The notes under the pieces were generated by a model. The model searched no databases, was not told where the DNA came from, and was given only the letters and a program-made list of their open reading frames with translations. A stretch of 64,000 bases of DNA from Thermococcus profundus (GTDB lineage: Archaea; Methanobacteriota_B; Thermococci; Thermococcales; Thermococcaceae): contig NZ_CP014862.1 of assembly GCF_002214585.1 (NCBI RefSeq), positions 992,001 through 1,056,000 of the forward strand, in the 5' to 3' direction. Below are positions 1 to 64,000 of this stretch, in pieces; the stretch's first letter is position 1, and every line of letters starts with the position of its first letter. The position numbers and the translations under genes are program-made.

Positions 1-729
1 GTAAGGTACATGGAGATCTTTTTCAGCTGGCTCCAGTCGGTAACCGTCTCCTCCCCAAAGGTGAACGAGGTTCTAACGGCCATAACGGAAGGGGTCAGCA
101 CGAGGATCGAGGCTTATATAACAAGCTACACGTACTCGATCCCGAAGCTGACCCTTGAGATCTTCGTCATGCTTTTCGTTTACTACGGCGCCCTCATAAA
201 CGCGGAGGAAATCAGAAAGGAACTCTACGCCCTGCTGCCTCCTCATAGGAAGGAGTTCGGTGTGAGGCTCATCGAGGCCGCCAAATACACCCTAGACACC
301 CTTCTGAAAAGCTGGCTCACCCTGAGTGCCATAAAAGGTGCCTTCACCGCCCTCGGGTTCTGGGCCTTCGGGATAGCACAGGTGAGCGGGGCAATCGCCC
401 TCGGGATCCTCACCGTTTTCATAGAACTCCTCCCCCTCATAGGAGGCTGGTTGGTGTGGGTTCCAGGGGTGGTATACCTCGTTCGCTCATCCCACATTGC
501 ACTGGCGCTGATATTTGTAATCTACTCGGTCGTCTTCATCTCACCCTTCCCCGATCTCTTCCTTGCCCCAAAGATGACCATCAAAAGGAAAGGCCTGAAC
601 GCCCTCATCTCGCTCCTCGGCATCTTCGGAGGGCTCTGGGCCTTCGGACTAGTCGGCATAATAATCGGACCGGTTTCCCTCGGTCTCCTCGCGACGGTAA
701 TAGAAGAGTGGAAGAGCAGCGTTGAATAA
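1..729 (+). CDS. AI-2E family transporter, C-terminal part (partial)
   Basis: The reading frame is open from the first base of the window, so the gene starts upstream; the ATG at position 10 is probably internal. The visible part is rich in hydrophobic segments and carries the family-typical stretch ELLPLIGGWLVWVPGV followed by further membrane helices and an IGPVSLGLL-type end. This fits the AI-2E/YdiK-PerM family (PF01594), multi-pass membrane proteins with debated roles in small-molecule or ion export. The substrate cannot be told from sequence. It converges on the minus-strand pterin gene that follows, with 10 bases between the stops. Confidence 0.75.
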   Translation, partial: VRYMEIFFSWLQSVTVSSPKVNEVLTAITEGVSTRIEAYITSYTYSIPKLTLEIFVMLFVYYGALINAEEIRKELYALLPPHRKEFGVRLIEAAKYTLDTLLKSWLTLSAIKGAFTALGFWAFGIAQVSGAIALGILTVFIELLPLIGGWLVWVPGVVYLVRSSHIALALIFVIYSVVFISPFPDLFLAPKMTIKRKGLNALISLLGIFGGLWAFGLVGIIIGPVSLGLLATVIEEWKSSVE

Positions 730-739
730 TGAAAGAGCG

Positions 740-1558
740 TCACGGTCGGAACCGCTTAAGGAACGCGGCCATCTTAACCGCATCTAGGGTTTCTTTAACA
801 TCGTGGGTTCTAACTATATGAGCCCCGTTGAAAACGGCTATCGCCGTTGCCGCTAGACTTCCTGGGAACCTCTCAGAGGGGTCTTTTCTGCCGGTTATCG
901 CCCCGATGAAAGATTTCCGCGAGACACCGATGAGTATGGGCCTTCCCAGCATCTTAAGCAAGTTTAGATTAGCTAGTATCTTTGAGTCCCACTCGTACCA
1001 GGGGGGCCACTCCGGACGGAGGAAGCCTATCGCCGGGTCGACCGCGATATCATCGATCCCGGCCTTCTCCGCGATAACCAGGCTCTCCTTGAGGAGATCC
1101 AGGACAGTATGCACCGGGTCGCTGAAGTCCCTAACTTCGCCATGAGCACAGAGGACAACTGGAACGTCGTAGTCAGCTGCAACTTCCGCCATCCTCGGAT
1201 CGCCCTTAAGGCCGGTCACGTCGTTTATAACATCGGCCCCTGCCTTGATGGCCTCCTCTGCAACTCTTGCATTGGTCGTGTCGATGCTTATCGGGACATC
1301 AACGTGATCCCTAACGGTCTTCACCGCCCAGACGGCCCTTCTTATCTCTTCCTCGACGGGGATCTGGGTTTCGAGGTAGGGAGCGGTGGACTTTGCTCCT
1401 ATGTCTATAAAGGAAGCACCATCCTCCACCATCTTAACGGCCGCCTCAACGAGCTTCTCCTCATTGTTTCGGACGCTCCCTTTGTAGAAGCTCTCCGGCG
1501 AGACGTTGATGACGCCCATTATCCTCGGTTCGCTCAGCTCGATTCCCGCGAATTTCAT
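740..1558 (-). CDS. Dihydropteroate synthase-like protein
   Basis: 272 residues with the DHPS TIM-barrel signature: IMGVINVSPESFYKG near the N-terminus, the GASFIDIGAKST motif, SIDTTNARVAEEAIKAG, and near the C-terminus ILIGVSRKSFIGAITGR with the pterin-contacting Lys/Arg. The family joins a pterin pyrophosphate to an aromatic amine. Start chosen at the ATG ending at 1558, preceded by GGTGGTGG; a longer frame to 1654 would run into the divergent gene. The adjacent divergent gene makes beta-RFAP, so the likely acceptor is beta-RFAP rather than free p-aminobenzoate, giving a methanopterin-type pterin. The acceptor assignment is inferred from context. Confidence 0.88.
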   Translation of the reverse strand: MKFAGIELSEPRIMGVINVSPESFYKGSVRNNEEKLVEAAVKMVEDGASFIDIGAKSTAPYLETQIPVEEEIRRAVWAVKTVRDHVDVPISIDTTNARVAEEAIKAGADVINDVTGLKGDPRMAEVAADYDVPVVLCAHGEVRDFSDPVHTVLDLLKESLVIAEKAGIDDIAVDPAIGFLRPEWPPWYEWDSKILANLNLLKMLGRPILIGVSRKSFIGAITGRKDPSERFPGSLAATAIAVFNGAHIVRTHDVKETLDAVKMAAFLKRFRP

Positions 1559-1584
1559 ACCACCACCGCACCCATTAGGGAAGT

Positions 1585-1594
1585 GATATAAAAG
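1585..1594. promoter_or_regulatory. Shared central TATA element of the pterin gene pair
   Basis: The box GATATAAAAG lies in the 66-bp gap between the divergent starts at 1558 and 1625, about 30 bp from each. Read on either strand it is a plausible archaeal TATA box (TATAAAAG one way, CTTTTATA the other). No second comparable AT box is seen in the gap, so one element may serve both genes. Confidence 0.5.
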
Positions 1595-1624
1595 GGCTTT
1601 TCCTAAAATCGGGAGGTGGTGTTC

Positions 1625-2599
1625 ATGATAATCCGCACTCCAAAGAGGCTTCATCTGGGTTTAATTGATCCATCAGGAGAACTGGGAAGGCGATTCGGTG
1701 CCATGGGAGTCGCTCTATCGGGAGGGTACGAAGTCAAGGTAACCCCAAGCGATGAGCTGAGAATAAACGCCCCGAAGGAGGACGAGGAGACGATAGTGGA
1801 AGTCCTGAAGGCCATGAACGGGGCGTTTGAAACTGGGACCGGGTACTCCATAGAGGTTCTCAGGGCCCTTCCGAGGCACGTGGGACTCGGCTCGACAACG
1901 CAGCTTTCCCTCGCCGTTGGAACGGCGGTGGCGAAGCTTAATGGGCTTAAAGTCAGCACGGAGAGAATAGCGGAGGTGCTCGGGAGGGGAAGGAACAGCG
2001 GAGCGGGTATTTACACCTTCAAAAGCGGCGGCCTCGTCATCGACGGCGGGGTCTCTGGAAGGAATGTCCCCCCGCTGATAGTGAGGCACGACTTCCCGGA
2101 GAGCTGGGCGTTTTTGCTGGTAACCCCAGAGCTCAAACCCGGCTTTGATGAAAGGGAGGAACAGCCCATAATGAGCTCCGTTGGGGGAGATCCTCTCGCG
2201 GCTAGGGAAATAAGCCACAGGATTCTTCTGGGCCTTCTGCCTGCCCTCATCGAGAGGAACATCAGGGACTTCGGGAGGCACCTAACCGCTATTCAGAGGC
2301 TCGTCGGGAGGCACTTCGGAAGCCACCAGGGTGGGGAATTCAGGGAGGACGTCAAGCCGATTATAGACTTTCTCACGGAGAAGACCTACGGCTACGGCCA
2401 GAGCAGCTGGGGACCGACTGTTTACGGCCTCATTCTGAGGGACGGGGGGGAAGAGCTCGCGGAGGAAGCCAGGGATTACCTGAGGGAGCACGGGATAAAA
2501 GGAAGCGTCGAGGTGGGAATGCCCCAAAACACCGGAGCAGAGGTTGTGAACGAGAACGCGTTCCTGGAGAGGCTGATAAAGTCTGTCTCGTCGGGGTGA
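1625..2599 (+). CDS. beta-ribofuranosylaminobenzene 5'-phosphate synthase
   Basis: 324 residues. It has the GHMP-kinase-like fold signature PRHVGLGSTTQLSLAVG at about residues 75-92 and the family start IIRTPKRLHLGLIDP. Beta-RFAP synthase condenses an aromatic acid (4-hydroxybenzoate or p-aminobenzoate) with PRPP, releasing CO2 and pyrophosphate, as the committed step of methanopterin-type cofactor synthesis. Start at ATG 1625, six bases after GGGAGGTG; upstream GTG codons at 1616 and 1619 lie inside that ribosome binding site. It is divergent from the DHPS-like gene and only 4 bases upstream of the AGOG gene. Confidence 0.9.
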   Translation: MIIRTPKRLHLGLIDPSGELGRRFGAMGVALSGGYEVKVTPSDELRINAPKEDEETIVEVLKAMNGAFETGTGYSIEVLRALPRHVGLGSTTQLSLAVGTAVAKLNGLKVSTERIAEVLGRGRNSGAGIYTFKSGGLVIDGGVSGRNVPPLIVRHDFPESWAFLLVTPELKPGFDEREEQPIMSSVGGDPLAAREISHRILLGLLPALIERNIRDFGRHLTAIQRLVGRHFGSHQGGEFREDVKPIIDFLTEKTYGYGQSSWGPTVYGLILRDGGEELAEEARDYLREHGIKGSVEVGMPQNTGAEVVNENAFLERLIKSVSSG

Positions 2600-2603
2600 T
2601 GAG

Positions 2604-3398
2604 ATGACCCTCGATCGCTTCATTAACTTCACGCCAAAGGAGAATCGCGAAAAGGTATCCCGCCTGAAGGAGGTACTCTCGGAGCTTGGTGTGGACTGCG
2701 CCAGAAGGATTGAGGAGAGGGTTGACCTCCAGTTTGATGCGCTGAGGAACCTTCATAAAAACCTTGGAAACGATGAGCTGTTCCTAAAGCTCGTTCTGGC
2801 GAACTCGGTGGTGAGCTACCAGCTCAGCGGGAAGGGGGAAGACTGGTGGTGGGAGTTTTCGAGGTATTTCTCGGGGAAACCCCCTGAAGGGGAGATATGG
2901 AAGGCCTACTCGGAATTTTTATCCAGTTCCAGAACAAACAGGCGGCTCGTGGCTGGGAAAATCGGGAGGCTCAAAAAGCTCGAACCATTCCTTACCTCCC
3001 TCTCCCTCGACGAGTTGAGAGAGTACTACACGAGGGGAATGGTGAAGCTCAGGGATGACATTGCAAGAACTCTTGGATCGAAAAAGAGCGCGAAAACCAT
3101 CGTCTTTGCCGTCAAGATGTTCGGCTACGCCGGCAGAATAGCCTTTGGCGAATTCGTACCGTACACCATAGAAATTGAAATCCCAGACGACGTCAGGATA
3201 AACGCCTACACGAGGAGGTTTACGGATGAAAAACCTGTTCTTTTCTGGGCTAGAATTGCCAGGGAGACAGAAATTCCACCGCTTCACATAGATTCGATCC
3301 TGTGGCCCGTTCTGGGAGGGAAGAAGGAAGTTCTCAGGAGGCTTGAGAGGCACTGTGGGGAGCGGGCAAAGCTCATCCTTGAACTCACTAAGCTTTGA
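2604..3398 (+). CDS. Archaeal 8-oxoguanine DNA glycosylase/lyase (AGOG)
   Basis: 264 residues, mostly helical, matching the AGOG family of HhH-GPD glycosylases. It removes 8-oxoguanine and nicks the abasic site through a lysine Schiff base. The segment GSKKSAKTIVFAVKMFGY (about 158-175) holds the expected catalytic lysine (K164), and D196 in IPDDVRIN sits 32 residues later, the spacing known for the Lys/Asp pair in Pyrobaculum AGOG. The conserved DWWWEF/WARIARE-type aromatic positions are present. Its ATG is 4 bases past the stop of the beta-RFAP synthase gene, so the two are probably cotranscribed. Confidence 0.9.
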   Translation: MTLDRFINFTPKENREKVSRLKEVLSELGVDCARRIEERVDLQFDALRNLHKNLGNDELFLKLVLANSVVSYQLSGKGEDWWWEFSRYFSGKPPEGEIWKAYSEFLSSSRTNRRLVAGKIGRLKKLEPFLTSLSLDELREYYTRGMVKLRDDIARTLGSKKSAKTIVFAVKMFGYAGRIAFGEFVPYTIEIEIPDDVRINAYTRRFTDEKPVLFWARIARETEIPPLHIDSILWPVLGGKKEVLRRLERHCGERAKLILELTKL

Positions 3399-3423
3399 AC
3401 TTCTTTATTTGTCTAGTCGGAAA

Positions 3424-3431
3424 TTTTAAAT
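3424..3431 (+). promoter_or_regulatory. TATA box of the ABC-2 permease gene
   Basis: TTTTAAATA lies about 26 bp before the GTG start at 3454. The usual archaeal TATA-to-start distance would place the transcription start almost at the GTG, so the message may be leaderless. The AAGGTGG just before the GTG is too close to act as a normal ribosome binding site. Confidence 0.45.
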
Positions 3432-3453
3432 ACTACTGATCTTATTAAGGTGG

Positions 3454-4338
3454 GTGGTCTCCCTGTCCAGTGAATTTATCAAAGGATTCAAGCGAAGCTT
3501 TCAGCGGTGGACTATCCTGCTGGCGTTTGGAACTGCGATGATTCCATCGTTCTTTATTTTCAAAGCTGGTAAGAGGCTTCCCCTCCGGGAAAACGGATAC
3601 GTGGTGAAGATCATCGCTGAAAACGTTAATCCCCCACTGCCCCTGGAACTTTCGGCTCAGGCGGAGGTTTTGTTCCTCTTTCTTGTTATTCTAGTGGGAG
3701 CAAACGCCATAAGGGATGAGCTCAGAAAAAAGGCAGGTGAATCATCAGTTGTTGATCTCCGGTATTTTCTGGGCAAGTTTGTAGGTCATGCCGTTCTCTT
3801 CTCCGTTGCTTCAATAATCTCGGTTCTCATTGATGCCGTGCTCCTTATCTACGTTGGGGCCCCCTCCAGTCGTGTTCTGCTCAAAGATGTGCTCCTGGAG
3901 GGAATGGTGTTCTCCCTCATGGTCATACAACTCCTCGCGCTGGGTTATCTCCTTTCAACTGTTTCCTCAGAAACCTCCACTCCTCTGATCTTGGCCCTGG
4001 TGGCCATGTACGTAATCTTTGTTACAGTCCCAATGGCCGTGGAGTTTATGCTCTACCTGACCTACGCCCCGATGGGAGAGCTGGTTAAAGACCCGCGGAT
4101 CGTGGATGCGGAGGTTAGAACGTTAGTTACTCGTTATCTTTTCTTTGAGCCGAATCTTCAGATGTCGGAGATAATCTCAGGGGCATGGGAAGGAGGTGAA
4201 AAGTATATCGGAATGTCATTCGCCCTGCGTAAGGGGATATACAACATAGCAAACTTGCTTGTAATGTCGGTGATCTACCTATGTCCTGCAGCCTTTCGAG
4301 TTTATAGGTCATCAAAGAAGAATCCTGAATACCGCTGA
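3454..4338 (+). CDS. ABC-2 type permease subunit (putative)
   Basis: 294 residues with about six hydrophobic segments separated by short loops, and a cytosolic RDELRKKAGE stretch after the second. It shares with the next gene the motif YLFFEP followed by a helix (about residue 230) and the same order of membrane segments, so the two are paralogs and may form a heterodimeric membrane part of the exporter served by the ATPase at 5436. GTG start at 3454; no better codon lies nearby. The substrate is unknown. It has its own promoter, 72 bp before the second permease, so it is not necessarily in one operon with it. Confidence 0.7.
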   Translation: MVSLSSEFIKGFKRSFQRWTILLAFGTAMIPSFFIFKAGKRLPLRENGYVVKIIAENVNPPLPLELSAQAEVLFLFLVILVGANAIRDELRKKAGESSVVDLRYFLGKFVGHAVLFSVASIISVLIDAVLLIYVGAPSSRVLLKDVLLEGMVFSLMVIQLLALGYLLSTVSSETSTPLILALVAMYVIFVTVPMAVEFMLYLTYAPMGELVKDPRIVDAEVRTLVTRYLFFEPNLQMSEIISGAWEGGEKYIGMSFALRKGIYNIANLLVMSVIYLCPAAFRVYRSSKKNPEYR

Positions 4339-4434
4339 GTCCCATCGTGATCTTGCTTTCTCACTAATCTAACAAGCAAAATATTTTTATACTGCCATTA
4401 ATAAACCGCAGTGAAACCTTTGGAGGTGTTGGCG

Positions 4435-5430
4435 TTGTTGTGGGGATTTAAACTGGAATTCAAGCAGAGCCTCAGGAGCAAGAAGTTCATCGCCACGATA
4501 GTGATAATGATGCTCCTCTACGTGCCGTTCTTCTACATAATACGGCAGGACAGCGACATTGGCACTATGACAACCGGGGAGTTCATTACGGGCATTATCC
4601 AGTTCCTCGGTGGAATGGCGACGTTTTTTATAGCGATTCTTGCCCTCCTGATGGGCGCAACCGCCATAAACTCGGAGATAGAGAAGGGAACCCTCAGAGT
4701 GGCAATGAGCAAGCCCGTTTCGAGGCTGGGCTACATAACCGGCAAAATGCTGGCCCAGATAACCACGCTCCTAATAGCCCTCCTGATCTCCGCGCTCGTT
4801 GGCATAGTTGGCTTCATGGCAATCGGTGCGCCCGTCAACGGCACGGTGGTGAGGGAGGTAATCCTGCTCAACCTGCTCCTTTTAGTGGGCCTCAGCCAGC
4901 TCCTGCTCCTCGGCTACCTCATATCGACCGTTGTCAAGTCATCCACCAGCGCCCTCGGACTGGCCCTGGTCCTCTTCTTCGTCATATCCCTCATAATGCC
5001 GAGCGTAGTTGGGTACATGGCAATGACCTCCGCGGATCACCAGAACAAGGGATTTGAGGAGGTGTACAAGGACTACGCCACAAAGTACCTGTTCTTTGAG
5101 CCCACCACCCAGCTCAAGATCATCATGAACGAGGTCGAGGATCATGAACACCAGGAGTGCTACAAGATCGTCAGACGCGTTGATTTAACGACCTACAAGG
5201 ACGAGACCATCAATAAAACAAAGGTGGAGAAATGTGAATACAGCAGTTACGAGGAGTCTCACATTGAGGGGAACTACAGGTACTATACAACCTGCACGTG
5301 CGAGCCTAGGTACGGAGGCCTGATCTACGCCATAAACAAGAGCATGACGAACTTTCTGATCGTCGTTGGGATGGCGGTTCTCTACACGGGGCTCGCCCTG
5401 ATCCGCTTCCTCCGCATGGATTTGAGGTGA
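4435..5430 (+). CDS. ABC-2 type permease subunit
   Basis: 331 residues. TM1 is close to the N-terminus, followed by NSEIEKGTLRVAMSKPVSRLG, a typical ABC-2 cytosolic segment after TM2, then four more membrane helices with a large cysteine-containing extracytoplasmic loop (about 200-290; Cys near KCEYSS and TTCTCEP). TTG 4435 is chosen as start because GGAGGTG lies 7 bases upstream. GTG 4411 would give 8 more residues but has no ribosome binding site. The stop overlaps the region just before the ATPase start, so the two are translationally coupled. The substrate is unknown. Confidence 0.8.
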   Translation: MLWGFKLEFKQSLRSKKFIATIVIMMLLYVPFFYIIRQDSDIGTMTTGEFITGIIQFLGGMATFFIAILALLMGATAINSEIEKGTLRVAMSKPVSRLGYITGKMLAQITTLLIALLISALVGIVGFMAIGAPVNGTVVREVILLNLLLLVGLSQLLLLGYLISTVVKSSTSALGLALVLFFVISLIMPSVVGYMAMTSADHQNKGFEEVYKDYATKYLFFEPTTQLKIIMNEVEDHEHQECYKIVRRVDLTTYKDETINKTKVEKCEYSSYEESHIEGNYRYYTTCTCEPRYGGLIYAINKSMTNFLIVVGMAVLYTGLALIRFLRMDLR

Positions 5431-5435
5431 TGGGG

Positions 5436-6353
5436 ATGATAGAGATAGAGAACCTGGTGAAGAAGTACCGCGACGTTCAGGCCCTCAACGGCCTCACCCT
5501 CACCGTTAAGAAGGGTCAGATCTATGGCTTCCTTGGCCCCAACGGTGCCGGGAAGAGCACAACTATACTGAGCACCCTCGGTCTCATCCGTCCGCAGGGA
5601 GGAACCATAAAACTTCTCGGTGAGGAGGTCTTCAGAAACGGAAGCTATCGTGAGAGTACCTTGGTGAAGGTCAAGAAAAACATCGGCTACATGCCGGAGC
5701 ACGCTACCCTCTGGGACTTCCTGACTCCTATGCAAACCCTCAGCATAATTGGGGAGTCGTTCGGCATGCCGAAATCGGAGAGGGAAAGAAGGGCCAGGGA
5801 ACTCTTGGAGATGCTGAACCTCTGGGAGGTCAGGGACAAGAAGATCGGCAAGTTCTCAAAGGGAATGAGGCAGAGGGTCCTCCTGGCCCAGGCCTTGATA
5901 AACGACCCCGAGCTCCTCATTCTTGACGAGCCGATGACGGGCCTCGATCCAAGGGGAATAGCGGAGTTCAAGGACATAATCAGGGAGCAGAAGAGAGAGG
6001 GCAAGACCGTGTTCTTCTCCTCACACATCCTCGCCCACGTTGAGGAGGTCTGCGACACCGTTGGGGTCATAGTAAAGGGAAAACTCCGCGTTGAGGACAG
6101 CATCGACAGCATAAAACAGAGCTTCCTAAAGAAGGCCGGCTACCTGATCCTGCTTGAGACTGACAAACCGGTGAGATTCGACATGACCGACTGGAAGATC
6201 GAACAGGTCAGCCCAACCAAGTACAAGATAAAGGCTTCCGGAGATATCAGGCCGAAGATAAACGAAATCGTTTGGAGTCAAGGAGCCAAGATTCTCCAGC
6301 TCATGGTTAGGGTCCCCAGCCTGGAGGAGATCTTCCTGAAAATGGTGGAGTGA
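5436..6353 (+). CDS. ABC transporter ATP-binding protein
   Basis: 305 residues, cytosolic ATPase partner of the preceding ABC-2 permease. Walker A is GPNGAGKST (about 34-42), the Q-loop region is within NIGYMPEHATLWDFL, the signature is the variant FSKGMRQRV, Walker B is LLILDEPMTGLD and the switch His is in SSHILAHVEE. A C-terminal domain of about 85 residues follows, as in gliding/Cu-NosF-type exporters. ATG 5436 follows GAGGTGA by five bases; two in-frame codons just upstream overlap the permease stop. It probably powers export by the two preceding permeases. Confidence 0.9.
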   Translation: MIEIENLVKKYRDVQALNGLTLTVKKGQIYGFLGPNGAGKSTTILSTLGLIRPQGGTIKLLGEEVFRNGSYRESTLVKVKKNIGYMPEHATLWDFLTPMQTLSIIGESFGMPKSERERRARELLEMLNLWEVRDKKIGKFSKGMRQRVLLAQALINDPELLILDEPMTGLDPRGIAEFKDIIREQKREGKTVFFSSHILAHVEEVCDTVGVIVKGKLRVEDSIDSIKQSFLKKAGYLILLETDKPVRFDMTDWKIEQVSPTKYKIKASGDIRPKINEIVWSQGAKILQLMVRVPSLEEIFLKMVE

Positions 6354-6356
6354 GGG

Positions 6357-7625
6357 CTAAACCTTTGCCCTCTCAAACTCTTCTTTTCCCTCGAGCGGTT
6401 TTGTAGCGTCGATGCCCCACTTCGCCGTGAGGCTTTTAGTCGCCGAGGGGTCTAAGGAGCTTCCCCTGGCGTTGGGGACGATAACCAGATCCCTGTCGGC
6501 CTGGAAGCGCGTCGCTATGGCCCATTCAACTTCCCTGTCGTCGTAGATGTTTATATCATCATCAACGACAACGACGTGCTTTAAGCTGGGGTGTCCAACG
6601 AAGGCGGCGAGGATCGCGTTCTTGCCGTCTCCGTCGTGCTGTTTGGTGATCGAAACTACCGCGTGGAGCCACATTGCCCCTCCCTCGGTTAAGCGGACGC
6701 CGTGAACCTTTGGCACTACTTTTTTAACGCTGGCATATATCTGGGGCTCCTTCGGAAGGCCCATCAGCATGAAGTGCTCGTAGCCGCCCGGAAGGAGAGC
6801 ATGGAAAATCGGGTTGTCCACGTGATACATCCTCTCAAAGACCACCAGTGGTTGCTTTCTCACGTAGTCGTAGGTTCCGGTTATGTCGACGAACGGTCCC
6901 TCATCGACGAGCTCGGGGGTTATCTTAGCCTCGAATACGAACTCGCTCTCAACAGGAACCGGGATCCCCCCGAGGTCAACTACCTCAAGCGGCCTTCCGA
7001 AGGCCTTCTCACTCATCCTCGACGCTATCTCAAGCTCGCTGATTCCGTAGGCGGTGCTAACTGCCCCCGCTAGGAGAAGGTGTATCGGGTTGCCCACCAC
7101 TATCCTGACTTCCAGCTCCTCCCCCAGCTCGGCTTTCTCCTTCCACATGGCGTAGAGATGCCTTGGGACGAGCCTTATGGCGGCAGTTTTTTCATCCCTC
7201 ACCATTATCCTGTGAAATGACATGTTGACGAAACCATCATCGTCCTTGGCTATAACCATAGCGGAGGTAAAGTACTGTCCGCCGTCCTTCGGATAGTACT
7301 TCGGAATCGGCAGTTCTTTAAGCGAGAAGTCTCTCGTGGAATTCTCCAGGAACGGTGCACTCTCAACGGTTTTGTATGGTGAAGGGCTTTCCATAGCATC
7401 GGCGATGAAGTGGAGAAGATCCTCCCGCTTAACACCGAGGAACTCCGCTATCCTCTCTCGGGTGCTCCAGATGTTTCCGGCGACCCTTCCTCCCTCAACG
7501 TCCTCAAAGAGAACGGGCCTCGTGCGATACTTGAGGAGGTACCTCGTTATCTCCAGCTCCTTTTCCACAGGCTCGTATATCCTAACGACGCTTTCCCCAA
7601 GGGAGTTCAGTATCTCCTCCAGCAT
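6357..7625 (-). CDS. UbiD-family decarboxylase, probable anhydromevalonate phosphate decarboxylase
   Basis: 422 residues with UbiD features: [16 protein letters not shown] near residue 45, [24 protein letters not shown] (metal and prFMN-binding region), and the conserved Glu/Asp cluster around [13 protein letters not shown] and [10 protein letters not shown]. UbiD enzymes use prenylated FMN. In archaea with the modified mevalonate pathway, a UbiD homolog decarboxylates anhydromevalonate phosphate to isopentenyl phosphate; this assignment is from family knowledge and not shown by the sequence alone. ATG ends at 7625, preceded by GGTGAT. It converges on the ABC operon with 3 bases between the stops. 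Confidence 0.8.
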
Positions 7626-7693
7626 TTTATCACCACTTTAGGTTTCCAAAAAACCTATAAATCCCTTTTCATCTACCTCCACTTTGACTGGCT

Positions 7694-9097
7694 ATGTCTA
7701 TGGTCACCATGCGGATCCCGGATAGGTCAACAAGGGTGTACGTCGAAAAGGCCGAGCCGAAGGTTTACTTCAAGATCTACGATCTTCTAACCTACAAGAA
7801 GGACTATGGGAAATGGGAGAAGCCGGAGAGCCTCTACGACCCCTATACCAATAGTTTTCCAGTCGGCCTTATTCCTAGAGTGAAGAAGTTTCTGAACTCC
7901 AAAGGGTATAGGGTTAGGATAAAGGACGAGCGCCGGGTTATGGGCGAAGAGCTGGACTCCCTCTGGAACCCCAACTATAAGCTCAGGAGGTACCAGGAGA
8001 GGGCAGTCAAAAAAGCCTTGCGGGAGAAGATGGGAGTCCTCGCCCTGCCGGTGGGAAGCGGAAAGACCATAGTGGGCCTCGGAATAATAAACCGGCTCAA
8101 TCTCTCAGCCCTCATCGTGGTTCACACCAAGGAGCTTCTCTACCAGTGGGCGGACAAGGTGAACGAAGTCCTCGGCATCGAGGCGGGGATTATCGGCGAC
8201 AACAAGTGGAAGGAAGGCCCTGTAACCGTAGCTATGATACAGACCCTTCTCTCCAGGGGTGCAGACAAGCTTCAGGGGAAGTACGGCGTTGTGATCTTCG
8301 ATGAGTGTCACAGAACCTCTGCCGCGGAGAAGTTCTACAAGCTGGGCCTTTCCCTCCCCCAGGTCTACAGGTTCGGCCTCTCGGCGACCCCCTGGAGGCG
8401 GGTTAGGGGGGAGGAGATAAAGATCGAGGCCGTTGTCGGGCCGATAATCTACGAGGCCAGGGCGGAGGACCTCATAAAGGAGAAGTTTCTATCCAGACCG
8501 CGCTTTGAGATAATCCACTACGAGTCGGAGATGCCCTCTTTCAGCGAAAGGTACAAAGAGCTCTACGAAGACGTGGTGATGAACAACGAGCCCAGGAACA
8601 GGGCCATCGTGGAAAAGGCGGCGGAACTAGCCAGGAAAGGACATAGGGTCCTAATAGACGTTAGGAGGCTTGAGCATGGCAAGATCCTCAAGGAGATGCT
8701 CGAGAAGAAGGGAATAAGGGCGGAATTCCTGAGCTCCCAGAGCCCCAATCGGTGGGAAATACTTGAGGAGTTCAAGGAGGGAAAGATACCCGTTTTGATC
8801 TCGACGCTGCTCAAGGAGGGTGTTGACATACCTGAAATCTCAGCTATAATCCTTGCCGGCGGTGGGAAGAGCGACATAATGACGATCCAGACCATAGGAA
8901 GAGCTTTGAGACCCAAAAAAGGTATGAAGGCTGTTATAGTGGACGTAGAAGACGACGACCCGCTACTCTTCACTCACTTCATAGAGAGGCAGAAGGCGCT
9001 TAAGCAGTACTACGGGAAGTACTACGACAGCGAGGCCGAGAAAGTTTACAGGGAGATAAGCCAGTCTCCCAGGAAGGCGGCGCGCGCTAGAGCGTGA
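7694..9097 (+). CDS. XPB/Rad25-like superfamily 2 helicase
   Basis: 467 residues. Walker A LPVGSGKT at 119-126, DECH box at 203-206 (DEAH variant), SATP at about 230, and motif VI QTIGRALRP near 405. An N-terminal DNA-damage-recognition-like segment precedes the motor, as in archaeal XPB. It unwinds or translocates on DNA, likely in repair or transcription. The usual archaeal partner Bax1 is not next to it. TATA-like CCTATAAAT lies near 7656, and the ATG at 7694 has no clear ribosome binding site; ATG 7709 is an alternative. Its 3' end overlaps the end of truA on the other strand by 52 bp. Confidence 0.85.
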   Translation: MSMVTMRIPDRSTRVYVEKAEPKVYFKIYDLLTYKKDYGKWEKPESLYDPYTNSFPVGLIPRVKKFLNSKGYRVRIKDERRVMGEELDSLWNPNYKLRRYQERAVKKALREKMGVLALPVGSGKTIVGLGIINRLNLSALIVVHTKELLYQWADKVNEVLGIEAGIIGDNKWKEGPVTVAMIQTLLSRGADKLQGKYGVVIFDECHRTSAAEKFYKLGLSLPQVYRFGLSATPWRRVRGEEIKIEAVVGPIIYEARAEDLIKEKFLSRPRFEIIHYESEMPSFSERYKELYEDVVMNNEPRNRAIVEKAAELARKGHRVLIDVRRLEHGKILKEMLEKKGIRAEFLSSQSPNRWEILEEFKEGKIPVLISTLLKEGVDIPEISAIILAGGGKSDIMTIQTIGRALRPKKGMKAVIVDVEDDDPLLFTHFIERQKALKQYYGKYYDSEAEKVYREISQSPRKAARARA

Positions 9098-9852
9098 GCG
9101 TAGCGCGAGAAGACGGCTTTTTTGAATTCCCTTACTCCCCTTTCATCTGCTTCAAACTCGATCCCTTCGTAGTCGATTCTCCAGAGGACGAGGTTTTCAG
9201 GGGGAGCGGGGGGAATCTTTCGGTCGAATCTTCCGGAGAGCATTCCCGAGACTTCCTCTGGGGTCAGGAGGCCGAGCCCGCAGAGGGAAATGGAGTTCAC
9301 TATCCTCCTCACCATCTCCCAGAGGAAGGATTTTCCTGTAACCTCAACTATGTAGTATCCGCTTCGGGGGATGATCTCCACCGAGGTGATCTCACGGATG
9401 GGCTCTTTTCCGGGTTCGAGCTTTGCAAAGGCGGAGAAGTCGTGGGTTCCCACAAAGAGCCGGGCACATTCCGGCATTGCATTGGGATCAAAACCCCTGT
9501 CCACAAGGTAGTAGCGGTAGGTCTTCGACTTTGCCCAAAACCGAGGGTGGAAATCGTCGGGAACCTCCGTCCACCCCAGAACCCAGACGTCCTTCAGATG
9601 GTAGTTCAACACCTCCGGTTTGGCAAGGTAGGCTTTTTCCGGTACTGGATCGAAGGAAACCACGTTGAAGAAGGCAGAAACGCCTCTATCAGTCCTTGAG
9701 GCACCTTTGAAGTTCGAGGTCGGAGGATCCTCTATGATCCCCAGCTTTTGAAGAACTCGAATTATCTCCCCTTCAACCGTTCTGAGCCCCGGCTGTCTCT
9801 GAAAGCCGTAGAAGGCGGTCCCATCGTAGGCCACGCGGAGGGCAATCCTCAT
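9046..9852 (-). CDS. truA: tRNA pseudouridine synthase A (TruA)
   Basis: 268 residues, the usual length. The catalytic Asp is in SRTDRGVSA (about residue 55). IALRVAYDGTAFYGFQRQP at the N-terminus and FLWEMVRRIV are family hallmarks. It makes pseudouridine at positions 38-40 of tRNA anticodon arms. The ATG ending at 9852 follows GGTGAT; a longer frame to 9921 lacks homology to the family. It overlaps the helicase gene tail-to-tail by 52 bp. Confidence 0.93.
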   Translation of the reverse strand: MRIALRVAYDGTAFYGFQRQPGLRTVEGEIIRVLQKLGIIEDPPTSNFKGASRTDRGVSAFFNVVSFDPVPEKAYLAKPEVLNYHLKDVWVLGWTEVPDDFHPRFWAKSKTYRYYLVDRGFDPNAMPECARLFVGTHDFSAFAKLEPGKEPIREITSVEIIPRSGYYIVEVTGKSFLWEMVRRIVNSISLCGLGLLTPEEVSGMLSGRFDRKIPPAPPENLVLWRIDYEGIEFEADERGVREFKKAVFSRYAHALARAAFLGDWLISL

Positions 9853-9998
9853 CGTATCACCCGGAAAACTGGTAGAGTCTCCAAGATTTGAATCCAGGTC
9901 ATAATCGGGCTTTAAAAACATTATTACCCGGTGGATTTTGTCTTAAGAATTATTTCAGCCATTCGTCAAGGACGCTTAAACGCCAGTGAAAGCGGCGC

Positions 9999-10022
9999 TG
10001 AAACTTTGCCAGCAAAGTTTCA
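9999..10022. repeat. Perfect 10-bp inverted repeat with CCAG loop
   Basis: TGAAACTTTG and CAAAGTTTCA are exact reverse complements separated by four bases. There is no T-run on either side, so a simple intrinsic terminator is not indicated. Confidence 0.7.
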
Positions 10023-10120
10023 TCGGAAAATCTCTTTCTCTCAGAAATGCAGAACACTAAGCGTGACTCTTTCGTGACGCATTAGCAAGGGATTTAACTT
10101 TAAAATCAATATTTTAGGAG

Positions 10121-10168
10121 GTTTGCTTTTTGTTCTGGCGTCTGAAGGACGCCTTGTTGGGAGCAAAC
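10121..10168. repeat. Nested inverted repeat (two-tier hairpin)
   Basis: Outer arms GTTTGCT (10121-10127) and AGCAAAC (10162-10168) enclose inner arms GGCGTC (10137-10142) and GACGCC (10148-10153), giving a stem-internal loop-stem shape in RNA. Confidence 0.6.
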
Positions 10169-10264
10169 ACTCTCAAATTGGATTTTCGAGAATAAATCCT
10201 TTGGAACTCGTATTTTAAAAGAGCACATTTTCTTCCGCCAGCGCTTTCGTCAGAAAGGGCTGAA

Positions 10265-10342
10265 TGGTGGGGCCGCCGGGATTCGAACCCGGGTCACGGG
10301 CTCCCAAAGCCCGCAGGATAGACCAAGCTACCCCACGGCCCC
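10265..10342 (-). tRNA. tRNA-Pro (anticodon TGG)
   Basis: Read on the minus strand, the acceptor GGGGCCG pairs with CGGCCCC. The anticodon arm CGGGC-TTTGGGA-GCCCG shows anticodon TGG, and the T arm contains GGTTCGAATCC. The 3' CCA is encoded in the DNA (10265-10267). No intron interrupts the anticodon loop. A TATA box lies about 30 bp upstream. Confidence 0.97.
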
Positions 10343-10369
10343 ATGCCCGGGAATAGGGCCCCTGCAAAG

Positions 10370-10379
10370 CTTATAAAGT
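10370..10379. promoter_or_regulatory. TATA box for tRNA-Pro, possibly shared with the glycosyltransferase gene
   Basis: On the minus strand CTTTATAAG sits about 30 bp upstream of the tRNA 5' end. The box is nearly symmetrical, and on the plus strand it is about 40 bp before the glycosyltransferase start, so bidirectional use is plausible. A second AT-rich stretch (about 10386-10395) is the alternative plus-strand box. Confidence 0.55.
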
Positions 10380-10415
10380 TTGCGGGTTTTAATTTTCTGG
10401 CCCGGGGGGAATGTA

Positions 10416-11507
10416 ATGAACGGAAAAACGCATAAAATAAAGGTGTCCGTGATAATACCAACGTACAACGAGAGAGACAACCTGGAGGAGCTCTTCGAGA
10501 GGATCTCCGATTCACTGGGGAGGGCGGGCTACGATTTTGAAATCGTGGTGGTCGACGATGACTCCCCTGACAAGACGTGGGAATACGCCGAAGCACTGGG
10601 AAAGACCAAGGGCTATCCAGTCAAAGTCATCCGAAGGATAAATGAGAAGGGCCTTTCTTCCGCCGTTATCAGGGGCTTCAAAGAGGCCTCCGGGGATGTT
10701 TTTGTAGTGATGGACGCGGACTTACAGCATCCGCCTGAGAAAATACCTGAACTCGTCGGGGCCATCGAAGAGGGAGCGGATATAGCAATAGCCAGCAGGT
10801 ACGTGCCCGGAGGAGGGGTTAAGAACTGGTACTGGTATCGGAAGCTCATTTCAAAGGGCGCCATAATGATAGGGCGCATTGCACTTCCCAAGATAAGGAG
10901 CGTCAAGGACCCGGTAAGTGGGTTCTTTGCCCTTAAACGAGAGGTCGTCGAGAACGCGGAGCTGAACCCAATAGGCTTCAAAATACTCATGGAGATTCTG
11001 ATCAAAGGTACCTACAAAAGGGTCGTCGAGGTCCCGTTCACCTTCGGATTGAGGAAAGCGGGTGAGAGCAAGCTGAGCGGAAAGACGATGATAAACTACC
11101 TCAAGCATGTCTACCGGCTTATGAAGTGGGAGGGCGAACTCGACAGACTGATAAAGTTCAGCATCGTCGGAACGTCCGGCATATTCGTAAACGAGGGATT
11201 TCTGTGGTTCTTCGTCTCGGAGCTGGGGATGGACAAGTATGTGGCCAACGTACCGGCAACCGAGCTTGCGATACTAAACAATTTCCTCTGGAACGACCTC
11301 TGGACTTTCAGAGACCTTAGAAAGCGTTCCCTGTGGAGAAGGCTCCTGAGCTTCCACGTTGCGGCATTAACCGGGGCCATCGTCCAGTGGATCATATACG
11401 CGCCCCTCGTGTACTTGGGGATAAACTACCTCCTAGCTAACCTCGTTGGCATAGGTGCATCCTTTATCGTCCGCTTCCTCTTCAACAGAAACGTGACTTG
11501 GGGATGA
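10416..11507 (+). CDS. Dolichol-phosphate mannosyltransferase with GtrA-like membrane domain
   Basis: 363 residues. The GT2 domain starts at VSVIIPTYNERDNLEELF with the nucleotide-sugar-binding VVDDDSPDKTWE and metal-site DADLQHPPEKI motifs (about residues 10-225). A GtrA-like domain with four membrane helices follows. This architecture matches Pyrococcus furiosus dolichol-phosphate mannose synthase, which moves mannose from GDP-mannose to a polyprenol phosphate at the inner membrane face for glycosylation. ATG 10416 is preceded by a GGGGGGA run. The longer frame to 10380 would start inside the promoter. Confidence 0.88.
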   Translation: MNGKTHKIKVSVIIPTYNERDNLEELFERISDSLGRAGYDFEIVVVDDDSPDKTWEYAEALGKTKGYPVKVIRRINEKGLSSAVIRGFKEASGDVFVVMDADLQHPPEKIPELVGAIEEGADIAIASRYVPGGGVKNWYWYRKLISKGAIMIGRIALPKIRSVKDPVSGFFALKREVVENAELNPIGFKILMEILIKGTYKRVVEVPFTFGLRKAGESKLSGKTMINYLKHVYRLMKWEGELDRLIKFSIVGTSGIFVNEGFLWFFVSELGMDKYVANVPATELAILNNFLWNDLWTFRDLRKRSLWRRLLSFHVAALTGAIVQWIIYAPLVYLGINYLLANLVGIGASFIVRFLFNRNVTWG

Positions 11508-11653
11508 GGGATATCCTCTGTTTGGAATTATTATCTCGGAGAAAATTTTATAAACTATTTTAATGTAAGTAAGTTGCAAAATAACAATAATGAATAAAAG
11601 TAGGAACTAGTCCGACTGAAGGGCGATATAAACACCATCCATATTACCTTTGA

Positions 11654-11667
11654 GAAACTACAGTTTC
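11654..11667. promoter_or_regulatory. Inverted repeat at the predicted transcription start of the ABC permease gene
   Basis: GAAACT-AC-AGTTTC is a perfect 6-bp inverted repeat with a 2-bp centre. It lies about 25 bp downstream of a TATA-like GATATAAAC (11624-11632) and 26 bp before the ATG, the usual place for a repressor operator. No regulator gene is adjacent. Confidence 0.4.
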
Positions 11668-11692
11668 GAGATAAACTGAGCGGGGAGATACG

Positions 11693-14131
11693 ATGAAGCT
11701 AAAGGTGTTTTTAAGGCACTACTTAAAGTCGTTTTCATTCTTTGCCATCCTGGTGCTCCTTGTTTCTGTTTTTCCTGCAGTGATCGTGGCCACGCTAGAG
11801 ATCGCTGGAAACCCCAGTCACGAAGGCTTCTCCAATACATACCTGGTAATGGAGCTTGAGAGGGGTCTCAGCAGCGGGAAAATAGAATACCTGAGATCAA
11901 ACGACCGCTTAATTTTCAACCCAAACTTTGTTGAAGTCTACCTGGGAAATAGAACTGACGAACTCCGACTTGGCGACGTTGAGAGAATAGTCGAGGAAGC
12001 GGGGCTCAAACCCGAGATCTACTATCCAGCATTCGTCGACGGGAGGCATGTCCTTCTGGTTCCCCTCGACGGCCCAATTGGAGAAGCCGACTGCTACACT
12101 TCACCAAACAAAAGAATCACAAAAGGCACCATCCCATATTCACCGTGGATAACCACGAAAAAGGGATACACAAGGAATCCACTCTACAACATTACGATAG
12201 AGTGTGCACTCCCCTTAAACACTTCCAGTGAAAAAGCCCGCGTTCTCTCATCCCTCCTTGACTATTCGCAATATGAAGAGTGGTGCATCTCCTCGGGAAA
12301 ACTCTTGAGCAGGTTTTTGAACTACACTGAAACCGATCAGAACCTCAAGAATGTCGGCGCTGGGGAGTGGATTTTCGTTATTCTCCCTGGAAAAGTTGAT
12401 GTTAACGCATTTTACGACCTCATCCTTCCCAAATTCAGAGAACATAACGTAAGTCCGTCTCTGTACGTCATCACCCCCGAATGGGTAAAGGCAACGGAAA
12501 GTCAAAAAACGCCTGTGAGCCATATCCTGGAGTACCTAATCTTGCTCCTCCCAGTCACTCCCGCGATATTGATCCTGTTCAAGCAGGAACAGGCAAACGA
12601 GCTGAAAATGAGGGAGGTCATGGGGGTAAATGGAGGGAGTGACTTCGTAGTCGATGTCTTAACAGCGGGCATAGTTCTGCTGGGAGCAGGGACATCATTC
12701 CTATTGCTGGATAGAGCGATGGGATTGGCAACCGCTTTTATTGTGCTGGTTCTCTTTTCTCTGAGGGTGTTCCTAACAGGCAAGGAAATAACTCAGTGGA
12801 GGGAGATACTTGTCTTCATCTCCCTGTTGGGTGTCCTCGGAATAGCCTCCTACTTCAACATGGCGCTGAGGATCAAGGCAACTAACGTCCTCACTCTGGG
12901 ACTCCCCCTATTTGACATTAACAAACGGGAATCGCTGTGGATATCTCTCTTCAGATACGGGCCCCTTGCTCTAATGGGGATTGGAGGGGTGTCAATACTT
13001 CCCCTGCTGATTGAAATCAAAGGGAGCATAGGGCAGAGGGGAATTACACGGACAATAGTGCCCAGCGTCCTTCCCCTAGTACTGCTTTTTCTTTATACCG
13101 GCTTCATACTGTCCACACCCCTCACCTCAATAGTGAGTGGAATTGACATGACCGTAGGTGCTACAGGCATCGTGGGATTCAAATACACTCCAAGCAGATT
13201 CAACCAAACAAATGAAGCCTATGACGCTGTAACGGCGGTCCTAGAGGCGAGAGAAACACCCTATACAACAATATGGAACGCTGGAAGTGTTGTCAGAGTG
13301 GACAGTGAACAGTTTATTGAGGGGCGGGGAAACCTGCCCTGCTACAAGGAGGATTTTTTGGAGTTTTTAAGAAATTCGGCACGAAGGAGTTCCTTGGCAG
13401 GAAAGCTCTATTCCCTGCTCTCGTCAAACAGAGGAAAACTCATAACAACGGAGGATCAGCTGAACTTGAAGTTCCAAGGCTTCAAAAAGGAGAAAGGTCT
13501 TCTCGCCTTTGGGCTTTCAACGGAAAACGGCATGGTCCGTACATTTTCGATACCATATAAAGTAGTCGACCTTCCCAGTGACGTTGGCTTTGCAGACACA
13601 TTTGTGGAGTGCTCTGTATTTGGCAAGGGGGATGAATCCCAAAGATTGTACCCGCAGTACATCCTGTTCTATGGGGATATGGATACGATCAAGGCTGTCA
13701 ACTTAACAGCCTCCGAATATAAAGACGTAATCGGCGAGTTTGCCTCGGTTAGAACGACCAGTGGAACTATCATTCAAGAGTATTCAAAAATAAGCGGTAC
13801 ACTCCCCATGCTGCTCTCAGCAATCCTTATGATTTTAACTTCCGCTGTAGTCGGAGCCAGGGACGCAGAGAGGGCTGCTGTTGTACACTGCCTAACAGAG
13901 ATAAACGGTGGGGATATTAAAGAGCTATTCCTTCCACTACTCCTTCTACTCCCACCGCTCTTCCTGCCATTCACCATTTTCAGAGATGCCTACGAAGTGT
14001 ACTCCATGGGCTTTCTCCCGGATGCAAAACTCCTGTGGTATCTAACGCTTCCAATGATTGGTTTCACAGCAGGAATCCTAATTTACAGCGCGGTGTTTGG
14101 GGCAAGGATTAAGCGGGGGTGTGAATTTTGA
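11693..14131 (+). CDS. Large FtsX/MacB-like ABC transporter permease (putative)
   Basis: 812 residues. One membrane helix near residues 17-37 is followed by an extracytoplasmic domain of about 230 residues, then a bundle of helices (about 280-470), a second extracytoplasmic domain (about 480-690) and a C-terminal group of three to four helices. This two-half layout with the partner ATPase gene overlapping its stop suits an FtsX-type exporter or surface-acting mechanotransmitter, not an importer. A family cannot be named more precisely from sequence. ATG follows GGGGAGA. Only the ATPase gene next to it shows a frameshift; this frame is intact. Confidence 0.6.
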   Translation: MKLKVFLRHYLKSFSFFAILVLLVSVFPAVIVATLEIAGNPSHEGFSNTYLVMELERGLSSGKIEYLRSNDRLIFNPNFVEVYLGNRTDELRLGDVERIVEEAGLKPEIYYPAFVDGRHVLLVPLDGPIGEADCYTSPNKRITKGTIPYSPWITTKKGYTRNPLYNITIECALPLNTSSEKARVLSSLLDYSQYEEWCISSGKLLSRFLNYTETDQNLKNVGAGEWIFVILPGKVDVNAFYDLILPKFREHNVSPSLYVITPEWVKATESQKTPVSHILEYLILLLPVTPAILILFKQEQANELKMREVMGVNGGSDFVVDVLTAGIVLLGAGTSFLLLDRAMGLATAFIVLVLFSLRVFLTGKEITQWREILVFISLLGVLGIASYFNMALRIKATNVLTLGLPLFDINKRESLWISLFRYGPLALMGIGGVSILPLLIEIKGSIGQRGITRTIVPSVLPLVLLFLYTGFILSTPLTSIVSGIDMTVGATGIVGFKYTPSRFNQTNEAYDAVTAVLEARETPYTTIWNAGSVVRVDSEQFIEGRGNLPCYKEDFLEFLRNSARRSSLAGKLYSLLSSNRGKLITTEDQLNLKFQGFKKEKGLLAFGLSTENGMVRTFSIPYKVVDLPSDVGFADTFVECSVFGKGDESQRLYPQYILFYGDMDTIKAVNLTASEYKDVIGEFASVRTTSGTIIQEYSKISGTLPMLLSAILMILTSAVVGARDAERAAVVHCLTEINGGDIKELFLPLLLLLPPLFLPFTIFRDAYEVYSMGFLPDAKLLWYLTLPMIGFTAGILIYSAVFGARIKRGCEF

Positions 14132-14807
14132 ATGGTTTCCAATCAATATCAGTTGAGAACCTGACGGTAGTGTACAGGCAGCGTAACGGCAGGGGCTGCC
14201 CGCACTCAAAGAATTCACCGGTACTTTCCCGAGGGGCGCGCTCACCGTTGTCTTTGGACCAAGCGGTTCGGGAAAAACGACCCTCCTAAAAGCCATCGGG
14301 ACTCTCCTTCCCCCAACGTCTGGAACGGTTTGGTACGGCAATACTAACCCGTACTCTCTAAGCAAAGAGGATCTGAGGAATCTGAGAAAGAGGATAGGCA
14401 TAAGTTTCCAAGAACCTATCTTTGTCCCCTCATTAACTCTTTGGGAGAACATAGAACTAGCCCTCAATGCCGCCGGAAAGCTCAATGCTGAACACAAAAA
14501 ACTGGCCCTCAATCTCGCAGATGAACTTGGAGTGAGACAGCTTTTGAACAAGAAGGCACACCAGGTCAGCGGAGGTGAGAAGCGAAGAATAGCGATAGTC
14601 ATGGCACTTTCAAAGAACCCGGAGGTTCTGATAATGGATGAGCCCACAGCGTATCTCGACGGGGAGTCGACAGAACGCCTCCTGTCCTTGATACAACGCC
14701 TAAAAGAGGACCGTATCATCATAGCAGCAACCCACGACCCGGAACTTGTGAAGGTAGGAAACGTCACATACAGGCTCCGTTACGGAAAGAAAATATCCGA
14801 GAGGTAG
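14128..14807 (+). pseudogene. ABC transporter ATPase, interrupted by a -1 frameshift
   Basis: Translation from TTG 14128, which overlaps the permease stop, gives a good ABC N-terminus (ISVENLTVVYRQRNGRG) and then reaches a stop at about 14288. The rest of the ATPase is in another frame from about 14196: GPSGSGKTT Walker A, SFQEPIFVP Q-loop, VSGGEKRRIA signature, VLIMDEPTAYLD Walker B, ATHD switch, ending at 14807. Adding one base near 14192-14199 (in AGGGGCTGCCC) restores one frame of about 226 residues. All motifs survive, so this is a very recent mutation, a sequencing error at a GC run, or recoding. Confidence 0.85.
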
Positions 14808-14820
14808 GTAGAAAGAAAAA

Positions 14821-16533
<1,713 letters not shown>

Positions 16534-16535
16534 TT

Positions 16536-17456
16536 ATGGAAACTCCTCGTATTGACATTGGGAGGACTATCCGCGATAAAAAGTTTCTGAGCTTGATCTT
16601 TATAGCAGTCCTCTTGACATCGATTCTTCCGTTTCCGCTCCTCATTGACTTCACGAGGGATTACAGCAAGATGCACGAGCTCATGGACAGGATGGTGAAG
16701 GAGGATGACGCGATAGCATGCCACAGGACACTGGATATTATCCCGAACACTCGGAACCTCACCCTGAAATGCGATGATGAGTACTACCACCCAGATGAGA
16801 GGATAACGGAGTGCTGTGGACTTTCAGTCTATCAGAGCACGTATCAGGAGTACCGTCGGGTGGTAGACCGGGTGAAGAGGGATCTTCCAAAGACCATTGT
16901 AGCTTCGATATGGATACTGCTGTCGGTTCTGTTCTCCTACTACGCACTCATCGATGCCGCGGTATCTATATCCCAGAAAAAAGAGGTCTCCATCGGGGAG
17001 ATCATTAGATCCTCTCTCAGGGCATTTCCGGCTCTCATCGCTTCAGAGGTCTTAACGTTTCTCGTTGTGTTGGTGTTGCTTCTCATTGTTTCCATACCGC
17101 TGATTATCTTTGGCCCCTTAGCCAGGATCATCGAAGTGATAATCGGCATGCCTGCCCTTCTCCTAGTGGTCCCTGCCTACTACTTCATCCGGAAGGTGTA
17201 CGTGCTCGATAGAATCTGGAACGTCGTGAGGAACAACCCCGGAGGTTACATCGTCCTTGGCATAGTTGGGCTGGTGTTTGCTGAGCTCTCAAAGCTCCAG
17301 TACTATCACTATTTCGGAGCCACCACGCTTCTCCTGTCTGCGGCTATGTCGACCGTTGGGCTCATAGTGTATAGCCTGGGAGGATTGGAGGTCTACTTAT
17401 CCGCCGAGAAAAGCGAAGGGGAGCGGGAGGAAAATCCCGAAGAAAAGCTATTCTAA
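16536..17456 (+). CDS. Integral membrane protein of unknown function
   Basis: 306 residues, family not recognised. A membrane helix at about 20-40 is followed by an extracytoplasmic loop of about 85 residues containing four cysteines (AIACHR, LKCDDE, ITECCG), then about five further helices from residue 120. The C-terminus is highly charged and acidic. ATG 16536 has GGTGGGGG upstream, and ATTAAATACA near 16497 is a likely TATA box. The 3' end overlaps the convergent UPF0212 gene by 9 bp. Confidence 0.75.
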   Translation: METPRIDIGRTIRDKKFLSLIFIAVLLTSILPFPLLIDFTRDYSKMHELMDRMVKEDDAIACHRTLDIIPNTRNLTLKCDDEYYHPDERITECCGLSVYQSTYQEYRRVVDRVKRDLPKTIVASIWILLSVLFSYYALIDAAVSISQKKEVSIGEIIRSSLRAFPALIASEVLTFLVVLVLLLIVSIPLIIFGPLARIIEVIIGMPALLLVVPAYYFIRKVYVLDRIWNVVRNNPGGYIVLGIVGLVFAELSKLQYYHYFGATTLLLSAAMSTVGLIVYSLGGLEVYLSAEKSEGEREENPEEKLF

Positions 17457-17825
17457 CTCCACCCCGTTTCCTTCCTCTTCCCCCTCGATCTCCCTTATCT
17501 CGTAGACCTTCAGCGGAACCTTTTTGAGGGCCTTCCCAACCACGGCTTTGGCTATTCTCTCCGCGTGCTCGATGCTCTGAGCGTTGAAGACCTTGAGAGT
17601 GAGGTACATCCCAACCAGACCCACGGAGCCTATTACAAAGGCGCTCTCGAAGTGGGCCCCGCAGACGGGGCACTGGGAGTAGCCTATCTCAACCCTCACG
17701 AAGTCGAGGTTCTCCTTGTTCAGCGCCTTGGCCACCTTGCTCACTGCCACGTTTATGGCATCCTCGCTCGTCTCAACGTCCCGGACTATTATAGGGGCCT
17801 CAAGCACAACCACGTAGTCTCCCAT
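17448..17825 (-). CDS. UPF0212/DUF555 family protein
   Basis: 125 residues. It begins MGDYVVVLEAPIIVRDVETS, the hallmark of this conserved archaeal family, and contains a CPVCGAHFES knuckle (one CxxC) that could bind zinc as a dimer. The biochemical role is unknown. The start at 17825 follows GAGGTGA; an ATG six codons further upstream is less likely because family members begin at MGDY. It is the downstream gene of a two-gene unit with the DUF357 gene. Confidence 0.85.
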   Translation of the reverse strand: MGDYVVVLEAPIIVRDVETSEDAINVAVSKVAKALNKENLDFVRVEIGYSQCPVCGAHFESAFVIGSVGLVGMYLTLKVFNAQSIEHAERIAKAVVGKALKKVPLKVYEIREIEGEEEGNGVELE

Positions 17826-17835
17826 CCTTCTCACC

Positions 17836-18123
17836 TCAGCCAAAGGCGAACAGCCTGTCGTCCTCCCCTCTGAAAACCCCGAGTCTTACACCTGCGTCGA
17901 TAAAGCCGTGGGCGTAGTTTAGAGCGGCGAAAGCGGTAACGTAATCCCCCCTCTCGTAGTAGTACCTCGCGTCCTCAAAATAGCTCCTGGCCATGGTCAA
18001 AAAATCCTCCGCGACCTTCATAAGGAGGCTCTTCTCGTGGACTGCCACCTCAAGGGTTTTTAGGGCCTCCTCCGTTATTCTAAAATACTTCTGGAGCTTC
18101 TCCTCTGTTATCTCTCGCTCCAC
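17836..18123 (-). CDS. DUF357 family protein
   Basis: 95 residues, all helical, with [31 protein letters not shown], a TPR-like helical pair typical of archaeal DUF357 proteins. The function is unknown; the helical hairpin suggests protein-protein contact. GTG start at 18123 with GAGG upstream. The stop is 10 bp before the UPF0212 start, so they are likely cotranscribed. Confidence 0.85.
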
Positions 18124-18219
18124 CGGTCTCGCCTCGGAGATGGTTGAGCCGCGGTTTTATAAACCTTGCCCACCATCATCATTAAATACCATCCCAACCA
18201 AACTCGGGCGGTGGAAGCG

Positions 18220-18951
18220 ATGATAAAGGTCGTTCTCTTCGACCTGGATGACACCCTCATAGACACTACAAAACTGGCCGAGATGGCGAGAAAAAACGCT
18301 ATTGAGGGTATGATTCGAGCGGGAATGCCCGTTGACTTTGGAATAGCCTATCATGAGCTCCTTGAGCTGATAAACGAGTACGGGAGCAACTTCTCGCACC
18401 ACTTCGACTACCTGCTGAGGAGGCTCGATCTCCCATACAATCCGAAGTGGGTAGCCGCGGGGGTCATAAACTACCACAACACGAAGATGGCCCACTTAAA
18501 GACGGTCAAAGGGGCAAAGAGAACCCTGCTCCGCCTTAAGGAGATGGGACTCAGGCTCGGGGTCATCACCGACGGCGATCCGATAAAGCAGTGGGAGAAG
18601 ATACTGCGAACTGAAATAGAGGACTACTTCGACGAAGTCCTCATCTCCGACTTCGTCGGCGTGAAGAAGCCCCACAGGAAGATCTTTGAGAAAGCGGTGG
18701 GACGCTTCGGGGTAAGTCCTGAAGAAGCCCTGATGGTCGGGGACAGGCTGTACTCCGACATCTACGGGGCAAAGCAGATCGGCATGAGAACGGTGTGGTT
18801 TAAATACGGCAAGTATGCTAGCAGGGAGCTGGAGTACCTCGAATACGCCGACTTTGTGATAAGATCCCTGGAGGACGTCGTTGAGATAATAAGGGGGATC
18901 GAGAGTGAGGAGAGGGAAGAGCGTTCAGATAAGGAAGTTCATGCTGATTGA
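18220..18951 (+). CDS. HAD superfamily hydrolase (subfamily IA)
   Basis: 243 residues. Motif I is [12 protein letters not shown] with nucleophile D8 and acid/base D10, motif II LGVITDG, motif III Lys in [11 protein letters not shown], and motif [18 protein letters not shown]. It is a phosphatase or related phosphotransfer enzyme of unknown substrate. ATG 18220 follows GGCGGTGG. It overlaps the next gene by up to 47 bp. Confidence 0.85.
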
Positions 18952-19489
18952 CTCCGCCTACAAGTCGAGGATCCTGAGCGGGAATAAGGTAACGACGATA
19001 CGCTACGGGGACTACGAGGCAAAACCTGGGAAGGAGGTTTACCTTGTTATAACTCCAAGCGACACAGTCATTGCCAAGGTAAGGATAACCAAGGTGGAGA
19101 AGAAGAAAGTTAAAGAGCTCACCAACGAGGATGCCAGGCTGGACGGCTTCTCCGACGTTAAAGAACTGTTGAGGGCACTGAACAAAATCTACGGGGAGCT
19201 CTACGGGGACGACGAGGTTACGATCATCGGCTTCGAGGTCGTCAAGCGCTTCGATGATGGAATTCCGCTCAAGTGGCTGAAGGGCCTCAACTACCGCGAG
19301 CCGGTGGAGATAGCGCGCCTCTACCTTGAAAACCAGGGCAAGCTCAACCTCAACCGCGAAACTGACTTCATCCTCAGGCGGATTTACAACGAAGGGCTTG
19401 GGAAGGCGGTCAGAACTTTCGGGCCGAAGAAGGTTCAGCAGGCGCTTCTTAAAGCCTATCATGCCCTCTACAACGAAGGACTGATCTAG
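18905..19489 (+). CDS. ASCH domain protein
   Basis: 194 residues. The N-terminal half matches the ASCH beta-barrel ([27 protein letters not shown] with the characteristic Lys/Thr/Arg ring), a domain that binds RNA or modified nucleotides. The C-terminal half is helical and unassigned. GTG 18905 keeps the whole first strand of the domain; ATG 18941 with AAGGAAG upstream is the alternative and would trim 12 residues. Overlap with the HAD gene points to a coupled unit. Confidence 0.75.
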
Positions 19490-19500
19490 GGGGGTTCTGG

Positions 19501-19962
19501 GTGAGGGGTTTTCTTGAAATCCTTGCGATATCACTTTTTCCAACTCTCGAAGGCAGGTACGCCGTAGTCTACGGGATCGGAAGAGGATATCCGCTCTGGG
19601 AGACGATAACCGCTTCAAGCATCGGTGTTCTTCTTCTATCTCTGCTCCTGCCGCTCTTTCTTCCGTACATAGACGGGATGATGACTTGGCTAGAGGGAAC
19701 CCCTCTGAGGAAGCTCGCCCGCCTGTACCTCTACTACGTGGGGAGAGTAAGGAAGAAGGCCCATCCGTACATCGAGAAGTGGGGTTTCTGGGGTCTCCTG
19801 GTTTTCGTCGCAATCCCCCTGCCCGGGACGGGAATATGGACCGGCGCCCTGGCAGCTTACATCCTGGGCATAGAGAGGGGGCGTGTGTTTCCGGCCCTGC
19901 TCCTGGGGGGCTTCATGAGCATGGGCATAACCCTTCCCCCCAGCCTCGGGATCTGGGGGTGA
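19501..19962 (+). CDS. Small multidrug-export family membrane protein (COG2426)
   Basis: 153 residues. It carries the family features: an N-terminal FPTLEGRYAVVYGIGRG, a helix, an amphipathic stretch, and VAIPLPGTGIWTGALAAYILG. Four membrane segments are visible. Despite the family name (Sm_multidrug_ex) transport has not been shown for most members. GTG start at 19501 preceded by GGGGGG. It is 11 bp downstream of the ASCH gene and 4 bp upstream of the oxidoreductase. Confidence 0.8.
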   Translation: MRGFLEILAISLFPTLEGRYAVVYGIGRGYPLWETITASSIGVLLLSLLLPLFLPYIDGMMTWLEGTPLRKLARLYLYYVGRVRKKAHPYIEKWGFWGLLVFVAIPLPGTGIWTGALAAYILGIERGRVFPALLLGGFMSMGITLPPSLGIWG

Positions 19963-19966
19963 TATC

Positions 19967-21880
19967 TTGTTCTCGGTCTGCATGCGGGACTGCTACGACA
20001 CCTGCTCAATAATAAGCGAGTTCAGGGATGGCAAGCTGGCAGTTAAGGGTAATCCAGAGCACCCTATAACCGGGGGCTTCCTCTGCCCGAAGGGGGCGCT
20101 TCTCCCCAGGTGGTTCCAGTCAACTGAGCGGTTAAGGGCCCCTCTGATACGTACAGGGGAGAGGGGAAGCGGTGAGTTCGAAGAGGTGGGCTGGGATGAG
20201 GCAATAGCTCTCGTGGCTGACAAGCTTAAGGAAACGATAGAGAGTCACGGGAGCGAGAGCGTTCTGGTCTACCAGTACGCAGGTGATAGGGGTGCTGTTA
20301 ACTACGCCTTCCCTCTGAGGCTCTTCCATTACTTAAACACAGCTATGCTTGACCACGGGATATGTGACAGGGCCGGGCAGGAGGCGCTAAGGGACGTCTA
20401 TGGAACCGCCGTTGGTCTCGATCCGGAAGAGATTAAGAACCAAAAGCTGATCGTCTACTGGGGCCTCAACCCCTTCTGGACGAACCTCCACGGCTTCATG
20501 CTCGCCAAAAAGCACAGCCTTGAGATCTGGACGGTTGATGTTGTGAAAACCGAGACGGCAAAGCGCTCCCACCGCTTCTTCCAGATAAGACCGGAAACAG
20601 ACGTCCTCTTCGCATTGGCCGTCGCAAAACTGATGATAGAAAACGAGCTCTACGATGGGGAATTCGTGAGGGAAAACGTCTATGGTTTTGAAGAATTCAA
20701 GAATTATGTAAAACCACTATCGCTTGATTATGTAATTAAAGAAACCGGCCTCTCGGGGGAAGAGATCGAGGATTTTGCCTTTGGATTTGCAGAGAAGAGG
20801 GGCATAATCCACATCGGCTATGGCTTTCAGCGCTCCCTCTCAGGGGGAGAGGCCGTTAGGGCAATAGCGATCCTTCCAGCGCTCGTTGGCCACCGCTTCG
20901 GCTTCATCTACGACATGAAGACTATCGATAAGTCCTACGCGGAGGGGGCGTTCCTGAGAACCAGACCCGCCAGGAGAATCCCCCAGATGAAGCTCGCCGA
21001 ATACATCGAGAATGGTGAGATAAAGTTCCTCTACGTTTACAACTCCAACCCGCTGGCCAGTCTGCCCAACCAGAATCGACTCAGGAGGGCCCTTAAAGAG
21101 AGCGACGTTTTCGTAGTCACCCACGACATCTTCCTTACGGATACGGCGCTCTACTCAGACGTAGTTTTGCCGGCGAACACCTTCTTCGAGAGGCTCGACA
21201 TAGCCGACAGCTACTACCACCGCTACGTGGCTCTGAACGAGCCGGTTGCAAAGCTCTACGGGAAGAGCAACAGCGAGGTCACGAGGCTTCTCGCGAAGGC
21301 CCTCGGCATCGAGAGCCCCCACCTCTACGAGACCGATGAGGAGGTTGTACGGAAAATACTGGAAATCAACGGCCTGAGCTGGAAGGAGCTGAGGAGAAGG
21401 GGCTTCGTCAAAGTTCCTGAGAAGCCGAGGAAGTGGAGCACCCCAAGCGGAAAGATAGAGTTCTGTTCCCAGAGGGCGATATCAAGGGGTCTTTCACCCT
21501 TCCCGGAGTATCGGAAGAGAAAGGGGAAGTATCCGCTGAAGCTTCTAACGCCAACGTACAGGATGACGATAACGAGCCAGTACCACAACACATACGGAAT
21601 GATCGATCCAAACCTCTACATGAACCCACTCGACGCCGGAGAGAGGGGGATAAGGGAGGGCGACGAAGTTGAGGTCTTCAACGATAACGGAAGGGTAAGG
21701 ACCACCGTGAAGCTCACTGAGGACGTTCCCAGAGGTGTGGTGATCCTCTACAAGGCCTTTTGGGTCAAGCTCCTCGGCTGGAATGCGAACTTCCTGACGG
21801 CTGACGAGACCGTTGAGGGATACGGAGACGGATCCGCCTACCACTCTGCATGGGTGGAGGTAATAAGAGTCGGCGCTTAA
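19967..21880 (+). CDS. Molybdopterin (Mo/W-bis-MGD) oxidoreductase catalytic subunit
   Basis: 637 residues. The N-terminal 4Fe-4S motif uses C5, C9, C13 and C40 (ending LCPKG). The bis-MGD domains carry YAGDRGAVNY, YWGLNPFWTN, TDTALYSDVVLPANTFFE and the C-terminal GEVEV/NDNGRVR-type domain. The Cys in GICDRAG (about residue 130) is in position to be the metal ligand. Substrate unknown: it may be a formate, thiosulfate or polysulfide-type enzyme. It lacks an adjacent electron-transfer subunit. The TTG start at 19967 follows GGGGTGA by five bases. No twin-arginine signal is seen, so it is probably cytosolic. Confidence 0.82.
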   Translation: MFSVCMRDCYDTCSIISEFRDGKLAVKGNPEHPITGGFLCPKGALLPRWFQSTERLRAPLIRTGERGSGEFEEVGWDEAIALVADKLKETIESHGSESVLVYQYAGDRGAVNYAFPLRLFHYLNTAMLDHGICDRAGQEALRDVYGTAVGLDPEEIKNQKLIVYWGLNPFWTNLHGFMLAKKHSLEIWTVDVVKTETAKRSHRFFQIRPETDVLFALAVAKLMIENELYDGEFVRENVYGFEEFKNYVKPLSLDYVIKETGLSGEEIEDFAFGFAEKRGIIHIGYGFQRSLSGGEAVRAIAILPALVGHRFGFIYDMKTIDKSYAEGAFLRTRPARRIPQMKLAEYIENGEIKFLYVYNSNPLASLPNQNRLRRALKESDVFVVTHDIFLTDTALYSDVVLPANTFFERLDIADSYYHRYVALNEPVAKLYGKSNSEVTRLLAKALGIESPHLYETDEEVVRKILEINGLSWKELRRRGFVKVPEKPRKWSTPSGKIEFCSQRAISRGLSPFPEYRKRKGKYPLKLLTPTYRMTITSQYHNTYGMIDPNLYMNPLDAGERGIREGDEVEVFNDNGRVRTTVKLTEDVPRGVVILYKAFWVKLLGWNANFLTADETVEGYGDGSAYHSAWVEVIRVGA

Positions 21881-22046
21881 CATCGGAAGGGCGGGAAGCG
21901 TTCGGCCCTCTTCACATCAGCCCGAACCGGGGCCCCATCACGCGATAAGAGGCAGTGGAGATGGAGGGATATCGGGCCTGAAGCGATGCTTGTGGGCTGA
22001 TGGTTCAAGAAAATTTTAGGATTTTCATGCTCCCAGCAACACGCGC
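21881..22046. ncRNA. Possible structured RNA or terminator region (tentative)
   Basis: The 166-bp gap has a perfect 9-bp long-range pair, CATCAGCCC (21915-21923) with GGGCTGATG (21994-22002), enclosing further complementary pieces (GGCCC with GGGCC, CCATC with GATGG). A preceding GAAGGGC/GCCCTCTTC hairpin ends with ACA. This could be an archaeal guide-like RNA or the structured 3' end of the oxidoreductase message; it has no confirmed family features. Confidence 0.3.
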
Positions 22047-22655
22047 TCAGAGCATCACCACGACTTCTTTAAAACTCCTCCGCCTCTTCCGCGGCTTCAC
22101 CTCCTCTTTGGGCCTGCCAACGGGGATAACCCCGACGAGGTAGTAGTTTTCATCGAGGCCGGCGAGCTCTCTAACCTTCTTCTCGATTCCCCTGAAGTTG
22201 GTAACGCCTATGTAGACTGTTCCAAGGCCCAGCTCAACGGCCTTGAGCATGAGGTTCTGGATTGCCATCGCCGCGCTCTCCACGCTCCAGATGAACTCAA
22301 CCTCGTCGAACTCCTTCCCTTTGAGGAAGCGAACCCTCCTGTCTATAAAGACGGCGATGTAGACCGGTGCCCTGTACATTCCTTCCTCATAGATTCCCCT
22401 CTTGAGCTTCTTGATCTTATCCTCCGGAAGGTTCACTGCGCGGTAGTATTCGACCATGCCCTCCCCGATGAGGTCGTAGATCTTTTTCCTGGCTTCAGCG
22501 CTCTTGAAGACGACGAACAGCCAGTTTTCAAGGCCGCTTGCAGTCGGCGCACGTATAGCGGCTTCTACGAGTGCCGTTATCTCATCGTCGCTCACCGGTT
22601 CCTCCAAGAAATACCTCACTGATGCACGCCTCATGATGGCTTCATCAAGCTCCAT
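22047..22655 (-). CDS. Nitroreductase family protein
   Basis: 202 residues. The start ELDEAIMRRASVRYFLEEPVSDDEI and the FMN-binding RAPTASGLENWLFVV are typical. LGTVYIGVTNFRGIEKKVRE and VGVIPVGRPKEE are the C-terminal FMN/dimer motifs. It is an FMN-dependent NAD(P)H oxidoreductase acting in the cytosol on an unknown substrate. The ATG ending at 22655 has GGTG/GGGAAG upstream. It is divergent from the next gene. Confidence 0.9.
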   Translation of the reverse strand: MELDEAIMRRASVRYFLEEPVSDDEITALVEAAIRAPTASGLENWLFVVFKSAEARKKIYDLIGEGMVEYYRAVNLPEDKIKKLKRGIYEEGMYRAPVYIAVFIDRRVRFLKGKEFDEVEFIWSVESAAMAIQNLMLKAVELGLGTVYIGVTNFRGIEKKVRELAGLDENYYLVGVIPVGRPKEEVKPRKRRRSFKEVVVML

Positions 22656-22752
22656 CTTCCCACACCGGGGAAAATGAACTTTTAGGCTTATCAAAGTTTC
22701 CGGAACCAAAGGTTTAATAGCCCTTTTCTCAGACCTCTTTAAGGTGGAAGAT

Positions 22753-23466
22753 ATGTACGGATGGCGCGGAAGGCTCGGCCTTATAGTTCCCTCCTCAAAC
22801 ACAACGATGGAGATGGAGCTTCACGGTTACCTCCCCGAGGGGGTTTCCCTTCACACATCGCGGATGCCCCTGAGGAACGTTACGGAGGAGGAGCTCGTTA
22901 AGATGGGCTCACTGGCCGTTGAGAGCGCGAAGCTCCTGCGCGATGCAGGCGTTGAGCTCATACTCTACGGCTGCACGAGCGGTTCATTCATCGGCGGAAA
23001 GGACTATGAGAAAGAGATCGAGGCAAAGATAGAGGATGAAGTCAAAATACCCGTTATAAGCACGAGCACGGCGGTGATAGAGGCGCTAAAAATCCTCGAT
23101 GCACAGTCGATACTCGTGGTAACCCCCTACACCGACGAGATCAACCAGCGGGAGAAGGAGTTCCTCGAGGCCAACGAGTTCGAAGTTCTGGACATCAGGG
23201 GGCTCGGCATAGAGGACAACCTGAAGATAGGTCGGCTGGAGCCATACGAGGCCTATCGCCTCGCGAAGGCAAGCTTCATGGACGAGGCGGATGCTATATT
23301 CATCAGCTGCACCAATTGGAGAACCTTTGAAATAATCGAGGCCCTTGAGGAAGACCTTGGTGTTCCGGTCGTTACTAGCAATCAGGCCTCACTCTGGCTC
23401 GCCCTCAGGGAAATGGACGTTATGGAGAAGATTCCGGAGCTGGGCAGGCTGTTCGTGGAGTATTAA
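22753..23466 (+). CDS. Maleate cis-trans isomerase/arylmalonate decarboxylase family protein
   Basis: 237 residues. It has the two-domain Asp/Glu racemase-like fold with catalytic Cys candidates in LYGCTSGSF and ISCTNWRTFEII, and the N-terminal GLIVPSSNTTMEMEL characteristic of this family. Members isomerise maleate or decarboxylate malonates; the actual substrate is unknown. ATG 22753 is 5 bases after AAGGTGG; the in-frame GTG at 22744 lies within that site. It ends 55 bp before the edge of the protease/anchored-protein array. Confidence 0.85.
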   Translation: MYGWRGRLGLIVPSSNTTMEMELHGYLPEGVSLHTSRMPLRNVTEEELVKMGSLAVESAKLLRDAGVELILYGCTSGSFIGGKDYEKEIEAKIEDEVKIPVISTSTAVIEALKILDAQSILVVTPYTDEINQREKEFLEANEFEVLDIRGLGIEDNLKIGRLEPYEAYRLAKASFMDEADAIFISCTNWRTFEIIEALEEDLGVPVVTSNQASLWLALREMDVMEKIPELGRLFVEY

Positions 23467-23520
23467 GGATTTTTCATTCTCCCTTTGGTTTCAATACGTG
23501 TTTCAAGCCTCTCTTGGATT

Positions 23521-23712
23521 TCACAAATTGTAAGTTGCAAACTGCCAGAGATTATCCTCGTGATAAACCACTATCAAACCCTCCTCCTTTGGAATTCCAG
23601 CGAGCTTGTATGCTCCTTCTGCTGTTGAGAGCTCGTGATAAGTGTAAGCGTTGTACGCGAAAAAAGAAAAGAGAATGAAAATTATTAAGATAGCTAGGGA
23701 ATGCTTTATCAC
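23521..23712 (-). pseudogene. Truncated type B anchored protein
   Basis: 63 residues, almost identical to the first 61 residues of the complete type B protein at 29277-30197: the membrane anchor, the AYTYHELSTAEGAYKLAG segment and NLWQFATYN. It then stops after two unrelated residues. The extracytoplasmic domain is missing, so it is the terminal remnant of the array. The remaining product would be a membrane peptide only. Confidence 0.85.
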
Positions 23713-23727
23713 TGTATCACCTTCTCC

Positions 23728-24702
23728 CTAATTACAGTGATAGCCGTTTATGTAATCAAACTTTCTTCTGTCTATTCTTCCTGGAGGGTATATTCTCAGC
23801 TCGGCGTGAATATTATCGTTCTTGTCTATCCATCTTATCCACGCGTACACTGTTCCAGCGTCTTTGAAAATGCGAAATCTTGCTCTAGAGTTTCTTCCAA
23901 TAGCTTTCTGAAGTTGGGGTGAGTTGAGTTTCTGAAGGATCTGCCTTATCGAGACTTCTTTTAAATCCCACGTGGTGTTTTTTGAACAGTGCCCAGCCAG
24001 TGTGTCTGAGAGCGTGATGTTCCCAGGATAGTGAATCATTCTTTTAATAGTCCCATTGTCCGCGGGCAGGAACTCCACGACAACACCCCTTGTGAAATTT
24101 AACATGGGGCTCGGTAGGTAAAGCAACCCTTTACCATAATAAGCATCGTCTGTGGGGAACATTTTGTCCCCATAGACATCTACAATTGTTCCAGTAGTAA
24201 TCTCTGAATCTTTGAGAATGGCGATTTGAGTGTAAGTGACATTTTCCTTGCCCTTGATTACTTCTTCAATCGACGGGTAAATGCTCTCAATCTCCTCATC
24301 CCTGTAAATCTTGTCCTTGTAGAGGAGTTCTCTGCAGTTATTGCAGTTTTTGACGTCATTCAACTTTTCTGGGCTCGTTGCTAGGAGTGAGTAGTTAAAG
24401 GGAGTCTTGCAGGTTATCTTACTTTTCTTCATTCTCGGCCAGATCTTCAAGAATTTGTACGTCTTGAAAGTGTAAATGCTGAGGGCCTTGCTATCTGGGG
24501 CATACAAAGCGAACTGGTACTCTCTAAAGCCATTAAAACCAGTTTGAGAGTAATAGTAAGCCGCTATTAATTGAGAGTTTTCCCTAACTTGAGCTGGAAT
24601 CTCCTGGTAAAGGTCGTTCATACGCTCTGAGGGGAGGTAGAAATAACTGAAAAGCAGGAGGAAAAATAAAAGGAAGCTAAGGGCTACTACACCTTTCCTC
24701 AT
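23728..24702 (-). CDS. Type A anchored extracytoplasmic protein, copy A5
   Basis: 324 residues. N-terminal positively charged MRKG then a hydrophobic helix (about 5-24) with no lipobox, so a single-pass N-in anchor. The soluble domain has the type A conserved block (YQFALY, KKSKITCKTPFNYS, CNNCRELLYKDKIYRDEEI) and ends in a cysteine-containing YHCN. Four conserved cysteines (ITC, CNNC, terminal C) suggest two disulfides outside the cell. Start set at 24702 by alignment to the other type A starts; ATG 24708 is also in frame. No match to a known family is recognised. Confidence 0.8.
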   Translation of the reverse strand: MRKGVVALSFLLFFLLLFSYFYLPSERMNDLYQEIPAQVRENSQLIAAYYYSQTGFNGFREYQFALYAPDSKALSIYTFKTYKFLKIWPRMKKSKITCKTPFNYSLLATSPEKLNDVKNCNNCRELLYKDKIYRDEEIESIYPSIEEVIKGKENVTYTQIAILKDSEITTGTIVDVYGDKMFPTDDAYYGKGLLYLPSPMLNFTRGVVVEFLPADNGTIKRMIHYPGNITLSDTLAGHCSKNTTWDLKEVSIRQILQKLNSPQLQKAIGRNSRARFRIFKDAGTVYAWIRWIDKNDNIHAELRIYPPGRIDRRKFDYINGYHCN

Positions 24703-24730
24703 CCCCATATCACCCTTACCACATGCCCTT

Positions 24731-25642
24731 TTACTCGGTTATGTTTGCTGGGATGTCCGTGCCCTCCATCGTGGAGTATGCAGGTGGGAGCTGCTCTTTC
24801 ATGGATATGCCCTTCCAGTATCTGGTGAGGGCTATAAAGCCGGCATGAGCCCCCGAACCGTCAGGGTTTGCATAGTACATCAAACTAATAAAGGCTGTTT
24901 GTGTTCCCTCAAGGTATTTAAGAGCACCAAGCCCAGTGCTCACGGTTTTGTCTGTAAAGCGGAAAGGTCTTAAGTCAGTTGCCTTCCCGCGCCCTGTAAT
25001 CCTGATATTGCCGGGATAAAGGGCCTCATACGTGGAGATCTCGTTGTTGACAGCGACTTCGGCATACCATACAAATTTTTTCCCTGGGTTTTCCTCCAAA
25101 CTTGGAATTGCCAGTACTTTCCCAGAGCCAACTGAACCGTGAACTGCATCTCCCCCTACGAGCCTTATTCCCCCGACCCATAATTCTCTCCCAGCCCAGC
25201 AGGCAGTAAGGCTCCTCAATGGTTTATCCCAAAATTCCCTGTTCACATCCTCCGCTCTTGGGAATTTTAGTGGGTTTTCTCTTGTGTACCATTTTCCGTT
25301 GAAGAGGAGTGCTGGGGTCTCTTCTGGGGCTTTTTCGAGGAGTTTTAAATCGAGTGCGAGGGGCGAGTAGTTCAGGGGTGTTTCAACGCTTTTAACATCG
25401 TTCCCCCATGGCAAAATTGGGTTCTCTGAGTAGATGGCGTAAACTTTCAGCTTCCTAGTTTCTGGATTGTATGTAGCGAACTGCCAGAAGCTCGTATCAT
25501 GATACACGGCAATGAGTTGCTCGTTCTCTGCAATCCTCGCCATTTTGTAAGCCCTAACTGCCGGAGGAAGAGAGTTAAGATAAGCTAAGTACCCGATGAA
25601 AAGAAGGAAAAGAATAAAAGCAGCGAAGAGCTTTCTCTTCAT
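24731..25642 (-). CDS. Type B-like anchored extracytoplasmic protein
   Basis: 303 residues. Hydrophobic anchor at about 5-22, then LIAVYHDTSFWQFATYNPET, TPLNYSPLALD, ALLFNGKWY, AIPSLEENPG and ALYPGNI, matching the superfamily motifs. It lacks the four cysteines of type A. ATG ending at 25642 follows GGGGGATAA. It lies between A4 and A5. The function is unknown; position suggests the same role as the other B-type members. Confidence 0.75.
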   Translation of the reverse strand: MKRKLFAAFILFLLFIGYLAYLNSLPPAVRAYKMARIAENEQLIAVYHDTSFWQFATYNPETRKLKVYAIYSENPILPWGNDVKSVETPLNYSPLALDLKLLEKAPEETPALLFNGKWYTRENPLKFPRAEDVNREFWDKPLRSLTACWAGRELWVGGIRLVGGDAVHGSVGSGKVLAIPSLEENPGKKFVWYAEVAVNNEISTYEALYPGNIRITGRGKATDLRPFRFTDKTVSTGLGALKYLEGTQTAFISLMYYANPDGSGAHAGFIALTRYWKGISMKEQLPPAYSTMEGTDIPANITE

Positions 25643-25706
25643 CTTAGGTTATCCCCCTTTTTCTGGTTGTTGTTTTGATTCTAGAGGTTTTCTGACTCTC
25701 CTCTTC

Positions 25707-26660
25707 TCAGTTGATTGAACAGTGAGTTATGTAAACCCTCCTGAAGTGTATTCTCCTGAGAGGAATGGGGTCTTTTCCAATTTTCAAGTAAGCGTAGGTG
25801 CGTTCTTCCGGGATTATCCATTCAATCCACGCTGTGTCAGGATCCCATATAGAAACTTTGAACCTCCACGCTTTCTCTGAGTACTCTCCAAACTCTTTGA
25901 TCCCCCTTATAATATCCTGAAGCTTGGGGTTTTCAGCCGTCCATAGTGTACTGCTATTGACATCTTGTTGATAAATGGAATGGAGCGTTACATTCTCGGG
26001 ATAATGTATGGCCACTCTGGGTCTATCGTCCAAATAAATGGTTATCCATGTGGCTTTCTCAACGTCTTTTCCCTGGCTGGGCAGGATAAGTGCTCCGGGG
26101 TATCCTTCAAAGCCTATGTCTCGAATAGTATCGCCCGAATACATGCTAACTGCCCCAATGGAAATTTCCTGGCTTTTTATTCCAGTAACCTTCCAGTAAT
26201 TTAAGTCAGGTCTCAGAAGTTCATCTAATCTTGGCTGAAGGTTTTCAATCTCCTCGTTCCTGTAAATCTTATCTTTATAGAGGAGTTGTCTGCAGTTGTC
26301 GCAGTTTGTGAAGTCTTTCAGCTTTTCTGGGCTCGTTGCTAGGAGTGAGTAGTTAAAGGGAGTCTTGCAAGTTATCTTGCTTTTCTTCATTCTTGGCCAG
26401 ATCTTCAAGAATTTGTAAGTCTCGAAAGTGTAAATACTGAGGGTCTTGCTTTCTGGATTGTAAAAAGCGAACTGATACTCTCTGAACCCGTTAAAACCTG
26501 TTTGGGAGTAGTAGTAAGCGGCAACAAGCTGGGAATTTTGCCGGACTTGTTCTGGAATCTCCTGGTAGAGATCGCTTATGCTCTTTGAAGGGAGGTAGAA
26601 ATAACTGAAAAGTAGGAGGAAAAATAAAAGGAAGCTAAGGGCTGCTACGCCTTTCCTCAT
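25707..26660 (-). CDS. Type A anchored extracytoplasmic protein, copy A4
   Basis: 317 residues. Nearly identical to the other A copies over the first 150 residues (anchor, SQLVAAYYYSQTGFNGFREY, KKSKITCKTPFNYS, CDNCRQLLYKDKIYR) but diverged afterwards, with a shorter LPSQGKDVEKATW block and IHYPENVTL. The ATG overlaps the stop of the displaced protease module by four bases (ATGA), so it is translationally coupled to that module exactly as A1 is to the full-length protease. Confidence 0.82.
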   Translation of the reverse strand: MRKGVAALSFLLFFLLLFSYFYLPSKSISDLYQEIPEQVRQNSQLVAAYYYSQTGFNGFREYQFAFYNPESKTLSIYTFETYKFLKIWPRMKKSKITCKTPFNYSLLATSPEKLKDFTNCDNCRQLLYKDKIYRNEEIENLQPRLDELLRPDLNYWKVTGIKSQEISIGAVSMYSGDTIRDIGFEGYPGALILPSQGKDVEKATWITIYLDDRPRVAIHYPENVTLHSIYQQDVNSSTLWTAENPKLQDIIRGIKEFGEYSEKAWRFKVSIWDPDTAWIEWIIPEERTYAYLKIGKDPIPLRRIHFRRVYITHCSIN

Positions 26661-27271
26661 CCCCAGATCACCTCCATGAAGTAGCCGACTCCGGTATACG
26701 GCCCTGTCTTGGGTGTGAAGTTTTCGTCAATCCTGAGATTAATATTGAGTAACGGTCTTCCCTTCATGTAATCCAGTTTTGATAGCCAAGGTGGCTCATT
26801 TGAGCCCGTAAGAATTGTGTATAAGGTTTCCCAAGCGGAACAGTGCCAAATCTGTTTGTCGTTCTTTTCGTCATATATATCCACAGAGGGATCTCCCCAT
26901 TGATTCGTAGTGTATGGCTTCCAGTCACCGTATTCATTTGTTAAGTATTGGTGGAATTCTTCGTAATCTTTTGGCGTGCTCAGCTCGCTCCAGGACCATT
27001 CGTGCTTCATGACTGAAGGCGGGGCGGCATCGTAAACTGGATGCGGTGCTACTAGAATCGCGGCGAGGGGATTGATTAGGGCGGCATATTGGTAGACGTC
27101 AAAGTATGGCTCGTGCCAGTAATAAGACCTTTGATTCCAGTCCTCGTACTCGTCCCCAAGCCAGAATACGTAGTGCCCGAGTTCGTGGGCGAGCGTTCTG
27201 CCCCAGCGCACGTCCCCAATACTGGTAGTACCTGTGGGAGGCGTGTACTCCTCGAACTTCTTAGACCTCAT
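26657..27271 (-). CDS. Displaced C-terminal metalloprotease module (orphan)
   Basis: 204 residues, equal to residues 609-798 of the full-length protease, including HELGH (29-33) and LGDEY. It lacks signal peptide, CARDB-like and calcium-binding parts and the first half of the protease domain. Its own ATG at 27271 is preceded by GGAGGT, the same bases that encode Gly-Gly in the long protein. The segment after the zinc site (about 45-85) is unlike that of the long protease, while the last 60 residues are nearly identical. Possibly a silent donor for recombination, or a free cytosolic fragment. Confidence 0.8.
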   Translation of the reverse strand: MRSKKFEEYTPPTGTTSIGDVRWGRTLAHELGHYVFWLGDEYEDWNQRSYYWHEPYFDVYQYAALINPLAAILVAPHPVYDAAPPSVMKHEWSWSELSTPKDYEEFHQYLTNEYGDWKPYTTNQWGDPSVDIYDEKNDKQIWHCSAWETLYTILTGSNEPPWLSKLDYMKGRPLLNINLRIDENFTPKTGPYTGVGYFMEVIWG

Positions 27272-27299
27272 GGCGTTACCTCCCACTCAAAATGAGATT

Positions 27300-28154
27300 C
27301 TATCTTCTCCAGCACGGTTTTCCATAGTCATGTCTTTTCACGCTTCCATTGCTGTAAATTGTGATTTGGGAAACCATTCTGCATTCTCCCAGTTCATCAA
27401 CAATGTTCCAAGGATCGGGGTTAAGGACGACTTCCCCGTTCATCACGAGGATCCCCCAAGCTGAGTCAAAGTACTGGGAAACATTGGTTGGAAGGTTTGT
27501 GCGCTCAATCTGAGGCAAGTTGAGCCTTGGAGCATAGCCGTAGACAGTGCCGATTGGATACTCTATCTCAATAAGGTCATGAGTACCGTTGTGCGGCAGA
27601 ATTTTCAATACGAATGATGATGCACACTTGCCTTTCGATGGAAATACGAGATATCCTCCAGTGACGTTAGTGTGCCCCAGCCTTACGAGCTCCCAGCCAT
27701 CCCCCAGGGCAGCCTTGCACTCTGGACAGAGGGTTATGAATTCCCGACAGGGGATAGATTTTAGAGCTCCTTCAAAAATTCTTATTGTGTCGTTGGACTT
27801 TACTAATAGTTCCTCTTTAACACTCTTGAGGTTCCCAACTCTTTTTGCTTCAAATGAGAGGGGCGAATAGTCAGCGTACGTTTTAACGCTTTTTTCGTGA
27901 TGCTCCACTTTTGGGATTATGTTCCCCTTCAGCTTGAGGACGTGAAGTGTTAGGGTTCCATTCTGATATGTTGCTATCCTCCACTCGTTCTCGTGATGTT
28001 GCATGAGAATTATCCCCTCATTAATTCCCGCATTATTTAGAACACATGAAGGCGTATTGAAGCAAGTGGTAGCTTCATGTCGTTCCCATAATACTAATGA
28101 AGATGCCAGTAAAAGGAAAAAGACGAGAGAAAGTGCGAGGAGTGTTTTCCTCAT
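27300..28154 (-). CDS. B-like anchored extracytoplasmic protein (divergent, D)
   Basis: 284 residues. Anchor at about 5-21, then EWRIATYQNGTLTLHVL, YADYSPLSFEA, YLVFPSKGKC and IEYPIGTVYG, the superfamily pattern in diverged form, plus six or more cysteines not shared with other members. The ATG at 28154 overlaps the stop of a protease remnant by four bases; a longer open frame to 28238 would translate that remnant region and is not favoured. The next gene downstream is the orphan protease module, 28 bp away. Confidence 0.75.
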   Translation of the reverse strand: MRKTLLALSLVFFLLLASSLVLWERHEATTCFNTPSCVLNNAGINEGIILMQHHENEWRIATYQNGTLTLHVLKLKGNIIPKVEHHEKSVKTYADYSPLSFEAKRVGNLKSVKEELLVKSNDTIRIFEGALKSIPCREFITLCPECKAALGDGWELVRLGHTNVTGGYLVFPSKGKCASSFVLKILPHNGTHDLIEIEYPIGTVYGYAPRLNLPQIERTNLPTNVSQYFDSAWGILVMNGEVVLNPDPWNIVDELGECRMVSQITIYSNGSVKRHDYGKPCWRR

Positions 28155-28189
28155 CCCCAGACCACCTCCATGAAGTAGCCGACGCTGAT
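28151..28189 (-). pseudogene. Remnant of the metalloprotease C-terminus
   Basis: Minus-strand translation gives ISVGYFMEVVWG and a stop, matching the last 12 residues of the protease (GVGYFMEVTWG). It directly precedes gene D with the same ATGA stop/start overlap. Only about 13 codons are recognisable, so it is a recombination or deletion scar. Confidence 0.75.
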
Positions 28190-28269
28190 ATGTGTCAATC
28201 TGCACCTCTGGAGCATACCATTCTCTGAGGTTGCACACTTCTTTATGGTAGTGCGGGTCTTGCCGTTCC

Positions 28270-29265
28270 TCATCCGCACCGGTACTCCCTTATGAATTTA
28301 GAGTTTCTCCAGTAAACCTTACCTGCCGGATATACTCTCCATTCACTGTAAATTCCCTTTCCCACGTCAGTCCAAGTAACCCACGCTTCTAACCGCTCGG
28401 TACCCCATTTGGAAATCTCGAACCTGAACCTAGTGGGAGTGCCGATCGTTTTCCTGACTTTTTGAGAGTTCAAAACCTGAGTGAGATTGGCAAGAACTTC
28501 TCTTTTGAGCGTCCATGTGGTATTATCTGAAACTGGAATCCTGTAATACTCTGACAAGCGGATTGTATCGTTCAAGATGACGTTCTCTGGATAGTGGATT
28601 ATGCGCTTCACCGTCTCGTTGTTCAGGGGCAGGAACTCAACTATGATTCCCCTTGTGAGATTCTTCATTGAACTGGGCAGGTAGAGAAGCCCGTGAGCGT
28701 GCCATACGTAGTCTGTGGAGAACATTTTGTCACCTGATGCAAGCACCATTGCTCCAGTTGAGAGTTCCGAGGATTTGACAAGGGAGAGCTTAACGTACCT
28801 TGTACTCCTGTTGCTTCCAACTATCTGCTCAAGAGACGGGTAAATGCTCTCAATCTCCTCATCCCTGTAAACCTTACCCTTGTAGAGGAATTCTCTGCAG
28901 TTATCGCAGTCCTTGAAGTCCTTCAACTTTTCTGGGCTCGTTGCGAGGATGGAATAATCGAGGGGAGTCTTGCAAGTTATCTTGCTTTTCTTCATTCTTG
29001 GCCAGATTTTCAGGAGTTTGTAAGTCTTGAAAGTGTAAACGCTGAGGGTCTTGTTTTCTGGATTGTAAAGAGCGAACTGGTACTCTCTGAACCCGTTAAA
29101 ACCAGTTTGGGAGTGATAGTAAGCGGCAACAAGTTGCGAGTTTCTCCTAACTTGCTCCGGAATCTTCTGGTAGAGATCACTCATGCTCTTTGAAGGGAGG
29201 TAGAAATAACTGAAAAGCAGGAGGAAAAGTAAAAGGAAGCTGAGGACTGTTAAAGCTCTCTTCAT
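28270..29265 (-). CDS. Type A anchored extracytoplasmic protein, copy A3
   Basis: 331 residues. Anchor (about 5-22), SQLVAAYYHSQTGFNGFREYQFALYNPE, KKSKITCKTPLDYS, CDNCREFLYKGKVYRDEEIE, LYLPSSMKNLTRG, IIHYPENVIL and the terminal YRCG. Four conserved cysteines present. The ATG ending at 29265 has GAGGTGAC nearby; the start context differs a little from other A copies. It is the last gene before the protease remnant. Confidence 0.82.
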   Translation of the reverse strand: MKRALTVLSFLLLFLLLFSYFYLPSKSMSDLYQKIPEQVRRNSQLVAAYYHSQTGFNGFREYQFALYNPENKTLSVYTFKTYKLLKIWPRMKKSKITCKTPLDYSILATSPEKLKDFKDCDNCREFLYKGKVYRDEEIESIYPSLEQIVGSNRSTRYVKLSLVKSSELSTGAMVLASGDKMFSTDYVWHAHGLLYLPSSMKNLTRGIIVEFLPLNNETVKRIIHYPENVILNDTIRLSEYYRIPVSDNTTWTLKREVLANLTQVLNSQKVRKTIGTPTRFRFEISKWGTERLEAWVTWTDVGKGIYSEWRVYPAGKVYWRNSKFIREYRCG

Positions 29266-29276
29266 CCAAGGTCACC

Positions 29277-30197
29277 TCATCTGAGTTCAATATTTGAAAT
29301 GCACCCTAAGTCTGTAATGTTGGTGGGGTTGGTACTTTTGGCCTCTACTTGGCAATATCCGCCGTTTAGTGATCTTCCAAAGGCGTAGTACCCAGGAACC
29401 CGCTTTAGAGTCTCGTAGAAGATTAGCTGAACATACTTAGGATTCTTTGTCTCAAGTTTTTTGATTATTTCTTTGGCCATTTTCTGGTCGACGTCCCGGT
29501 ATGTAAAAGCAATTCCTCCTTTCGCCAAACCCCTAAGGATTACTCCAGGATAGTATGCGAGTACCTCAGAACTATTCTGATTCCCAGGCTTTTCCTTTAC
29601 CCACAGGAGTTTTGTGTCCTTGTAGGAGGGGAAGACGAGTACGCCGTTCACTCCAATACTCCCATACCCCACGGTATCCCCAGCGAATCTACTGTCCCTC
29701 CTAAGGACTTCTTTTGACCTTATCCACATCTCTTTACTTGTTCCGAGCGCGTAAATCTGGTAAAACGTTTCATTCGGCTTAATGACTTCACTGAGATTCC
29801 ACCAGTACGAGCCATCAATCTCATCATCGTACTTCCATCCGATGGTCTTGAAGAGTAATGCCCTCTCGTGGGGCGTGTAATCCTTCAAAACTTCCAAGTC
29901 CAGTATTACTGAAGAGTAATTCACAAGGGTTTTCGAGCTTTCAACTCTCCTGCTCTTCAACCAGAAGGGGGTTGACTGGCTAACAGTGTAAAGCTTGAGC
30001 ATGTTAGTCTTCTCGTTATATGTCGCGAACTGCCAGAGATTGTTCTCGTGATAGACTGCTATTAAGCCCTCCTCTTTTGGTATTCCAGCGAGCTTGTAGG
30101 CTCCTTCTGCCGTTGAGAGCTCGTGATAGGTGTAAGCGTTATACGCGAAGAAGGAAAAGAGGAGGACAAAGAGTATTCCGAGGGAGAGTTTCTTCAT
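29277..30197 (-). CDS. Type B anchored extracytoplasmic protein
   Basis: 306 residues. Anchor LSLGILFVLLFSFFAYNA, then YHELSTAEGAYKLAG, LIAVYHENNLWQFATYN, NYSSVILDLEVL, ALLFKTIGWKY, GVLVFPSYKDT and AYYPGVIL. It is the complete parent form of the truncated gene at 23521-23712. The ATG follows GGAGGGGG. It sits between A2 and A3. Confidence 0.8.
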   Translation of the reverse strand: MKKLSLGILFVLLFSFFAYNAYTYHELSTAEGAYKLAGIPKEEGLIAVYHENNLWQFATYNEKTNMLKLYTVSQSTPFWLKSRRVESSKTLVNYSSVILDLEVLKDYTPHERALLFKTIGWKYDDEIDGSYWWNLSEVIKPNETFYQIYALGTSKEMWIRSKEVLRRDSRFAGDTVGYGSIGVNGVLVFPSYKDTKLLWVKEKPGNQNSSEVLAYYPGVILRGLAKGGIAFTYRDVDQKMAKEIIKKLETKNPKYVQLIFYETLKRVPGYYAFGRSLNGGYCQVEAKSTNPTNITDLGCISNIELR

Positions 30198-30215
30198 TTT
30201 TGAGTCCCCCTCCAG

Positions 30216-31220
30216 TTAGGGTAGTTTCTCCCGTATGTCGCTCCCATACCAAGTGCACACGTACCCGCCGAATTTCCTGAACCCTGCGCGCTTGATTTTT
30301 CCTTGGGGGTATATTCTCCAAATCCCCTCAACGCCTTTCCTGGGATTCACCCAGGTTGTCCACGCTTCAATTCTTCCATCCTCTCTCGTGATCGAGAACT
30401 CAAAGCGGATGGAGCCTTCAATATTACTCACGAGTTCCTCCGACTTCAATTTTTGAACAATATCCTTCAAGGAAACTTCCTCCAGCGTCCACGTTTTATT
30501 ACTTGGAGCTTTGACTTTCGCCGTTGTTGAGAGTGTAACATTGCCCGGATAATGAGCGACCACCCTAATCGTACCGTTCTCTCCAGCGATGAACTCCAGT
30601 ATTACACCCCTCCACGGAGCACCCATAGAAGAAGGCAAGTGAAGCAAACCCCCATAACCCAAGGGGCCTCGTAGTATTCCTTTATCTCCTACCCATTCTA
30701 CTATTTTGCCCGTTGAGATTTCTTCGTCCTTGGTGAGTACAAGGTTTACGTAAGTAGTGTTCTCCTTGCCTTTGATGACTTCATTAATTGACGGGTAAAT
30801 GCTCTCGATCTCCCCATCCCTGTAAATCTTACCTTTATAGAGGAATTCCCTGCAATTGTTGCAATTTTTGAAGTTTTTGAGTTCTTCTGGAGTAGTTGCA
30901 AGGATTGAGTAGTTGAAAGAAGCCTCACAACCTACTACGTCATCCCTCATAGCTGGAATAAATTTGAGAAGCTTTACTATTTTGAAAGTGTAGACCCTAA
31001 TTTTCCGCGCTTCCGGATCGTACAAAGCGAACTGGTACTCTCTGAATCCACTAAAACCGGTTTGAGAGGAATAATAAGCGGCAACAAGTTGCGAGTTTCT
31101 CCTAACTTGCTCCGGAATCTTCTGGTAGAGATCACTCATGCTCTTTGAAGGGAGGTAGAAATAACTGAAAAGTAAGAGGAAAAGTAAAAGGAAGCTGAAG
31201 GCTGCTATACCTTTCCTCAT
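30216..31220 (-). CDS. Type A anchored extracytoplasmic protein, copy A2
   Basis: 334 residues. Conserved A-type front end, but with CEASFNYSILATTPEELKNF and FIPAMRDDVVGC in place of the KKSKITC block, and a diverged rear half (LLHLPSSMGAPWRG, AHYPGNVTLS). The C-terminus extends past the conserved cysteine (YVCTWYGSDIREKLP). The start context GGTGATCTGGGGATGAGG is shared with A1, A4, C and D. Confidence 0.82.
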   Translation of the reverse strand: MRKGIAAFSFLLLFLLLFSYFYLPSKSMSDLYQKIPEQVRRNSQLVAAYYSSQTGFSGFREYQFALYDPEARKIRVYTFKIVKLLKFIPAMRDDVVGCEASFNYSILATTPEELKNFKNCNNCREFLYKGKIYRDGEIESIYPSINEVIKGKENTTYVNLVLTKDEEISTGKIVEWVGDKGILRGPLGYGGLLHLPSSMGAPWRGVILEFIAGENGTIRVVAHYPGNVTLSTTAKVKAPSNKTWTLEEVSLKDIVQKLKSEELVSNIEGSIRFEFSITREDGRIEAWTTWVNPRKGVEGIWRIYPQGKIKRAGFRKFGGYVCTWYGSDIREKLP

Positions 31221-31243
31221 CCCCAGATCACCTCTAAATAACC

Positions 31244-32227
31244 CTATCCGAGTTTTCCTGATCTTTCATCGCCACAACACCCATTGCATTTGAGGGTTAC
31301 AGCGATCCATATTGCCTCATTACTGCATTTTCTAGAGGCTCCATCCACAGGCCTGCCAATGAAAAGGGCCATTCTTCCCGATCTATCCCATTCCATGTTT
31401 TGCTCCCACGCTTTACGAATTCCTTCTGAATCTTCAACTTCAGATGTACAGTTTGAAAACCTCTGCATGCTCCCTTCCAAGTTCTTCTTGCCTTCTTTGC
31501 TGCAGATTGCCATCCCAAGTCTGCCCCCAAAGAGGAAAAGGCTACATTCAGGGGCTGTTCTCGTGCTCAGGTTCAAAACTGTCCCGTCAAAGAAGGTTAG
31601 GAGTGTCTCTGAGTTGTTGTTCTTTCTCGTAATCACTGCGGAGACAGTCGGTGAACCAGTCCCAGTAACGTCTGGTGGGACTAAAATACTTCCAGGTCCT
31701 GCTGAAGGATATCCAAAATCTGAATTACAGACTCTAATTTTATCGAATCCCATCCAGAAGTCGTCTTTCGAGTAGAATAGGCCAATTATTGTGGCATTAG
31801 TCCCCGATATGCTTTGGAAGACAGCAGTCTGATTGGTATTTGGCTTGTAGTGCCATTTTCCATTGAAGAGAAGCGCTGGAGTATCCCCATTCCACCTCTT
31901 GATCAATTTTGGGTCAATGGTGAGGAGTGAGTAATCGTATTGGGTAGTATAAACCTTGAGCTTCTTCGTGAGCCTGGGTATTATGCTAATTTTCTCGCTC
32001 AGGGAAACTATCGCGACTTCTTGGGTTTGAGGGTTGTATAACACCAGTTCCCATTTTGGTCCGAGTGTTCCTTTTTTCACGTAGGATCCGATGAGGGCTT
32101 CATTTCCGTTTTCCTTTGAAAGCTGGAGCATTTTCTCCGGATTTGTGAGGGTCTGGTGAACCTGGTATGCCTTAAGGCTCCAAACGGCCAGGAACAAAAT
32201 GAAGAGGAAAGAGATAAGTTTCCTCAT
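31244..32227 (-). CDS. B-like anchored extracytoplasmic protein (divergent, C)
   Basis: 327 residues. Anchor at about 4-20, then EALIGSYVKKGTLGPKWELVLYNPQT, TQYDYSLLTIDPKLI, ALLFNGKWHYK, SILVPPDVTGTG and LTFFDGTVLNL, matching the superfamily pattern. The C-terminal third is cysteine-rich (about eight cysteines, ending LKCNGCCGDE), unlike the others. The start context is GGTGATCTGGGGATGAGG, though the gene follows A1, not a protease. Confidence 0.75.
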   Translation of the reverse strand: MRKLISFLFILFLAVWSLKAYQVHQTLTNPEKMLQLSKENGNEALIGSYVKKGTLGPKWELVLYNPQTQEVAIVSLSEKISIIPRLTKKLKVYTTQYDYSLLTIDPKLIKRWNGDTPALLFNGKWHYKPNTNQTAVFQSISGTNATIIGLFYSKDDFWMGFDKIRVCNSDFGYPSAGPGSILVPPDVTGTGSPTVSAVITRKNNNSETLLTFFDGTVLNLSTRTAPECSLFLFGGRLGMAICSKEGKKNLEGSMQRFSNCTSEVEDSEGIRKAWEQNMEWDRSGRMALFIGRPVDGASRKCSNEAIWIAVTLKCNGCCGDERSGKLG

Positions 32228-32242
32228 CCCCAGATCACCCTG

Positions 32243-33256
32243 TTAGCTACAGCGGTAACCGAGGAGGGACTTAAATCTTCTTTCGCGGGTTAGTTCGGTG
32301 GGATAAACTTTCAACCCTCCATAAATTCTGTTCTTTCTGTCTATCCATATTATCCAAGCTTCAAGTCTCGGTGTCTCCCCCCATAATGGTTCTTTTGATA
32401 TTTCAAATCTAACCCTTGAGTCTTCCTCGATGACCTTTTGAAGCTGTTTAGAGTCGAGCTTTTGGAGAATTTGTCTTATTAGAACTTCCTTTAAAGTCCA
32501 AGTCAAGTTCTGCGTGATATTAACACGGTAGTACTCCGTAATTTTGAACTCGTCTGAGAGTGTGATGTTCCCAGGATAGTGAATCACTCGCTTGATGGTC
32601 TCGTTGTCCACGGGCAAGAACTCTATAACAACACCCCTTGTGAAATTTAACATGGGGCTCGGCAAGTAGAGCAATCCCCTCCCATGCCAAATGTAATCCG
32701 TGTAAAAAATTATGTCCCCAGTTGAAGATGACAGCTCCATTGCTCCCGTGCTTATTTCCGAGTCTTTGAGGAGGGAGAGCTTCACGTAAGTGGCATTTTC
32801 CTTGCCCTTGATTACTTCTTCAATTGACGGGTAAATGTTCTCGATCTCCTCATCCCTGTAAATCTTGCCGTTATAGAGGAACTCTCTGCAGTTATCGCAG
32901 TTTTTGAAATCCTTCAACTTTTCTGGACTTGTTGATAAGAGGGAATAGTTAAAAGGAGTCTTGCAAGTGATTTTGTTTTTCTTCATCCTCGGCCAGATCT
33001 TCAAGAATTTATACGTCTTGAAAGTGTAAACGCTGATGGTCTTGTTTTCTGGATCGTACAAAGCGAACTGGTACTCTCTGAACCCGTTTAAACCAGTTTG
33101 AGAGGAATAATAAGCGGCAAGAAGTTGAGAATTTTGCCTGACTTGTTCTGGAATCTTTTGATAAAGGTCGTTCATACGCTCTGAGGGGAGGTAGAAATAA
33201 CTGAAAAGCAAGAAAAAGAGTAAAAGAACGCTGAGGATTACTAGGCCTTTCCTCAT
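32243..33256 (-). CDS. Type A anchored extracytoplasmic protein, copy A1
   Basis: 337 residues. Conserved type A front (anchor, YQFALYDPENK, KKNKITCKTPFNYS, CDNCREFLYNGKIYRDEEIE), LYLPSPMLNFTRG, IHYPGNITLSD, terminal YRCS. It overlaps the stop of the full-length protease by four bases (ATGA), so its synthesis is coupled to that of the protease. By position it is the cognate partner of the protease: an inhibitor, immunity protein or substrate. That role is inferred from arrangement only. Confidence 0.82.
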   Translation of the reverse strand: MRKGLVILSVLLLFFLLFSYFYLPSERMNDLYQKIPEQVRQNSQLLAAYYSSQTGLNGFREYQFALYDPENKTISVYTFKTYKFLKIWPRMKKNKITCKTPFNYSLLSTSPEKLKDFKNCDNCREFLYNGKIYRDEEIENIYPSIEEVIKGKENATYVKLSLLKDSEISTGAMELSSSTGDIIFYTDYIWHGRGLLYLPSPMLNFTRGVVIEFLPVDNETIKRVIHYPGNITLSDEFKITEYYRVNITQNLTWTLKEVLIRQILQKLDSKQLQKVIEEDSRVRFEISKEPLWGETPRLEAWIIWIDRKNRIYGGLKVYPTELTRERRFKSLLGYRCS

Positions 33257-35649
33257 CCCCAGGTCACCTCCATAAAGTAACCGACTCCGGTATATGGCCC
33301 CGTTTTGGGTGTGAAGTTTTCGTCAATTCTGAGATTAATATTGAGTAGCGGTCTTTCCTTCATGTAATCCAGTTTTGATAGCCATGGGGGCTCATTTGAT
33401 CCCGTGAGAATTGTGTATAAGGTTTCCCATGCAGAGCGAGTCCATTGTTCGATTATCTGTTGAGTTTGGGGATCCATATCACCTGCCCACTGGTACGTAG
33501 TGTATGGCTTCCAGTCACCGTACTTGTCTGTCAGGAATTGGTGGAATTCCTCGTAATCCTTGGGAGTGCTCAGCTCGCTCCAGGACCATTCGTGCTTCAT
33601 AACCGAGTCAGGAGCAGCGTAGTACACATCCCTATCGAAATAGCATGCAAAATCATCGCACGTTATATAATTCCAATAGTAAGAGTTCCCCCGCCAATCC
33701 ATGTACTCGTCTCCAAGCCAGAATACGTAGTGGCCGAGCTCGTGGGCGAGCGTTCTGCCCCAGCGCACGTCCCCAATACTGGCAGTGCCGGTAGGCGGCG
33801 TATACCGCTCAAACTTTTTGGACATCATAATATGACCTCCCCTCCAGTATCCTCCAGGGTCTGCCCTTGGCCATCCCTGATAGAGAAATTCCCCTTCAGT
33901 CTGTGGGAGAACTCCAGTCTCGTGCACCCTCACGTCTGCATCATTCCAGTGCCTCTTGTTGTCCCATATCTGCACGCTGGTTATCATCGCGTACCCGTCG
34001 GTGTAGTCGTAAACAAAATCGCTCGCCTTCCTGATGCTGTAAATCAGATTTTTCTTGTCCCCCTCGCTCAGGGGCCACTCTGTAGAAACCTTGAGACTAA
34101 TCCCTAGAATGTCCCTCTTCGCCGGGTCTTTTCCAATCATCAGCTCGACGATGTTTGGAACCCCATCGCCGTCGTAGTCTCCGTAGGAGTCGTTATCGTT
34201 GCTTTCATCGCGCAGGGAATCGTCGTTGAGGTAGTACCCGTCGGTGGGATCGAACCTCCAGGGAAGCCCCGCCGCTTCGAGCTCCTCGTTCAGCTCGACC
34301 TCGCGCCAGTAGGGGATCCCATCGCCCTCGCCGCCGGAACCCAGAACAGTTACCACGAACCAGATCTCCCCGTCTGGGGCTCCATCCGAGGAGTACGTGA
34401 CGACCTGCCCTTTGATCTTGGTCTTCTTCCCTCCAAGGGAGAGGACAACGTCCCCCTGGGGCGAACCGGGAGACATTGCGCTGAGGAGCCGGCTCACCCT
34501 CGCACCGTGCGTGTTCACCAGGGTGAAGTTCTTGAGCTTCCCATTGGGCAGTTCAACGGTCACCAGTTCCACACTCCTAGGCCTGGAGACCTGTACCCAT
34601 CCCCTCTTGGAGGGGCCTCTTACCTCCTTCACTCCCTCAGGGGAGACAGCGCTGATGACTTTCCCGTTGATCCCGTTTTTCTTTAGAATGTTCTCATACT
34701 TGGAGTACACTTTCACGTCTTTGCCCGGGTCATGTGCCGAAATACCACATGAGCCGTCGCCGCATCCGCTGAGGTGACCGTAGCCGTAGTACTGTTTCTC
34801 ATCGCCTGGATAATCATCGCCGCTCCAGGTTCCCGTTCTGAGATTGTAGTGTATCGTAGCTGCGTTTCCTGGGCCGGGGGATATATCAATGGGATCGTCT
34901 GGGTCGTCGTCCCTATCACGGAGCTGGAACGTTATATCCACGATCTCGGCACTATCCGGAACGTCGAATACAGCTTCTCCTACTGCATAGTTTTGCAAGT
35001 TGCCTAGGATGTCAATTCCTGGCACGATTTTGCCAGTATAAGACTCGGTGTCTTTGGTGTCGCTTTTGAAGTTCAGCGTTTTTGATGAATCCCAATCCCC
35101 TGACCTCGCGGTTATATCGACGCTCATGTCAGGATCAGAATGCAGGATTGGATCGGGAACTGCATCGATCGCCTTTGCGCGTAGAACGTAAACCATGATC
35201 CGAGCGTCTCCAAAGGGATCCATGTCTTCGAGATCCATGATACCATCGCAGTCAGCGTCCAGCTCTAAAGTGGCGGTTTGGGTTTTTGAACTAATGCCTC
35301 CGGGATAGACTATCTCAGCTTTAAACGAATGCTGGCCGGAGAACACTCTCAGGGAAACTTCCTCCACAGTGGGGGTGTATGGATGCACCTCGAATCCACC
35401 GCTGTATTTTTCTATTCCATCCACGTATATCTTTAGCGTCCCTACTGCAGTTGTTCCTCCATAGTTGTTCAGGCTTACCCCAATCCTGACGTATCCCCAG
35501 CAGGCCACAGGCTGAATGTCCATTCCGGTTATCACTGGCTCAGGAGCAGGTGCGCCGGAGGCTATATTCTGGCCAATGAAAGTCCCTGTCCCTACCACCA
35601 GTATCAGGAGGGACAGAACAAGGCCGAGTGTTTCTTTTATTCTCCTCAT
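33253..35649 (-). CDS. Secreted multidomain zinc metalloprotease
   Basis: 798 residues. Signal peptide about 1-33; CARDB/APHP-like beta domain about 38-128; calcium-binding DxDxDG repeats at 131-145 and 487-508 (TSP3-like); an unassigned central part; zincin domain about 515-660 with HELGH at 636-640 followed by LGDEY (645-649), an arrangement reminiscent of the CLCA HExxH...FDEY protease domain; unassigned C-terminal region to 798. Exported and probably calcium-stabilised. No transmembrane helix at the C-terminus. ATG preceded by GAGGTGC. It heads the array and its stop overlaps A1. The substrate is unknown. Confidence 0.85.
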   Translation of the reverse strand: MRRIKETLGLVLSLLILVVGTGTFIGQNIASGAPAPEPVITGMDIQPVACWGYVRIGVSLNNYGGTTAVGTLKIYVDGIEKYSGGFEVHPYTPTVEEVSLRVFSGQHSFKAEIVYPGGISSKTQTATLELDADCDGIMDLEDMDPFGDARIMVYVLRAKAIDAVPDPILHSDPDMSVDITARSGDWDSSKTLNFKSDTKDTESYTGKIVPGIDILGNLQNYAVGEAVFDVPDSAEIVDITFQLRDRDDDPDDPIDISPGPGNAATIHYNLRTGTWSGDDYPGDEKQYYGYGHLSGCGDGSCGISAHDPGKDVKVYSKYENILKKNGINGKVISAVSPEGVKEVRGPSKRGWVQVSRPRSVELVTVELPNGKLKNFTLVNTHGARVSRLLSAMSPGSPQGDVVLSLGGKKTKIKGQVVTYSSDGAPDGEIWFVVTVLGSGGEGDGIPYWREVELNEELEAAGLPWRFDPTDGYYLNDDSLRDESNDNDSYGDYDGDGVPNIVELMIGKDPAKRDILGISLKVSTEWPLSEGDKKNLIYSIRKASDFVYDYTDGYAMITSVQIWDNKRHWNDADVRVHETGVLPQTEGEFLYQGWPRADPGGYWRGGHIMMSKKFERYTPPTGTASIGDVRWGRTLAHELGHYVFWLGDEYMDWRGNSYYWNYITCDDFACYFDRDVYYAAPDSVMKHEWSWSELSTPKDYEEFHQFLTDKYGDWKPYTTYQWAGDMDPQTQQIIEQWTRSAWETLYTILTGSNEPPWLSKLDYMKERPLLNINLRIDENFTPKTGPYTGVGYFMEVTWG

Positions 35650-35677
35650 TGTTCTAGCACCTCGAATGTTTTCGAAT

Positions 35678-35707
35678 ACTGTATATACTTTCTCATATTT
35701 AAAATTT
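35678..35707 (-). promoter_or_regulatory. Promoter region of the protease array
   Basis: Minus-strand TTTAAATATG (about 35694-35703) and the 8-bp palindrome GTATATAC (35681-35688) are both TATA-like; the latter is about 35 bp from the ATG. GTATATAC could be either the TATA box or an operator. No other promoter of similar quality was found inside the array. Confidence 0.45.
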
Positions 35708-35790
35708 CTGAAAACTTGATATAACAGGATAATAAAGGCCCCGAAACCCTTTTAAGATCCTCAGACTGTTAGTCACTGAGGGTGATACAT

Positions 35791-37176
35791 ATGGTCACGG
35801 GGATCCTTGAGAAGGCCAGGGAGCTTTCGGTGTTCACAGCGTACAACACGAACGTTGATGCGATCGTTTATCTCAACGGTGAGATCGTCCAGAGGCTCAT
35901 AGACGAGTTCGGTGCGGAAGCTGTAAGGCGGAGGATTGAAGAGTACCCAAGGCAGATAAACGAGCCCCTTGATTTCGTGGCCAGGCTTGTTCACGCCCTC
36001 AAGACAGGGAAGCCGATGGCAGTTCCTCTCGTTAATGAGGAGCTCCACTCCTGGTTCGATTCTCACTTCACCTACGATGTTGAGAGGATGGGCGGTCAGG
36101 CTGGGATAATAGCGAACCTCCTCGCCAACCTCGACTTCAGGAAGGTTATCGTCTACACCCCTCATCTGGCGAGAAAGCAGGCTATGATGTTCGTTCCAAA
36201 GAGAAACCTCTTCTATCCCCTCGTCGAGGATGGAAAACTCGTTCTCAAGCATCCCCACGAGGCCTACCGCGAGAACGACCCGATAAAGGTCAACAGGATT
36301 TTTGAGTTCCGCGCTGGAACGACCTTCAAGCTGGGGGAGGAAAGAATAACCGTCCCCTTCTCGGGCAGGTTCATAGTTTCCGCTCGCTTTGAGAGCATAA
36401 GGATCTACACTGAACCTGAGCTGAAGCCGTTTCTCCCAGAGATCGGACTGATGAGCGACGGAGCAATCCTATCGGGCTATCAAGGGATAAAGCTCCGCTA
36501 CTCCGATGGCAAGGACGCGAACCACTACCTCCGCGAGGCCAAGAAGGACATCCTCCTCCTCAAGCGGGAGAAGGACCTGAAGGTTCACCTTGAGTTTGCC
36601 TCCATCCAGAACCGCGAGCTGAGAAAGAAGGTGATCTACAATCTCTTCCCGCTCGTCGACAGCGTTGGGATGGACGAGGCAGAGATAGCCTACGTCCTCA
36701 ATGCCCTAGGCTACTCCAAACTCGCCGACAGGATATTCACCTACAACCGCATCGAGGACACGGTTCTCGGTGGAAAGATACTCATAGACGAGATGAACCT
36801 CGAGCTTCTCCAGATCCACACGATCTACTACATCATGTACATCGCCCATTCCGACAACCCACTGAGCGAGGAAGAGCTCAGGCAAAGCCTCGAACTGGCC
36901 ACAACCCTGGCGGCGGCTAGGGCCTCCCTCGGGGAGGTAACCTCACCGGAGGACTTCAAAGTCGGCCTCAACGTCCCTTACAACGAGCGCGGCGAATACG
37001 TCAAGCTCCGCTTTGAGGAGGCAAAGAGAAGGTTGAGAACCAAGGAGTACAAGGTCGTCATAATCCCAACCCGGCTCGTGGAAAACCCCGTCTCAACCGT
37101 CGGCCTCGGTGACACTATCTCAGCAGGGGCCTTTACGAGCTATCTCGCAATGCTGAAGGAGAAGGGCGAGCTCTGA
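35791..37176 (+). CDS. pfkC: ADP-dependent phosphofructokinase
   Basis: 461 residues. It closely follows the Thermococcales ADP-PFK sequence: FTAYNTNVDAIVYLN, NEPLDFVARLVHALKTGKPM, GGQAGIIANLLANLD, SDGAILSGYQGIKLRYSDGK, and the catalytic GLGDTISAGAF near the C-terminus. It phosphorylates fructose 6-phosphate with ADP in the modified Embden-Meyerhof pathway; ADP-glucokinase has a different N-terminal region. ATG 35791 follows GGGTGATA; GTG 35782 is in frame but unlikely. TATA-like CTTTTAAG at about 35748. The Thermococcales glycolytic motif (inverted TATCAAC) was not seen upstream. Confidence 0.93.
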   Translation: MVTGILEKARELSVFTAYNTNVDAIVYLNGEIVQRLIDEFGAEAVRRRIEEYPRQINEPLDFVARLVHALKTGKPMAVPLVNEELHSWFDSHFTYDVERMGGQAGIIANLLANLDFRKVIVYTPHLARKQAMMFVPKRNLFYPLVEDGKLVLKHPHEAYRENDPIKVNRIFEFRAGTTFKLGEERITVPFSGRFIVSARFESIRIYTEPELKPFLPEIGLMSDGAILSGYQGIKLRYSDGKDANHYLREAKKDILLLKREKDLKVHLEFASIQNRELRKKVIYNLFPLVDSVGMDEAEIAYVLNALGYSKLADRIFTYNRIEDTVLGGKILIDEMNLELLQIHTIYYIMYIAHSDNPLSEEELRQSLELATTLAAARASLGEVTSPEDFKVGLNVPYNERGEYVKLRFEEAKRRLRTKEYKVVIIPTRLVENPVSTVGLGDTISAGAFTSYLAMLKEKGEL

Positions 37177-37257
37177 ACTCTGCTTTCCTTTATCTTTGGG
37201 GCACTTCGATGCCTCGTGTCAGTTGGGAATGGGGAGGGAATTTTTGGAACTATATGA

Positions 37258-37298
37258 TGTACCAAATGCTTATAAGGATTGGTACAGTATAATGTACC
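37258..37298. promoter_or_regulatory. Palindromic operator around the AAA ATPase promoter
   Basis: TGTACCAA (37258-37265) and TTGGTACA (37279-37286) form a perfect 8-bp inverted repeat on either side of the TATA box GCTTATAAGG. A third TGTACC (37293-37298) abuts the ATG. A protein bound here would block TBP and the start. The TATA-to-ATG distance implies a leaderless transcript. Confidence 0.65.
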
Positions 37299-38600
37299 AT
37301 GAATGCTGAGGAGATAAAGAGATACATTCGGCTGTTCCACGAGAGGGAACTTCCGAGAATTTTCAAGAGGGAGCTGAAGCCGCGTGTCTACCCCGGAAAG
37401 GCCACGGTGGTGATCGGACCGAGGCGCTCCGGAAAGACATACCTGCTCTATTCGCTCATTGGGGGGGAGAGGGAGAGGCATGTCTACTTAAACTTTGAGA
37501 ACCCGCTCCTGTTTGGGATCGTTCCGAAGGATTTCCCGGCGGTAGTTGATGCATATTTTGACCTGTATCCAGAGAACATCGGCAAGGAGGTCTTTTTCTT
37601 CCTAGACGAGGTCCAGAACGTCCCGAACTGGGAGCTTGGAGTAAGGTATCTCCTGGACGAGGGGTTCAAAGTTGTCTTAACGGGTTCATCTTCGAAGCTC
37701 CTCTCAAGGGAAGTCGCGACGCAGCTCAGGGGGCGAGGCATTTCTTACACCCTCCTGCCACTTTCATTCAGGGAGTTCCTTGAGTTTAAGGGAGAAAAGG
37801 TGGAACAAAGGGACCTTTACGGACGGAAAGTGCATAGGCTCAAGAAACTCCTTGAGGAGTACCTCAAGTTTGGGGGATTCCCCGAGGTGGTGCTCTTCGA
37901 TGATAAAGTCCGGATCCTCGAGGAGTATCTATCTGTGATGATAACCAAGGACATCGTGGAAAGACACGGGATAAGGAACTTTGGACTCATTGATGCCATC
38001 ATAAAAGTGGTTCTTTCAAGTTATTCAAAGTACTCCTCCTACAGTTCAATACACCGGTACCTGAGGTCAGAGTTTGGAACCTCAAAGACCACTGTTTTGG
38101 AGTATCTAAAGGCCCTTGCGGATTCTTTCTTTTTCTTCTTCCTGCCTAAGTATAGCCCCTCTGAAAAGGAAGTTCAGCGAGCTCCTAAAAAGGTCTACCT
38201 GGTGGACACGGGACTTTCAATCTTCTCCAAAAAGGACGTCGCCAGGGACATGGAGAACGCAGTTTTCTTGGAGCTCCTGCGGAGAAAGCACTACTGGGAA
38301 CCCGAATGGGAGCTCTACTACTACGGCGGTTCCGGGGAGAGGAAAGTGGATTTCCTTTTGGCAAAAGAAGGGAGACCAGTTGAACTCATACAGGTTACGT
38401 TTTCGCTCTCTGAGAGTCTTGAGAGGGAAGTAAGCGCCCTGATCAGTGCCGGAAAGGCTGTAGGATGCAGACGTCTCACCATCGTGACGTGGGATGAAGA
38501 GGAGATGATAGAGAAAGACGGCATGAGAATCAGCGTCGTCCCGCTCTGGAAGTTCCTGCTTTCCTCTCCCAGAAGGCCAGCCTCTCAAGCCCATCCATGA
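37299..38600 (+). CDS. AAA ATPase with DUF4143 domain
   Basis: 433 residues. Walker A VVIGPRRSGKTYLL (about 32-45), Walker B VFFFLDEVQNV, sensor VLTGSSSKLL, then a winged-helix-like segment and a DUF4143 nuclease-like domain containing VDFLLAK. These archaeal and bacterial ATPases are common and poorly understood; links to mobile elements or DNA transactions have been suggested. ATG 37299 immediately follows the palindromic promoter and is probably leaderless. The last 71 bp overlap the convergent TOPRIM-like gene. Confidence 0.85.
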   Translation: MNAEEIKRYIRLFHERELPRIFKRELKPRVYPGKATVVIGPRRSGKTYLLYSLIGGERERHVYLNFENPLLFGIVPKDFPAVVDAYFDLYPENIGKEVFFFLDEVQNVPNWELGVRYLLDEGFKVVLTGSSSKLLSREVATQLRGRGISYTLLPLSFREFLEFKGEKVEQRDLYGRKVHRLKKLLEEYLKFGGFPEVVLFDDKVRILEEYLSVMITKDIVERHGIRNFGLIDAIIKVVLSSYSKYSSYSSIHRYLRSEFGTSKTTVLEYLKALADSFFFFFLPKYSPSEKEVQRAPKKVYLVDTGLSIFSKKDVARDMENAVFLELLRRKHYWEPEWELYYYGGSGERKVDFLLAKEGRPVELIQVTFSLSESLEREVSALISAGKAVGCRRLTIVTWDEEEMIEKDGMRISVVPLWKFLLSSPRRPASQAHP

Positions 38601-39588
38601 GACCGGCTTCCCTTAAAATCGCCTTCAGATTCCTGAAGCGGGAGCGCATCACGAAGAGCTCGTAAAATCCTTCGAGATTTCCCCAGTGGCCGTAGGCTGA
38701 GAGCGCTAGATACATGACCTCCTTCGGGGTGAGCTTCCTTCCGAGACTCTCGTTGAGGACACTGAGGGCAGGTTTTATCCTGCCAAGCAGTCCCTCCCGT
38801 TCTATGAGGTGGAGCATCAAGTCCTCTACTGTGGGCTTCTTCCATTCTATAAGCTCATCCTCGAAGGGCAGGCCGATGACGAGCGGGACGACCTCCGTCA
38901 TCCCCACCTTGTATCCTGCTCTTCCTTTCTCGGCCCCAACCTGGGCCAGCTTCCCCTCTATCGCCTGGAGCGCTGATTCCCTGTCCTCGTCTATATCCAC
39001 GGCGGCTCCTATCCTGTTAACCGAGAAGTTGAAGACTTCCATGGCACGGATGAAGTTTCCAAGGTTCCTGATAACCCCGGAGTTGCCCTCACTGGGTATC
39101 ACAGCAACGTAGGTTTCGTCCGATGCCCTCTTGAGGAGGTCGAAGTTGTCCCTCTCGAATACACGCTCGATGAACATCAGGTTTTGAGGGACTTCTCTGC
39201 TCTCCTTGAGCTCGAAGAGCTTCTTGAAGACGGCTTTGAAAAATTTGGCGTCGGTCTTCCCTTCCACGAAGAGCACGCTGACCCTTGATTCCTCTCCAGA
39301 AAAGCCGCCCCTGACGTCGAAGTCGAGGTATTTCCTCAGCTCATAGACTTCCTTCAGCGTCAGCGCTTTCCCTGTATCAGAGTAGATGAGAACGTTCTCC
39401 TCCCCCTTCCGAAACTTTCCCGCCAAGAGGTCGATGAGCTCAAGGCTGGCGGTGACGATGGTTTCATCGCCCTTTAGTGCCCTTACAAACTCCAGCAGTT
39501 CCTCTCTGTTCTTTCCGTACTCAGGGAAGAGAAACGCGGAGTGGGCTTCGTCCAGGTTCTCGTACTTTCCTCCGGTTACTACCTTCAT
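38530..39588 (-). CDS. DUF3226-like protein with TOPRIM-type fold (putative)
   Basis: 352 residues. The central part has VSVLFVEGKTDAKFFKAVF (Glu and Asp typical of TOPRIM motif 1) and GAAVDIDEDRE (DxD-like motif 2), so it may bind metal and act on nucleic acid phosphates. The N-terminal ~90 and C-terminal ~120 residues are not recognised. ATG starts directly after the TGA of the upstream membrane-protein gene (TGAATG), so they are coupled. The 3' end overlaps the AAA ATPase gene by 71 bp. Confidence 0.65.
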   Translation of the reverse strand: MKVVTGGKYENLDEAHSAFLFPEYGKNREELLEFVRALKGDETIVTASLELIDLLAGKFRKGEENVLIYSDTGKALTLKEVYELRKYLDFDVRGGFSGEESRVSVLFVEGKTDAKFFKAVFKKLFELKESREVPQNLMFIERVFERDNFDLLKRASDETYVAVIPSEGNSGVIRNLGNFIRAMEVFNFSVNRIGAAVDIDEDRESALQAIEGKLAQVGAEKGRAGYKVGMTEVVPLVIGLPFEDELIEWKKPTVEDLMLHLIEREGLLGRIKPALSVLNESLGRKLTPKEVMYLALSAYGHWGNLEGFYELFVMRSRFRNLKAILREAGLMDGLERLAFWERKAGTSRAGRR

Positions 39589-40125
39589 TCACTTCACCAT
39601 ATCGACTGTTATAGCGCCTATAACGGCGAATGTGCTGATTAACACAGTCGCGTTTAAGTACTGGACCGTGTTGAAGTGCGCGACTGAGTTTATCCCGTAG
39701 AGGTAAATCAGGAGAGCAGAGGCAGTGTAGGAAATCCCCGCGACTGTAAAGAGCCTTTTGGGGATGTGGAAGAGCTCCTCCTTTCGTATGTTACCTATTC
39801 GGGACTTAGTTAAAAAGAGGTACGCTATTCCCAGCGTCATTATGAATATCGTCAGCGAGCGCTCTATCGAGATGTCCTTCGCCACGTCCCACAGCTCTCC
39901 CGTGAAGAGGAACGGCAGGGCAAAGGTGACGGCGCCTATCAGCTCTTGGGTTACGTCGTCCCATCCCAGCTTATCTGGAATCTTCTCCCTTGTCATGCCC
40001 GATTTAAGCGATTCCACTTCGTCCACCAGCTCTTCAAGTAGCTTCTCAACCCTCTCATCCTTCTCCTGAATCCCGCGCTCAGGTTCGGGGCTCATCATCC
40101 CTTCAGTATTGGATTCACTCATCAT
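39589..40125 (-). CDS. DUF2391 family membrane protein
   Basis: 178 residues. About 50 charged residues form a cytosolic, partly coiled-coil N-terminus (VEKLLEELVDEVESLKSG), then DDVTQELIGAVTFALPFLF and three further membrane segments. It matches the DUF2391 integral membrane family; function unknown. The start at 40125 is one of several ATGs; family alignment does not decide. Cotranscribed with the TOPRIM-like gene. Confidence 0.7.
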   Translation of the reverse strand: MMSESNTEGMMSPEPERGIQEKDERVEKLLEELVDEVESLKSGMTREKIPDKLGWDDVTQELIGAVTFALPFLFTGELWDVAKDISIERSLTIFIMTLGIAYLFLTKSRIGNIRKEELFHIPKRLFTVAGISYTASALLIYLYGINSVAHFNTVQYLNATVLISTFAVIGAITVDMVK

Positions 40126-40204
40126 CGCGGTATCTGATCGGATGGGGACGTTATAAACCTTGAGCCCCCATAGAATCGCTGGAAAGAAGGGGGAGGCAGA
40201 AAAC

Positions 40205-42463
<2,259 letters not shown>

Positions 42464-42481
42464 TTACGTGAGTTCCTTGGA

Positions 42482-42538
42482 GGTTCTACCACAATAACCT
42501 TCGCCCCTTGGGATCTTTTAAGTTCTTTGTGTAGAACC
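42482..42538. promoter_or_regulatory. Inverted repeat around the chemoreceptor promoter
   Basis: GGTTCTAC (42482-42489) and GTAGAACC (42531-42538) are exact reverse complements, extended by ACA/TGT with a one-base bulge. They flank the minus-strand TATA-like AACTTAAAAG (about 42512-42522), so they could be operator halves. Confidence 0.4.
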
Positions 42539-42555
42539 ATGTGTAGGTTCGAACT

Positions 42556-42576
42556 ACGAACGTAATTTCCGTTCGT
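42556..42576. repeat. 7-bp inverted repeat in the 42.4-42.7 kb divergent intergenic region
   Basis: ACGAACG (42556-42562) and CGTTCGT (42570-42576) with a 7-bp AT-rich spacer. It lies between the promoters of the chemoreceptor and the DHH gene and could serve either. Confidence 0.45.
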
Positions 42577-42672
42577 GACTTTGTATCAACCGTAAAGACG
42601 ACACCCCGAGCTGGAGGGGAAGCCCGACTAACGTTTTTAAACAGAGGTGTGAACCTACCGCGGGTGAGAGAG

Positions 42673-44895
42673 ATGGTAGTAAAAGAGTGTCCCGAGTGCC
42701 ACGGTACTGGAAAAGTCAAGGTCGGCGAGAAGGAATGCCCGGTGTGCAATGGGTGGGGCTACGTTCCAGCTGACTTCAAGATCGGGGACAAGCTGAAAGG
42801 TTACAGAAACCTGGATTACCTCGGCGTTGAAGATGAAGTTGACGAGGTTCCCTGTCCTGAATGCCACGGTAAGGGGACGGTTCCGGTCTACGACACCTGC
42901 CCCACATGCGGCGGGACTGGCAGGGTTCTGGCCTGCGACATCTGCGGGAAAATCAAGGGGCCCTGGGAGCCCGGCATGGAGACGACGTGGGTCTGTCCTG
43001 ACTGCCTCAGGAAGTACAAGGTGGTTTACATTCTCGACAAAACGTGCGATTATGAAGATGTTGAGGTTGGCAACGTTTACAGAGGGACCATAGACCGCGT
43101 CGAGCGCTTTGGAGTGTTTGTAAAGCTCAACCCACATGTCACGGGCCTCATCAAGCGGAAAGACCTTCTCGGCGGCAGGGAGTACAAGCCCGGAGAGGAG
43201 ATACTCGTTCAGGTTCTCGACGTCAGACCCGACAAGCGCGAGGTCGACCTCGTTGAATCCGCCCTCAGAAACTACAAGACCGTCGTCGTGAGGAAGGAGA
43301 TACCCGTTACCCCGATAGGGGAGCTCACCAAGGACATGGCGGGTGAAACCGTCCGGCTCCAGGGAAGGGTTACACAGATACAGGTCACCGGTGGGCCGAC
43401 TGTTTTCACCATAACCGACGGAACCGGGATAACATGGGTTGCCGCCTTTGAGGCCCCGGGGGTTAGGGCCTATCCGAACATCAACGTCGGCGACATCGTG
43501 GAGGTAATCGGTAAGGTGGCCTTCCACGCGGGGGAGATCCAGATCGAAGCGAGCGACATGGCGAGGCTCTGGGGCCCGGATGCGGCGAGAGTGAAGCAGC
43601 AGATAGAGGCCGAACTCGACAGGAGGGCACAGCCCGAGGACGTTGGCTTCTTGGTGGAGAGCGAGGTTCTTGAGAAGCTCAAGCCGAAGATAATGAAGGC
43701 GGCATTCATGATAAGGCGCGCTATCCTTGAAGGCAGGCCGATACTCCTCAGGCACCACGCAGACACGGACGGCTACACCTCCGGCCTCGCGTTGGAATAC
43801 GCCATAGTCCCGCTCATCGAGAAGGTTTCGCCGGATCCTGGAGCACGGTGGAAGCTCTTCAAGAGGAGGCCGAGCAGGGCACCCTTCTACGAGCTTGAGG
43901 ATGTCCTCAAGGACATAATCTTCATGGTCGAGGATCACGAAAAGTTCGGCGACCCGCTTCCGCTGGTGGTGATAGTGGACAACGGCGGAACCAGCGAGGA
44001 CATCCCTGCCTATAAGCGCATAAGGGCTTACGGCGTCCCGATAGTGGTCATAGACCACCACGATCCAAGGGAGTGGGTGAGCGAGGACAAGGCCAAGGTG
44101 GACGATTACGTCGACGTTCACGTCAATCCGCACCACGTCAAGCGCGGCTACTACGAGCTAACCGCTGGAATGCTCGCTACCGAGGTTGCGAGGTTCATCA
44201 ACCCCGAAGTTGAGAACAAGATAAAGCACCTCCCGGCAATAGCCGGAACCGGCGACAGGAGCAAGGCTCCGGAGTTCTACCAGTACCTTGAGATAGCGAA
44301 GAAAGCTAAAGGCCTCGACGAGGAGGATCTGAAGAAGATAGCCGAAGTTATCGACCACGAGGCCTACTTCTGGAAGTTCATGGACGGACATGGCATAATC
44401 GACGAGATACTCCTCCTCACTGGCAACCTGCAGAGGCACCGCGAGCTCATCAACGCGGTCTATCCAGAGGTCAAGGAGAAGCAGGAGAAGGCTCTGAGGG
44501 CTTCCCTGCCGCACGTCAAGAGCGTCGTCCTGCCGAACGGCATAAGGTTCAACACGATAGACATAGAGCTCTTTGCTCCGAAGTTTAGCTATCCATCCCC
44601 GGGCAAGCTCTCGGGATTAATCCACGACCACTTTAAGGAGAAGTACGGCGAGGACGCTCCGATACTTACCCTCGCCTACGGACCCGACTTCGCGGTGGTT
44701 AGGGCAGCGGACGGAATGGCAGCTTATAACTTCGACCTCAACGAGATAATCCCTAAGCTCCAGGAGGCCCTGCCGAGCGCGGGCGTCGAGGGCGGCGGCC
44801 ACAGCTACGCGGGTTCTATAAAGTTCTTCGAGGGTATGAGGAAAGAAGTTCTTGAGGAGTTCGCGAAGCAAGTAGTGAAGCTGAAGAAGGTTTGA
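42673..44895 (+). CDS. Multidomain DHH phosphoesterase with DnaJ-type zinc finger, S1 and OB domains
   Basis: 740 residues. N-terminal CxxCxGxG repeats (CPECHGTGK, CPVCNGWGY, CPECHGKGT, CPTCGGTGR) then CDICG/CPDC zinc ribbon; an S1 RNA-binding domain (about 130-200, GNVYRGTIDRVERFGVFVKL); an OB-fold (about 225-300, GETVRLQGRVTQIQV); and a RecJ-like DHH region with LLRHHADTDGYTSG and VIDHHDPREW, ending with DHHA1 (GGGHSYAGS). This suggests a 3'-5' or 5'-3' exonuclease acting on RNA or DNA. It is longer than the GINS-associated RecJ-like GAN. ATG 42673 follows GGGTGAGA. Confidence 0.87.
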   Translation: MVVKECPECHGTGKVKVGEKECPVCNGWGYVPADFKIGDKLKGYRNLDYLGVEDEVDEVPCPECHGKGTVPVYDTCPTCGGTGRVLACDICGKIKGPWEPGMETTWVCPDCLRKYKVVYILDKTCDYEDVEVGNVYRGTIDRVERFGVFVKLNPHVTGLIKRKDLLGGREYKPGEEILVQVLDVRPDKREVDLVESALRNYKTVVVRKEIPVTPIGELTKDMAGETVRLQGRVTQIQVTGGPTVFTITDGTGITWVAAFEAPGVRAYPNINVGDIVEVIGKVAFHAGEIQIEASDMARLWGPDAARVKQQIEAELDRRAQPEDVGFLVESEVLEKLKPKIMKAAFMIRRAILEGRPILLRHHADTDGYTSGLALEYAIVPLIEKVSPDPGARWKLFKRRPSRAPFYELEDVLKDIIFMVEDHEKFGDPLPLVVIVDNGGTSEDIPAYKRIRAYGVPIVVIDHHDPREWVSEDKAKVDDYVDVHVNPHHVKRGYYELTAGMLATEVARFINPEVENKIKHLPAIAGTGDRSKAPEFYQYLEIAKKAKGLDEEDLKKIAEVIDHEAYFWKFMDGHGIIDEILLLTGNLQRHRELINAVYPEVKEKQEKALRASLPHVKSVVLPNGIRFNTIDIELFAPKFSYPSPGKLSGLIHDHFKEKYGEDAPILTLAYGPDFAVVRAADGMAAYNFDLNEIIPKLQEALPSAGVEGGGHSYAGSIKFFEGMRKEVLEEFAKQVVKLKKV

Positions 44896-44971
44896 GATTT
44901 CATCTTTCTTCTGCCAACCTTTTTAACCCCCTGCGAGAAGGTACTTCGAAGAAAGATATGGAGGAATGTTG

Positions 44972-45226
44972 ATGAAAATCGTTCTGGAAGTCACCTTTAA
45001 AATGGGGGGCGTTTCTTACCGCGGCTACAGATGGGAGGAGGATGCCCTCGTCTTTGAGTTCGAGAGGCTTGGAGATGCTTTCATTCAGGTTCTCAGCACT
45101 AGGAAGGTCGATGCAGAGGTAGAAAAGCCACCCGCGAAAGTCCTCGTCGAGCTCAAGACCAAGGAGGGCGGAAAGGTCTTCGAGGCATTCGAGAGGGAAG
45201 GGATCTACATAGCCTCTGAACCGTGA
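44972..45226 (+). CDS. Small conserved-looking protein of unknown function
   Basis: 84 residues, alpha/beta, no membrane segment and no recognised motif. ATG 44972 is chosen because GGAGGA lies six bases upstream; ATG 44966 is in frame but inside that site. TATA-like CCTTTTTAACC is near 44918. It ends 41 bp before the HAD gene start. Confidence 0.6.
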   Translation: MKIVLEVTFKMGGVSYRGYRWEEDALVFEFERLGDAFIQVLSTRKVDAEVEKPPAKVLVELKTKEGGKVFEAFEREGIYIASEP

Positions 45227-45267
45227 ATTTTTATATTCCTTATTCTCACTATTCCCTGGTGGTTCTC

Positions 45268-45969
45268 ATGAAGCTGGCCTCATTCGACGTCTGGAACACG
45301 CTCCTCGACATAAACGTCATGCTCGACGCGATGGCGGTTGAGCTCTCCAAGCTGATGGGAGCCTGCATAGTGGACGTCGTGGAGGGCATGATGCTCACCA
45401 GAGAGAGAATAAAGCGGATGAGGGCCGAAACTGCCGGCGACCCTGCCAGGGCTCTGGAGGAGAGCCAGGAGCTTTTGGCGGAGCTCCTTGGAATCGACGT
45501 TGAGCTCGTCAAGAGGGCCGCGGCAAGGGCGGTTATGAAGGTCGGGGACGAGATAGTGCTCCCGGGAGCGAAGGAAGCTCTTAAGGGAGTTAAAAAGAAA
45601 GACCTCAATGTAACTGTCACAGGGAACGTGATGTTCTGGCCCGGCTCGTACACGCGCCTCCTTCTCGAACGCTTTGGGCTGATGGACTACATAGACAGGA
45701 CCTTCTTTGCCGACGAGGTTCTGGCGTATAAGCCTATGAAAGAGATGTTCGAGAAACCGCTCGAGGTTTTCGGTGTGAGGCCGGAGGAAGCAGTTCACAT
45801 CGGCGACACGAAGGAGGAGGACTTCGAGGGAGCTCTAAGGGCAGGAATGTGGGCCGTCTGGATCAACCCGGAAGCAGGGGGAGTTAGAAGAATCCACGAG
45901 CGGGGCTTTGAGGTGCCATCAGTTGAGGGGATTCTTGATGTGATGGGGGAGATTGAGGGGAATGGTTAG
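45268..45969 (+). CDS. HAD superfamily hydrolase
   Basis: 233 residues. Motif I is SFDVWNTLLD: the nucleophile Asp is present and the +2 residue is Trp, a variant seen in HAD-IA members. Motif II is VTVTGN, the motif III Lys is in YKPMKEM, motif IV is HIGDTKEEDFEGALRAG. Likely a phosphatase of unknown substrate. ATG 45268 follows GGTGGT. Confidence 0.8.
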   Translation: MKLASFDVWNTLLDINVMLDAMAVELSKLMGACIVDVVEGMMLTRERIKRMRAETAGDPARALEESQELLAELLGIDVELVKRAAARAVMKVGDEIVLPGAKEALKGVKKKDLNVTVTGNVMFWPGSYTRLLLERFGLMDYIDRTFFADEVLAYKPMKEMFEKPLEVFGVRPEEAVHIGDTKEEDFEGALRAGMWAVWINPEAGGVRRIHERGFEVPSVEGILDVMGEIEGNG

Positions 45970-46026
45970 ATATTCGAATCTGTAAATTTACGGACAAAAA
46001 AAGTGAACTTGAAGTCCTGATGAGGC

Positions 46027-46425
46027 CTACCTCGCCAGCTTCGCCTTTACGTAATTCCGAGCTGCATAGTACTGTTTCTCATCAGCAGTGTGGAGTTCTG
46101 CATTGAGGGCCTCAGCCAGGGCTATGTAGAGGGCATCGTAAATCGTGATGCCCTCCTTAAGGGCTATCTCAAGGCCCCGCTCGAAGAAGTTCTCAGCCCG
46201 GAACAGGAGCATCCCCTCCCCTAGGAGCCTCAGAACCGTTACAAGGCTTTTGGCGTTCTCCTCCGTTATTCTGTTCCTTCTGACGGCCTTCCAGATGGCG
46301 TTCATTCCTTCGACGAGCGCGTAGTCCAAGGTTGCCGTGTCCGTCCCAAGACCTATTTCCTCCCAGCCGGGTTCTTTGAGGAGGACTTTGATGAGAACGG
46401 ATGCATCAGCGACTATCACGGTCAT
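46027..46425 (-). CDS. vapC: VapC-type PIN domain ribonuclease toxin
   Basis: 132 residues. PIN acidic residues are in VIVADASVLIK (D7), LVEGMNAIWK, IYDALYIALAEAL and LHTADEKQ. VapC enzymes cut specific RNAs and are neutralised by the partner antitoxin. The ATG ending at 46425 overlaps the antitoxin gene by 20 bp, the usual coupling. Confidence 0.88.
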   Translation of the reverse strand: MTVIVADASVLIKVLLKEPGWEEIGLGTDTATLDYALVEGMNAIWKAVRRNRITEENAKSLVTVLRLLGEGMLLFRAENFFERGLEIALKEGITIYDALYIALAEALNAELHTADEKQYYAARNYVKAKLAR

Positions 46426-46630
46426 CCCTCACGGATTTTGCCCCAAAGCCCTTTTCAACCGAGACGGGAGTGCGCTTCAGTATTTCCATCGCCTCATCTA
46501 TCTTTTTCCTCCGCTCCTCTTCGTCTATTCTTTTTCGTATGAACTCCCTTATCTCCTTACTCCAGTTTATGTTAAGCTCCCGCATCTTGAGCTTCAACTC
46601 GTCGGGAACCCTAACGGTTATGACCGCCAT
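46406..46630 (-). CDS. vapB: VapB-type antitoxin (ribbon-helix-helix)
   Basis: 74 residues. AVITVRVPDELKLKMRELN is a ribbon-helix-helix DNA-binding start, followed by WSKEIREFIRKRI and a C-terminal tail that would wrap the toxin. ATG ending at 46630 follows GAGGTG. It should repress its own promoter through the palindrome upstream. Confidence 0.85.
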   Translation of the reverse strand: MAVITVRVPDELKLKMRELNINWSKEIREFIRKRIDEEERRKKIDEAMEILKRTPVSVEKGFGAKSVRDDRDSR

Positions 46631-46644
46631 GTGATACACCTCGA

Positions 46645-46659
46645 AATACATTTTGTATT
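46645..46659. promoter_or_regulatory. Palindromic operator of vapBC
   Basis: AATACATTTTGTATT (6-bp arms with a 3-bp centre) lies between the minus-strand TATA-like CTTTTATCC (about 46668-46676) and the vapB start, as expected for an RHH antitoxin site. Confidence 0.5.
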
Positions 46660-46788
46660 GCGAGGATAAAAGGGTTTTGGCCACTCAACGAATCCTTGAA
46701 ATACTCCAGAGTAGCAAAGACCGGGAGAGAAATTAAAATCAAACGGAAAGGAAAACACCAGTACTGGGTTCACTTGAAGACTTGAATT

Positions 46789-49116
46789 TCACCCCTTCCC
46801 CTTCGGCTTTAACCAAGCCCCAAGCCCAACCTGCCTCGTCTTCTGGTAGCGTAAATCCTCAGCCCGGTAGCCAAAGGCCTTCAGAATCCTCTCCACCGCA
46901 GGGAGAACCTGGTTTTCGATGTAGTAATCGGCGTCGTACTTGTGTTTCGTCGGGTCGAACTCGTCGAAGGGAATCGCCCTGTCGCCTATCCTTCCAGAGC
47001 CCTTGAGCACGATGTAGCTGATGACCGTCCCTGGCCGGATTTTAATTCCCTTCGCTGCCAACCTCTTCGCTATGGCCACGTGCGGGCCGGTGGCCTTGTA
47101 GTCCTTTAGATCCCTCGTTATCTGCTCGTGGATAACGAGCTTCTCCGGAGGAACCTCGTACTTGCTAAGCTTTTCGGTAACTTCTTTAACAATGCTCACG
47201 GCCTCCTCAACGTTACCGTCCTTCAGAAGGGCCTCCAAAACTCTCGCCTGCGTCTCCTTGGCTATCTCGCTCCAGTCACGCCTCACGATTTCAAGTCCAC
47301 GCGTCGTTATCTTGCCTTCCTCGTCTATTAAAGCGTACTTCTTCTTGGTGACGAAGAAACCGCGCTTGTAGAAGCCTTCGTACTCAAGCTCAAGAGCTCC
47401 AGGGAGTTTGGAGTTGATATCCTTAAGAAATTCCATCGCCTTCTTTTTGACAGTTTCGGCGTCAGCCCCGGGGATTGTGGAAAAGAAGCCATCAGTATCC
47501 GCATATAGGACTTTAAATCCGTATTTTTCCTCTATTTCTCCAATGGTCATCGTTATGTACTCCCTTCCCCAGGCAGTGACGCTCTCGGCACACTCCTTGC
47601 AGTACCAGCGAGCTCTTGCATAGCCATAGTAACCGTAAAAGCTGTTTGCCAGGATTTTAATCGCCCGCTGCCTGTAATCGAGGAGCTTCTTCTCGATTGG
47701 GTCAATTGTCACCTTCATCTTCCTCTTTATCTTTTGTCTCTCCTCGAGCAGGTCTCCGAGGAGGCTTGGGATAAAACCTGGAAAGTCCTTGCAGAAGCGA
47801 TGACCAACCTGAGGAGCGGTGTCATACTCCCTGCAACCCTCGCGGTTTAGAGTGTCGGGTGAAACGTTGTGAGTGATTATGATAGAGGGATACAGTGAGC
47901 GGAAGTCCAAATAGACTATGTTCTCCCACAGGCCCCTCTCTGGTTCCTTGACGTAGCCGCCCGCGTATCCACCGCGCCTCTCATCGTACTCCCTTCCAGA
48001 GGGCTTGTTCGGGGCCAGCTCGTTCCGCTCGTAGGCCTTTCTCAGGAGGAACCACTCGACCAGATTGCCCGTACTTGAGCGCGCGACGTCCCAGAAGCTC
48101 TGGCCGACCAGCCGGGAAAGCTGTGCCTCCATCGGAAAGAACTCCTTTCCGAGCTCGTAGGTAACCTTCGCGTCCTCCATTGAGTAGCGAGCGACCCTCT
48201 CAAGTCCCTCGTTGGTTTCCCAGGCGGTAGCTATCTCCTCAGCGTAAACCTTCTCCTTCGGCTTTCCAAAGATGGCCTCGTAGACTGCCTCAAGCGTATA
48301 AGTGGGCAGGTTTATCGTTCTTCTTATCACGGGATAGAGGTCAAAGTGTATCCTCCCCTTCACCTCGACGGCGAAGCGGTCGCCCATTCTCTGGATTTTC
48401 GGCTCGCTCCCATCCCTTCCAAGGATGAAGTTCAGCCCGAGCTTTTCAGAGCGCTTCTTCAGGTAGGCGAAGTCAAAGTTGTCGCCGTTGTAGGTTATGA
48501 GCACGTCGGGGTCCTTCTCCTTCACAACGCGGAGGAAGCGCTTTATCATCTCCTTCTCGGTTGAGACGGCGTCAACGTAGGGGAGGTTGATCTTCTTCCA
48601 GGTTATAACCCTCGCCCCTTCCTCGTCGGCGTAGCTTATCATTAGAATGGGCCCCTCGGCGAACTCCTCGCCCTCGTGGTAGAGCGTCTCGATGTCGAAG
48701 GCGAGCATCTTAAGCTCCTCGTCACCTTCCATTGGGATTAAGCCCTTGTCGATGAGGTACCTCTTTGCGAAGGGTATGTCGTACTCGTAGATGTCGATGA
48801 CAACTGGATGCTTCCTTATCTTATCCCTTATCGCCGGAACGTCCTGCGGGTGGGTGAAGTAGAGCTTCCAGACCTCAGCCGGCCTGCCGAGAAACTTCTT
48901 CTCCACTTTCTCGGCACGCTTGACCTTCACTACAGTCCCGTGTCTCTCGGCGGTTATCTTCTTGACTTCATCAATAGCAGAGTCGTCCTTCAGGAGGGCA
49001 TAGATGTAGGGCTCAAAAGTCCGGTCGTAGTCAATCTTGAACTCGCCGTTTTCCTTCTTGAAAATCCGTATGACGGGCTTTCCATCCTCGGTGATATAGT
49101 CAGTATCGAGGATCAT
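46789..49116 (-). CDS. polB: Family B DNA polymerase
   Basis: 775 residues, the intein-free length of the Thermococcus polymerases. Exonuclease motif [11 protein letters not shown], Exo [14 protein letters not shown], Exo [14 protein letters not shown]; polymerase motif [15 protein letters not shown], motif [15 protein letters not shown], motif C YADTDGFF; uracil-sensing N-terminal pocket as in Thermococcus enzymes; C-terminal [12 protein letters not shown]-binding-type end. A replicative/repair polymerase with proofreading. It differs at several sites from the Tgo and 9N enzymes as recalled, for example [10 protein letters not shown]. The ATG overlaps the stop of the UPF0175-like gene. Confidence 0.97.
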
Positions 49117-49400
49117 CTTCCATCACCGAAATGATAACCGCTAACTCCCAGCTCCTCCTTTACTTTTTTCAGTTCCTCAATCTCAAGTTCTGCCTCCTCT
49201 TCATCGAGAAGCGAATATTCAACGCCAAGTTTGTCGAGGAGGAATGCTAGCTCTTCCATCTTCATTCCGAGCAGTTGAGCGGCTTTCTCAAAGGTTACCT
49301 GGTGACTCACCAGGAGACCAACTACCTTGAGGAACCGCTCCTTTTCGTGATAGTCCTTGAAGAGGGGGAAGTTGAACACCATGCGGTCTATCTCCTCCAT
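49113..49400 (-). CDS. UPF0175-like small protein upstream of polB
   Basis: 95 residues, helical. The middle ([35 protein letters not shown]) resembles the UPF0175 helix-turn-helix family, some members of which act as antitoxins. Here no toxin gene follows; polB does, with a four-base ATGA overlap, so the two are cotranscribed and coupled. ATG 49400 has GGTGGG upstream. Confidence 0.65.
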
Positions 49401-49479
49401 GCTCCCACCGCACTCAATACGAACTCTAACCTAATAAATTCACCGCCACCTTTTTAAGCCACCTTTCAGAGGAGCGAGC

Positions 49480-50835
49480 ATGGAGCTGTTTTACCGAGTG
49501 AGCTTCCAGGAAGTGGTCGCCGATGCCTTAAGCCTCGTGGAAGAGCGTGAGCTGTCATCGAAGCACGCCTTGGAGAGGGTCTTCAGGAGGGTAGCAGGGA
49601 GAGACAGAGAGAAGGCTCGAGGCTTAGCCCATGCCTACGTCTTTGAGATCGAGAAGTGGAGGGCTAAAATAGACTTCATGATCAACTCCGTCCTCAAAGG
49701 CTCGAAGGTTGAAGACCTCGATCCTTACCTCGCCAACCTTCTCAGAATAGGAACTTTTGAGATACATTTCCGCAAAGTTCCCCCAGCTGTGGCTACGGAC
49801 TCTATAGTCAGGGTTGTCAAGGAGAAGTTTGATTTTTCCAAAGCCAAGTTCGTCAACGCCTTGATGCACTCGATAGAAAAGTTCGACGTCGAGAAGGCTT
49901 TGAAGAGGCTAAAGGAGAGGGATAGGATAGAATGGCTCTCCGTCCGCTTCTCCCATCCTCGATGGTATGTGGAATACGTTATAGGCCTCTTCGGCTACGA
50001 AGAAGCGGTGAGGCTCCTCCTAAGCAACAACAGGCCGCAGAGGTACTACGTTAGGGCGAACACTCTAAAGACAGATGTTGATTCCCTCCGCGACTACCTT
50101 GAGGAGAAGGGGGTTAGAACTGCATTAACCCCAGTTCCGGACGTTCTCAAAGTCCTCGAGTACAAAACGCCCGTTACGAGGCTGGACTGGTACAAAGAGG
50201 GTAAGTTCGTAATCCAGGATTTAGCGAGTGCCTACGTAGCCCACGTACTCTCTCCAGAGCCGGGGGAAAGGTTGCTCGATCTGGCCGCCGCCCCAGGCTC
50301 AAAGACCTTCCACGCCGCTGCGCTCATGGAGAACAAGGGCGAGATTATAGCGGTGGACTACTCCTACGACAGGCTTATGCGCATGAAGGAGAAGGCGAAA
50401 ATTCTGGGTGTTAAGAACGTCCGCTTCGTCCACGCCGACGGCCAGAGCTTCAAGGACAAGGGGAAGTTCGACAAAATCATCCTCGATGCGCCCTGCTCAA
50501 GCTCCGGAACCTACCGTCAGTTCCCGGAGGTGAAGTGGCGCTTCGACGACGCCAAAATCAGGAAGATAATCAGCGTCCAGAGGAACATGCTCCGCAATGC
50601 TTACGAGAACCTCAAAGAAGGCGGAGAGATGACTTACTCAACCTGCTCTATCAGGATGGATGAGGACGAGGAGAACGTCCTCTTCGCGGTCAATAAGGTT
50701 GGGTTGGAGCTTCTGAACTACGACTTCAGCTGGGGCGATAGGGGCTTCCTCGAGATTGGGGAGAGAGTTTTCAGAGCGTGGACTCACAGGCATGACTGCA
50801 ACAGCTTCTTCATTGCGAAGTTGAGAAAGGGTTAA
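49480..50835 (+). CDS. NSUN/RsmB-type RNA m5C methyltransferase
   Basis: 451 residues. An N-terminal NusB-like helical domain of about 140 residues is followed by a Rossmann methyltransferase: motif I LDLAAAPGSKTFHAA, VDYSYDRLMRM, motif IV DAPCSSSGTYRQ with the release Cys, and motif VI YSTCS with the catalytic Cys. It methylates cytosine-5 in rRNA or tRNA; the target cannot be told. TATA-like CTTTTTAAGC at about 49450 precedes the ATG by 25 bp, so transcription may be nearly leaderless. Confidence 0.9.
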   Translation: MELFYRVSFQEVVADALSLVEERELSSKHALERVFRRVAGRDREKARGLAHAYVFEIEKWRAKIDFMINSVLKGSKVEDLDPYLANLLRIGTFEIHFRKVPPAVATDSIVRVVKEKFDFSKAKFVNALMHSIEKFDVEKALKRLKERDRIEWLSVRFSHPRWYVEYVIGLFGYEEAVRLLLSNNRPQRYYVRANTLKTDVDSLRDYLEEKGVRTALTPVPDVLKVLEYKTPVTRLDWYKEGKFVIQDLASAYVAHVLSPEPGERLLDLAAAPGSKTFHAAALMENKGEIIAVDYSYDRLMRMKEKAKILGVKNVRFVHADGQSFKDKGKFDKIILDAPCSSSGTYRQFPEVKWRFDDAKIRKIISVQRNMLRNAYENLKEGGEMTYSTCSIRMDEDEENVLFAVNKVGLELLNYDFSWGDRGFLEIGERVFRAWTHRHDCNSFFIAKLRKG

Positions 50836-50860
50836 ATCTCCATACAGCGAAGGGATAAAT

Positions 50861-51028
50861 ATGGAAACAGTAAATTCCCCTCAAACGGATGAAATTTTTG
50901 CACTGGCGAACCTGCTTAGAACCAGATATAGCCACAAGAAATCAAGAAAGTCAGTTAGACAACTAAAGGGGACTTGGAGGGAGCTTTGTGAGTACCTTGA
51001 GGAATACAGGGACGTTCCTGGACAGTAG
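50861..51028 (+). CDS. Small antitoxin-like protein preceding a PIN toxin
   Basis: 55 residues: METVNSPQTDEIFALANLL then a basic patch RYSHKKSRKS and RQLKGTWRELCEYLEEYRD. It overlaps the downstream PIN gene by 41 bp. Length, position and the C-terminal amphipathic helix suit a VapB-type antitoxin. TATA-like GTTAAATC lies about 30 bp upstream of the ATG, so a leaderless message is likely. Confidence 0.55.
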   Translation: METVNSPQTDEIFALANLLRTRYSHKKSRKSVRQLKGTWRELCEYLEEYRDVPGQ

Positions 51029-51473
51029 CGTGATCGTTAACCTCATTGTCGAAACCGAGCTAACGAAACTCGCAGAGAACGTTATTGAACACCGCCCTCT
51101 TTTGACCTCCGAAACCGTCATAGATGAGAGTATCTACGTAATAATCCGGAAGCTCTTTGCACTTCATGGTATCAGGAATCGCTTTGACGTTAAGGAAAAG
51201 ATAACCACTCCGGAAGGCAAAGAAATCATTAGAGAAGCAATAGAGCTCGTTATGAACCTCCTTGAGGATAAGGGCGTGGGTGTACTCCGGGATGCAGACA
51301 TATACCTAACTATGGCCACGATGGAGAAATACGGCCTTCTCCCGCATGATGCAAAGATACTGGCCACAATGTTTCAAAACGGGATTAGACGGCTGGCAAC
51401 ATTTGATAGGGACTTCAGAAATGTTTCTGGAATTGTTTTACTTCCAGAAAATTACTGGAGAAGAAAAGAGTGA
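50988..51473 (+). CDS. PIN domain toxin, VapC-like
   Basis: 161 residues. Acidic PIN residues are in FLDSSVIVNLI (D12), SETVIDESIYVI, LRDADIYLTMATM plus HDAKILA, and LATFDRDFR. GTG start preceded by GAGGGAG. It forms a coupled pair with the preceding 55-residue gene. It is longer than the VapC at 46027 and is a different subgroup. Confidence 0.8.
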   Translation: MSTLRNTGTFLDSSVIVNLIVETELTKLAENVIEHRPLLTSETVIDESIYVIIRKLFALHGIRNRFDVKEKITTPEGKEIIREAIELVMNLLEDKGVGVLRDADIYLTMATMEKYGLLPHDAKILATMFQNGIRRLATFDRDFRNVSGIVLLPENYWRRKE

Positions 51474-51492
51474 TAGTTTAGCCCCAGAACCT

Positions 51493-52110
51493 TCACACCA
51501 GCGGCTTCCTCCTAACCGGCCCCCAGGGTTTTTCTTCCTCAAAGACCTCAGCAGTAAAGCGGTAGACCTTCGTGTCCTCATCGAGCCAGCAGTCGGGCGG
51601 AAGGCCGGCCTTCCAGCATGTCTGGGCCAAAAACTCTTCCTCGTCCCAGCCCCACTCGATCGGTACCTGAGGGAGAAGTAGGCCGGAGTAGATGCCCTTC
51701 TCAACTATCAGCCCATCCCTGCCGACCTTGATCTTCTTCGGCCTCTCCTCCGGCGGACCTTCTATGGGCTCCGGGGGCGTTAGGACGCTGACCTCTACAA
51801 CTAAGTCGTCGAGCTCGCTCTCCCTCACCGGCGGGAAGCGAGGATCATCAACGGCGGCATAGATAGCAGCCTTTATCGTCGCCTCAACGAGCGGATATAC
51901 CGGGAGCGGGAATCCTATGCATCCCCTCAGCGCCGTCTGCGGAGGGGCGTGACGGTTGTTGAGCGTGACGAAGACGCCCATCTTCTCCCACAGCTCAGGC
52001 GGGGTGTCTTCAGGTGGCTTGATGGTCTTCCCGTGCCTCACGTATTCCTCAACGGCCCTCCTCGCGAGCCTGACGAGGAACTCACCCCATTCGTCTTTTA
52101 TGCGGTACAT
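51493..52110 (-). CDS. AMMECR1 domain protein
   Basis: 205 residues. It contains the family motif ALRGCIGFPLPVYPL, NNRHAPP and the C-terminal EWGWDEEEFLAQTCWKAGLPPDCW. AMMECR1 proteins are conserved in archaea and eukaryotes; a catalytic role is suspected from the RGCIG motif but not proven. ATG ends at 52110, with GGGGTGAG upstream. Confidence 0.92.
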   Translation of the reverse strand: MYRIKDEWGEFLVRLARRAVEEYVRHGKTIKPPEDTPPELWEKMGVFVTLNNRHAPPQTALRGCIGFPLPVYPLVEATIKAAIYAAVDDPRFPPVRESELDDLVVEVSVLTPPEPIEGPPEERPKKIKVGRDGLIVEKGIYSGLLLPQVPIEWGWDEEEFLAQTCWKAGLPPDCWLDEDTKVYRFTAEVFEEEKPWGPVRRKPLV

Positions 52111-52149
52111 CCTCTCACCCCACGTTAGTTTAGGGCGCTCCCGCTTATT

Positions 52150-52159
52150 AGGTTAACCT
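52150..52159. promoter_or_regulatory. 10-bp palindrome between divergent AMMECR1 and MTH1187-family genes
   Basis: AGGTTAACCT is a perfect palindrome 40-49 bp from each start codon. The plus-side TATA GTTTAAAATG is near 52168. The role is unknown; it is short enough to be chance. Confidence 0.25.
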
Positions 52160-52207
52160 GCCGCAAGGTTTAAAATGCGCCGAAACGACTTAAGTCGGGT
52201 GTCGAAA

Positions 52208-52510
52208 GTGGTTATTGTGGAGTTCGTGGTGGTTCCCCTCGGTGAGAAAAGCCTGAGCCGGTACGTAGCTGAAGTGGTAAAGTTTTTAGATAGGAGGGGG
52301 GTTAAATACCAACTGACGCCCATGTCAACGATAATTGAGGTTTCGACTTTGAAGGAGGCCTTTGAGATAATTGGCGAAGCTCACGAACTCATGTTCAAGC
52401 TTGGGGCCGAGAGGGTATCAACAACGGTGAGGGTCGACGACAGAAGGGACAGGCAGGTCCATATGGAGGACAAGGTGAAATCAGTGCTGGAAAAGGCCCG
52501 CGGGGGGTAG
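52208..52510 (+). CDS. MTH1187/YkoF-like thiamine-binding family protein
   Basis: 100 residues, ferredoxin-like fold of the MTH1187/DUF77 family: VIVEFVVVPLGEKSLSRYVAEVVKFLDRRG, then YQLTPMSTIIEV. Members bind thiamine or related small ligands. GTG 52208 is chosen: CGGGTG is six bases upstream and the family starts there. Its stop is followed 3 bp later by the DUF373 start. Confidence 0.8.
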   Translation: MVIVEFVVVPLGEKSLSRYVAEVVKFLDRRGVKYQLTPMSTIIEVSTLKEAFEIIGEAHELMFKLGAERVSTTVRVDDRRDRQVHMEDKVKSVLEKARGG

Positions 52511-52512
52511 TG

Positions 52513-53676
52513 ATGAAGGTTTTAGTGCTGGCCATCGATAGGGATGATGACTTCGGTAAAAAAGCTGGGGTTAAGGGTCCGGTTGTGGGTAAGGGCAAGT
52601 GTATAGACGCCGCGTTGAAGCTCAGCCTCGCCGATCCAGAGGACAGTGATGCAAACGTCGTCTACGCCGCGGTTAGGCTCTACGATGAACTGAAAAAAAG
52701 CGGCGAGTTTGAGGACGTTGAGGTCGCCCTTATAACCGGCCACCCCGATGTCGGCGTTAAAAGCGACCTGGAGCTCGGCAGGCAGCTCGACGAGGTTCTT
52801 GAAAGGTTTCCTGCTGATGGCGTTATACCCGTCACCGACGGTGCCGAGGATGAGCAGGTCTTCCCGATCCTCTCCTCCCGCCTTCCAATAGTGAGTTCCA
52901 GGAGGGTCGTTGTCAAGCAGAACGAAACCATTGAGACCACCTACTACGTTATCTACCGCTACATCAAGGAGATCCTCAGCGACCCGGAGGCTTCAAAGGT
53001 CTTTCTTGGCATCCCCGGTTTGATATTCCTGCTGTATGGTGTTGGAAAGCTCATATCCGTCAGCTACCCCCAGAGCATGAGCATAATCTCAAACATTGTG
53101 GTGGGCATAATACTGCTCTTCATCGGTGGCTACGCTTTTACCAAGGGATTCCGCATTCAGATATTCAAGGCCATTATGAACGAGTTCATTCAGGTCATCT
53201 TTGGCGTCTCGGGCCTCCTCATAATCATAGCCGGCATGATAAACTCCTACGCCAACATAGACGTATACGCCCAAGAGCTGTTGAATGAGATACCCCAGCC
53301 CGGGCTCATAAAGTTCATACTCTACGTCCACTCAATAAACACCACTATCATAATCGGTATAGCTGTCATCCTCATAGGTCGCATCGTTCAGGCATACCTC
53401 AGAAAGGATCATCATATATGGTACAACATAGCCGGACTGCTGATACTGCCTACTTTCTGGATAATAGTGGATGTTACAAGCCGTTATGCACTTTCGGTAA
53501 TAAACTTCCACTCTTTCAAGACCATAATGGAGATCTCGGCGGCCTTTGCCGACGTGATATTCAGCGTAATGATCGCGACGTTTATTAGGAAGTACTTCAT
53601 CGAGTGGGCCAGTGGTGGTGAGCTTGAAGCTGGAAGAAGCGATCAGGAAGTACGAGTTGCTGAGAAAGCAACGTGA
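52513..53676 (+). CDS. DUF373 family membrane protein
   Basis: 387 residues. N-terminal cytosolic domain of about 155 residues beginning KVLVLAIDRDDDFG, with a VPVTDGAEDEQVFPIL motif, then about six membrane helices. DUF373 is a conserved archaeal family of unknown function. It is cotranscribed with the thiamine-binding-like gene and overlaps the coiled-coil gene by about 65 bp. Confidence 0.88.
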   Translation: MKVLVLAIDRDDDFGKKAGVKGPVVGKGKCIDAALKLSLADPEDSDANVVYAAVRLYDELKKSGEFEDVEVALITGHPDVGVKSDLELGRQLDEVLERFPADGVIPVTDGAEDEQVFPILSSRLPIVSSRRVVVKQNETIETTYYVIYRYIKEILSDPEASKVFLGIPGLIFLLYGVGKLISVSYPQSMSIISNIVVGIILLFIGGYAFTKGFRIQIFKAIMNEFIQVIFGVSGLLIIIAGMINSYANIDVYAQELLNEIPQPGLIKFILYVHSINTTIIIGIAVILIGRIVQAYLRKDHHIWYNIAGLLILPTFWIIVDVTSRYALSVINFHSFKTIMEISAAFADVIFSVMIATFIRKYFIEWASGGELEAGRSDQEVRVAEKAT

Positions 53677-54676
53677 AAAAGAGCTTGAAGAGTTAAAAGA
53701 CCATTATCTCAAGAGAGTCACGGAGATAATCCGAGAGATCCTTGAGGCGTTAGATGAGCTTGAAAGGAAGGAGCCCCCAAAGGACGTTGATCCTCACCTC
53801 CTCAGCATTGCTCTGAGGGAGAGGAACGCGTACGTTTCTGCACTCAGACGCATCCTCGGGGGGATAAACTCGCTTGAGGAGCTTGAGAGGCGGCTGGGGG
53901 AGATCTCCAAACTCCACGTTGGCCATGGTCGGTATCTGATAGCCCTCTTCAAAAAGGATGTCTACCGTGTAAACAGGCTTCTCAAGGAGCTAAGTGAGGT
54001 CTACACCGAATACACTCTCAAACTCCGGGAAATCTCACTTCCCGATCTAAAGATCGTGGGGATCAAGAGGGAAATGGACGAACTGAGGGGGAGGATCTCT
54101 CAGACCGAAAGGGAACTCAAAGCCCTAGTGGAGTACTCTAAGGGACTTGGATCAGAGAAAACTTCCGAAAAGGGGGAGCTGGAACCTTTGGAGGAGAAGG
54201 AAAATGAACTCCAGGTCAGGATCAGAACCCTCCAGACCGAGATAAGGTCGAAGGCCTCAAAGCTCCAGAAGCCCCTTAAGAGAATGCGCATTCCAGAGGC
54301 TTCTCCCTTCCTTGAGGACACGTCCTATTCCCTGCGGTATCCTGAGGAGTTCCTGGAACTCCTGAAAATGGTTTATCCCTCCCTTGATGGGAAGTCCAAA
54401 AAGTCCGCCGACTGGCTTATCAAGAACCTCCCATCCAAGATTGAGGAGATAAACACCCTGAAGGAGCAACTTGAGACCGTTAGGAGGGAGATTGAGTCTG
54501 CGAAATCGGCATCCAGGAGATCAGAGGAATTGGCTCTGGAAGTCAGAAGAAAGATCTCGGAGCTCGAAGAGGAGCTTAAGAAACTCCGCAGTCATTACCG
54601 TTCCATTGAGGGGGAGCTTGCAGGGGAGATAAAAGTTCTCGAAAGGATTTTGGGAGAGAGAGTTGAGCGGGGCTAA
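53612..54676 (+). CDS. Coiled-coil protein of unknown function
   Basis: 354 residues, almost entirely charged helix with two long heptad regions (about 5-50 and 150-230) and a C-terminal coiled coil (about 280-350). No membrane segment, no nucleotide-binding motif. It overlaps the 3' end of the DUF373 gene by up to 65 bp; candidate starts are GTG 53612, 53615, 53618 and TTG 53624. The arrangement suggests a structural partner of the DUF373 membrane protein. Confidence 0.7.
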   Translation: MVVSLKLEEAIRKYELLRKQREKELEELKDHYLKRVTEIIREILEALDELERKEPPKDVDPHLLSIALRERNAYVSALRRILGGINSLEELERRLGEISKLHVGHGRYLIALFKKDVYRVNRLLKELSEVYTEYTLKLREISLPDLKIVGIKREMDELRGRISQTERELKALVEYSKGLGSEKTSEKGELEPLEEKENELQVRIRTLQTEIRSKASKLQKPLKRMRIPEASPFLEDTSYSLRYPEEFLELLKMVYPSLDGKSKKSADWLIKNLPSKIEEINTLKEQLETVRREIESAKSASRRSEELALEVRRKISELEEELKKLRSHYRSIEGELAGEIKVLERILGERVERG

Positions 54677-54717
54677 GTTTATAAATTAGGATGCCCTAAT
54701 TAAATACGGTGGTGATA

Positions 54718-55563
54718 ATGCTGAAGGTTGACCGCCTGCGCTTCGGAACCGCGGGGATACCTCTCTCAACGCCGAAACGCTCAACCATAGACGGGATAAA
54801 ATGGGTGAGGGAGCTTGGATTGGACGCCATGGAGCTTGAGTTCGTTCGCGGGGTCAATATGAAGCCGGAACTGGCTAAGAAGGTAAAGTACGTTGCCAAG
54901 AAGAACGACGTTCTCCTAACCGCCCACGCTCCGTACTACATCAACCTCAACGCCAAGGAGAAGGAGAAGGTGGAGGCAAGCAAGAGAAGGATAATCCAGA
55001 GCGCGGAGCGTCTGTATGAAGCAGGGGGGTGGAGCGTCGTATTCCACGCGGGCTACTATCTCAAACAGCCGCCCGAAAGCGTCTACCAGAGGATTTTGAA
55101 CGAGCTGAAGGAGATACAAAAAGAGCTCATGGACAGGGGAGTTAAAGTTTGGGTGAGGCCTGAACTGACCGGAAAGCCCACCCAGTTCGGAGATTTAAAG
55201 GAGATAGTGAAGCTCAGCGAGGAGCTTGAGATGGTTCTTCCAACGATAGACTTTGCCCACGCACACGCGAGAAACAAGGGGGAGTGCAACAGCACCGAGG
55301 AGTGGCGCGAGATGCTCTCATACATGGAGGATCACCTCGGAAGGGAAGCTTTGGACAACATGCACATCCACATGAGCGGCATAAACTACGGGCCCAAGGG
55401 AGAGAAGAACCACCTGCCGCTCCGGGAGAGCGATATGAACTGGGAGGATTTACTTAAGGTCCTGAAGGAGTTTAAAGTTAAAGGCGTAGTGATAAGCGAG
55501 AGCCCCAACATCGAGGAGGACGCCCTGCTGATGAAGAAGAAGTACGAGGAGATAGAAGCTTAA
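54718..55563 (+). CDS. nfo: Endonuclease IV-type AP endonuclease
   Basis: 281 residues, TIM barrel. FGTAGIPLSTP at the start, LELEFVRG-type strand, AHAPYYINL, VVFHAGYYLK, RPELTGK, TIDFAHAHAR, MHIHMSG and VISESPN are the metal-binding His/Asp/Glu positions of the family. It nicks DNA at abasic sites in base-excision repair. ATG 54718 follows GGTGGTGA. Confidence 0.85.
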   Translation: MLKVDRLRFGTAGIPLSTPKRSTIDGIKWVRELGLDAMELEFVRGVNMKPELAKKVKYVAKKNDVLLTAHAPYYINLNAKEKEKVEASKRRIIQSAERLYEAGGWSVVFHAGYYLKQPPESVYQRILNELKEIQKELMDRGVKVWVRPELTGKPTQFGDLKEIVKLSEELEMVLPTIDFAHAHARNKGECNSTEEWREMLSYMEDHLGREALDNMHIHMSGINYGPKGEKNHLPLRESDMNWEDLLKVLKEFKVKGVVISESPNIEEDALLMKKKYEEIEA

Positions 55564-56603
55564 TTCCTTTCTATCCTCCCGTATTTCTCCAGAATCTCAA
55601 CTACTTTCTCAACCGGCAGTGCGTACCTCACGTGCCCGTTTCCCTCAACGGTTTCTGCCTGAAGGAGAGCGTTTATTATCGCCTCCTCCGTAGCTTCAGC
55701 AGTGGCCCTGAACAGGAAGCTAAGGGCGTTGTCCGGCAGAAAGCTCACTAACTCTGGCTCCTTACCAATAGGGACAGTTTGAGCTGTCGAGAACGCCAGA
55801 ACCACATCCCCGCTCCCGTGGTAGGCGTAGCCACCGGTTCTGGCGAGCCCAACAACGGCCCTTTTGGCAACTCTCTTCAACTGCCTGGCAGTAAGGGGAG
55901 CGTCGGTAGCAACTACCATTGAGATGCTGCCCTTACCGGAGGTGCCCCTGCCAGGATAATCCTTCAGGAGTTCTCCCACAGGGACTCCAGCTATCGTCAG
56001 GTCTTCCCGCCTTCCGAAGTTTGCCAGGACAAGGGAAGCGACCGTGTACTCCTCCCCACCTATTTCAACGACCCTTGAGGAGGAGCCTATGCCGCCTTTG
56101 AACTCGAAGGCGCTCATCCCGGTTCCGGCTCCAACGGCACCCTCCTTAAAGTCGAGTGATGCATTCTTAACGGCCTCGAAGTAGTGTTCCTCCTTAACTG
56201 CCAGCTTCCTGATGTCGTTGAGGTAGGAATCGTTGCACTCCATAACGACTGGCGAGACGCTCTTCAGGTCGGGGTTAAGGTCAATCATGTGCCTGACGAC
56301 GGCGTTAGCCACGGTGTAAACACCCAGCGTATTGGTTAACGCTATCGGCGTTTCGATGTAGCCGAGTTCGTCAACCTGAATGAAACCTATCGGCTTTGAG
56401 AAGCCGTTCATGACGAAGGTAAAGGCGAAGAGTTTCTCCTTAAATGGGTTCTTCACCGGAGGCAGAAGCACGGTAACGCCCGTTCTAACATCGTCTCCCT
56501 CAATGAGCGTTCTGTGCCCAACTTTAACACCGAGATCTGCTATGGAGTTCATCCTTCCATGCTCATGGAGACCAATCCTTATACCAAGGTCGGGAGCCTT
56601 CAT
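55560..56603 (-). CDS. P1/DmpA-type aminopeptidase (S58 family)
   Basis: 347 residues. It contains LTNTLGVYTVANAVV, the conserved NDSYLND region, EGAVGAGTGMSAFEFKGGIGSSSR with the Gly-Ser self-cleavage point, and VVLAFSTAQT. The precursor is expected to cleave itself, exposing a nucleophile in the second subunit. It cleaves D- or L-amino acids or small amides; the specificity is unknown. ATG ends at 56603. It converges on and overlaps the endonuclease IV gene by 4 bp. Confidence 0.85.
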   Translation of the reverse strand: MKAPDLGIRIGLHEHGRMNSIADLGVKVGHRTLIEGDDVRTGVTVLLPPVKNPFKEKLFAFTFVMNGFSKPIGFIQVDELGYIETPIALTNTLGVYTVANAVVRHMIDLNPDLKSVSPVVMECNDSYLNDIRKLAVKEEHYFEAVKNASLDFKEGAVGAGTGMSAFEFKGGIGSSSRVVEIGGEEYTVASLVLANFGRREDLTIAGVPVGELLKDYPGRGTSGKGSISMVVATDAPLTARQLKRVAKRAVVGLARTGGYAYHGSGDVVLAFSTAQTVPIGKEPELVSFLPDNALSFLFRATAEATEEAIINALLQAETVEGNGHVRYALPVEKVVEILEKYGRIERN

Positions 56604-56965
56604 ACCGATCCCCAGTGAATTAATGCTGGGGGTTTTTAAGACTAGCTTTAAAAGCTCTCTTCAAAAAATAGGATGGGCGATGAAGAGTAGCAAGCAAACT
56701 GAAGGCTCACGGATGATGACGTGAACACCCTCCGAGCCCGCTCAGACCCTTCTGTGGTTCCCAATGTGTGTCTCAACGACCAAATTCGACCGGTTCTCTA
56801 ATCTCCCTCAGAGAAATTTCCAGAATAATTAGGCCGGGCGAACGCTTCTCAACCTTTGGTTTAGAATTTTCGGGTTTAAAAACGCTTTTTTATCCTCCGC
56901 CGGAGCCTTAATTGAGGGGATAGATATGAGCACGTGTATATTTATGTTCACCGGAGGTGGTTCGG
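56604..56965. promoter_or_regulatory. Upstream region of the hydrogenase operon
   Basis: A 362-bp gap. It holds the hydrogenase promoter (TATA TTTAAAAA at 56875-56882), a SurR-like site just upstream, and, in 56640-56840, no gene that can be supported. ATGATGA at 56713 with a CTGA at 56699 mimics a C/D-box RNA but lacks a correct 3' D box. Confidence 0.5.
56845..56861 (+). promoter_or_regulatory. SurR-like binding site upstream of hyhB
   Basis: CTT-n3-AAC-n5-GTT agrees with the known extended SurR site GTTn3AACn5GTT at eight of nine fixed positions (first base C instead of G). It ends 13 bp upstream of the TATA box, where activator binding is expected. In Pyrococcus, SurR activates hydrogenase genes without sulfur and releases when its redox switch is oxidised. 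Confidence 0.6.
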
Positions 56966-58069
56966 TTGAGGTACGTTAAGCTTCCGAAGGAGAACACCTA
57001 TGTCTTCCTCGAAAGACTTAAGGAGTGGGGCAAGCTCTACGCCCCAGTTAAGATCTCCGAGAAATTCTACGATTTCAGGGAAGTTGACGACGTCAAGAAG
57101 GTCGAGTTCAATTACAACAGAACGGTAATGCCACCGAAGAAGTTCTTCTTCAAGCCTAGGGAGAAGCTCTTTGAGTTCAACATCAGGAACGCCGAGTATA
57201 AGGAAGTCATCGAGGAAGTTGAGCCCTTCGTGATCTTTGGAGTCCACGCCTGCGACATCTTTGGCCTGAAGATACTCGACACGATCTACCTCGACGAACT
57301 TCCGGACAAGTACTACAAAGTTCGCAGGGAGAAGGGCATAATAATCGGCATAAGCTGCATGCCCGATGAATACTGCTTCTGCAACCTCCGCGAGACAGAT
57401 TTTGCGGATGACGGCTTTGACCTCTTCCTCCACGAGCTTCCTGATGGATGGCTCGTTCGCGTGGGAACCCCAACAGGCCACAGGATAGTCGACAAGAACA
57501 TCAAGCTCTTCGAGGAAGTTACCACCCGTGACATCTGCAACTTCCGCGAATTTGAGAACAGGCGCGCTCAGGCTTTCAAGTACCACGAGGACTGGAGCAA
57601 CCTGCGCTACCTGCTTGAGCTCGAGATGGAGCACCCGATGTGGGACGAGCAGAGTGAGCTCTGCCTCGCCTGCGGCAACTGCAACACCACCTGTCCGACA
57701 TGCAGATGCTACGAGGTACAGGATATAGTCAACCTCGACGGGGAAACCGGCTACCGCGAGAGGCGCTGGGACTCCTGCCAGCTCAGGAGCCATGGACTTG
57801 TGGCTGGCGGCCACAACTTCAGGGCCACCAAGAAGAGCCGCTTCATGAACCGCTACCTCTGCAAGAACTCCTATAACGAGAAGCTCGGCCTCAGCTACTG
57901 CGTTGGCTGTGGAAGGTGCACCTACTTCTGTCCAGCTGGCATAAGCTTCGTCAAAAACCTGCGCACGATCATGGGGCTTGAGGAGAAGTCCTGCCCGTCC
58001 GAGGTAAGCGAGGAGATTCCGAAGAGGGGCTTCGCATACGCGACCGGGATAAGGGGTGATGACGTATGA
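56966..58069 (+). CDS. hyhB: Cytosolic NiFe sulfhydrogenase I, beta subunit
   Basis: 367 residues. It closely follows Pyrococcus Hyd[34 protein letters not shown], two 4Fe-4S motifs [16 protein letters not shown] and [12 protein letters not shown]. It relays electrons between the flavin subunit and the delta/alpha hydrogenase module. TTG 56966 is the start: GGAGGTGG is 5 bases upstream and the Pyrococcus protein begins at the corresponding MRYVKL. GTG 56957 is within the ribosome binding site. First gene of the operon hyhB-G-S-L. Confidence 0.93.
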
Positions 58070-58956
58070 GCGAGAGCCTTAACCTTCCAAAAGAGATAAT
58101 GATGCCCGAGGAGAACCCCTACGCACTCCACAGGGCCAAAGTCCTCAAGGTCTATCAGCTCACCGAGACCGAAAAGCTCTTCCTGTTCCGCTTCGAGGAT
58201 CCCGACTTGGCGGAGAACTGGACGTTCAGGCCCGGACAGTTCGTCCAGCTCACCATCCCCGGCGTCGGCGAGGTTCCGATAAGCATATGCTCCTCCGCCA
58301 TGAGGAAGGGCTTTTTCGAGCTCTGTATCAGGAAAGCCGGAAGGGTGACCACCGTAGTTCACCGCCTTAAACCCGGAGACACCGTCCTCGTCCGCGGCCC
58401 CTACGGAAACGGCTTCCCCGTTGATGAGTGGGAGGGAATGGACCTGCTCCTCATCGCCGCTGGTTTGGGAACGGCACCTCTGAGGAGCGTCTTCCTCTAC
58501 GCCATGGACAACCGCTGGAAGTACGGCAACATAACCTTCATCAACACTGCCAGGTATGGCAAAGATCTCCTCTTCTACAAGGAACTCGAAGCCATGAAAG
58601 ACCTCGCCGAGGCTGAGAACGTCAAGATAATCCAGAGCGTCACGCGCGACCCGGAGTGGCCGGGTCTCCACGGAAGGCCCCAGAACTTCATAGTCGAGGC
58701 AAACACCAACCCGAAGAAGACCGCGGTGGCCATCTGCGGCCCGCCGAGGATGTACAAGTCCGTCTTCGAGTCCCTCATCAACTACGGTTACAGGCCCGAG
58801 AACATATTCGTGACGCTGGAGAGGAAGATGAAGTGCGGAATAGGTAAGTGCGGCCACTGTGTTGTTGGGACGAGCACGAGTCTCAAGTACGTCTGCAAAG
58901 ACGGGCCCGTCTTCGGATACTTCGACATAATATCAACGCCCGGCCTGCTTGACTGA
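58066..58956 (+). CDS. hyhG: Cytosolic NiFe sulfhydrogenase I, gamma subunit (flavoprotein)
   Basis: 296 residues. FAD-binding [12 protein letters not shown] and [11 protein letters not shown](P)-binding [26 protein letters not shown], and a C-terminal 2Fe-2S motif [12 protein letters not shown] with the last Cys in YVCKDGPVF. It oxidises or reduces NADP(H). The ATG overlaps the hyhB stop by four bases (ATGA). Confidence 0.95.
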
Positions 58957-58966
58957 GGTGGTGATG

Positions 58967-59758
58967 ATGGGAGAGAAGATAAGGATCGGGTTTTACGCTC
59001 TAACGTCATGCTACGGCTGTCAGCTCCAGTTCGCCATGATGGACGAGATACTCCAGCTCATCCCGAACGTGGAGGTAGCCTGCTGGTTCATGCTGGAGAG
59101 GGACTCCTACGAGGACGAGCCGGTTGATATAGCCCTCATCGAGGGGAGCGTTTCAACCGAGGAAGAGATCGAACTCGTCAAGAAAATCCGCGAGAACGCC
59201 AGGGTCGTGGTTGCCGTTGGCTCCTGCGCCGTTCAGGGAGGCGTCCAGAGCTGGGAGAAGGACAAACCGCTGGAAGAACTGTGGGAGAGGGTCTACGGTG
59301 ATGCGAAGGTCAAGTTCAAGCCAAAGATGGCCGAGCCGGTGGAGAACTACATCAAAGTTGACTACAAGGTCTACGGCTGTCCGCCGGAGAAGAGGGATCT
59401 CCTCTACACACTCGGAACGCTCCTCATAGGCTCGTGGCCCGAGGACATTGATTACCCGGTCTGCGTTGAGTGCAGGCTTAGGGGAAACACCTGCGTACTC
59501 CTCGAGAAGGGCGAGCCCTGCCTCGGCCCGATAACGAGGGCCGGCTGTGACGCGAGGTGTCCAGCATATGGAATAGCCTGTATCGGGTGCAGGGGAGCGA
59601 TAGACTACGATGTAGCATGGTTCGACTCCCTCGCCAGGGTCTTCAAGGAGAAGGGGCTGACCAAGGAGGATATCCTGGAGAGGATGAGGATGTTCAACGC
59701 GCACAACCCGAAGCTCGAGGAGATGGTTAACAAGATATTCGGGGGGGTGAAGGAATGA
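58967..59758 (+). CDS. hyhS: Cytosolic NiFe sulfhydrogenase I, delta (small) subunit
   Basis: 263 residues. Proximal and other 4Fe-4S ligands are in [35 protein letters not shown] and the C-terminal CLGP...[17 protein letters not shown]. The start at ATG 58967 (MGEKIRIGF) matches the Pyrococcus protein; GAGGTGG is upstream. The stop overlaps hyhL by four bases. Confidence 0.95.
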
Positions 59759-61041
59759 AGAACGTTTATCTCCCGATCACAGTCGACCACATAGCGAGGG
59801 TCGAGGGAAAGGGGGGCGTTGAGATCATCGTCGGCGACGGTGGAGTGAAGGAGGTCAAGCTCAACATTATCGAGGGGCCGAGGTTTTTCGAGGCCATAAC
59901 CCTCGGCAAGAAACTCGACGAAGCCCTGTCTGTTTACCCGAGGATATGTTCCTTCTGCTCTGCCGCACACAAGCTCACTGCCGTTGAGGCGGCAGAGAAA
60001 GCAGTTGGCTTCACTCCGCGCGAGGAAATCCAGGCCCTCAGGGAAGTTCTCTACATAGGCGACATGATAGAGAGCCATGCCCTCCACCTCTACCTCCTCG
60101 TCCTTCCCGACTACATGGGCTACTCCGGGCCGCTCCACATGATAGACGAGTACAAGAGGGAGATACGCATAGCTCTCGACCTCAAGAACCTTGGGAGCTG
60201 GATGATGGACGAGCTTGGCTCAAGGGCCATCCATCAGGAGAACGCGGTTTTGGGAGGCTTTGGAAAGCTCCCGGACAAGAGTGTGATTGAGAAGATGAAA
60301 GAAAAACTGAAAGAGGCCCTTCCAAAGGCAGAGTACACCTTCGAGCTCTTCACAAAGCTTGAGCAGTACGAGGAAGTCGAGGGGCCGATTATACACATTG
60401 CCGTCAAACCGAGGGATGAAGCTTATGGCATCTACGGCGACTACCTCAAGGCCTCGGATGGTGTGGAGTTCCCGAGCGAGGAGTACAGGGAGCACATAAA
60501 GGAGTTCGTCGTCGAGCACAGCTTCGCCAAGCACAGCGTCTATAGAGAAAAGCCCTTCATGGTGGGAGCGATATCGCGCCTTGTTAACAACTCAGATCTC
60601 CTCTACGGAAGGGCAAAGGACCTCTACGAGGGTCACAAAGATCTCCTGAGGGATACCAACCCCTTCGCCAACAACCTCGCTCAGGCCCTTGAGCTCGTCT
60701 ACTTCATAGAGAGGGCGATAGACCTCATCGATGAGGCACTCGCGAAATGGCCGATAAGGCCGAGGGATACAGTTGAGATACGGGACGGGTTCGGCGTCTC
60801 GACTACCGAAGCCCCGCGTGGAGTGCTCGTTTACGCGCTCAAGGTCGAGAACGGAAGGGTTTCCTACGCGGACATAATCACACCGACGGCCTTCAACCTA
60901 GCCATGATGGAGGAGCACGTGAGAATGATGGCTGAGAAGCACTACAGCGACGACCCGGAGAGGCTTAAGTACCTCACGGAGATGGTAGTTAGAGCATACG
61001 ATCCGTGCATCTCCTGTTCGGTTCACGTGGCGAGGCTTTAG
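59755..61041 (+). CDS. hyhL: Cytosolic NiFe sulfhydrogenase I, alpha (large, NiFe) subunit
   Basis: 428 residues. Ni-Fe ligands are the Cys pairs RICSFC (about 65-68) and DPCISCSVH at the C-terminus. RVEGKGGVE at residue 15 is a conserved helper motif. The last four residues VARL follow the His of DPCxxCxxH and are the extension cut off by a maturation protease, a candidate for which lies at 62599. Together with hyhBGS it forms the cytosolic H2:NADP enzyme, also able to reduce sulfur. Confidence 0.96.
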
Positions 61042-61088
61042 CCTCTCAACTTTTTTAAGTTTTCAATCCTATTTCCAATGGTGAGGGT

Positions 61089-61304
61089 ATGGAGAAAGTT
61101 GTGATTGAAGTTGAAGTTCCAGAGGAATACGCAGAGGAGTTCAAGCGGGAAGTTGAGGAGATGGCAAAGTACCTCAGGAATAGAAAAGCCTTATGGGAAG
61201 AGATGAAGAAGCTAAAGGGAATCCTGAAGACAGACAAATCGTGGGAAGAGCTGAAGGAGGAATACTATGAGGCACACGTTGGTAGACACCTCCGTTCTGG
61301 TTGA
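61089..61304 (+). CDS. VapB-type antitoxin
   Basis: 71 residues. The start EKVVIEVEVPEEYAEEFKREVEEM is the swapped-hairpin/RHH-like part, followed by a helical C-terminus. It overlaps a damaged vapC by 38 bp. ATG preceded by GTGAGG. With its toxin broken it is probably a relic or solitary antitoxin. Confidence 0.75.
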   Translation: MEKVVIEVEVPEEYAEEFKREVEEMAKYLRNRKALWEEMKKLKGILKTDKSWEELKEEYYEAHVGRHLRSG

Positions 61305-61700
61305 ATACTTGAAGGGCAACGAGCGTGCTGAGAGGCTCCTTTCAGAGCTGTTTAATGGAGAGAACATCCTCTACATAAACTCAGTAGTCTTTAGTGAAGT
61401 AGTCTACGTGATGATGGGCATTATTCAGGAAGATCCCCAAGGAGCATAAAACGGAAGCCAGACAAGTTGCCGGAGGAACTTAGGCTTGTCTTCTCCGCAC
61501 TTTCGAAGTATGGTTGAGACTACGAGGAGGACAACTGAAATCGCACGCGAGCTGATAGAGAAGTACGCTCTCCTTCCCAACGATGCCTGATTTTGGCCAC
61601 CTGCATCGAGCATGGCTTTTCTTTAACCACGATGGACGAGGACTTTAAAGCTCCTGCTGAAAACGAGAAGGTGGAGATCGTGAGCGGCATCGAAGTTTAA
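61267..61700 (+). pseudogene. Broken VapC PIN toxin
   Basis: The first frame, HTLVDTSVLVEYLKG with the PIN Asp, breaks at about 61415 in the middle of VVYVMMG. The downstream PIN segments are found in other frames: YSGRSPRSIKRKPDKLPEEL then LVFSALSKYG, then VETTRRTTEIARELIEKYALLPNDA, then ILATCIEHGFSLTTMDEDFKAP to a TAA at 61700. At least three frame changes are needed, so it is a true pseudogene and not a single read error. Confidence 0.85.
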
Positions 61701-61725
61701 AGCTGGAAACGAAAAAGAAAAGACC

Positions 61726-62490
61726 TCACCCTTTTTCAAACTCCTCGTACGGGAACTGCAACTTGTCGAAAAAGGCGAGGCCCTCGTTTGAGGCAACATA
61801 GATGGCCGCTATGGGTTGCGTGACCACTACGATCGTGTCCCCACTTTTGCGGGTGTTAGTTAATGGCACAGTGAGCGTCTTGTTTGTCCAGAGGACCAGG
61901 TAATCCTCCGTATCTGGAAGGGAAAGGTTGGAGGGTGTGTCCGGTGGAAGTATCAGTATCCGGTAAGTCTTTCCAAAGGCGCTGAACTCGCTCACGCTGA
62001 GGCCAACTGGAGTTAGTCGGTACCCGTTTTCGACTTCCTCAACACTAAAGTGTACCTCCTGCATAACACTCTCGGAAGGTTTTCCCCTCCAGAGGAGGTC
62101 GAGGGAGCCGGGGGTGCCGTTCTTGAACCGTATCAGAAGGGACACGTGGTTCCAACCCTTTTTGAATCCGGTGTCTGTTGAGTAGGTGGGTATCAGGTAA
62201 GTGTTGTTCCCCAGGGGAAAGGCGCTCATGTTGACGACATCATTACTCGCCTTTAGGAGTATTAAAGTCCGCTCCTTGGTCATGAAAATGGACCTGTTGC
62301 TGGGCAATATGTAGTATTCTGCAACCCTGAGGGACACGGCCTTCCAATCGGCAATTGCCTTCGATCCTTCGGGTTCTACTTGGATGGTGAACCGGCTTTC
62401 GTTTTTGTCCTCACCCACTCTAAGCGTGCACCCGCTTGAGAATACTATTACGGCCAGGAGCAGGGCGAAGACTGCCCACCGTTTTTTCAT
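61726..62490 (-). CDS. Predicted lipoprotein of unknown function
   Basis: 254 residues. Signal peptide KKRWAVFALLLAVIVFSSGC with the lipobox Cys at about residue 20 (SSGC). The mature part is a beta-rich domain without recognised motifs. ATG 62490 follows GGGGGATAAAG. A TATA-like ACTATAAAG at about 62523-62531 drives it, next to the divergent hydrogenase-maturation promoter. Confidence 0.78.
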   Translation of the reverse strand: MKKRWAVFALLLAVIVFSSGCTLRVGEDKNESRFTIQVEPEGSKAIADWKAVSLRVAEYYILPSNRSIFMTKERTLILLKASNDVVNMSAFPLGNNTYLIPTYSTDTGFKKGWNHVSLLIRFKNGTPGSLDLLWRGKPSESVMQEVHFSVEEVENGYRLTPVGLSVSEFSAFGKTYRILILPPDTPSNLSLPDTEDYLVLWTNKTLTVPLTNTRKSGDTIVVVTQPIAAIYVASNEGLAFFDKLQFPYEEFEKG

Positions 62491-62598
62491 CTTTATCCCC
62501 CCACTTATAGATGTCATGACTATGCTTTATAGTTAGTTGAGTATTTAAGCTTTTCAATGGGTTTAAAAGTATCCTCTCGAAGTATGTCCGGTGGGAGA

Positions 62599-63045
62599 AT
62601 GAGAGCCCTGATCCTAGCCCTCGGAAACGAGCTGATGAAGGACGACGGGGTTGGTCTCAAAGCCGGCAGAATCCTCGCGGAGAAGGGATACAACGTCCTT
62701 GAGGTTGGAACGGACATATTCCGCCTGGCCAGCCACTACCGGGGAGAGGAGAGGCTCATAATCATAGACGCCATACTGAGCGACAAGCTGAGGCCAGGTG
62801 AGGTAGTCCACTTCTCAGGGGAAGAAGTCTTCGAGAAGCTGAAGGCTGAAATCCGGAGCGCCCACTTCATGGGCGCGATAGACGGCCTCAAACTCCTCAT
62901 GGCGCTCGATGAGAGGCTGAAAGGGGTGGAAATCCACTTTATAGGTGTTGTGGCCAAGGACATAGATCTTGGAATGGAGCTGAGCGATGAGGTGGATGGA
63001 GCAGTCCCGAAGGTCGTCGAGATGGTTGAAAGACTTGCCAAATAG
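62599..63045 (+). CDS. Hydrogenase maturation protease (HyaD/HycI family)
   Basis: 148 residues. ALGNELMKDDGVGLKAG has the first metal-site acid, IIIDAILSD the central Asp, and SAHFMGAIDGLKLL the His region. It removes the C-terminal extension from a NiFe large subunit after metal insertion. Proximity to hyhL makes that its likely substrate. ATG 62599 is 5 bases after GGTGGGA; upstream ATG 62584 lacks a ribosome binding site. Confidence 0.88.
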   Translation: MRALILALGNELMKDDGVGLKAGRILAEKGYNVLEVGTDIFRLASHYRGEERLIIIDAILSDKLRPGEVVHFSGEEVFEKLKAEIRSAHFMGAIDGLKLLMALDERLKGVEIHFIGVVAKDIDLGMELSDEVDGAVPKVVEMVERLAK

Positions 63046-63074
63046 GGATCTAATGAGAACTCAAATTGAAAGAA

Positions 63075-64000
63075 TCAGGAGAAGAGCCCAGTGATCGTGC
63101 TCTCCTCCTCCACGGCCTTTTTCACCTTCAGCTCCATTCCGAAGGCGTTAGTAACGGTGCCCTCCTTGGCGGCCCAGAGGCCTGCGGGAAGGACCAGGAC
63201 GTCTCCCCTCAGCTCCTTCTCGGCCCTTCCAACCACGACGTAGGCCCTGCTCTCCGGAATTCCCGTTACACCCGCCTTGATGAGTCCGGCGGCGTTCACT
63301 CCCTCGTGGAGGATCAGCGTCGGGACGTCGAGCGGCTCAGCCGGCCCCTCAAGTATCGCGACATCGTAGCCCTCCTCAACCATCTCCTTGCCCTTCAGGA
63401 GTATTTTGAGGAGCGGGTACTTTTCGGGGTCTGCCTTCAGGAGGACGCGCCTTGCCTTTCTGACCTCCTCAAGGGTGGCCGTTGAGAGCCCGCCCTCAAC
63501 TGTTGAACCTATAGGAATGCCACGCTTCTCAGCGAACTCCTTGAAGAAGGTTATCTCCTCATTTGTCAGTTCCGGCGTAAGGATGAGTGCGTAGTCGTTC
63601 TCCTCCATGAACCTCTTGGCTTCCTCCCAGCTCACGGACTTTCCGTTGAGGAGTGGCTGGATTAAATCCTCTGCCCAGGGTCTGGCGAAGCGGCAGAGGT
63701 CGCAGAGGTGTTTGTTCCAGCTATCCTCTGCCCTCGAAGCCCTAACGAGCATGCCGTCGTAGACCTCTATGTTCATCTCGCAGGCGAAGGAACAGCCGTT
63801 GCAGACGGTTTTGATGGGGGTGGTCTTCCACGGGCCGGGCTTGACGAAAGGCAACCTCTCCGTTATCGCTCCAACGGGACAGACGTCTATGGTCTCACCG
63901 ATAAAGAGCCCTTCAACGTCCCCCAGCGTCTCGCCGAGGGGCGGCGAAATCCTCGTCTTGAAGCCGCGGAAGAGGTAGTCGAGGACTCCCTCACCGGCAA
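63075..64000 (-). CDS. NuoG/formate-dehydrogenase-like iron-sulfur subunit (partial)
   Basis: The frame is open to the window edge, so the gene begins upstream. Visible residues include DVCPVGAIT (the end of the His/Cys 4Fe-4S region), then CNGCSFACEMNIEVYDG and CDLCRFARPW, as in the N-terminal Fe-S part of Mo/W-bis-MGD proteins and NuoG. The C-terminal GLWAAKEGTVTNAFGMELK resembles the truncated molybdopterin-like end of such subunits. It converges on the maturation protease gene. Electron transfer with a formate dehydrogenase or hydrogenase is likely. Confidence 0.75.
   Translation of the reverse strand, partial: AGEGVLDYLFRGFKTRISPPLGETLGDVEGLFIGETIDVCPVGAITERLPFVKPGPWKTTPIKTVCNGCSFACEMNIEVYDGMLVRASRAEDSWNKHLCDLCRFARPWAEDLIQPLLNGKSVSWEEAKRFMEENDYALILTPELTNEEITFFKEFAEKRGIPIGSTVEGGLSTATLEEVRKARRVLLKADPEKYPLLKILLKGKEMVEEGYDVAILEGPAEPLDVPTLILHEGVNAAGLIKAGVTGIPESRAYVVVGRAEKELRGDVLVLPAGLWAAKEGTVTNAFGMELKVKKAVEEESTITGLFS

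Follow-up and report, generated by a model that had tools for sequence, protein, structure and literature searches.

Bacterial polymorphic toxins combine a conserved N-terminal part with a variable C-terminal effector and an adjacent small gene, and feature standalone tip cassettes, poly-immunity arrays and tip recombination (PMC3482391), all of which have counterparts in the Thermococcus locus described here. Whereas nearly all immunity proteins of the bacterial systems are cytoplasmic (Zhang et al. 2012, PMC3482391), the effector of the archaeal locus is predicted to be extracellular and its partners membrane-anchored and outward-facing. Moreover, classical tips belong to unrelated folds, whereas the archaeal tips represent a single catalytic fold with variable loops, and no RHS, HINT or similar domain was seen in the system. 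Because of this shared tip fold, we describe the locus as working like a polymorphic toxin rather than file it as a member of the class.

Within the same archaeal order, the Thermococcales, the hypervariable Ig module VARTIG, whose first gene corresponds to arCOG07710, has likewise been compared to polymorphic toxins by its authors (PMC8416519). Common to both systems are a long, exported first gene product with a variable C-terminus and smaller membrane proteins encoded downstream; however, the variable part of VARTIG is an Ig domain and no toxin has been recognised in it, whereas the C-terminal part of the protein described here is an intact zinc protease lacking the hypervariable Ig domain, with one tail paired to one partner. 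The protease also shares the motif HExxHxxxxxxDEY with the CLCA_N and M64 (IgA protease) metallopeptidases, for which it is given as the active-site motif in a CLCA survey that includes Thermococcus sp. AM4 as the archaeal CLCA_N case (PMC3650047). The domain context is different, and, as far as the survey's account of these peptidases extends, no partner system is described for them (PMC3650047).

An archaeal secreted protease that is reported to confer antagonistic activity on its host is halolysin R4 of Haloferax mediterranei, as cited in PMC12893001. In contrast to the metalloprotease considered here, it is a serine protease and belongs to the haloarchaea. We know of no hypervariable tip or partner array for halolysin R4. 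A literature search returned no paper joining Thermococcus, metalloprotease and polymorphic toxin, and an earlier mention in the archaeal survey of Makarova et al. (2019, mBio) is possible.

Architecture of the island and its proteins

The window, by which we mean the whole 64,000-nucleotide stretch of DNA analysed here, derives from a 2.04 Mb Thermococcus genome and harbors at 23521-35649 a locus whose genes all lie on the minus strand in the window's open reading frame listing. The initial annotation had described one protease, a single superfamily represented by nine complete genes and a truncated one, a displaced protease tip and a protease scar, and this anatomy is borne out by the coordinates below. 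Read along the minus strand, the protease (P) is followed by A1-B1-A2-B2-A3-scar-C-orphan tip-A4-B3-A5-truncated B, where the complete genes comprise five type A, three type B and one type C copies of a superfamily that we term S. The features of the island and its borders, with the type C start taken as 28154, are:

35782..37176, plus strand: right border, conserved gene
33253..35649, minus strand: P, predicted secreted multidomain zinc protease of 798 aa, assigned from the open reading frame, invariant tip residues and weak M64 similarity
32243..33256, minus strand: A1, S-superfamily partner, ATGA overlap with P
31244..32227, minus strand: B1, S superfamily, with the protease-tail-like stretch GGTGATCTGGGGATGA kept upstream
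30216..31220, minus strand: A2, S superfamily, with the same short protease-tail-like stretch upstream as B1
29277..30197, minus strand: B2, S superfamily
28270..29265, minus strand: A3, S superfamily
about 28151..28186, minus strand: protease scar read from the sequence, frame SVGYFMEVVWG followed by a stop, ATGA overlap with C
27300..28154, minus strand: C, 284 aa, assigned to the S superfamily by profile search
26657..27271, minus strand: orphan catalytic tip of P, 204 aa from its ATG, HELGHYVFWLGDEY intact, without a signal peptide
25707..26660, minus strand: A4, S superfamily, ATGA overlap with the orphan tip
24731..25642, minus strand: B3, S superfamily
23728..24708, minus strand: A5, S superfamily
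23521..23712, minus strand: truncated B, 63 aa, island end
22744..23466, plus strand: left border, EutA/arylmalonate decarboxylase-like gene, next to its right-hand counterpart in 45 genomes

The ATGA stop/start overlap that had been reported for each protease 3' end is indeed present at all three such junctions in the window, namely P/A1, orphan tip/A4 and scar/C.

The protease begins with a signal-like segment, has no visible anchor and ends in a catalytic tip that covers about residues 606-798. In the window protein, the tip presents HELGHYVFWLGDEY at positions 636-649, a methionine at 684 and the conserved tail GPYTGVGYFMEVTWG. The 25 catalytic 3' ends compared across the genus all share a single HExxH motif and can be aligned over a common core. 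Residues H636, E637, H640, Y649, M684, E692, W721 and W741 are invariant, D647 and E648, and with them the complete DEY of the CLCA_N/M64 motif, occur in 24 of the 25, and the GPYTGVGY block (784-791) is mostly invariant. Mean normalised similarity is 0.84 for the tail, 0.55 for the core and 0.38 for the body, and it drops to 0.17 in each of two hypervariable loops, spanning DEY to Met and W721 to GPYTG, respectively. One variant (L085:3375-7346) reads HELGHLVFGFGEDY where the others have DEY, which perhaps alters its zinc binding.

Similarity of the protease to characterised families is weak: the Peptidase_M64 profile matches 3 of 20 members below its curated cut-off (best E 0.0075), a profile search of the PDB yields a weak match at E 0.058, and a PDB sequence search with P alone gave none. 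Pfam, NCBIfam and PADLOC searches of P and S returned nothing above cut-off. The structure model of the tip is poor (pLDDT 44), and the top matches of its fold search, several matrix metalloproteases among them, are non-significant. A scan of named genomes recovered 11 loci, mostly from Thermococcus MAGs. Long protease forms of 1216-1322 aa with a lamin-tail-like domain near the N-terminus occur at two loci (L067 and L082), and distant HExxH relatives are found in an Anaerolineales MAG and a Deltaproteobacteria MAG (L105/L108), with the layout of L108 being CLCA-like plus VWA.

The partners form two unrelated families. Within S, profile searches show homology between types A and B (the A profile matches B proteins at E about 1e-4 to 1e-12, the B profile matches A at about 1e-17), and type C joins them at E 4e-9. 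S proteins are predicted to consist of an N-terminal membrane helix, with membrane segments assigned from hydropathy and the structure model only, and a confidently modelled all-beta outer part (pLDDT 83), for which a fold search of the PDB returned nothing similar (best E 0.004, TM-scores <0.2). Type A copies are mosaic: identity between them is 68-85% over the first 142 alignment columns and 24-59% over the rest. The second family, T, features a signal peptide and a CGP-CTERM anchor at its end; at one locus an intact T gene adjoins a protease split into several frames (L086 in G017, 6365-8847). That two unrelated families alike expose a domain on the outside of the membrane suggests protection against something acting there. 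In another species, a type C gene near-identical to that of the window (L071:11400-12254; 631 of 688 bits) is followed by a homologous orphan tip at 12264-12908 and then by a partner type unlike the window's.

The two border genes, the right one of which resembles an ADP-dependent sugar kinase, lie side by side in 45 genomes (hand count from coordinates), with about 70-115 bp between them; several of these empty sites were also viewed as sequence. The gap between them holds an island of 12.3 kb in the window, 14.8 kb in genome G007 and 11.6 kb in G020; in three more genomes it is filled and interrupted by contig breaks, and in G008 it retains a 619 bp remnant that includes a protease tail, the ATGA and the start of a truncated B. 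Protease loci outside this gap occupy a small number of recurrent sites elsewhere. Neither an integrase nor a tRNA was noticed, and homologous recombination via shared flanks would be a sufficient, if unproven, cause. Two further genomes carry about 1 kb of unrelated DNA in the same gap (L153 in G050, L155 in G053), indicating that the site accepts other cargo too.

Distribution and pairing of tips and partners in Thermococcus

The protease is encoded in 19 of 61 Thermococcus genomes, about a third, and a search of 115 genomes across the phylum added two more genera of the family; a search of a plasmid collection gave no match. S is present in 18/61 genomes of the genus and full T-like matches in about 16/61, with weaker T matches reflecting the shared CGP-CTERM tail only. 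At least one of the two partner families accompanies the protease in 19/19 genomes, compared with 3-4 of the 42 genomes without it (Fisher test with 4/42, P = 3e-12). The initial annotation had reasoned that an immunity role would fail if partner arrays occurred with no protease, or if the protease were invariant and widespread without partners. Arrays of the former kind are rare: in G007 and G020 they lie mostly behind a protease-tail scar and the protease is found elsewhere in the genome, whereas the protease-free genomes hold remnants, such as a scar with truncated B in G008 and a broken T in G026, or, in G019, where no protease was detected, an intact B-type S gene together with T at another recurrent site (L091, 5700-7315). 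A weak partial T is present in protease-free G014. By its gene layout, the G019 locus appears to be an immunity-only one, as does L077. An invariant protease without partners was not encountered, as a membrane-anchored partner lies immediately 3' of 25/25 HExxH-bearing 3' ends, and tip and partner co-vary. Both outcomes favour a reading of the locus in terms of toxin and immunity.

A wider tail scan covered 52 comparative loci and the window and identified 63 protease tails, of which 28 retain an intact motif and 35 lack one; scars like the window's recur genus-wide. A partner start, S or T, directly follows 61/63 tails, which exceeds coincidence, and where the partner is S the spacing is exactly -3, the ATGA overlap, in 32 of 38 cases. 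The tail type is also linked to the partner family: tails of the GYF type precede 29 S and no T genes, those of the GYY type 7 S and 20 T genes (P = 1e-9). Orphan tips occur in six loci, namely the window (26657-27271), L071, L072, L081, L095 and L160, and partner arrays comprise up to a dozen partner genes with one protease (L076). Such arrays, together with the G019 and L077 loci, correspond to poly-immunity arrays and immunity-only loci in layout only.

Across 17 non-redundant pairs, which are not phylogenetically independent, partner distance correlates with tip distance (Mantel r = 0.77, P = 1e-4) and continues to do so with the body held constant (r = 0.72), whereas the correlation with body distance (r = 0.39) falls to a partial r of -0.05 given the tip. 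Similarly, the tip match is 0.69 to the first downstream gene versus 0.44 to the second. The comparison across Thermococcus that had been called for, in search of swapping of the protease 3' half with its neighbour, reveals their joint change in several cases. The G025 and G005 proteases share a body similarity of 0.82, yet their last tip segments stand at 0.06 and their partners at 0.03 (T versus S), with corresponding values of 0.79, 0.10 and 0.03 for G031 and G012. The G013 protease resembles the window protease up to W721 (0.85, 0.59, 0.81), beyond which similarity is 0.23 to the window protein and 0.59 to that of G002, and the partner changes from type A to type B; it is a recombinant of window-like and G002-like parts. 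Between species, tip and partner are swapped jointly on a conserved body.

Two cases do not fit the pattern: the last segment of the L071 orphan tip is B-like, yet a different S type adjoins it, and L073 and L076 diverge in their last tip segments (0.27) although their partners are nearly the same (0.78). Covariation with the variable C-half of the partner, considered as a sign of contact, was dropped (r = 0.08, non-significant, probably owing to saturation). The best predictor of the partner is the protease segment nearest to its gene, which means that chromosomal linkage contributes and could explain part of the covariation. Were the protease and its downstream genes simply inherited as one block, without cognate interaction, a correlation that peaks for the parts nearest on the chromosome would follow; but two unrelated anchored families occupy the same position, orphan tips with partners are found inside arrays, and the partner tracks the tip rather than the body about 1 kb away, and we consider inheritance by linkage alone very improbable.

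A proposed competition system acting at the cell surface

We propose, at a probability of roughly 60%, that the locus encodes a polymorphic-toxin-like competition system with an extracellular metalloprotease as effector and surface-anchored proteins as immunity partners. A fixed body with exchanged tips (body similarity up to 0.82, last segment 0.06), a partner gene behind the tip (61/63), standalone tips, scars, arrays and partner-only remnants are the traces expected of a polymorphic toxin with immunity genes. In the proposed mechanism, the protease would be exported, and its C-terminal zinc protease, in which hypervariable loops would ring the invariant site HExGHxxFxxxDEY, a Met-turn-like M and the final GPYTGVGY, would probably target proteins in the surface layer or membrane of related cells. 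The gene starting within its stop codon would yield a membrane-anchored, surface-exposed protein, S or T, that binds and blocks the matching tip, thus protecting the producer and its kin. New tip-plus-partner cassettes would displace old ones through recombination in conserved flanks, and the displaced tips would decay into scars while their partner genes are retained as accumulated immunity against other strains. We put at about even odds the more specific idea that hypervariable loops around a fixed zinc site confer specificity, that each loop set has its own surface-anchored inhibitor, that these inhibitors belong to two or more unrelated families, and that their arrays record past rival protease types. 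The toxin/immunity architecture put forward initially therefore stands in its genus-wide recurrence, pairing and co-swapping, and needs amending in that all tips share one catalytic fold and the partners, given T, are not confined to one superfamily.

The partners could instead serve in maturation or anchoring, holding, activating or retaining their own protease for peptide feeding, with arrays generated by duplication via the repeated junction sequence. Thermococcus does feed on peptides (PMC8416519), the partners are anchored at the surface and change along with the tip, and the gene overlap suggests coupled translation; however, up to a dozen partner genes per protease, their persistence behind scars after protease loss and the immunity-only layout in G019 are at odds with such a role, and the patchy presence of the system (19/61) is a poor fit to housekeeping feeding, which makes this reading unlikely. 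Less probable still is that the protease and its partners are variable cell-surface proteins reshuffled for virus escape or self-marking, as proposed for VARTIG. Such a function would accommodate the hypervariable content within fixed chromosomal slots, the modular C-terminal swapping as in VARTIG (PMC8416519) and the constant N-half and variable C-half of type A. Against it stand the partner found for each tail, a protease without a visible anchor, and the near-universal retention of the zinc site among the tips (H, E, H in 25/25; DEY in 24/25), which argues that catalysis is under selection.

To our knowledge, conflict systems of hyperthermophilic archaea have been predicted and hardly tested. 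A protease tip and its neighbour gene provide a compact, repeated and testable pair, for which the genetically tractable Thermococcus kodakarensis is a possible clean host. If the competition model is correct, the locus would represent a system of the polymorphic-toxin kind built on a protease that works outside the cell, its partners would constitute two new inhibitor families for zinc proteases active at high temperature, and the system would explain large unannotated surface-protein islands in Thermococcus.

Follow-up and report, generated by a model that had tools for sequence, protein, structure and literature searches.

What is conserved at the promoter of the soluble hydrogenase I (SHI) operon is the AACCTTTGGTT dyad together with a fixed gap of 13 bp to the TATA box. 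This operator is without the textbook GTTn3AAC core of SurR sites, and it retains the inner AACn5GTT half-sites of extended SurR sites. By sequence comparison, the operator of SHI is non-canonical across the family and consists of a 15-bp dyad placed before a weak, GGG-type BRE. The element is probably a variant SurR operator, through which reduced SurR would activate SHI; on the best reading it would work like a SurR site although it falls outside the strict consensus. The window, the whole stretch of 64,000 nucleotides that was analysed, corresponds to positions 992001-1056000 of contig 1 of genome G000.

The operon at 56966-61041 encodes SHI with the subunit order beta, gamma, delta, alpha. 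Its assignment as hyhBGSL in the original prediction is borne out, as all four subunits score above the NCBIfam cut-offs for 'NADPH-dependent hydrogenase/sulfhydrogenase 1' (Table 1). A hydrogenase maturation protease gene (62557-63045, +; TIGR00072, 108 bits) lies downstream of hyhL. At the promoter, positions 56845-56861 read CTT (56845-56847), CTC, AAC (56851-56853), CTTTG and GTT (56859-56861), and the letters agree with the predicted eight-of-nine match to the extended SurR site GTTn3AACn5GTT. The predicted distance of 13 bp from the end of this site to the TATA box is read directly (56861 to 56875-56882). AACCTTTGGTT at 56851-56861 is the window's copy of AACn5GTT, so the n5GTT extension after AAC is present; the canonical GTTn3AAC core is missing, with CTTn3AAC at 56845. 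The median TATA-to-TSS distance in T. kodakarensis is ~23 bp (PMC4247193), which would place the transcription start near 56904 and give a leader of ~62 nt up to the TTG at 56966 (frame MRYVKLP...), in line with the TTG start and the ~60-base leader proposed before.

Table 1. Features of the SHI promoter and operon, in window coordinates
Feature	Position	Strand	Basis or remark
CTT in place of the first GTT of the canonical SurR site, degenerate, unconserved	56845..56847	+	GTT in 9/76 SHI loci
Core operator, 15-bp dyad T-n-AACC-TTT-GGTT-n-A (here TCAACCTTTGGTTTA)	56849..56863	+	centre 56856
AAT where the mirror GTTn3AAC needs AAC	56865..56867	+	AA invariant, C missing; 76 SHI loci
TCGGG at the BRE position, weak BRE	56870..56874	+	compared with consensus VRAAA
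TATA box TTTAAAAA	56875..56882	+	13 bases after operator GTT
Conserved GCTTTTTTA block, TATA to predicted start site	56884..56892	+	T (near-)invariant at five to six positions, 67 distinct sequences
Predicted transcription start, ~ +/-3	56904	+	from TATA-to-TSS distance (PMC4247193); purine-rich column +52 to +54
RBS GGAGGTG of hyhB, strong	56953..56959	+	sequence
hyhB, SHI beta subunit, TTG start	56966..58069	+	NF040833, 810 bits, cut-off 750
hyhG, SHI gamma subunit	58066..58956	+	NF040835, 658 bits, cut-off 650
hyhS, SHI delta (small) subunit	58949..59758	+	NF040836, 558 bits, cut-off 500
hyhL, SHI alpha (large) subunit	59755..61041	+	NF040832, 897 bits, cut-off 880

The score of eight in nine alone proves nothing, since the window contains 12 such matches to GTTn3AACn5GTT against 10.36 expected, and 35 of 100 shuffles reach 12. 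Two of the 12 overlap on opposite strands (56845-56861, +; 56851-56867, -) and have AACCTTTGGTT in common. The pattern TNAACCTTTGGTTNA, picked after the alignment had been seen, occurs twice in the window with at most one mismatch against 0.08 expected. The evidence against chance is the conservation across SHI upstreams rather than the match score: AACn5GTT is present within 250 bp upstream of all 77 SHI genes, and in the next 250 bp upstream of 10 of them. Elsewhere in the window, a second AACCTTTGGTT (22702-22716) has one mismatch to the 15-bp dyad and no canonical SurR flank, and sits between genes that we read as nitroreductase-like and racemase-like. An exact GTTn3AACn5GTT at 1817-1833 (-) falls within a long open frame and is probably due to chance.

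A match to the beta subunit was found in 84 of 94 family genomes, and SHI upstreams were taken from 77; loci that were truncated, incomplete or divided at contig ends (G003, G049, G050, G063, G065) and genomes with an SHII-type paralog only (G087, G089) were left out. With the core defined by the regular expression AAC[CAT][TA]T[TA][GA]GTT, a AACCTTTGGTT-type core is present in 74 of the 77 upstreams, and in 76 when L024 and L030, with one mismatch, are included. L027 (genome G072) is the sole SHI promoter of the 77 that has lost both operator and TATA from their normal position; in G072 the mbh operon is the neighbour of SHI, and its elements may have assumed the role there. The mbh operon adjoins SHI divergently in 11 genomes (G020, G028, G041, G050, G055, G058, G059, G066, G068, G069, G072), where both operons share an upstream region of ~270 to 300 bp; in the window's genome they are apart. 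The invariance of the core is partly by construction because the sequences were aligned on it. Outside this anchor, the 67 distinct SHI sequences share T at -2 (64/67), AA at +14/+15 (67/67) and G at +21, +22 and +23 (65, 67 and 63), and the TATA box and a T-run to +41 are also conserved in a gap-free alignment. The operator-to-TATA gap is exactly 13 bp in 76 of 76 promoters, and the distance from operator to start codon is 112 to 140. AACn5GTT is absent from the 300 bp upstream of eight outgroup hydrogenases (L102, L116, L118-L123), and the extended site is present at L117, from a Thermococcales bin with 58% identity.

The SurR consensus in Thermococcales is GTTn3AAC or GTTn3AACn5GTT (PMC12162507, PMC8595942 and PMC10025317, in their available parts). 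The original prediction had taken the window's element for a canonical extended site with one tolerated mismatch, which agrees with eight of nine letters and is nevertheless very unlikely. At the SHI core, the left GTT that completes GTTn3AAC is present in 9 of 76 promoters, the right AAC in one and neither in 66, and the right flank triplet is AAT in 54, AAG in 11, AAA in 10 and AAC in one. The canonical GTTn3AAC is centred elsewhere than the SHI dyad (centre 56856) and is not kept. In contrast to the 9 of 76, the full site is found at 47 of 48 SHII loci (Fisher P 8e-24, a value that ignores phylogeny). No selection acts on the first half-site (CTT in place of GTT), and the element is therefore something other than an extended SurR site that has picked up a single mismatch by chance. 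Within 250 bp upstream, the full GTTn3AACn5GTT is present in 47/48 SHII, 28/30 mbh and 29/29 surR/pdo upstreams, the SHII loci being a subset of those listed and one of 30 surR loci having been dropped as too short. The mbh and surR sets lean to the genus because the 30 best matches of each search were taken, and at two mbh loci (L230, L231) the extracted region seems to be misplaced. Upstream of SHI the corresponding count is 20 of 77, of which nine lie at the core itself, and some of the other full sites may belong to the divergent mbh operon. The proposed SurR-type switch is supported as to the regulator, with a SurR ortholog bearing CxxC and an element upstream of TATA, and falls as to the extended-site register.

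SurR is represented in the window's genome by one clear ortholog (L031, 634-1362, minus) with the redox pair CTEC, encoded divergently from a protein disulfide oxidoreductase gene. It matches PDB 2qlz (PF0095) with E 3.8e-86 and the NCBIfam SurR model with 391 bits (cut-off 250). A SurR-like match occurs in 94 of 94 family genomes, clear in 92 and weak in G010 and G064 (E 2.4e-9 and 7.5e-8), and CxxC is present in all 30 SurR loci examined. Exact extended SurR sites number 31 in the window's genome against five for the reversed pattern. They precede genes recognised as mbh and mbs-like Mrp subunits, and SHII, nfn-like, CoA-disulfide-reductase/Nsr-like, hypA, hypF and surR/pdo genes, where the names Nsr, Nfn and Mbs are our reading of family matches; further exact sites fall within long open frames. 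The exact sites at 612368, 614898 and 616335 of G000 contig 1 (L158-L160) lie before hydrogenase maturation genes, namely hypA, a HypC-like start and hypF. The motif AACCnnnGGTT has 46 copies in the genome against 15 for the reversed control. A GTTn3AAC half-site flanks nine of the 46, where 1.4 would be expected (P 1e-5), and these nine include the copies that precede mbh, mbs-like, nfn-like and surR/pdo genes. The motif is thus associated with SurR sites in this genome. AACCTTTGGTT itself occurs in eight copies, four of them without a GTT flank; SHI is one of these, and the other three adjoin genes with no obvious role in hydrogen or sulfur metabolism.

A different regulator could read AACCTTTGGTT at SHI and SurR could act only indirectly, an alternative that we consider unlikely. 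The canonical core is missing in 66 of 76 SHI promoters, and the TTT spacer hardly varies even though these positions are free in the SurR consensus. Moreover, another regulator has been raised in print as a possibility for mutated motifs of the SHI type (PMC8595942). In T. barophilus, according to the accessible portion of PMC12162507, shI is still clearly down after 0.5 g/L sulfur in the surR mutant; some of this response may thus be independent of SurR. On the other hand, AACCnnnGGTT is over-represented within the exact SurR sites of the window's genome, and the identical 11-mer is present in 17 of 30 mbh upstreams, mostly adjoining a full SurR site. In addition, the same portion of that paper indicates that shI needs SurR, as its transcript is lower in the mutant (a partial deletion), most clearly together with mbhI. 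The SHI promoter of T. barophilus (L043 in G086, a genome identified by the gene coordinates given there) has AACCTTTGGTT with flanks CAT and AAG and no canonical site.

Direct reading by SurR also fits the promoter architecture. According to the available parts of PMC12162507 and PMC12401011, SurR activates from upstream of TATA, and the latter adds that binding upstream of BRE/TATA leads to activation and binding over TATA to repression; the window's element lies upstream of BRE/TATA. Against the BRE consensus VRAAA (PMC5937170, in part), the five bases before TATA match at 0/5 positions in 46 of 76 SHI promoters and at 4/5 positions in all 35 scorable SHII promoters of 48; taking the best of four offsets, SHI mostly reaches 2 to 3 and SHII 5. 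SHI has the marks of a weak-BRE, activator-dependent promoter, a BRE off VRAAA and a palindrome at fixed distance. That the conserved block is the core promoter only, TATA and its surroundings with no regulator bound, is hardly credible: the block does continue gap-free into TATA, but conserved bases with dyad symmetry reach as far as 26 bp before TATA, and the BRE runs against the consensus. Furthermore, SHI responds to sulfur and SurR in relatives (available text of PMC6981617 and PMC12162507). The weak BRE, good TATA and palindrome at fixed distance recall TFB-RF1, for which TFB recruitment has been shown (PMC5937170, sections available), and SurR is proposed on this ground to recruit TFB at SHI.

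In the proposed mechanism, SurR with its CxxC reduced would bind the AACCTTTGGTT dyad at 56849-56863 in the absence of sulfur, at a rigid distance from TATA, and would help TFB onto a promoter whose BRE, with GGG instead of AAA, is too weak to function well by itself. With sulfur, the CTEC pair of SurR would oxidise, SurR would release the DNA and SHI expression would drop. For the window's strain, we infer SurR binding, the TFB step and the sulfur response. Sulfur control of SHI as such is already known: sulfur lowers SHI in Palaeococcus, P. furiosus and T. onnurineus (PMC6981617, Table 2, and PMC4463584, as far as their text was available).

The SHI upstream region has two further features. 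A 17-codon frame that begins with the ATG at 56926 (56926-56979, +) overlaps the hyhB start and has a Shine-Dalgarno-like GAGGGGAT of its own; 39 of 77 SHI leaders have an ATG at -40. In a column-shuffle test, between 6 and 21 of 500 shuffles attained the protein similarity of this frame. Synonymous changes are not raised and frame +2 scores equally, so that a leader peptide is not supported. The Rfam search of the upstream region returned a C/D box candidate and no riboswitch: a C/D box sRNA-like sequence in the SHI upstream gap (56675-56740, +) scores 26.5 bits with sR3, below the cut-off of 41. Similar sequence occurs in 88 of 94 family genomes, far from SHI in those compared, and 56675-56740 is therefore probably an sRNA gene that happens to be located here in the window's genome.

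In published surveys, which proceed by species, the SHI motif is described as mutated or absent, and whether SurR binds it is left open (PMC8595942, PMC12162507, PMC10025317, in the parts available); the sh promoters of groups 2-4 are described as without SurR sequence (PMC10025317). The present comparison makes the 'mutated' form the conserved norm, names the key bases and reduces the SurR question to a mutational test. It suggests that the SurR consensus used in genome scans misses a real class of targets. This form as the family norm, the rigid gap and the weak BRE were not found in the literature searched, in which the string aacctttggtt together with Thermococcus appears in PMC8595942 only; the founding SurR papers were beyond the reach of this search, and an SHI footprint may exist there. 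It is possible, but doubtful, that there are two classes of SurR operator, one of GTTn3AAC arrays (mbh, SHII, surR) and a second with a single AACCTTTGGTT dyad, fixed gap and weak BRE, or alternatively that this second form is read by a regulator other than SurR. Equally tentative is the same joint reading's suggestion that class two engages another dimer register or the second winged helix of SurR. Its last part, that the class has been retained at SHI from the common ancestor of the sampled family onward and gives SHI a sulfur response of its own, is likewise a speculative one.

Among known systems, the TFB-RF1 promoters of Pyrococcus (available part of PMC5937170) resemble SHI in having a palindrome at conserved distance, a weak BRE and a good TATA. 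They differ in the palindrome, TCTGAANTTCAGA, which was not found on reading 56800-56882, and in the regulator. The T. piezophilus SHI site, listed as 'long with mutation: gttttaacctttggtt deletion' (PMC8595942), is like the window's, with the same operon and the same AACCTTTGGTT core, and altered SHI motifs are also reported for T. barophilus (PMC12162507, in part). In the available text of these papers, the alteration is a mutation of one species, whereas here it is the state of 66 of 76 SHI promoters. Similar to canonical SurR operators, the SHI element has AACn5GTT upstream of TATA, in a SurR-bearing genome and before a sulfur-regulated hydrogenase operon. In contrast to them, its GTTn3AAC core is missing family-wide, and near-invariance of the inner dyad and the TTT spacer goes along with degenerate flanking half-sites.
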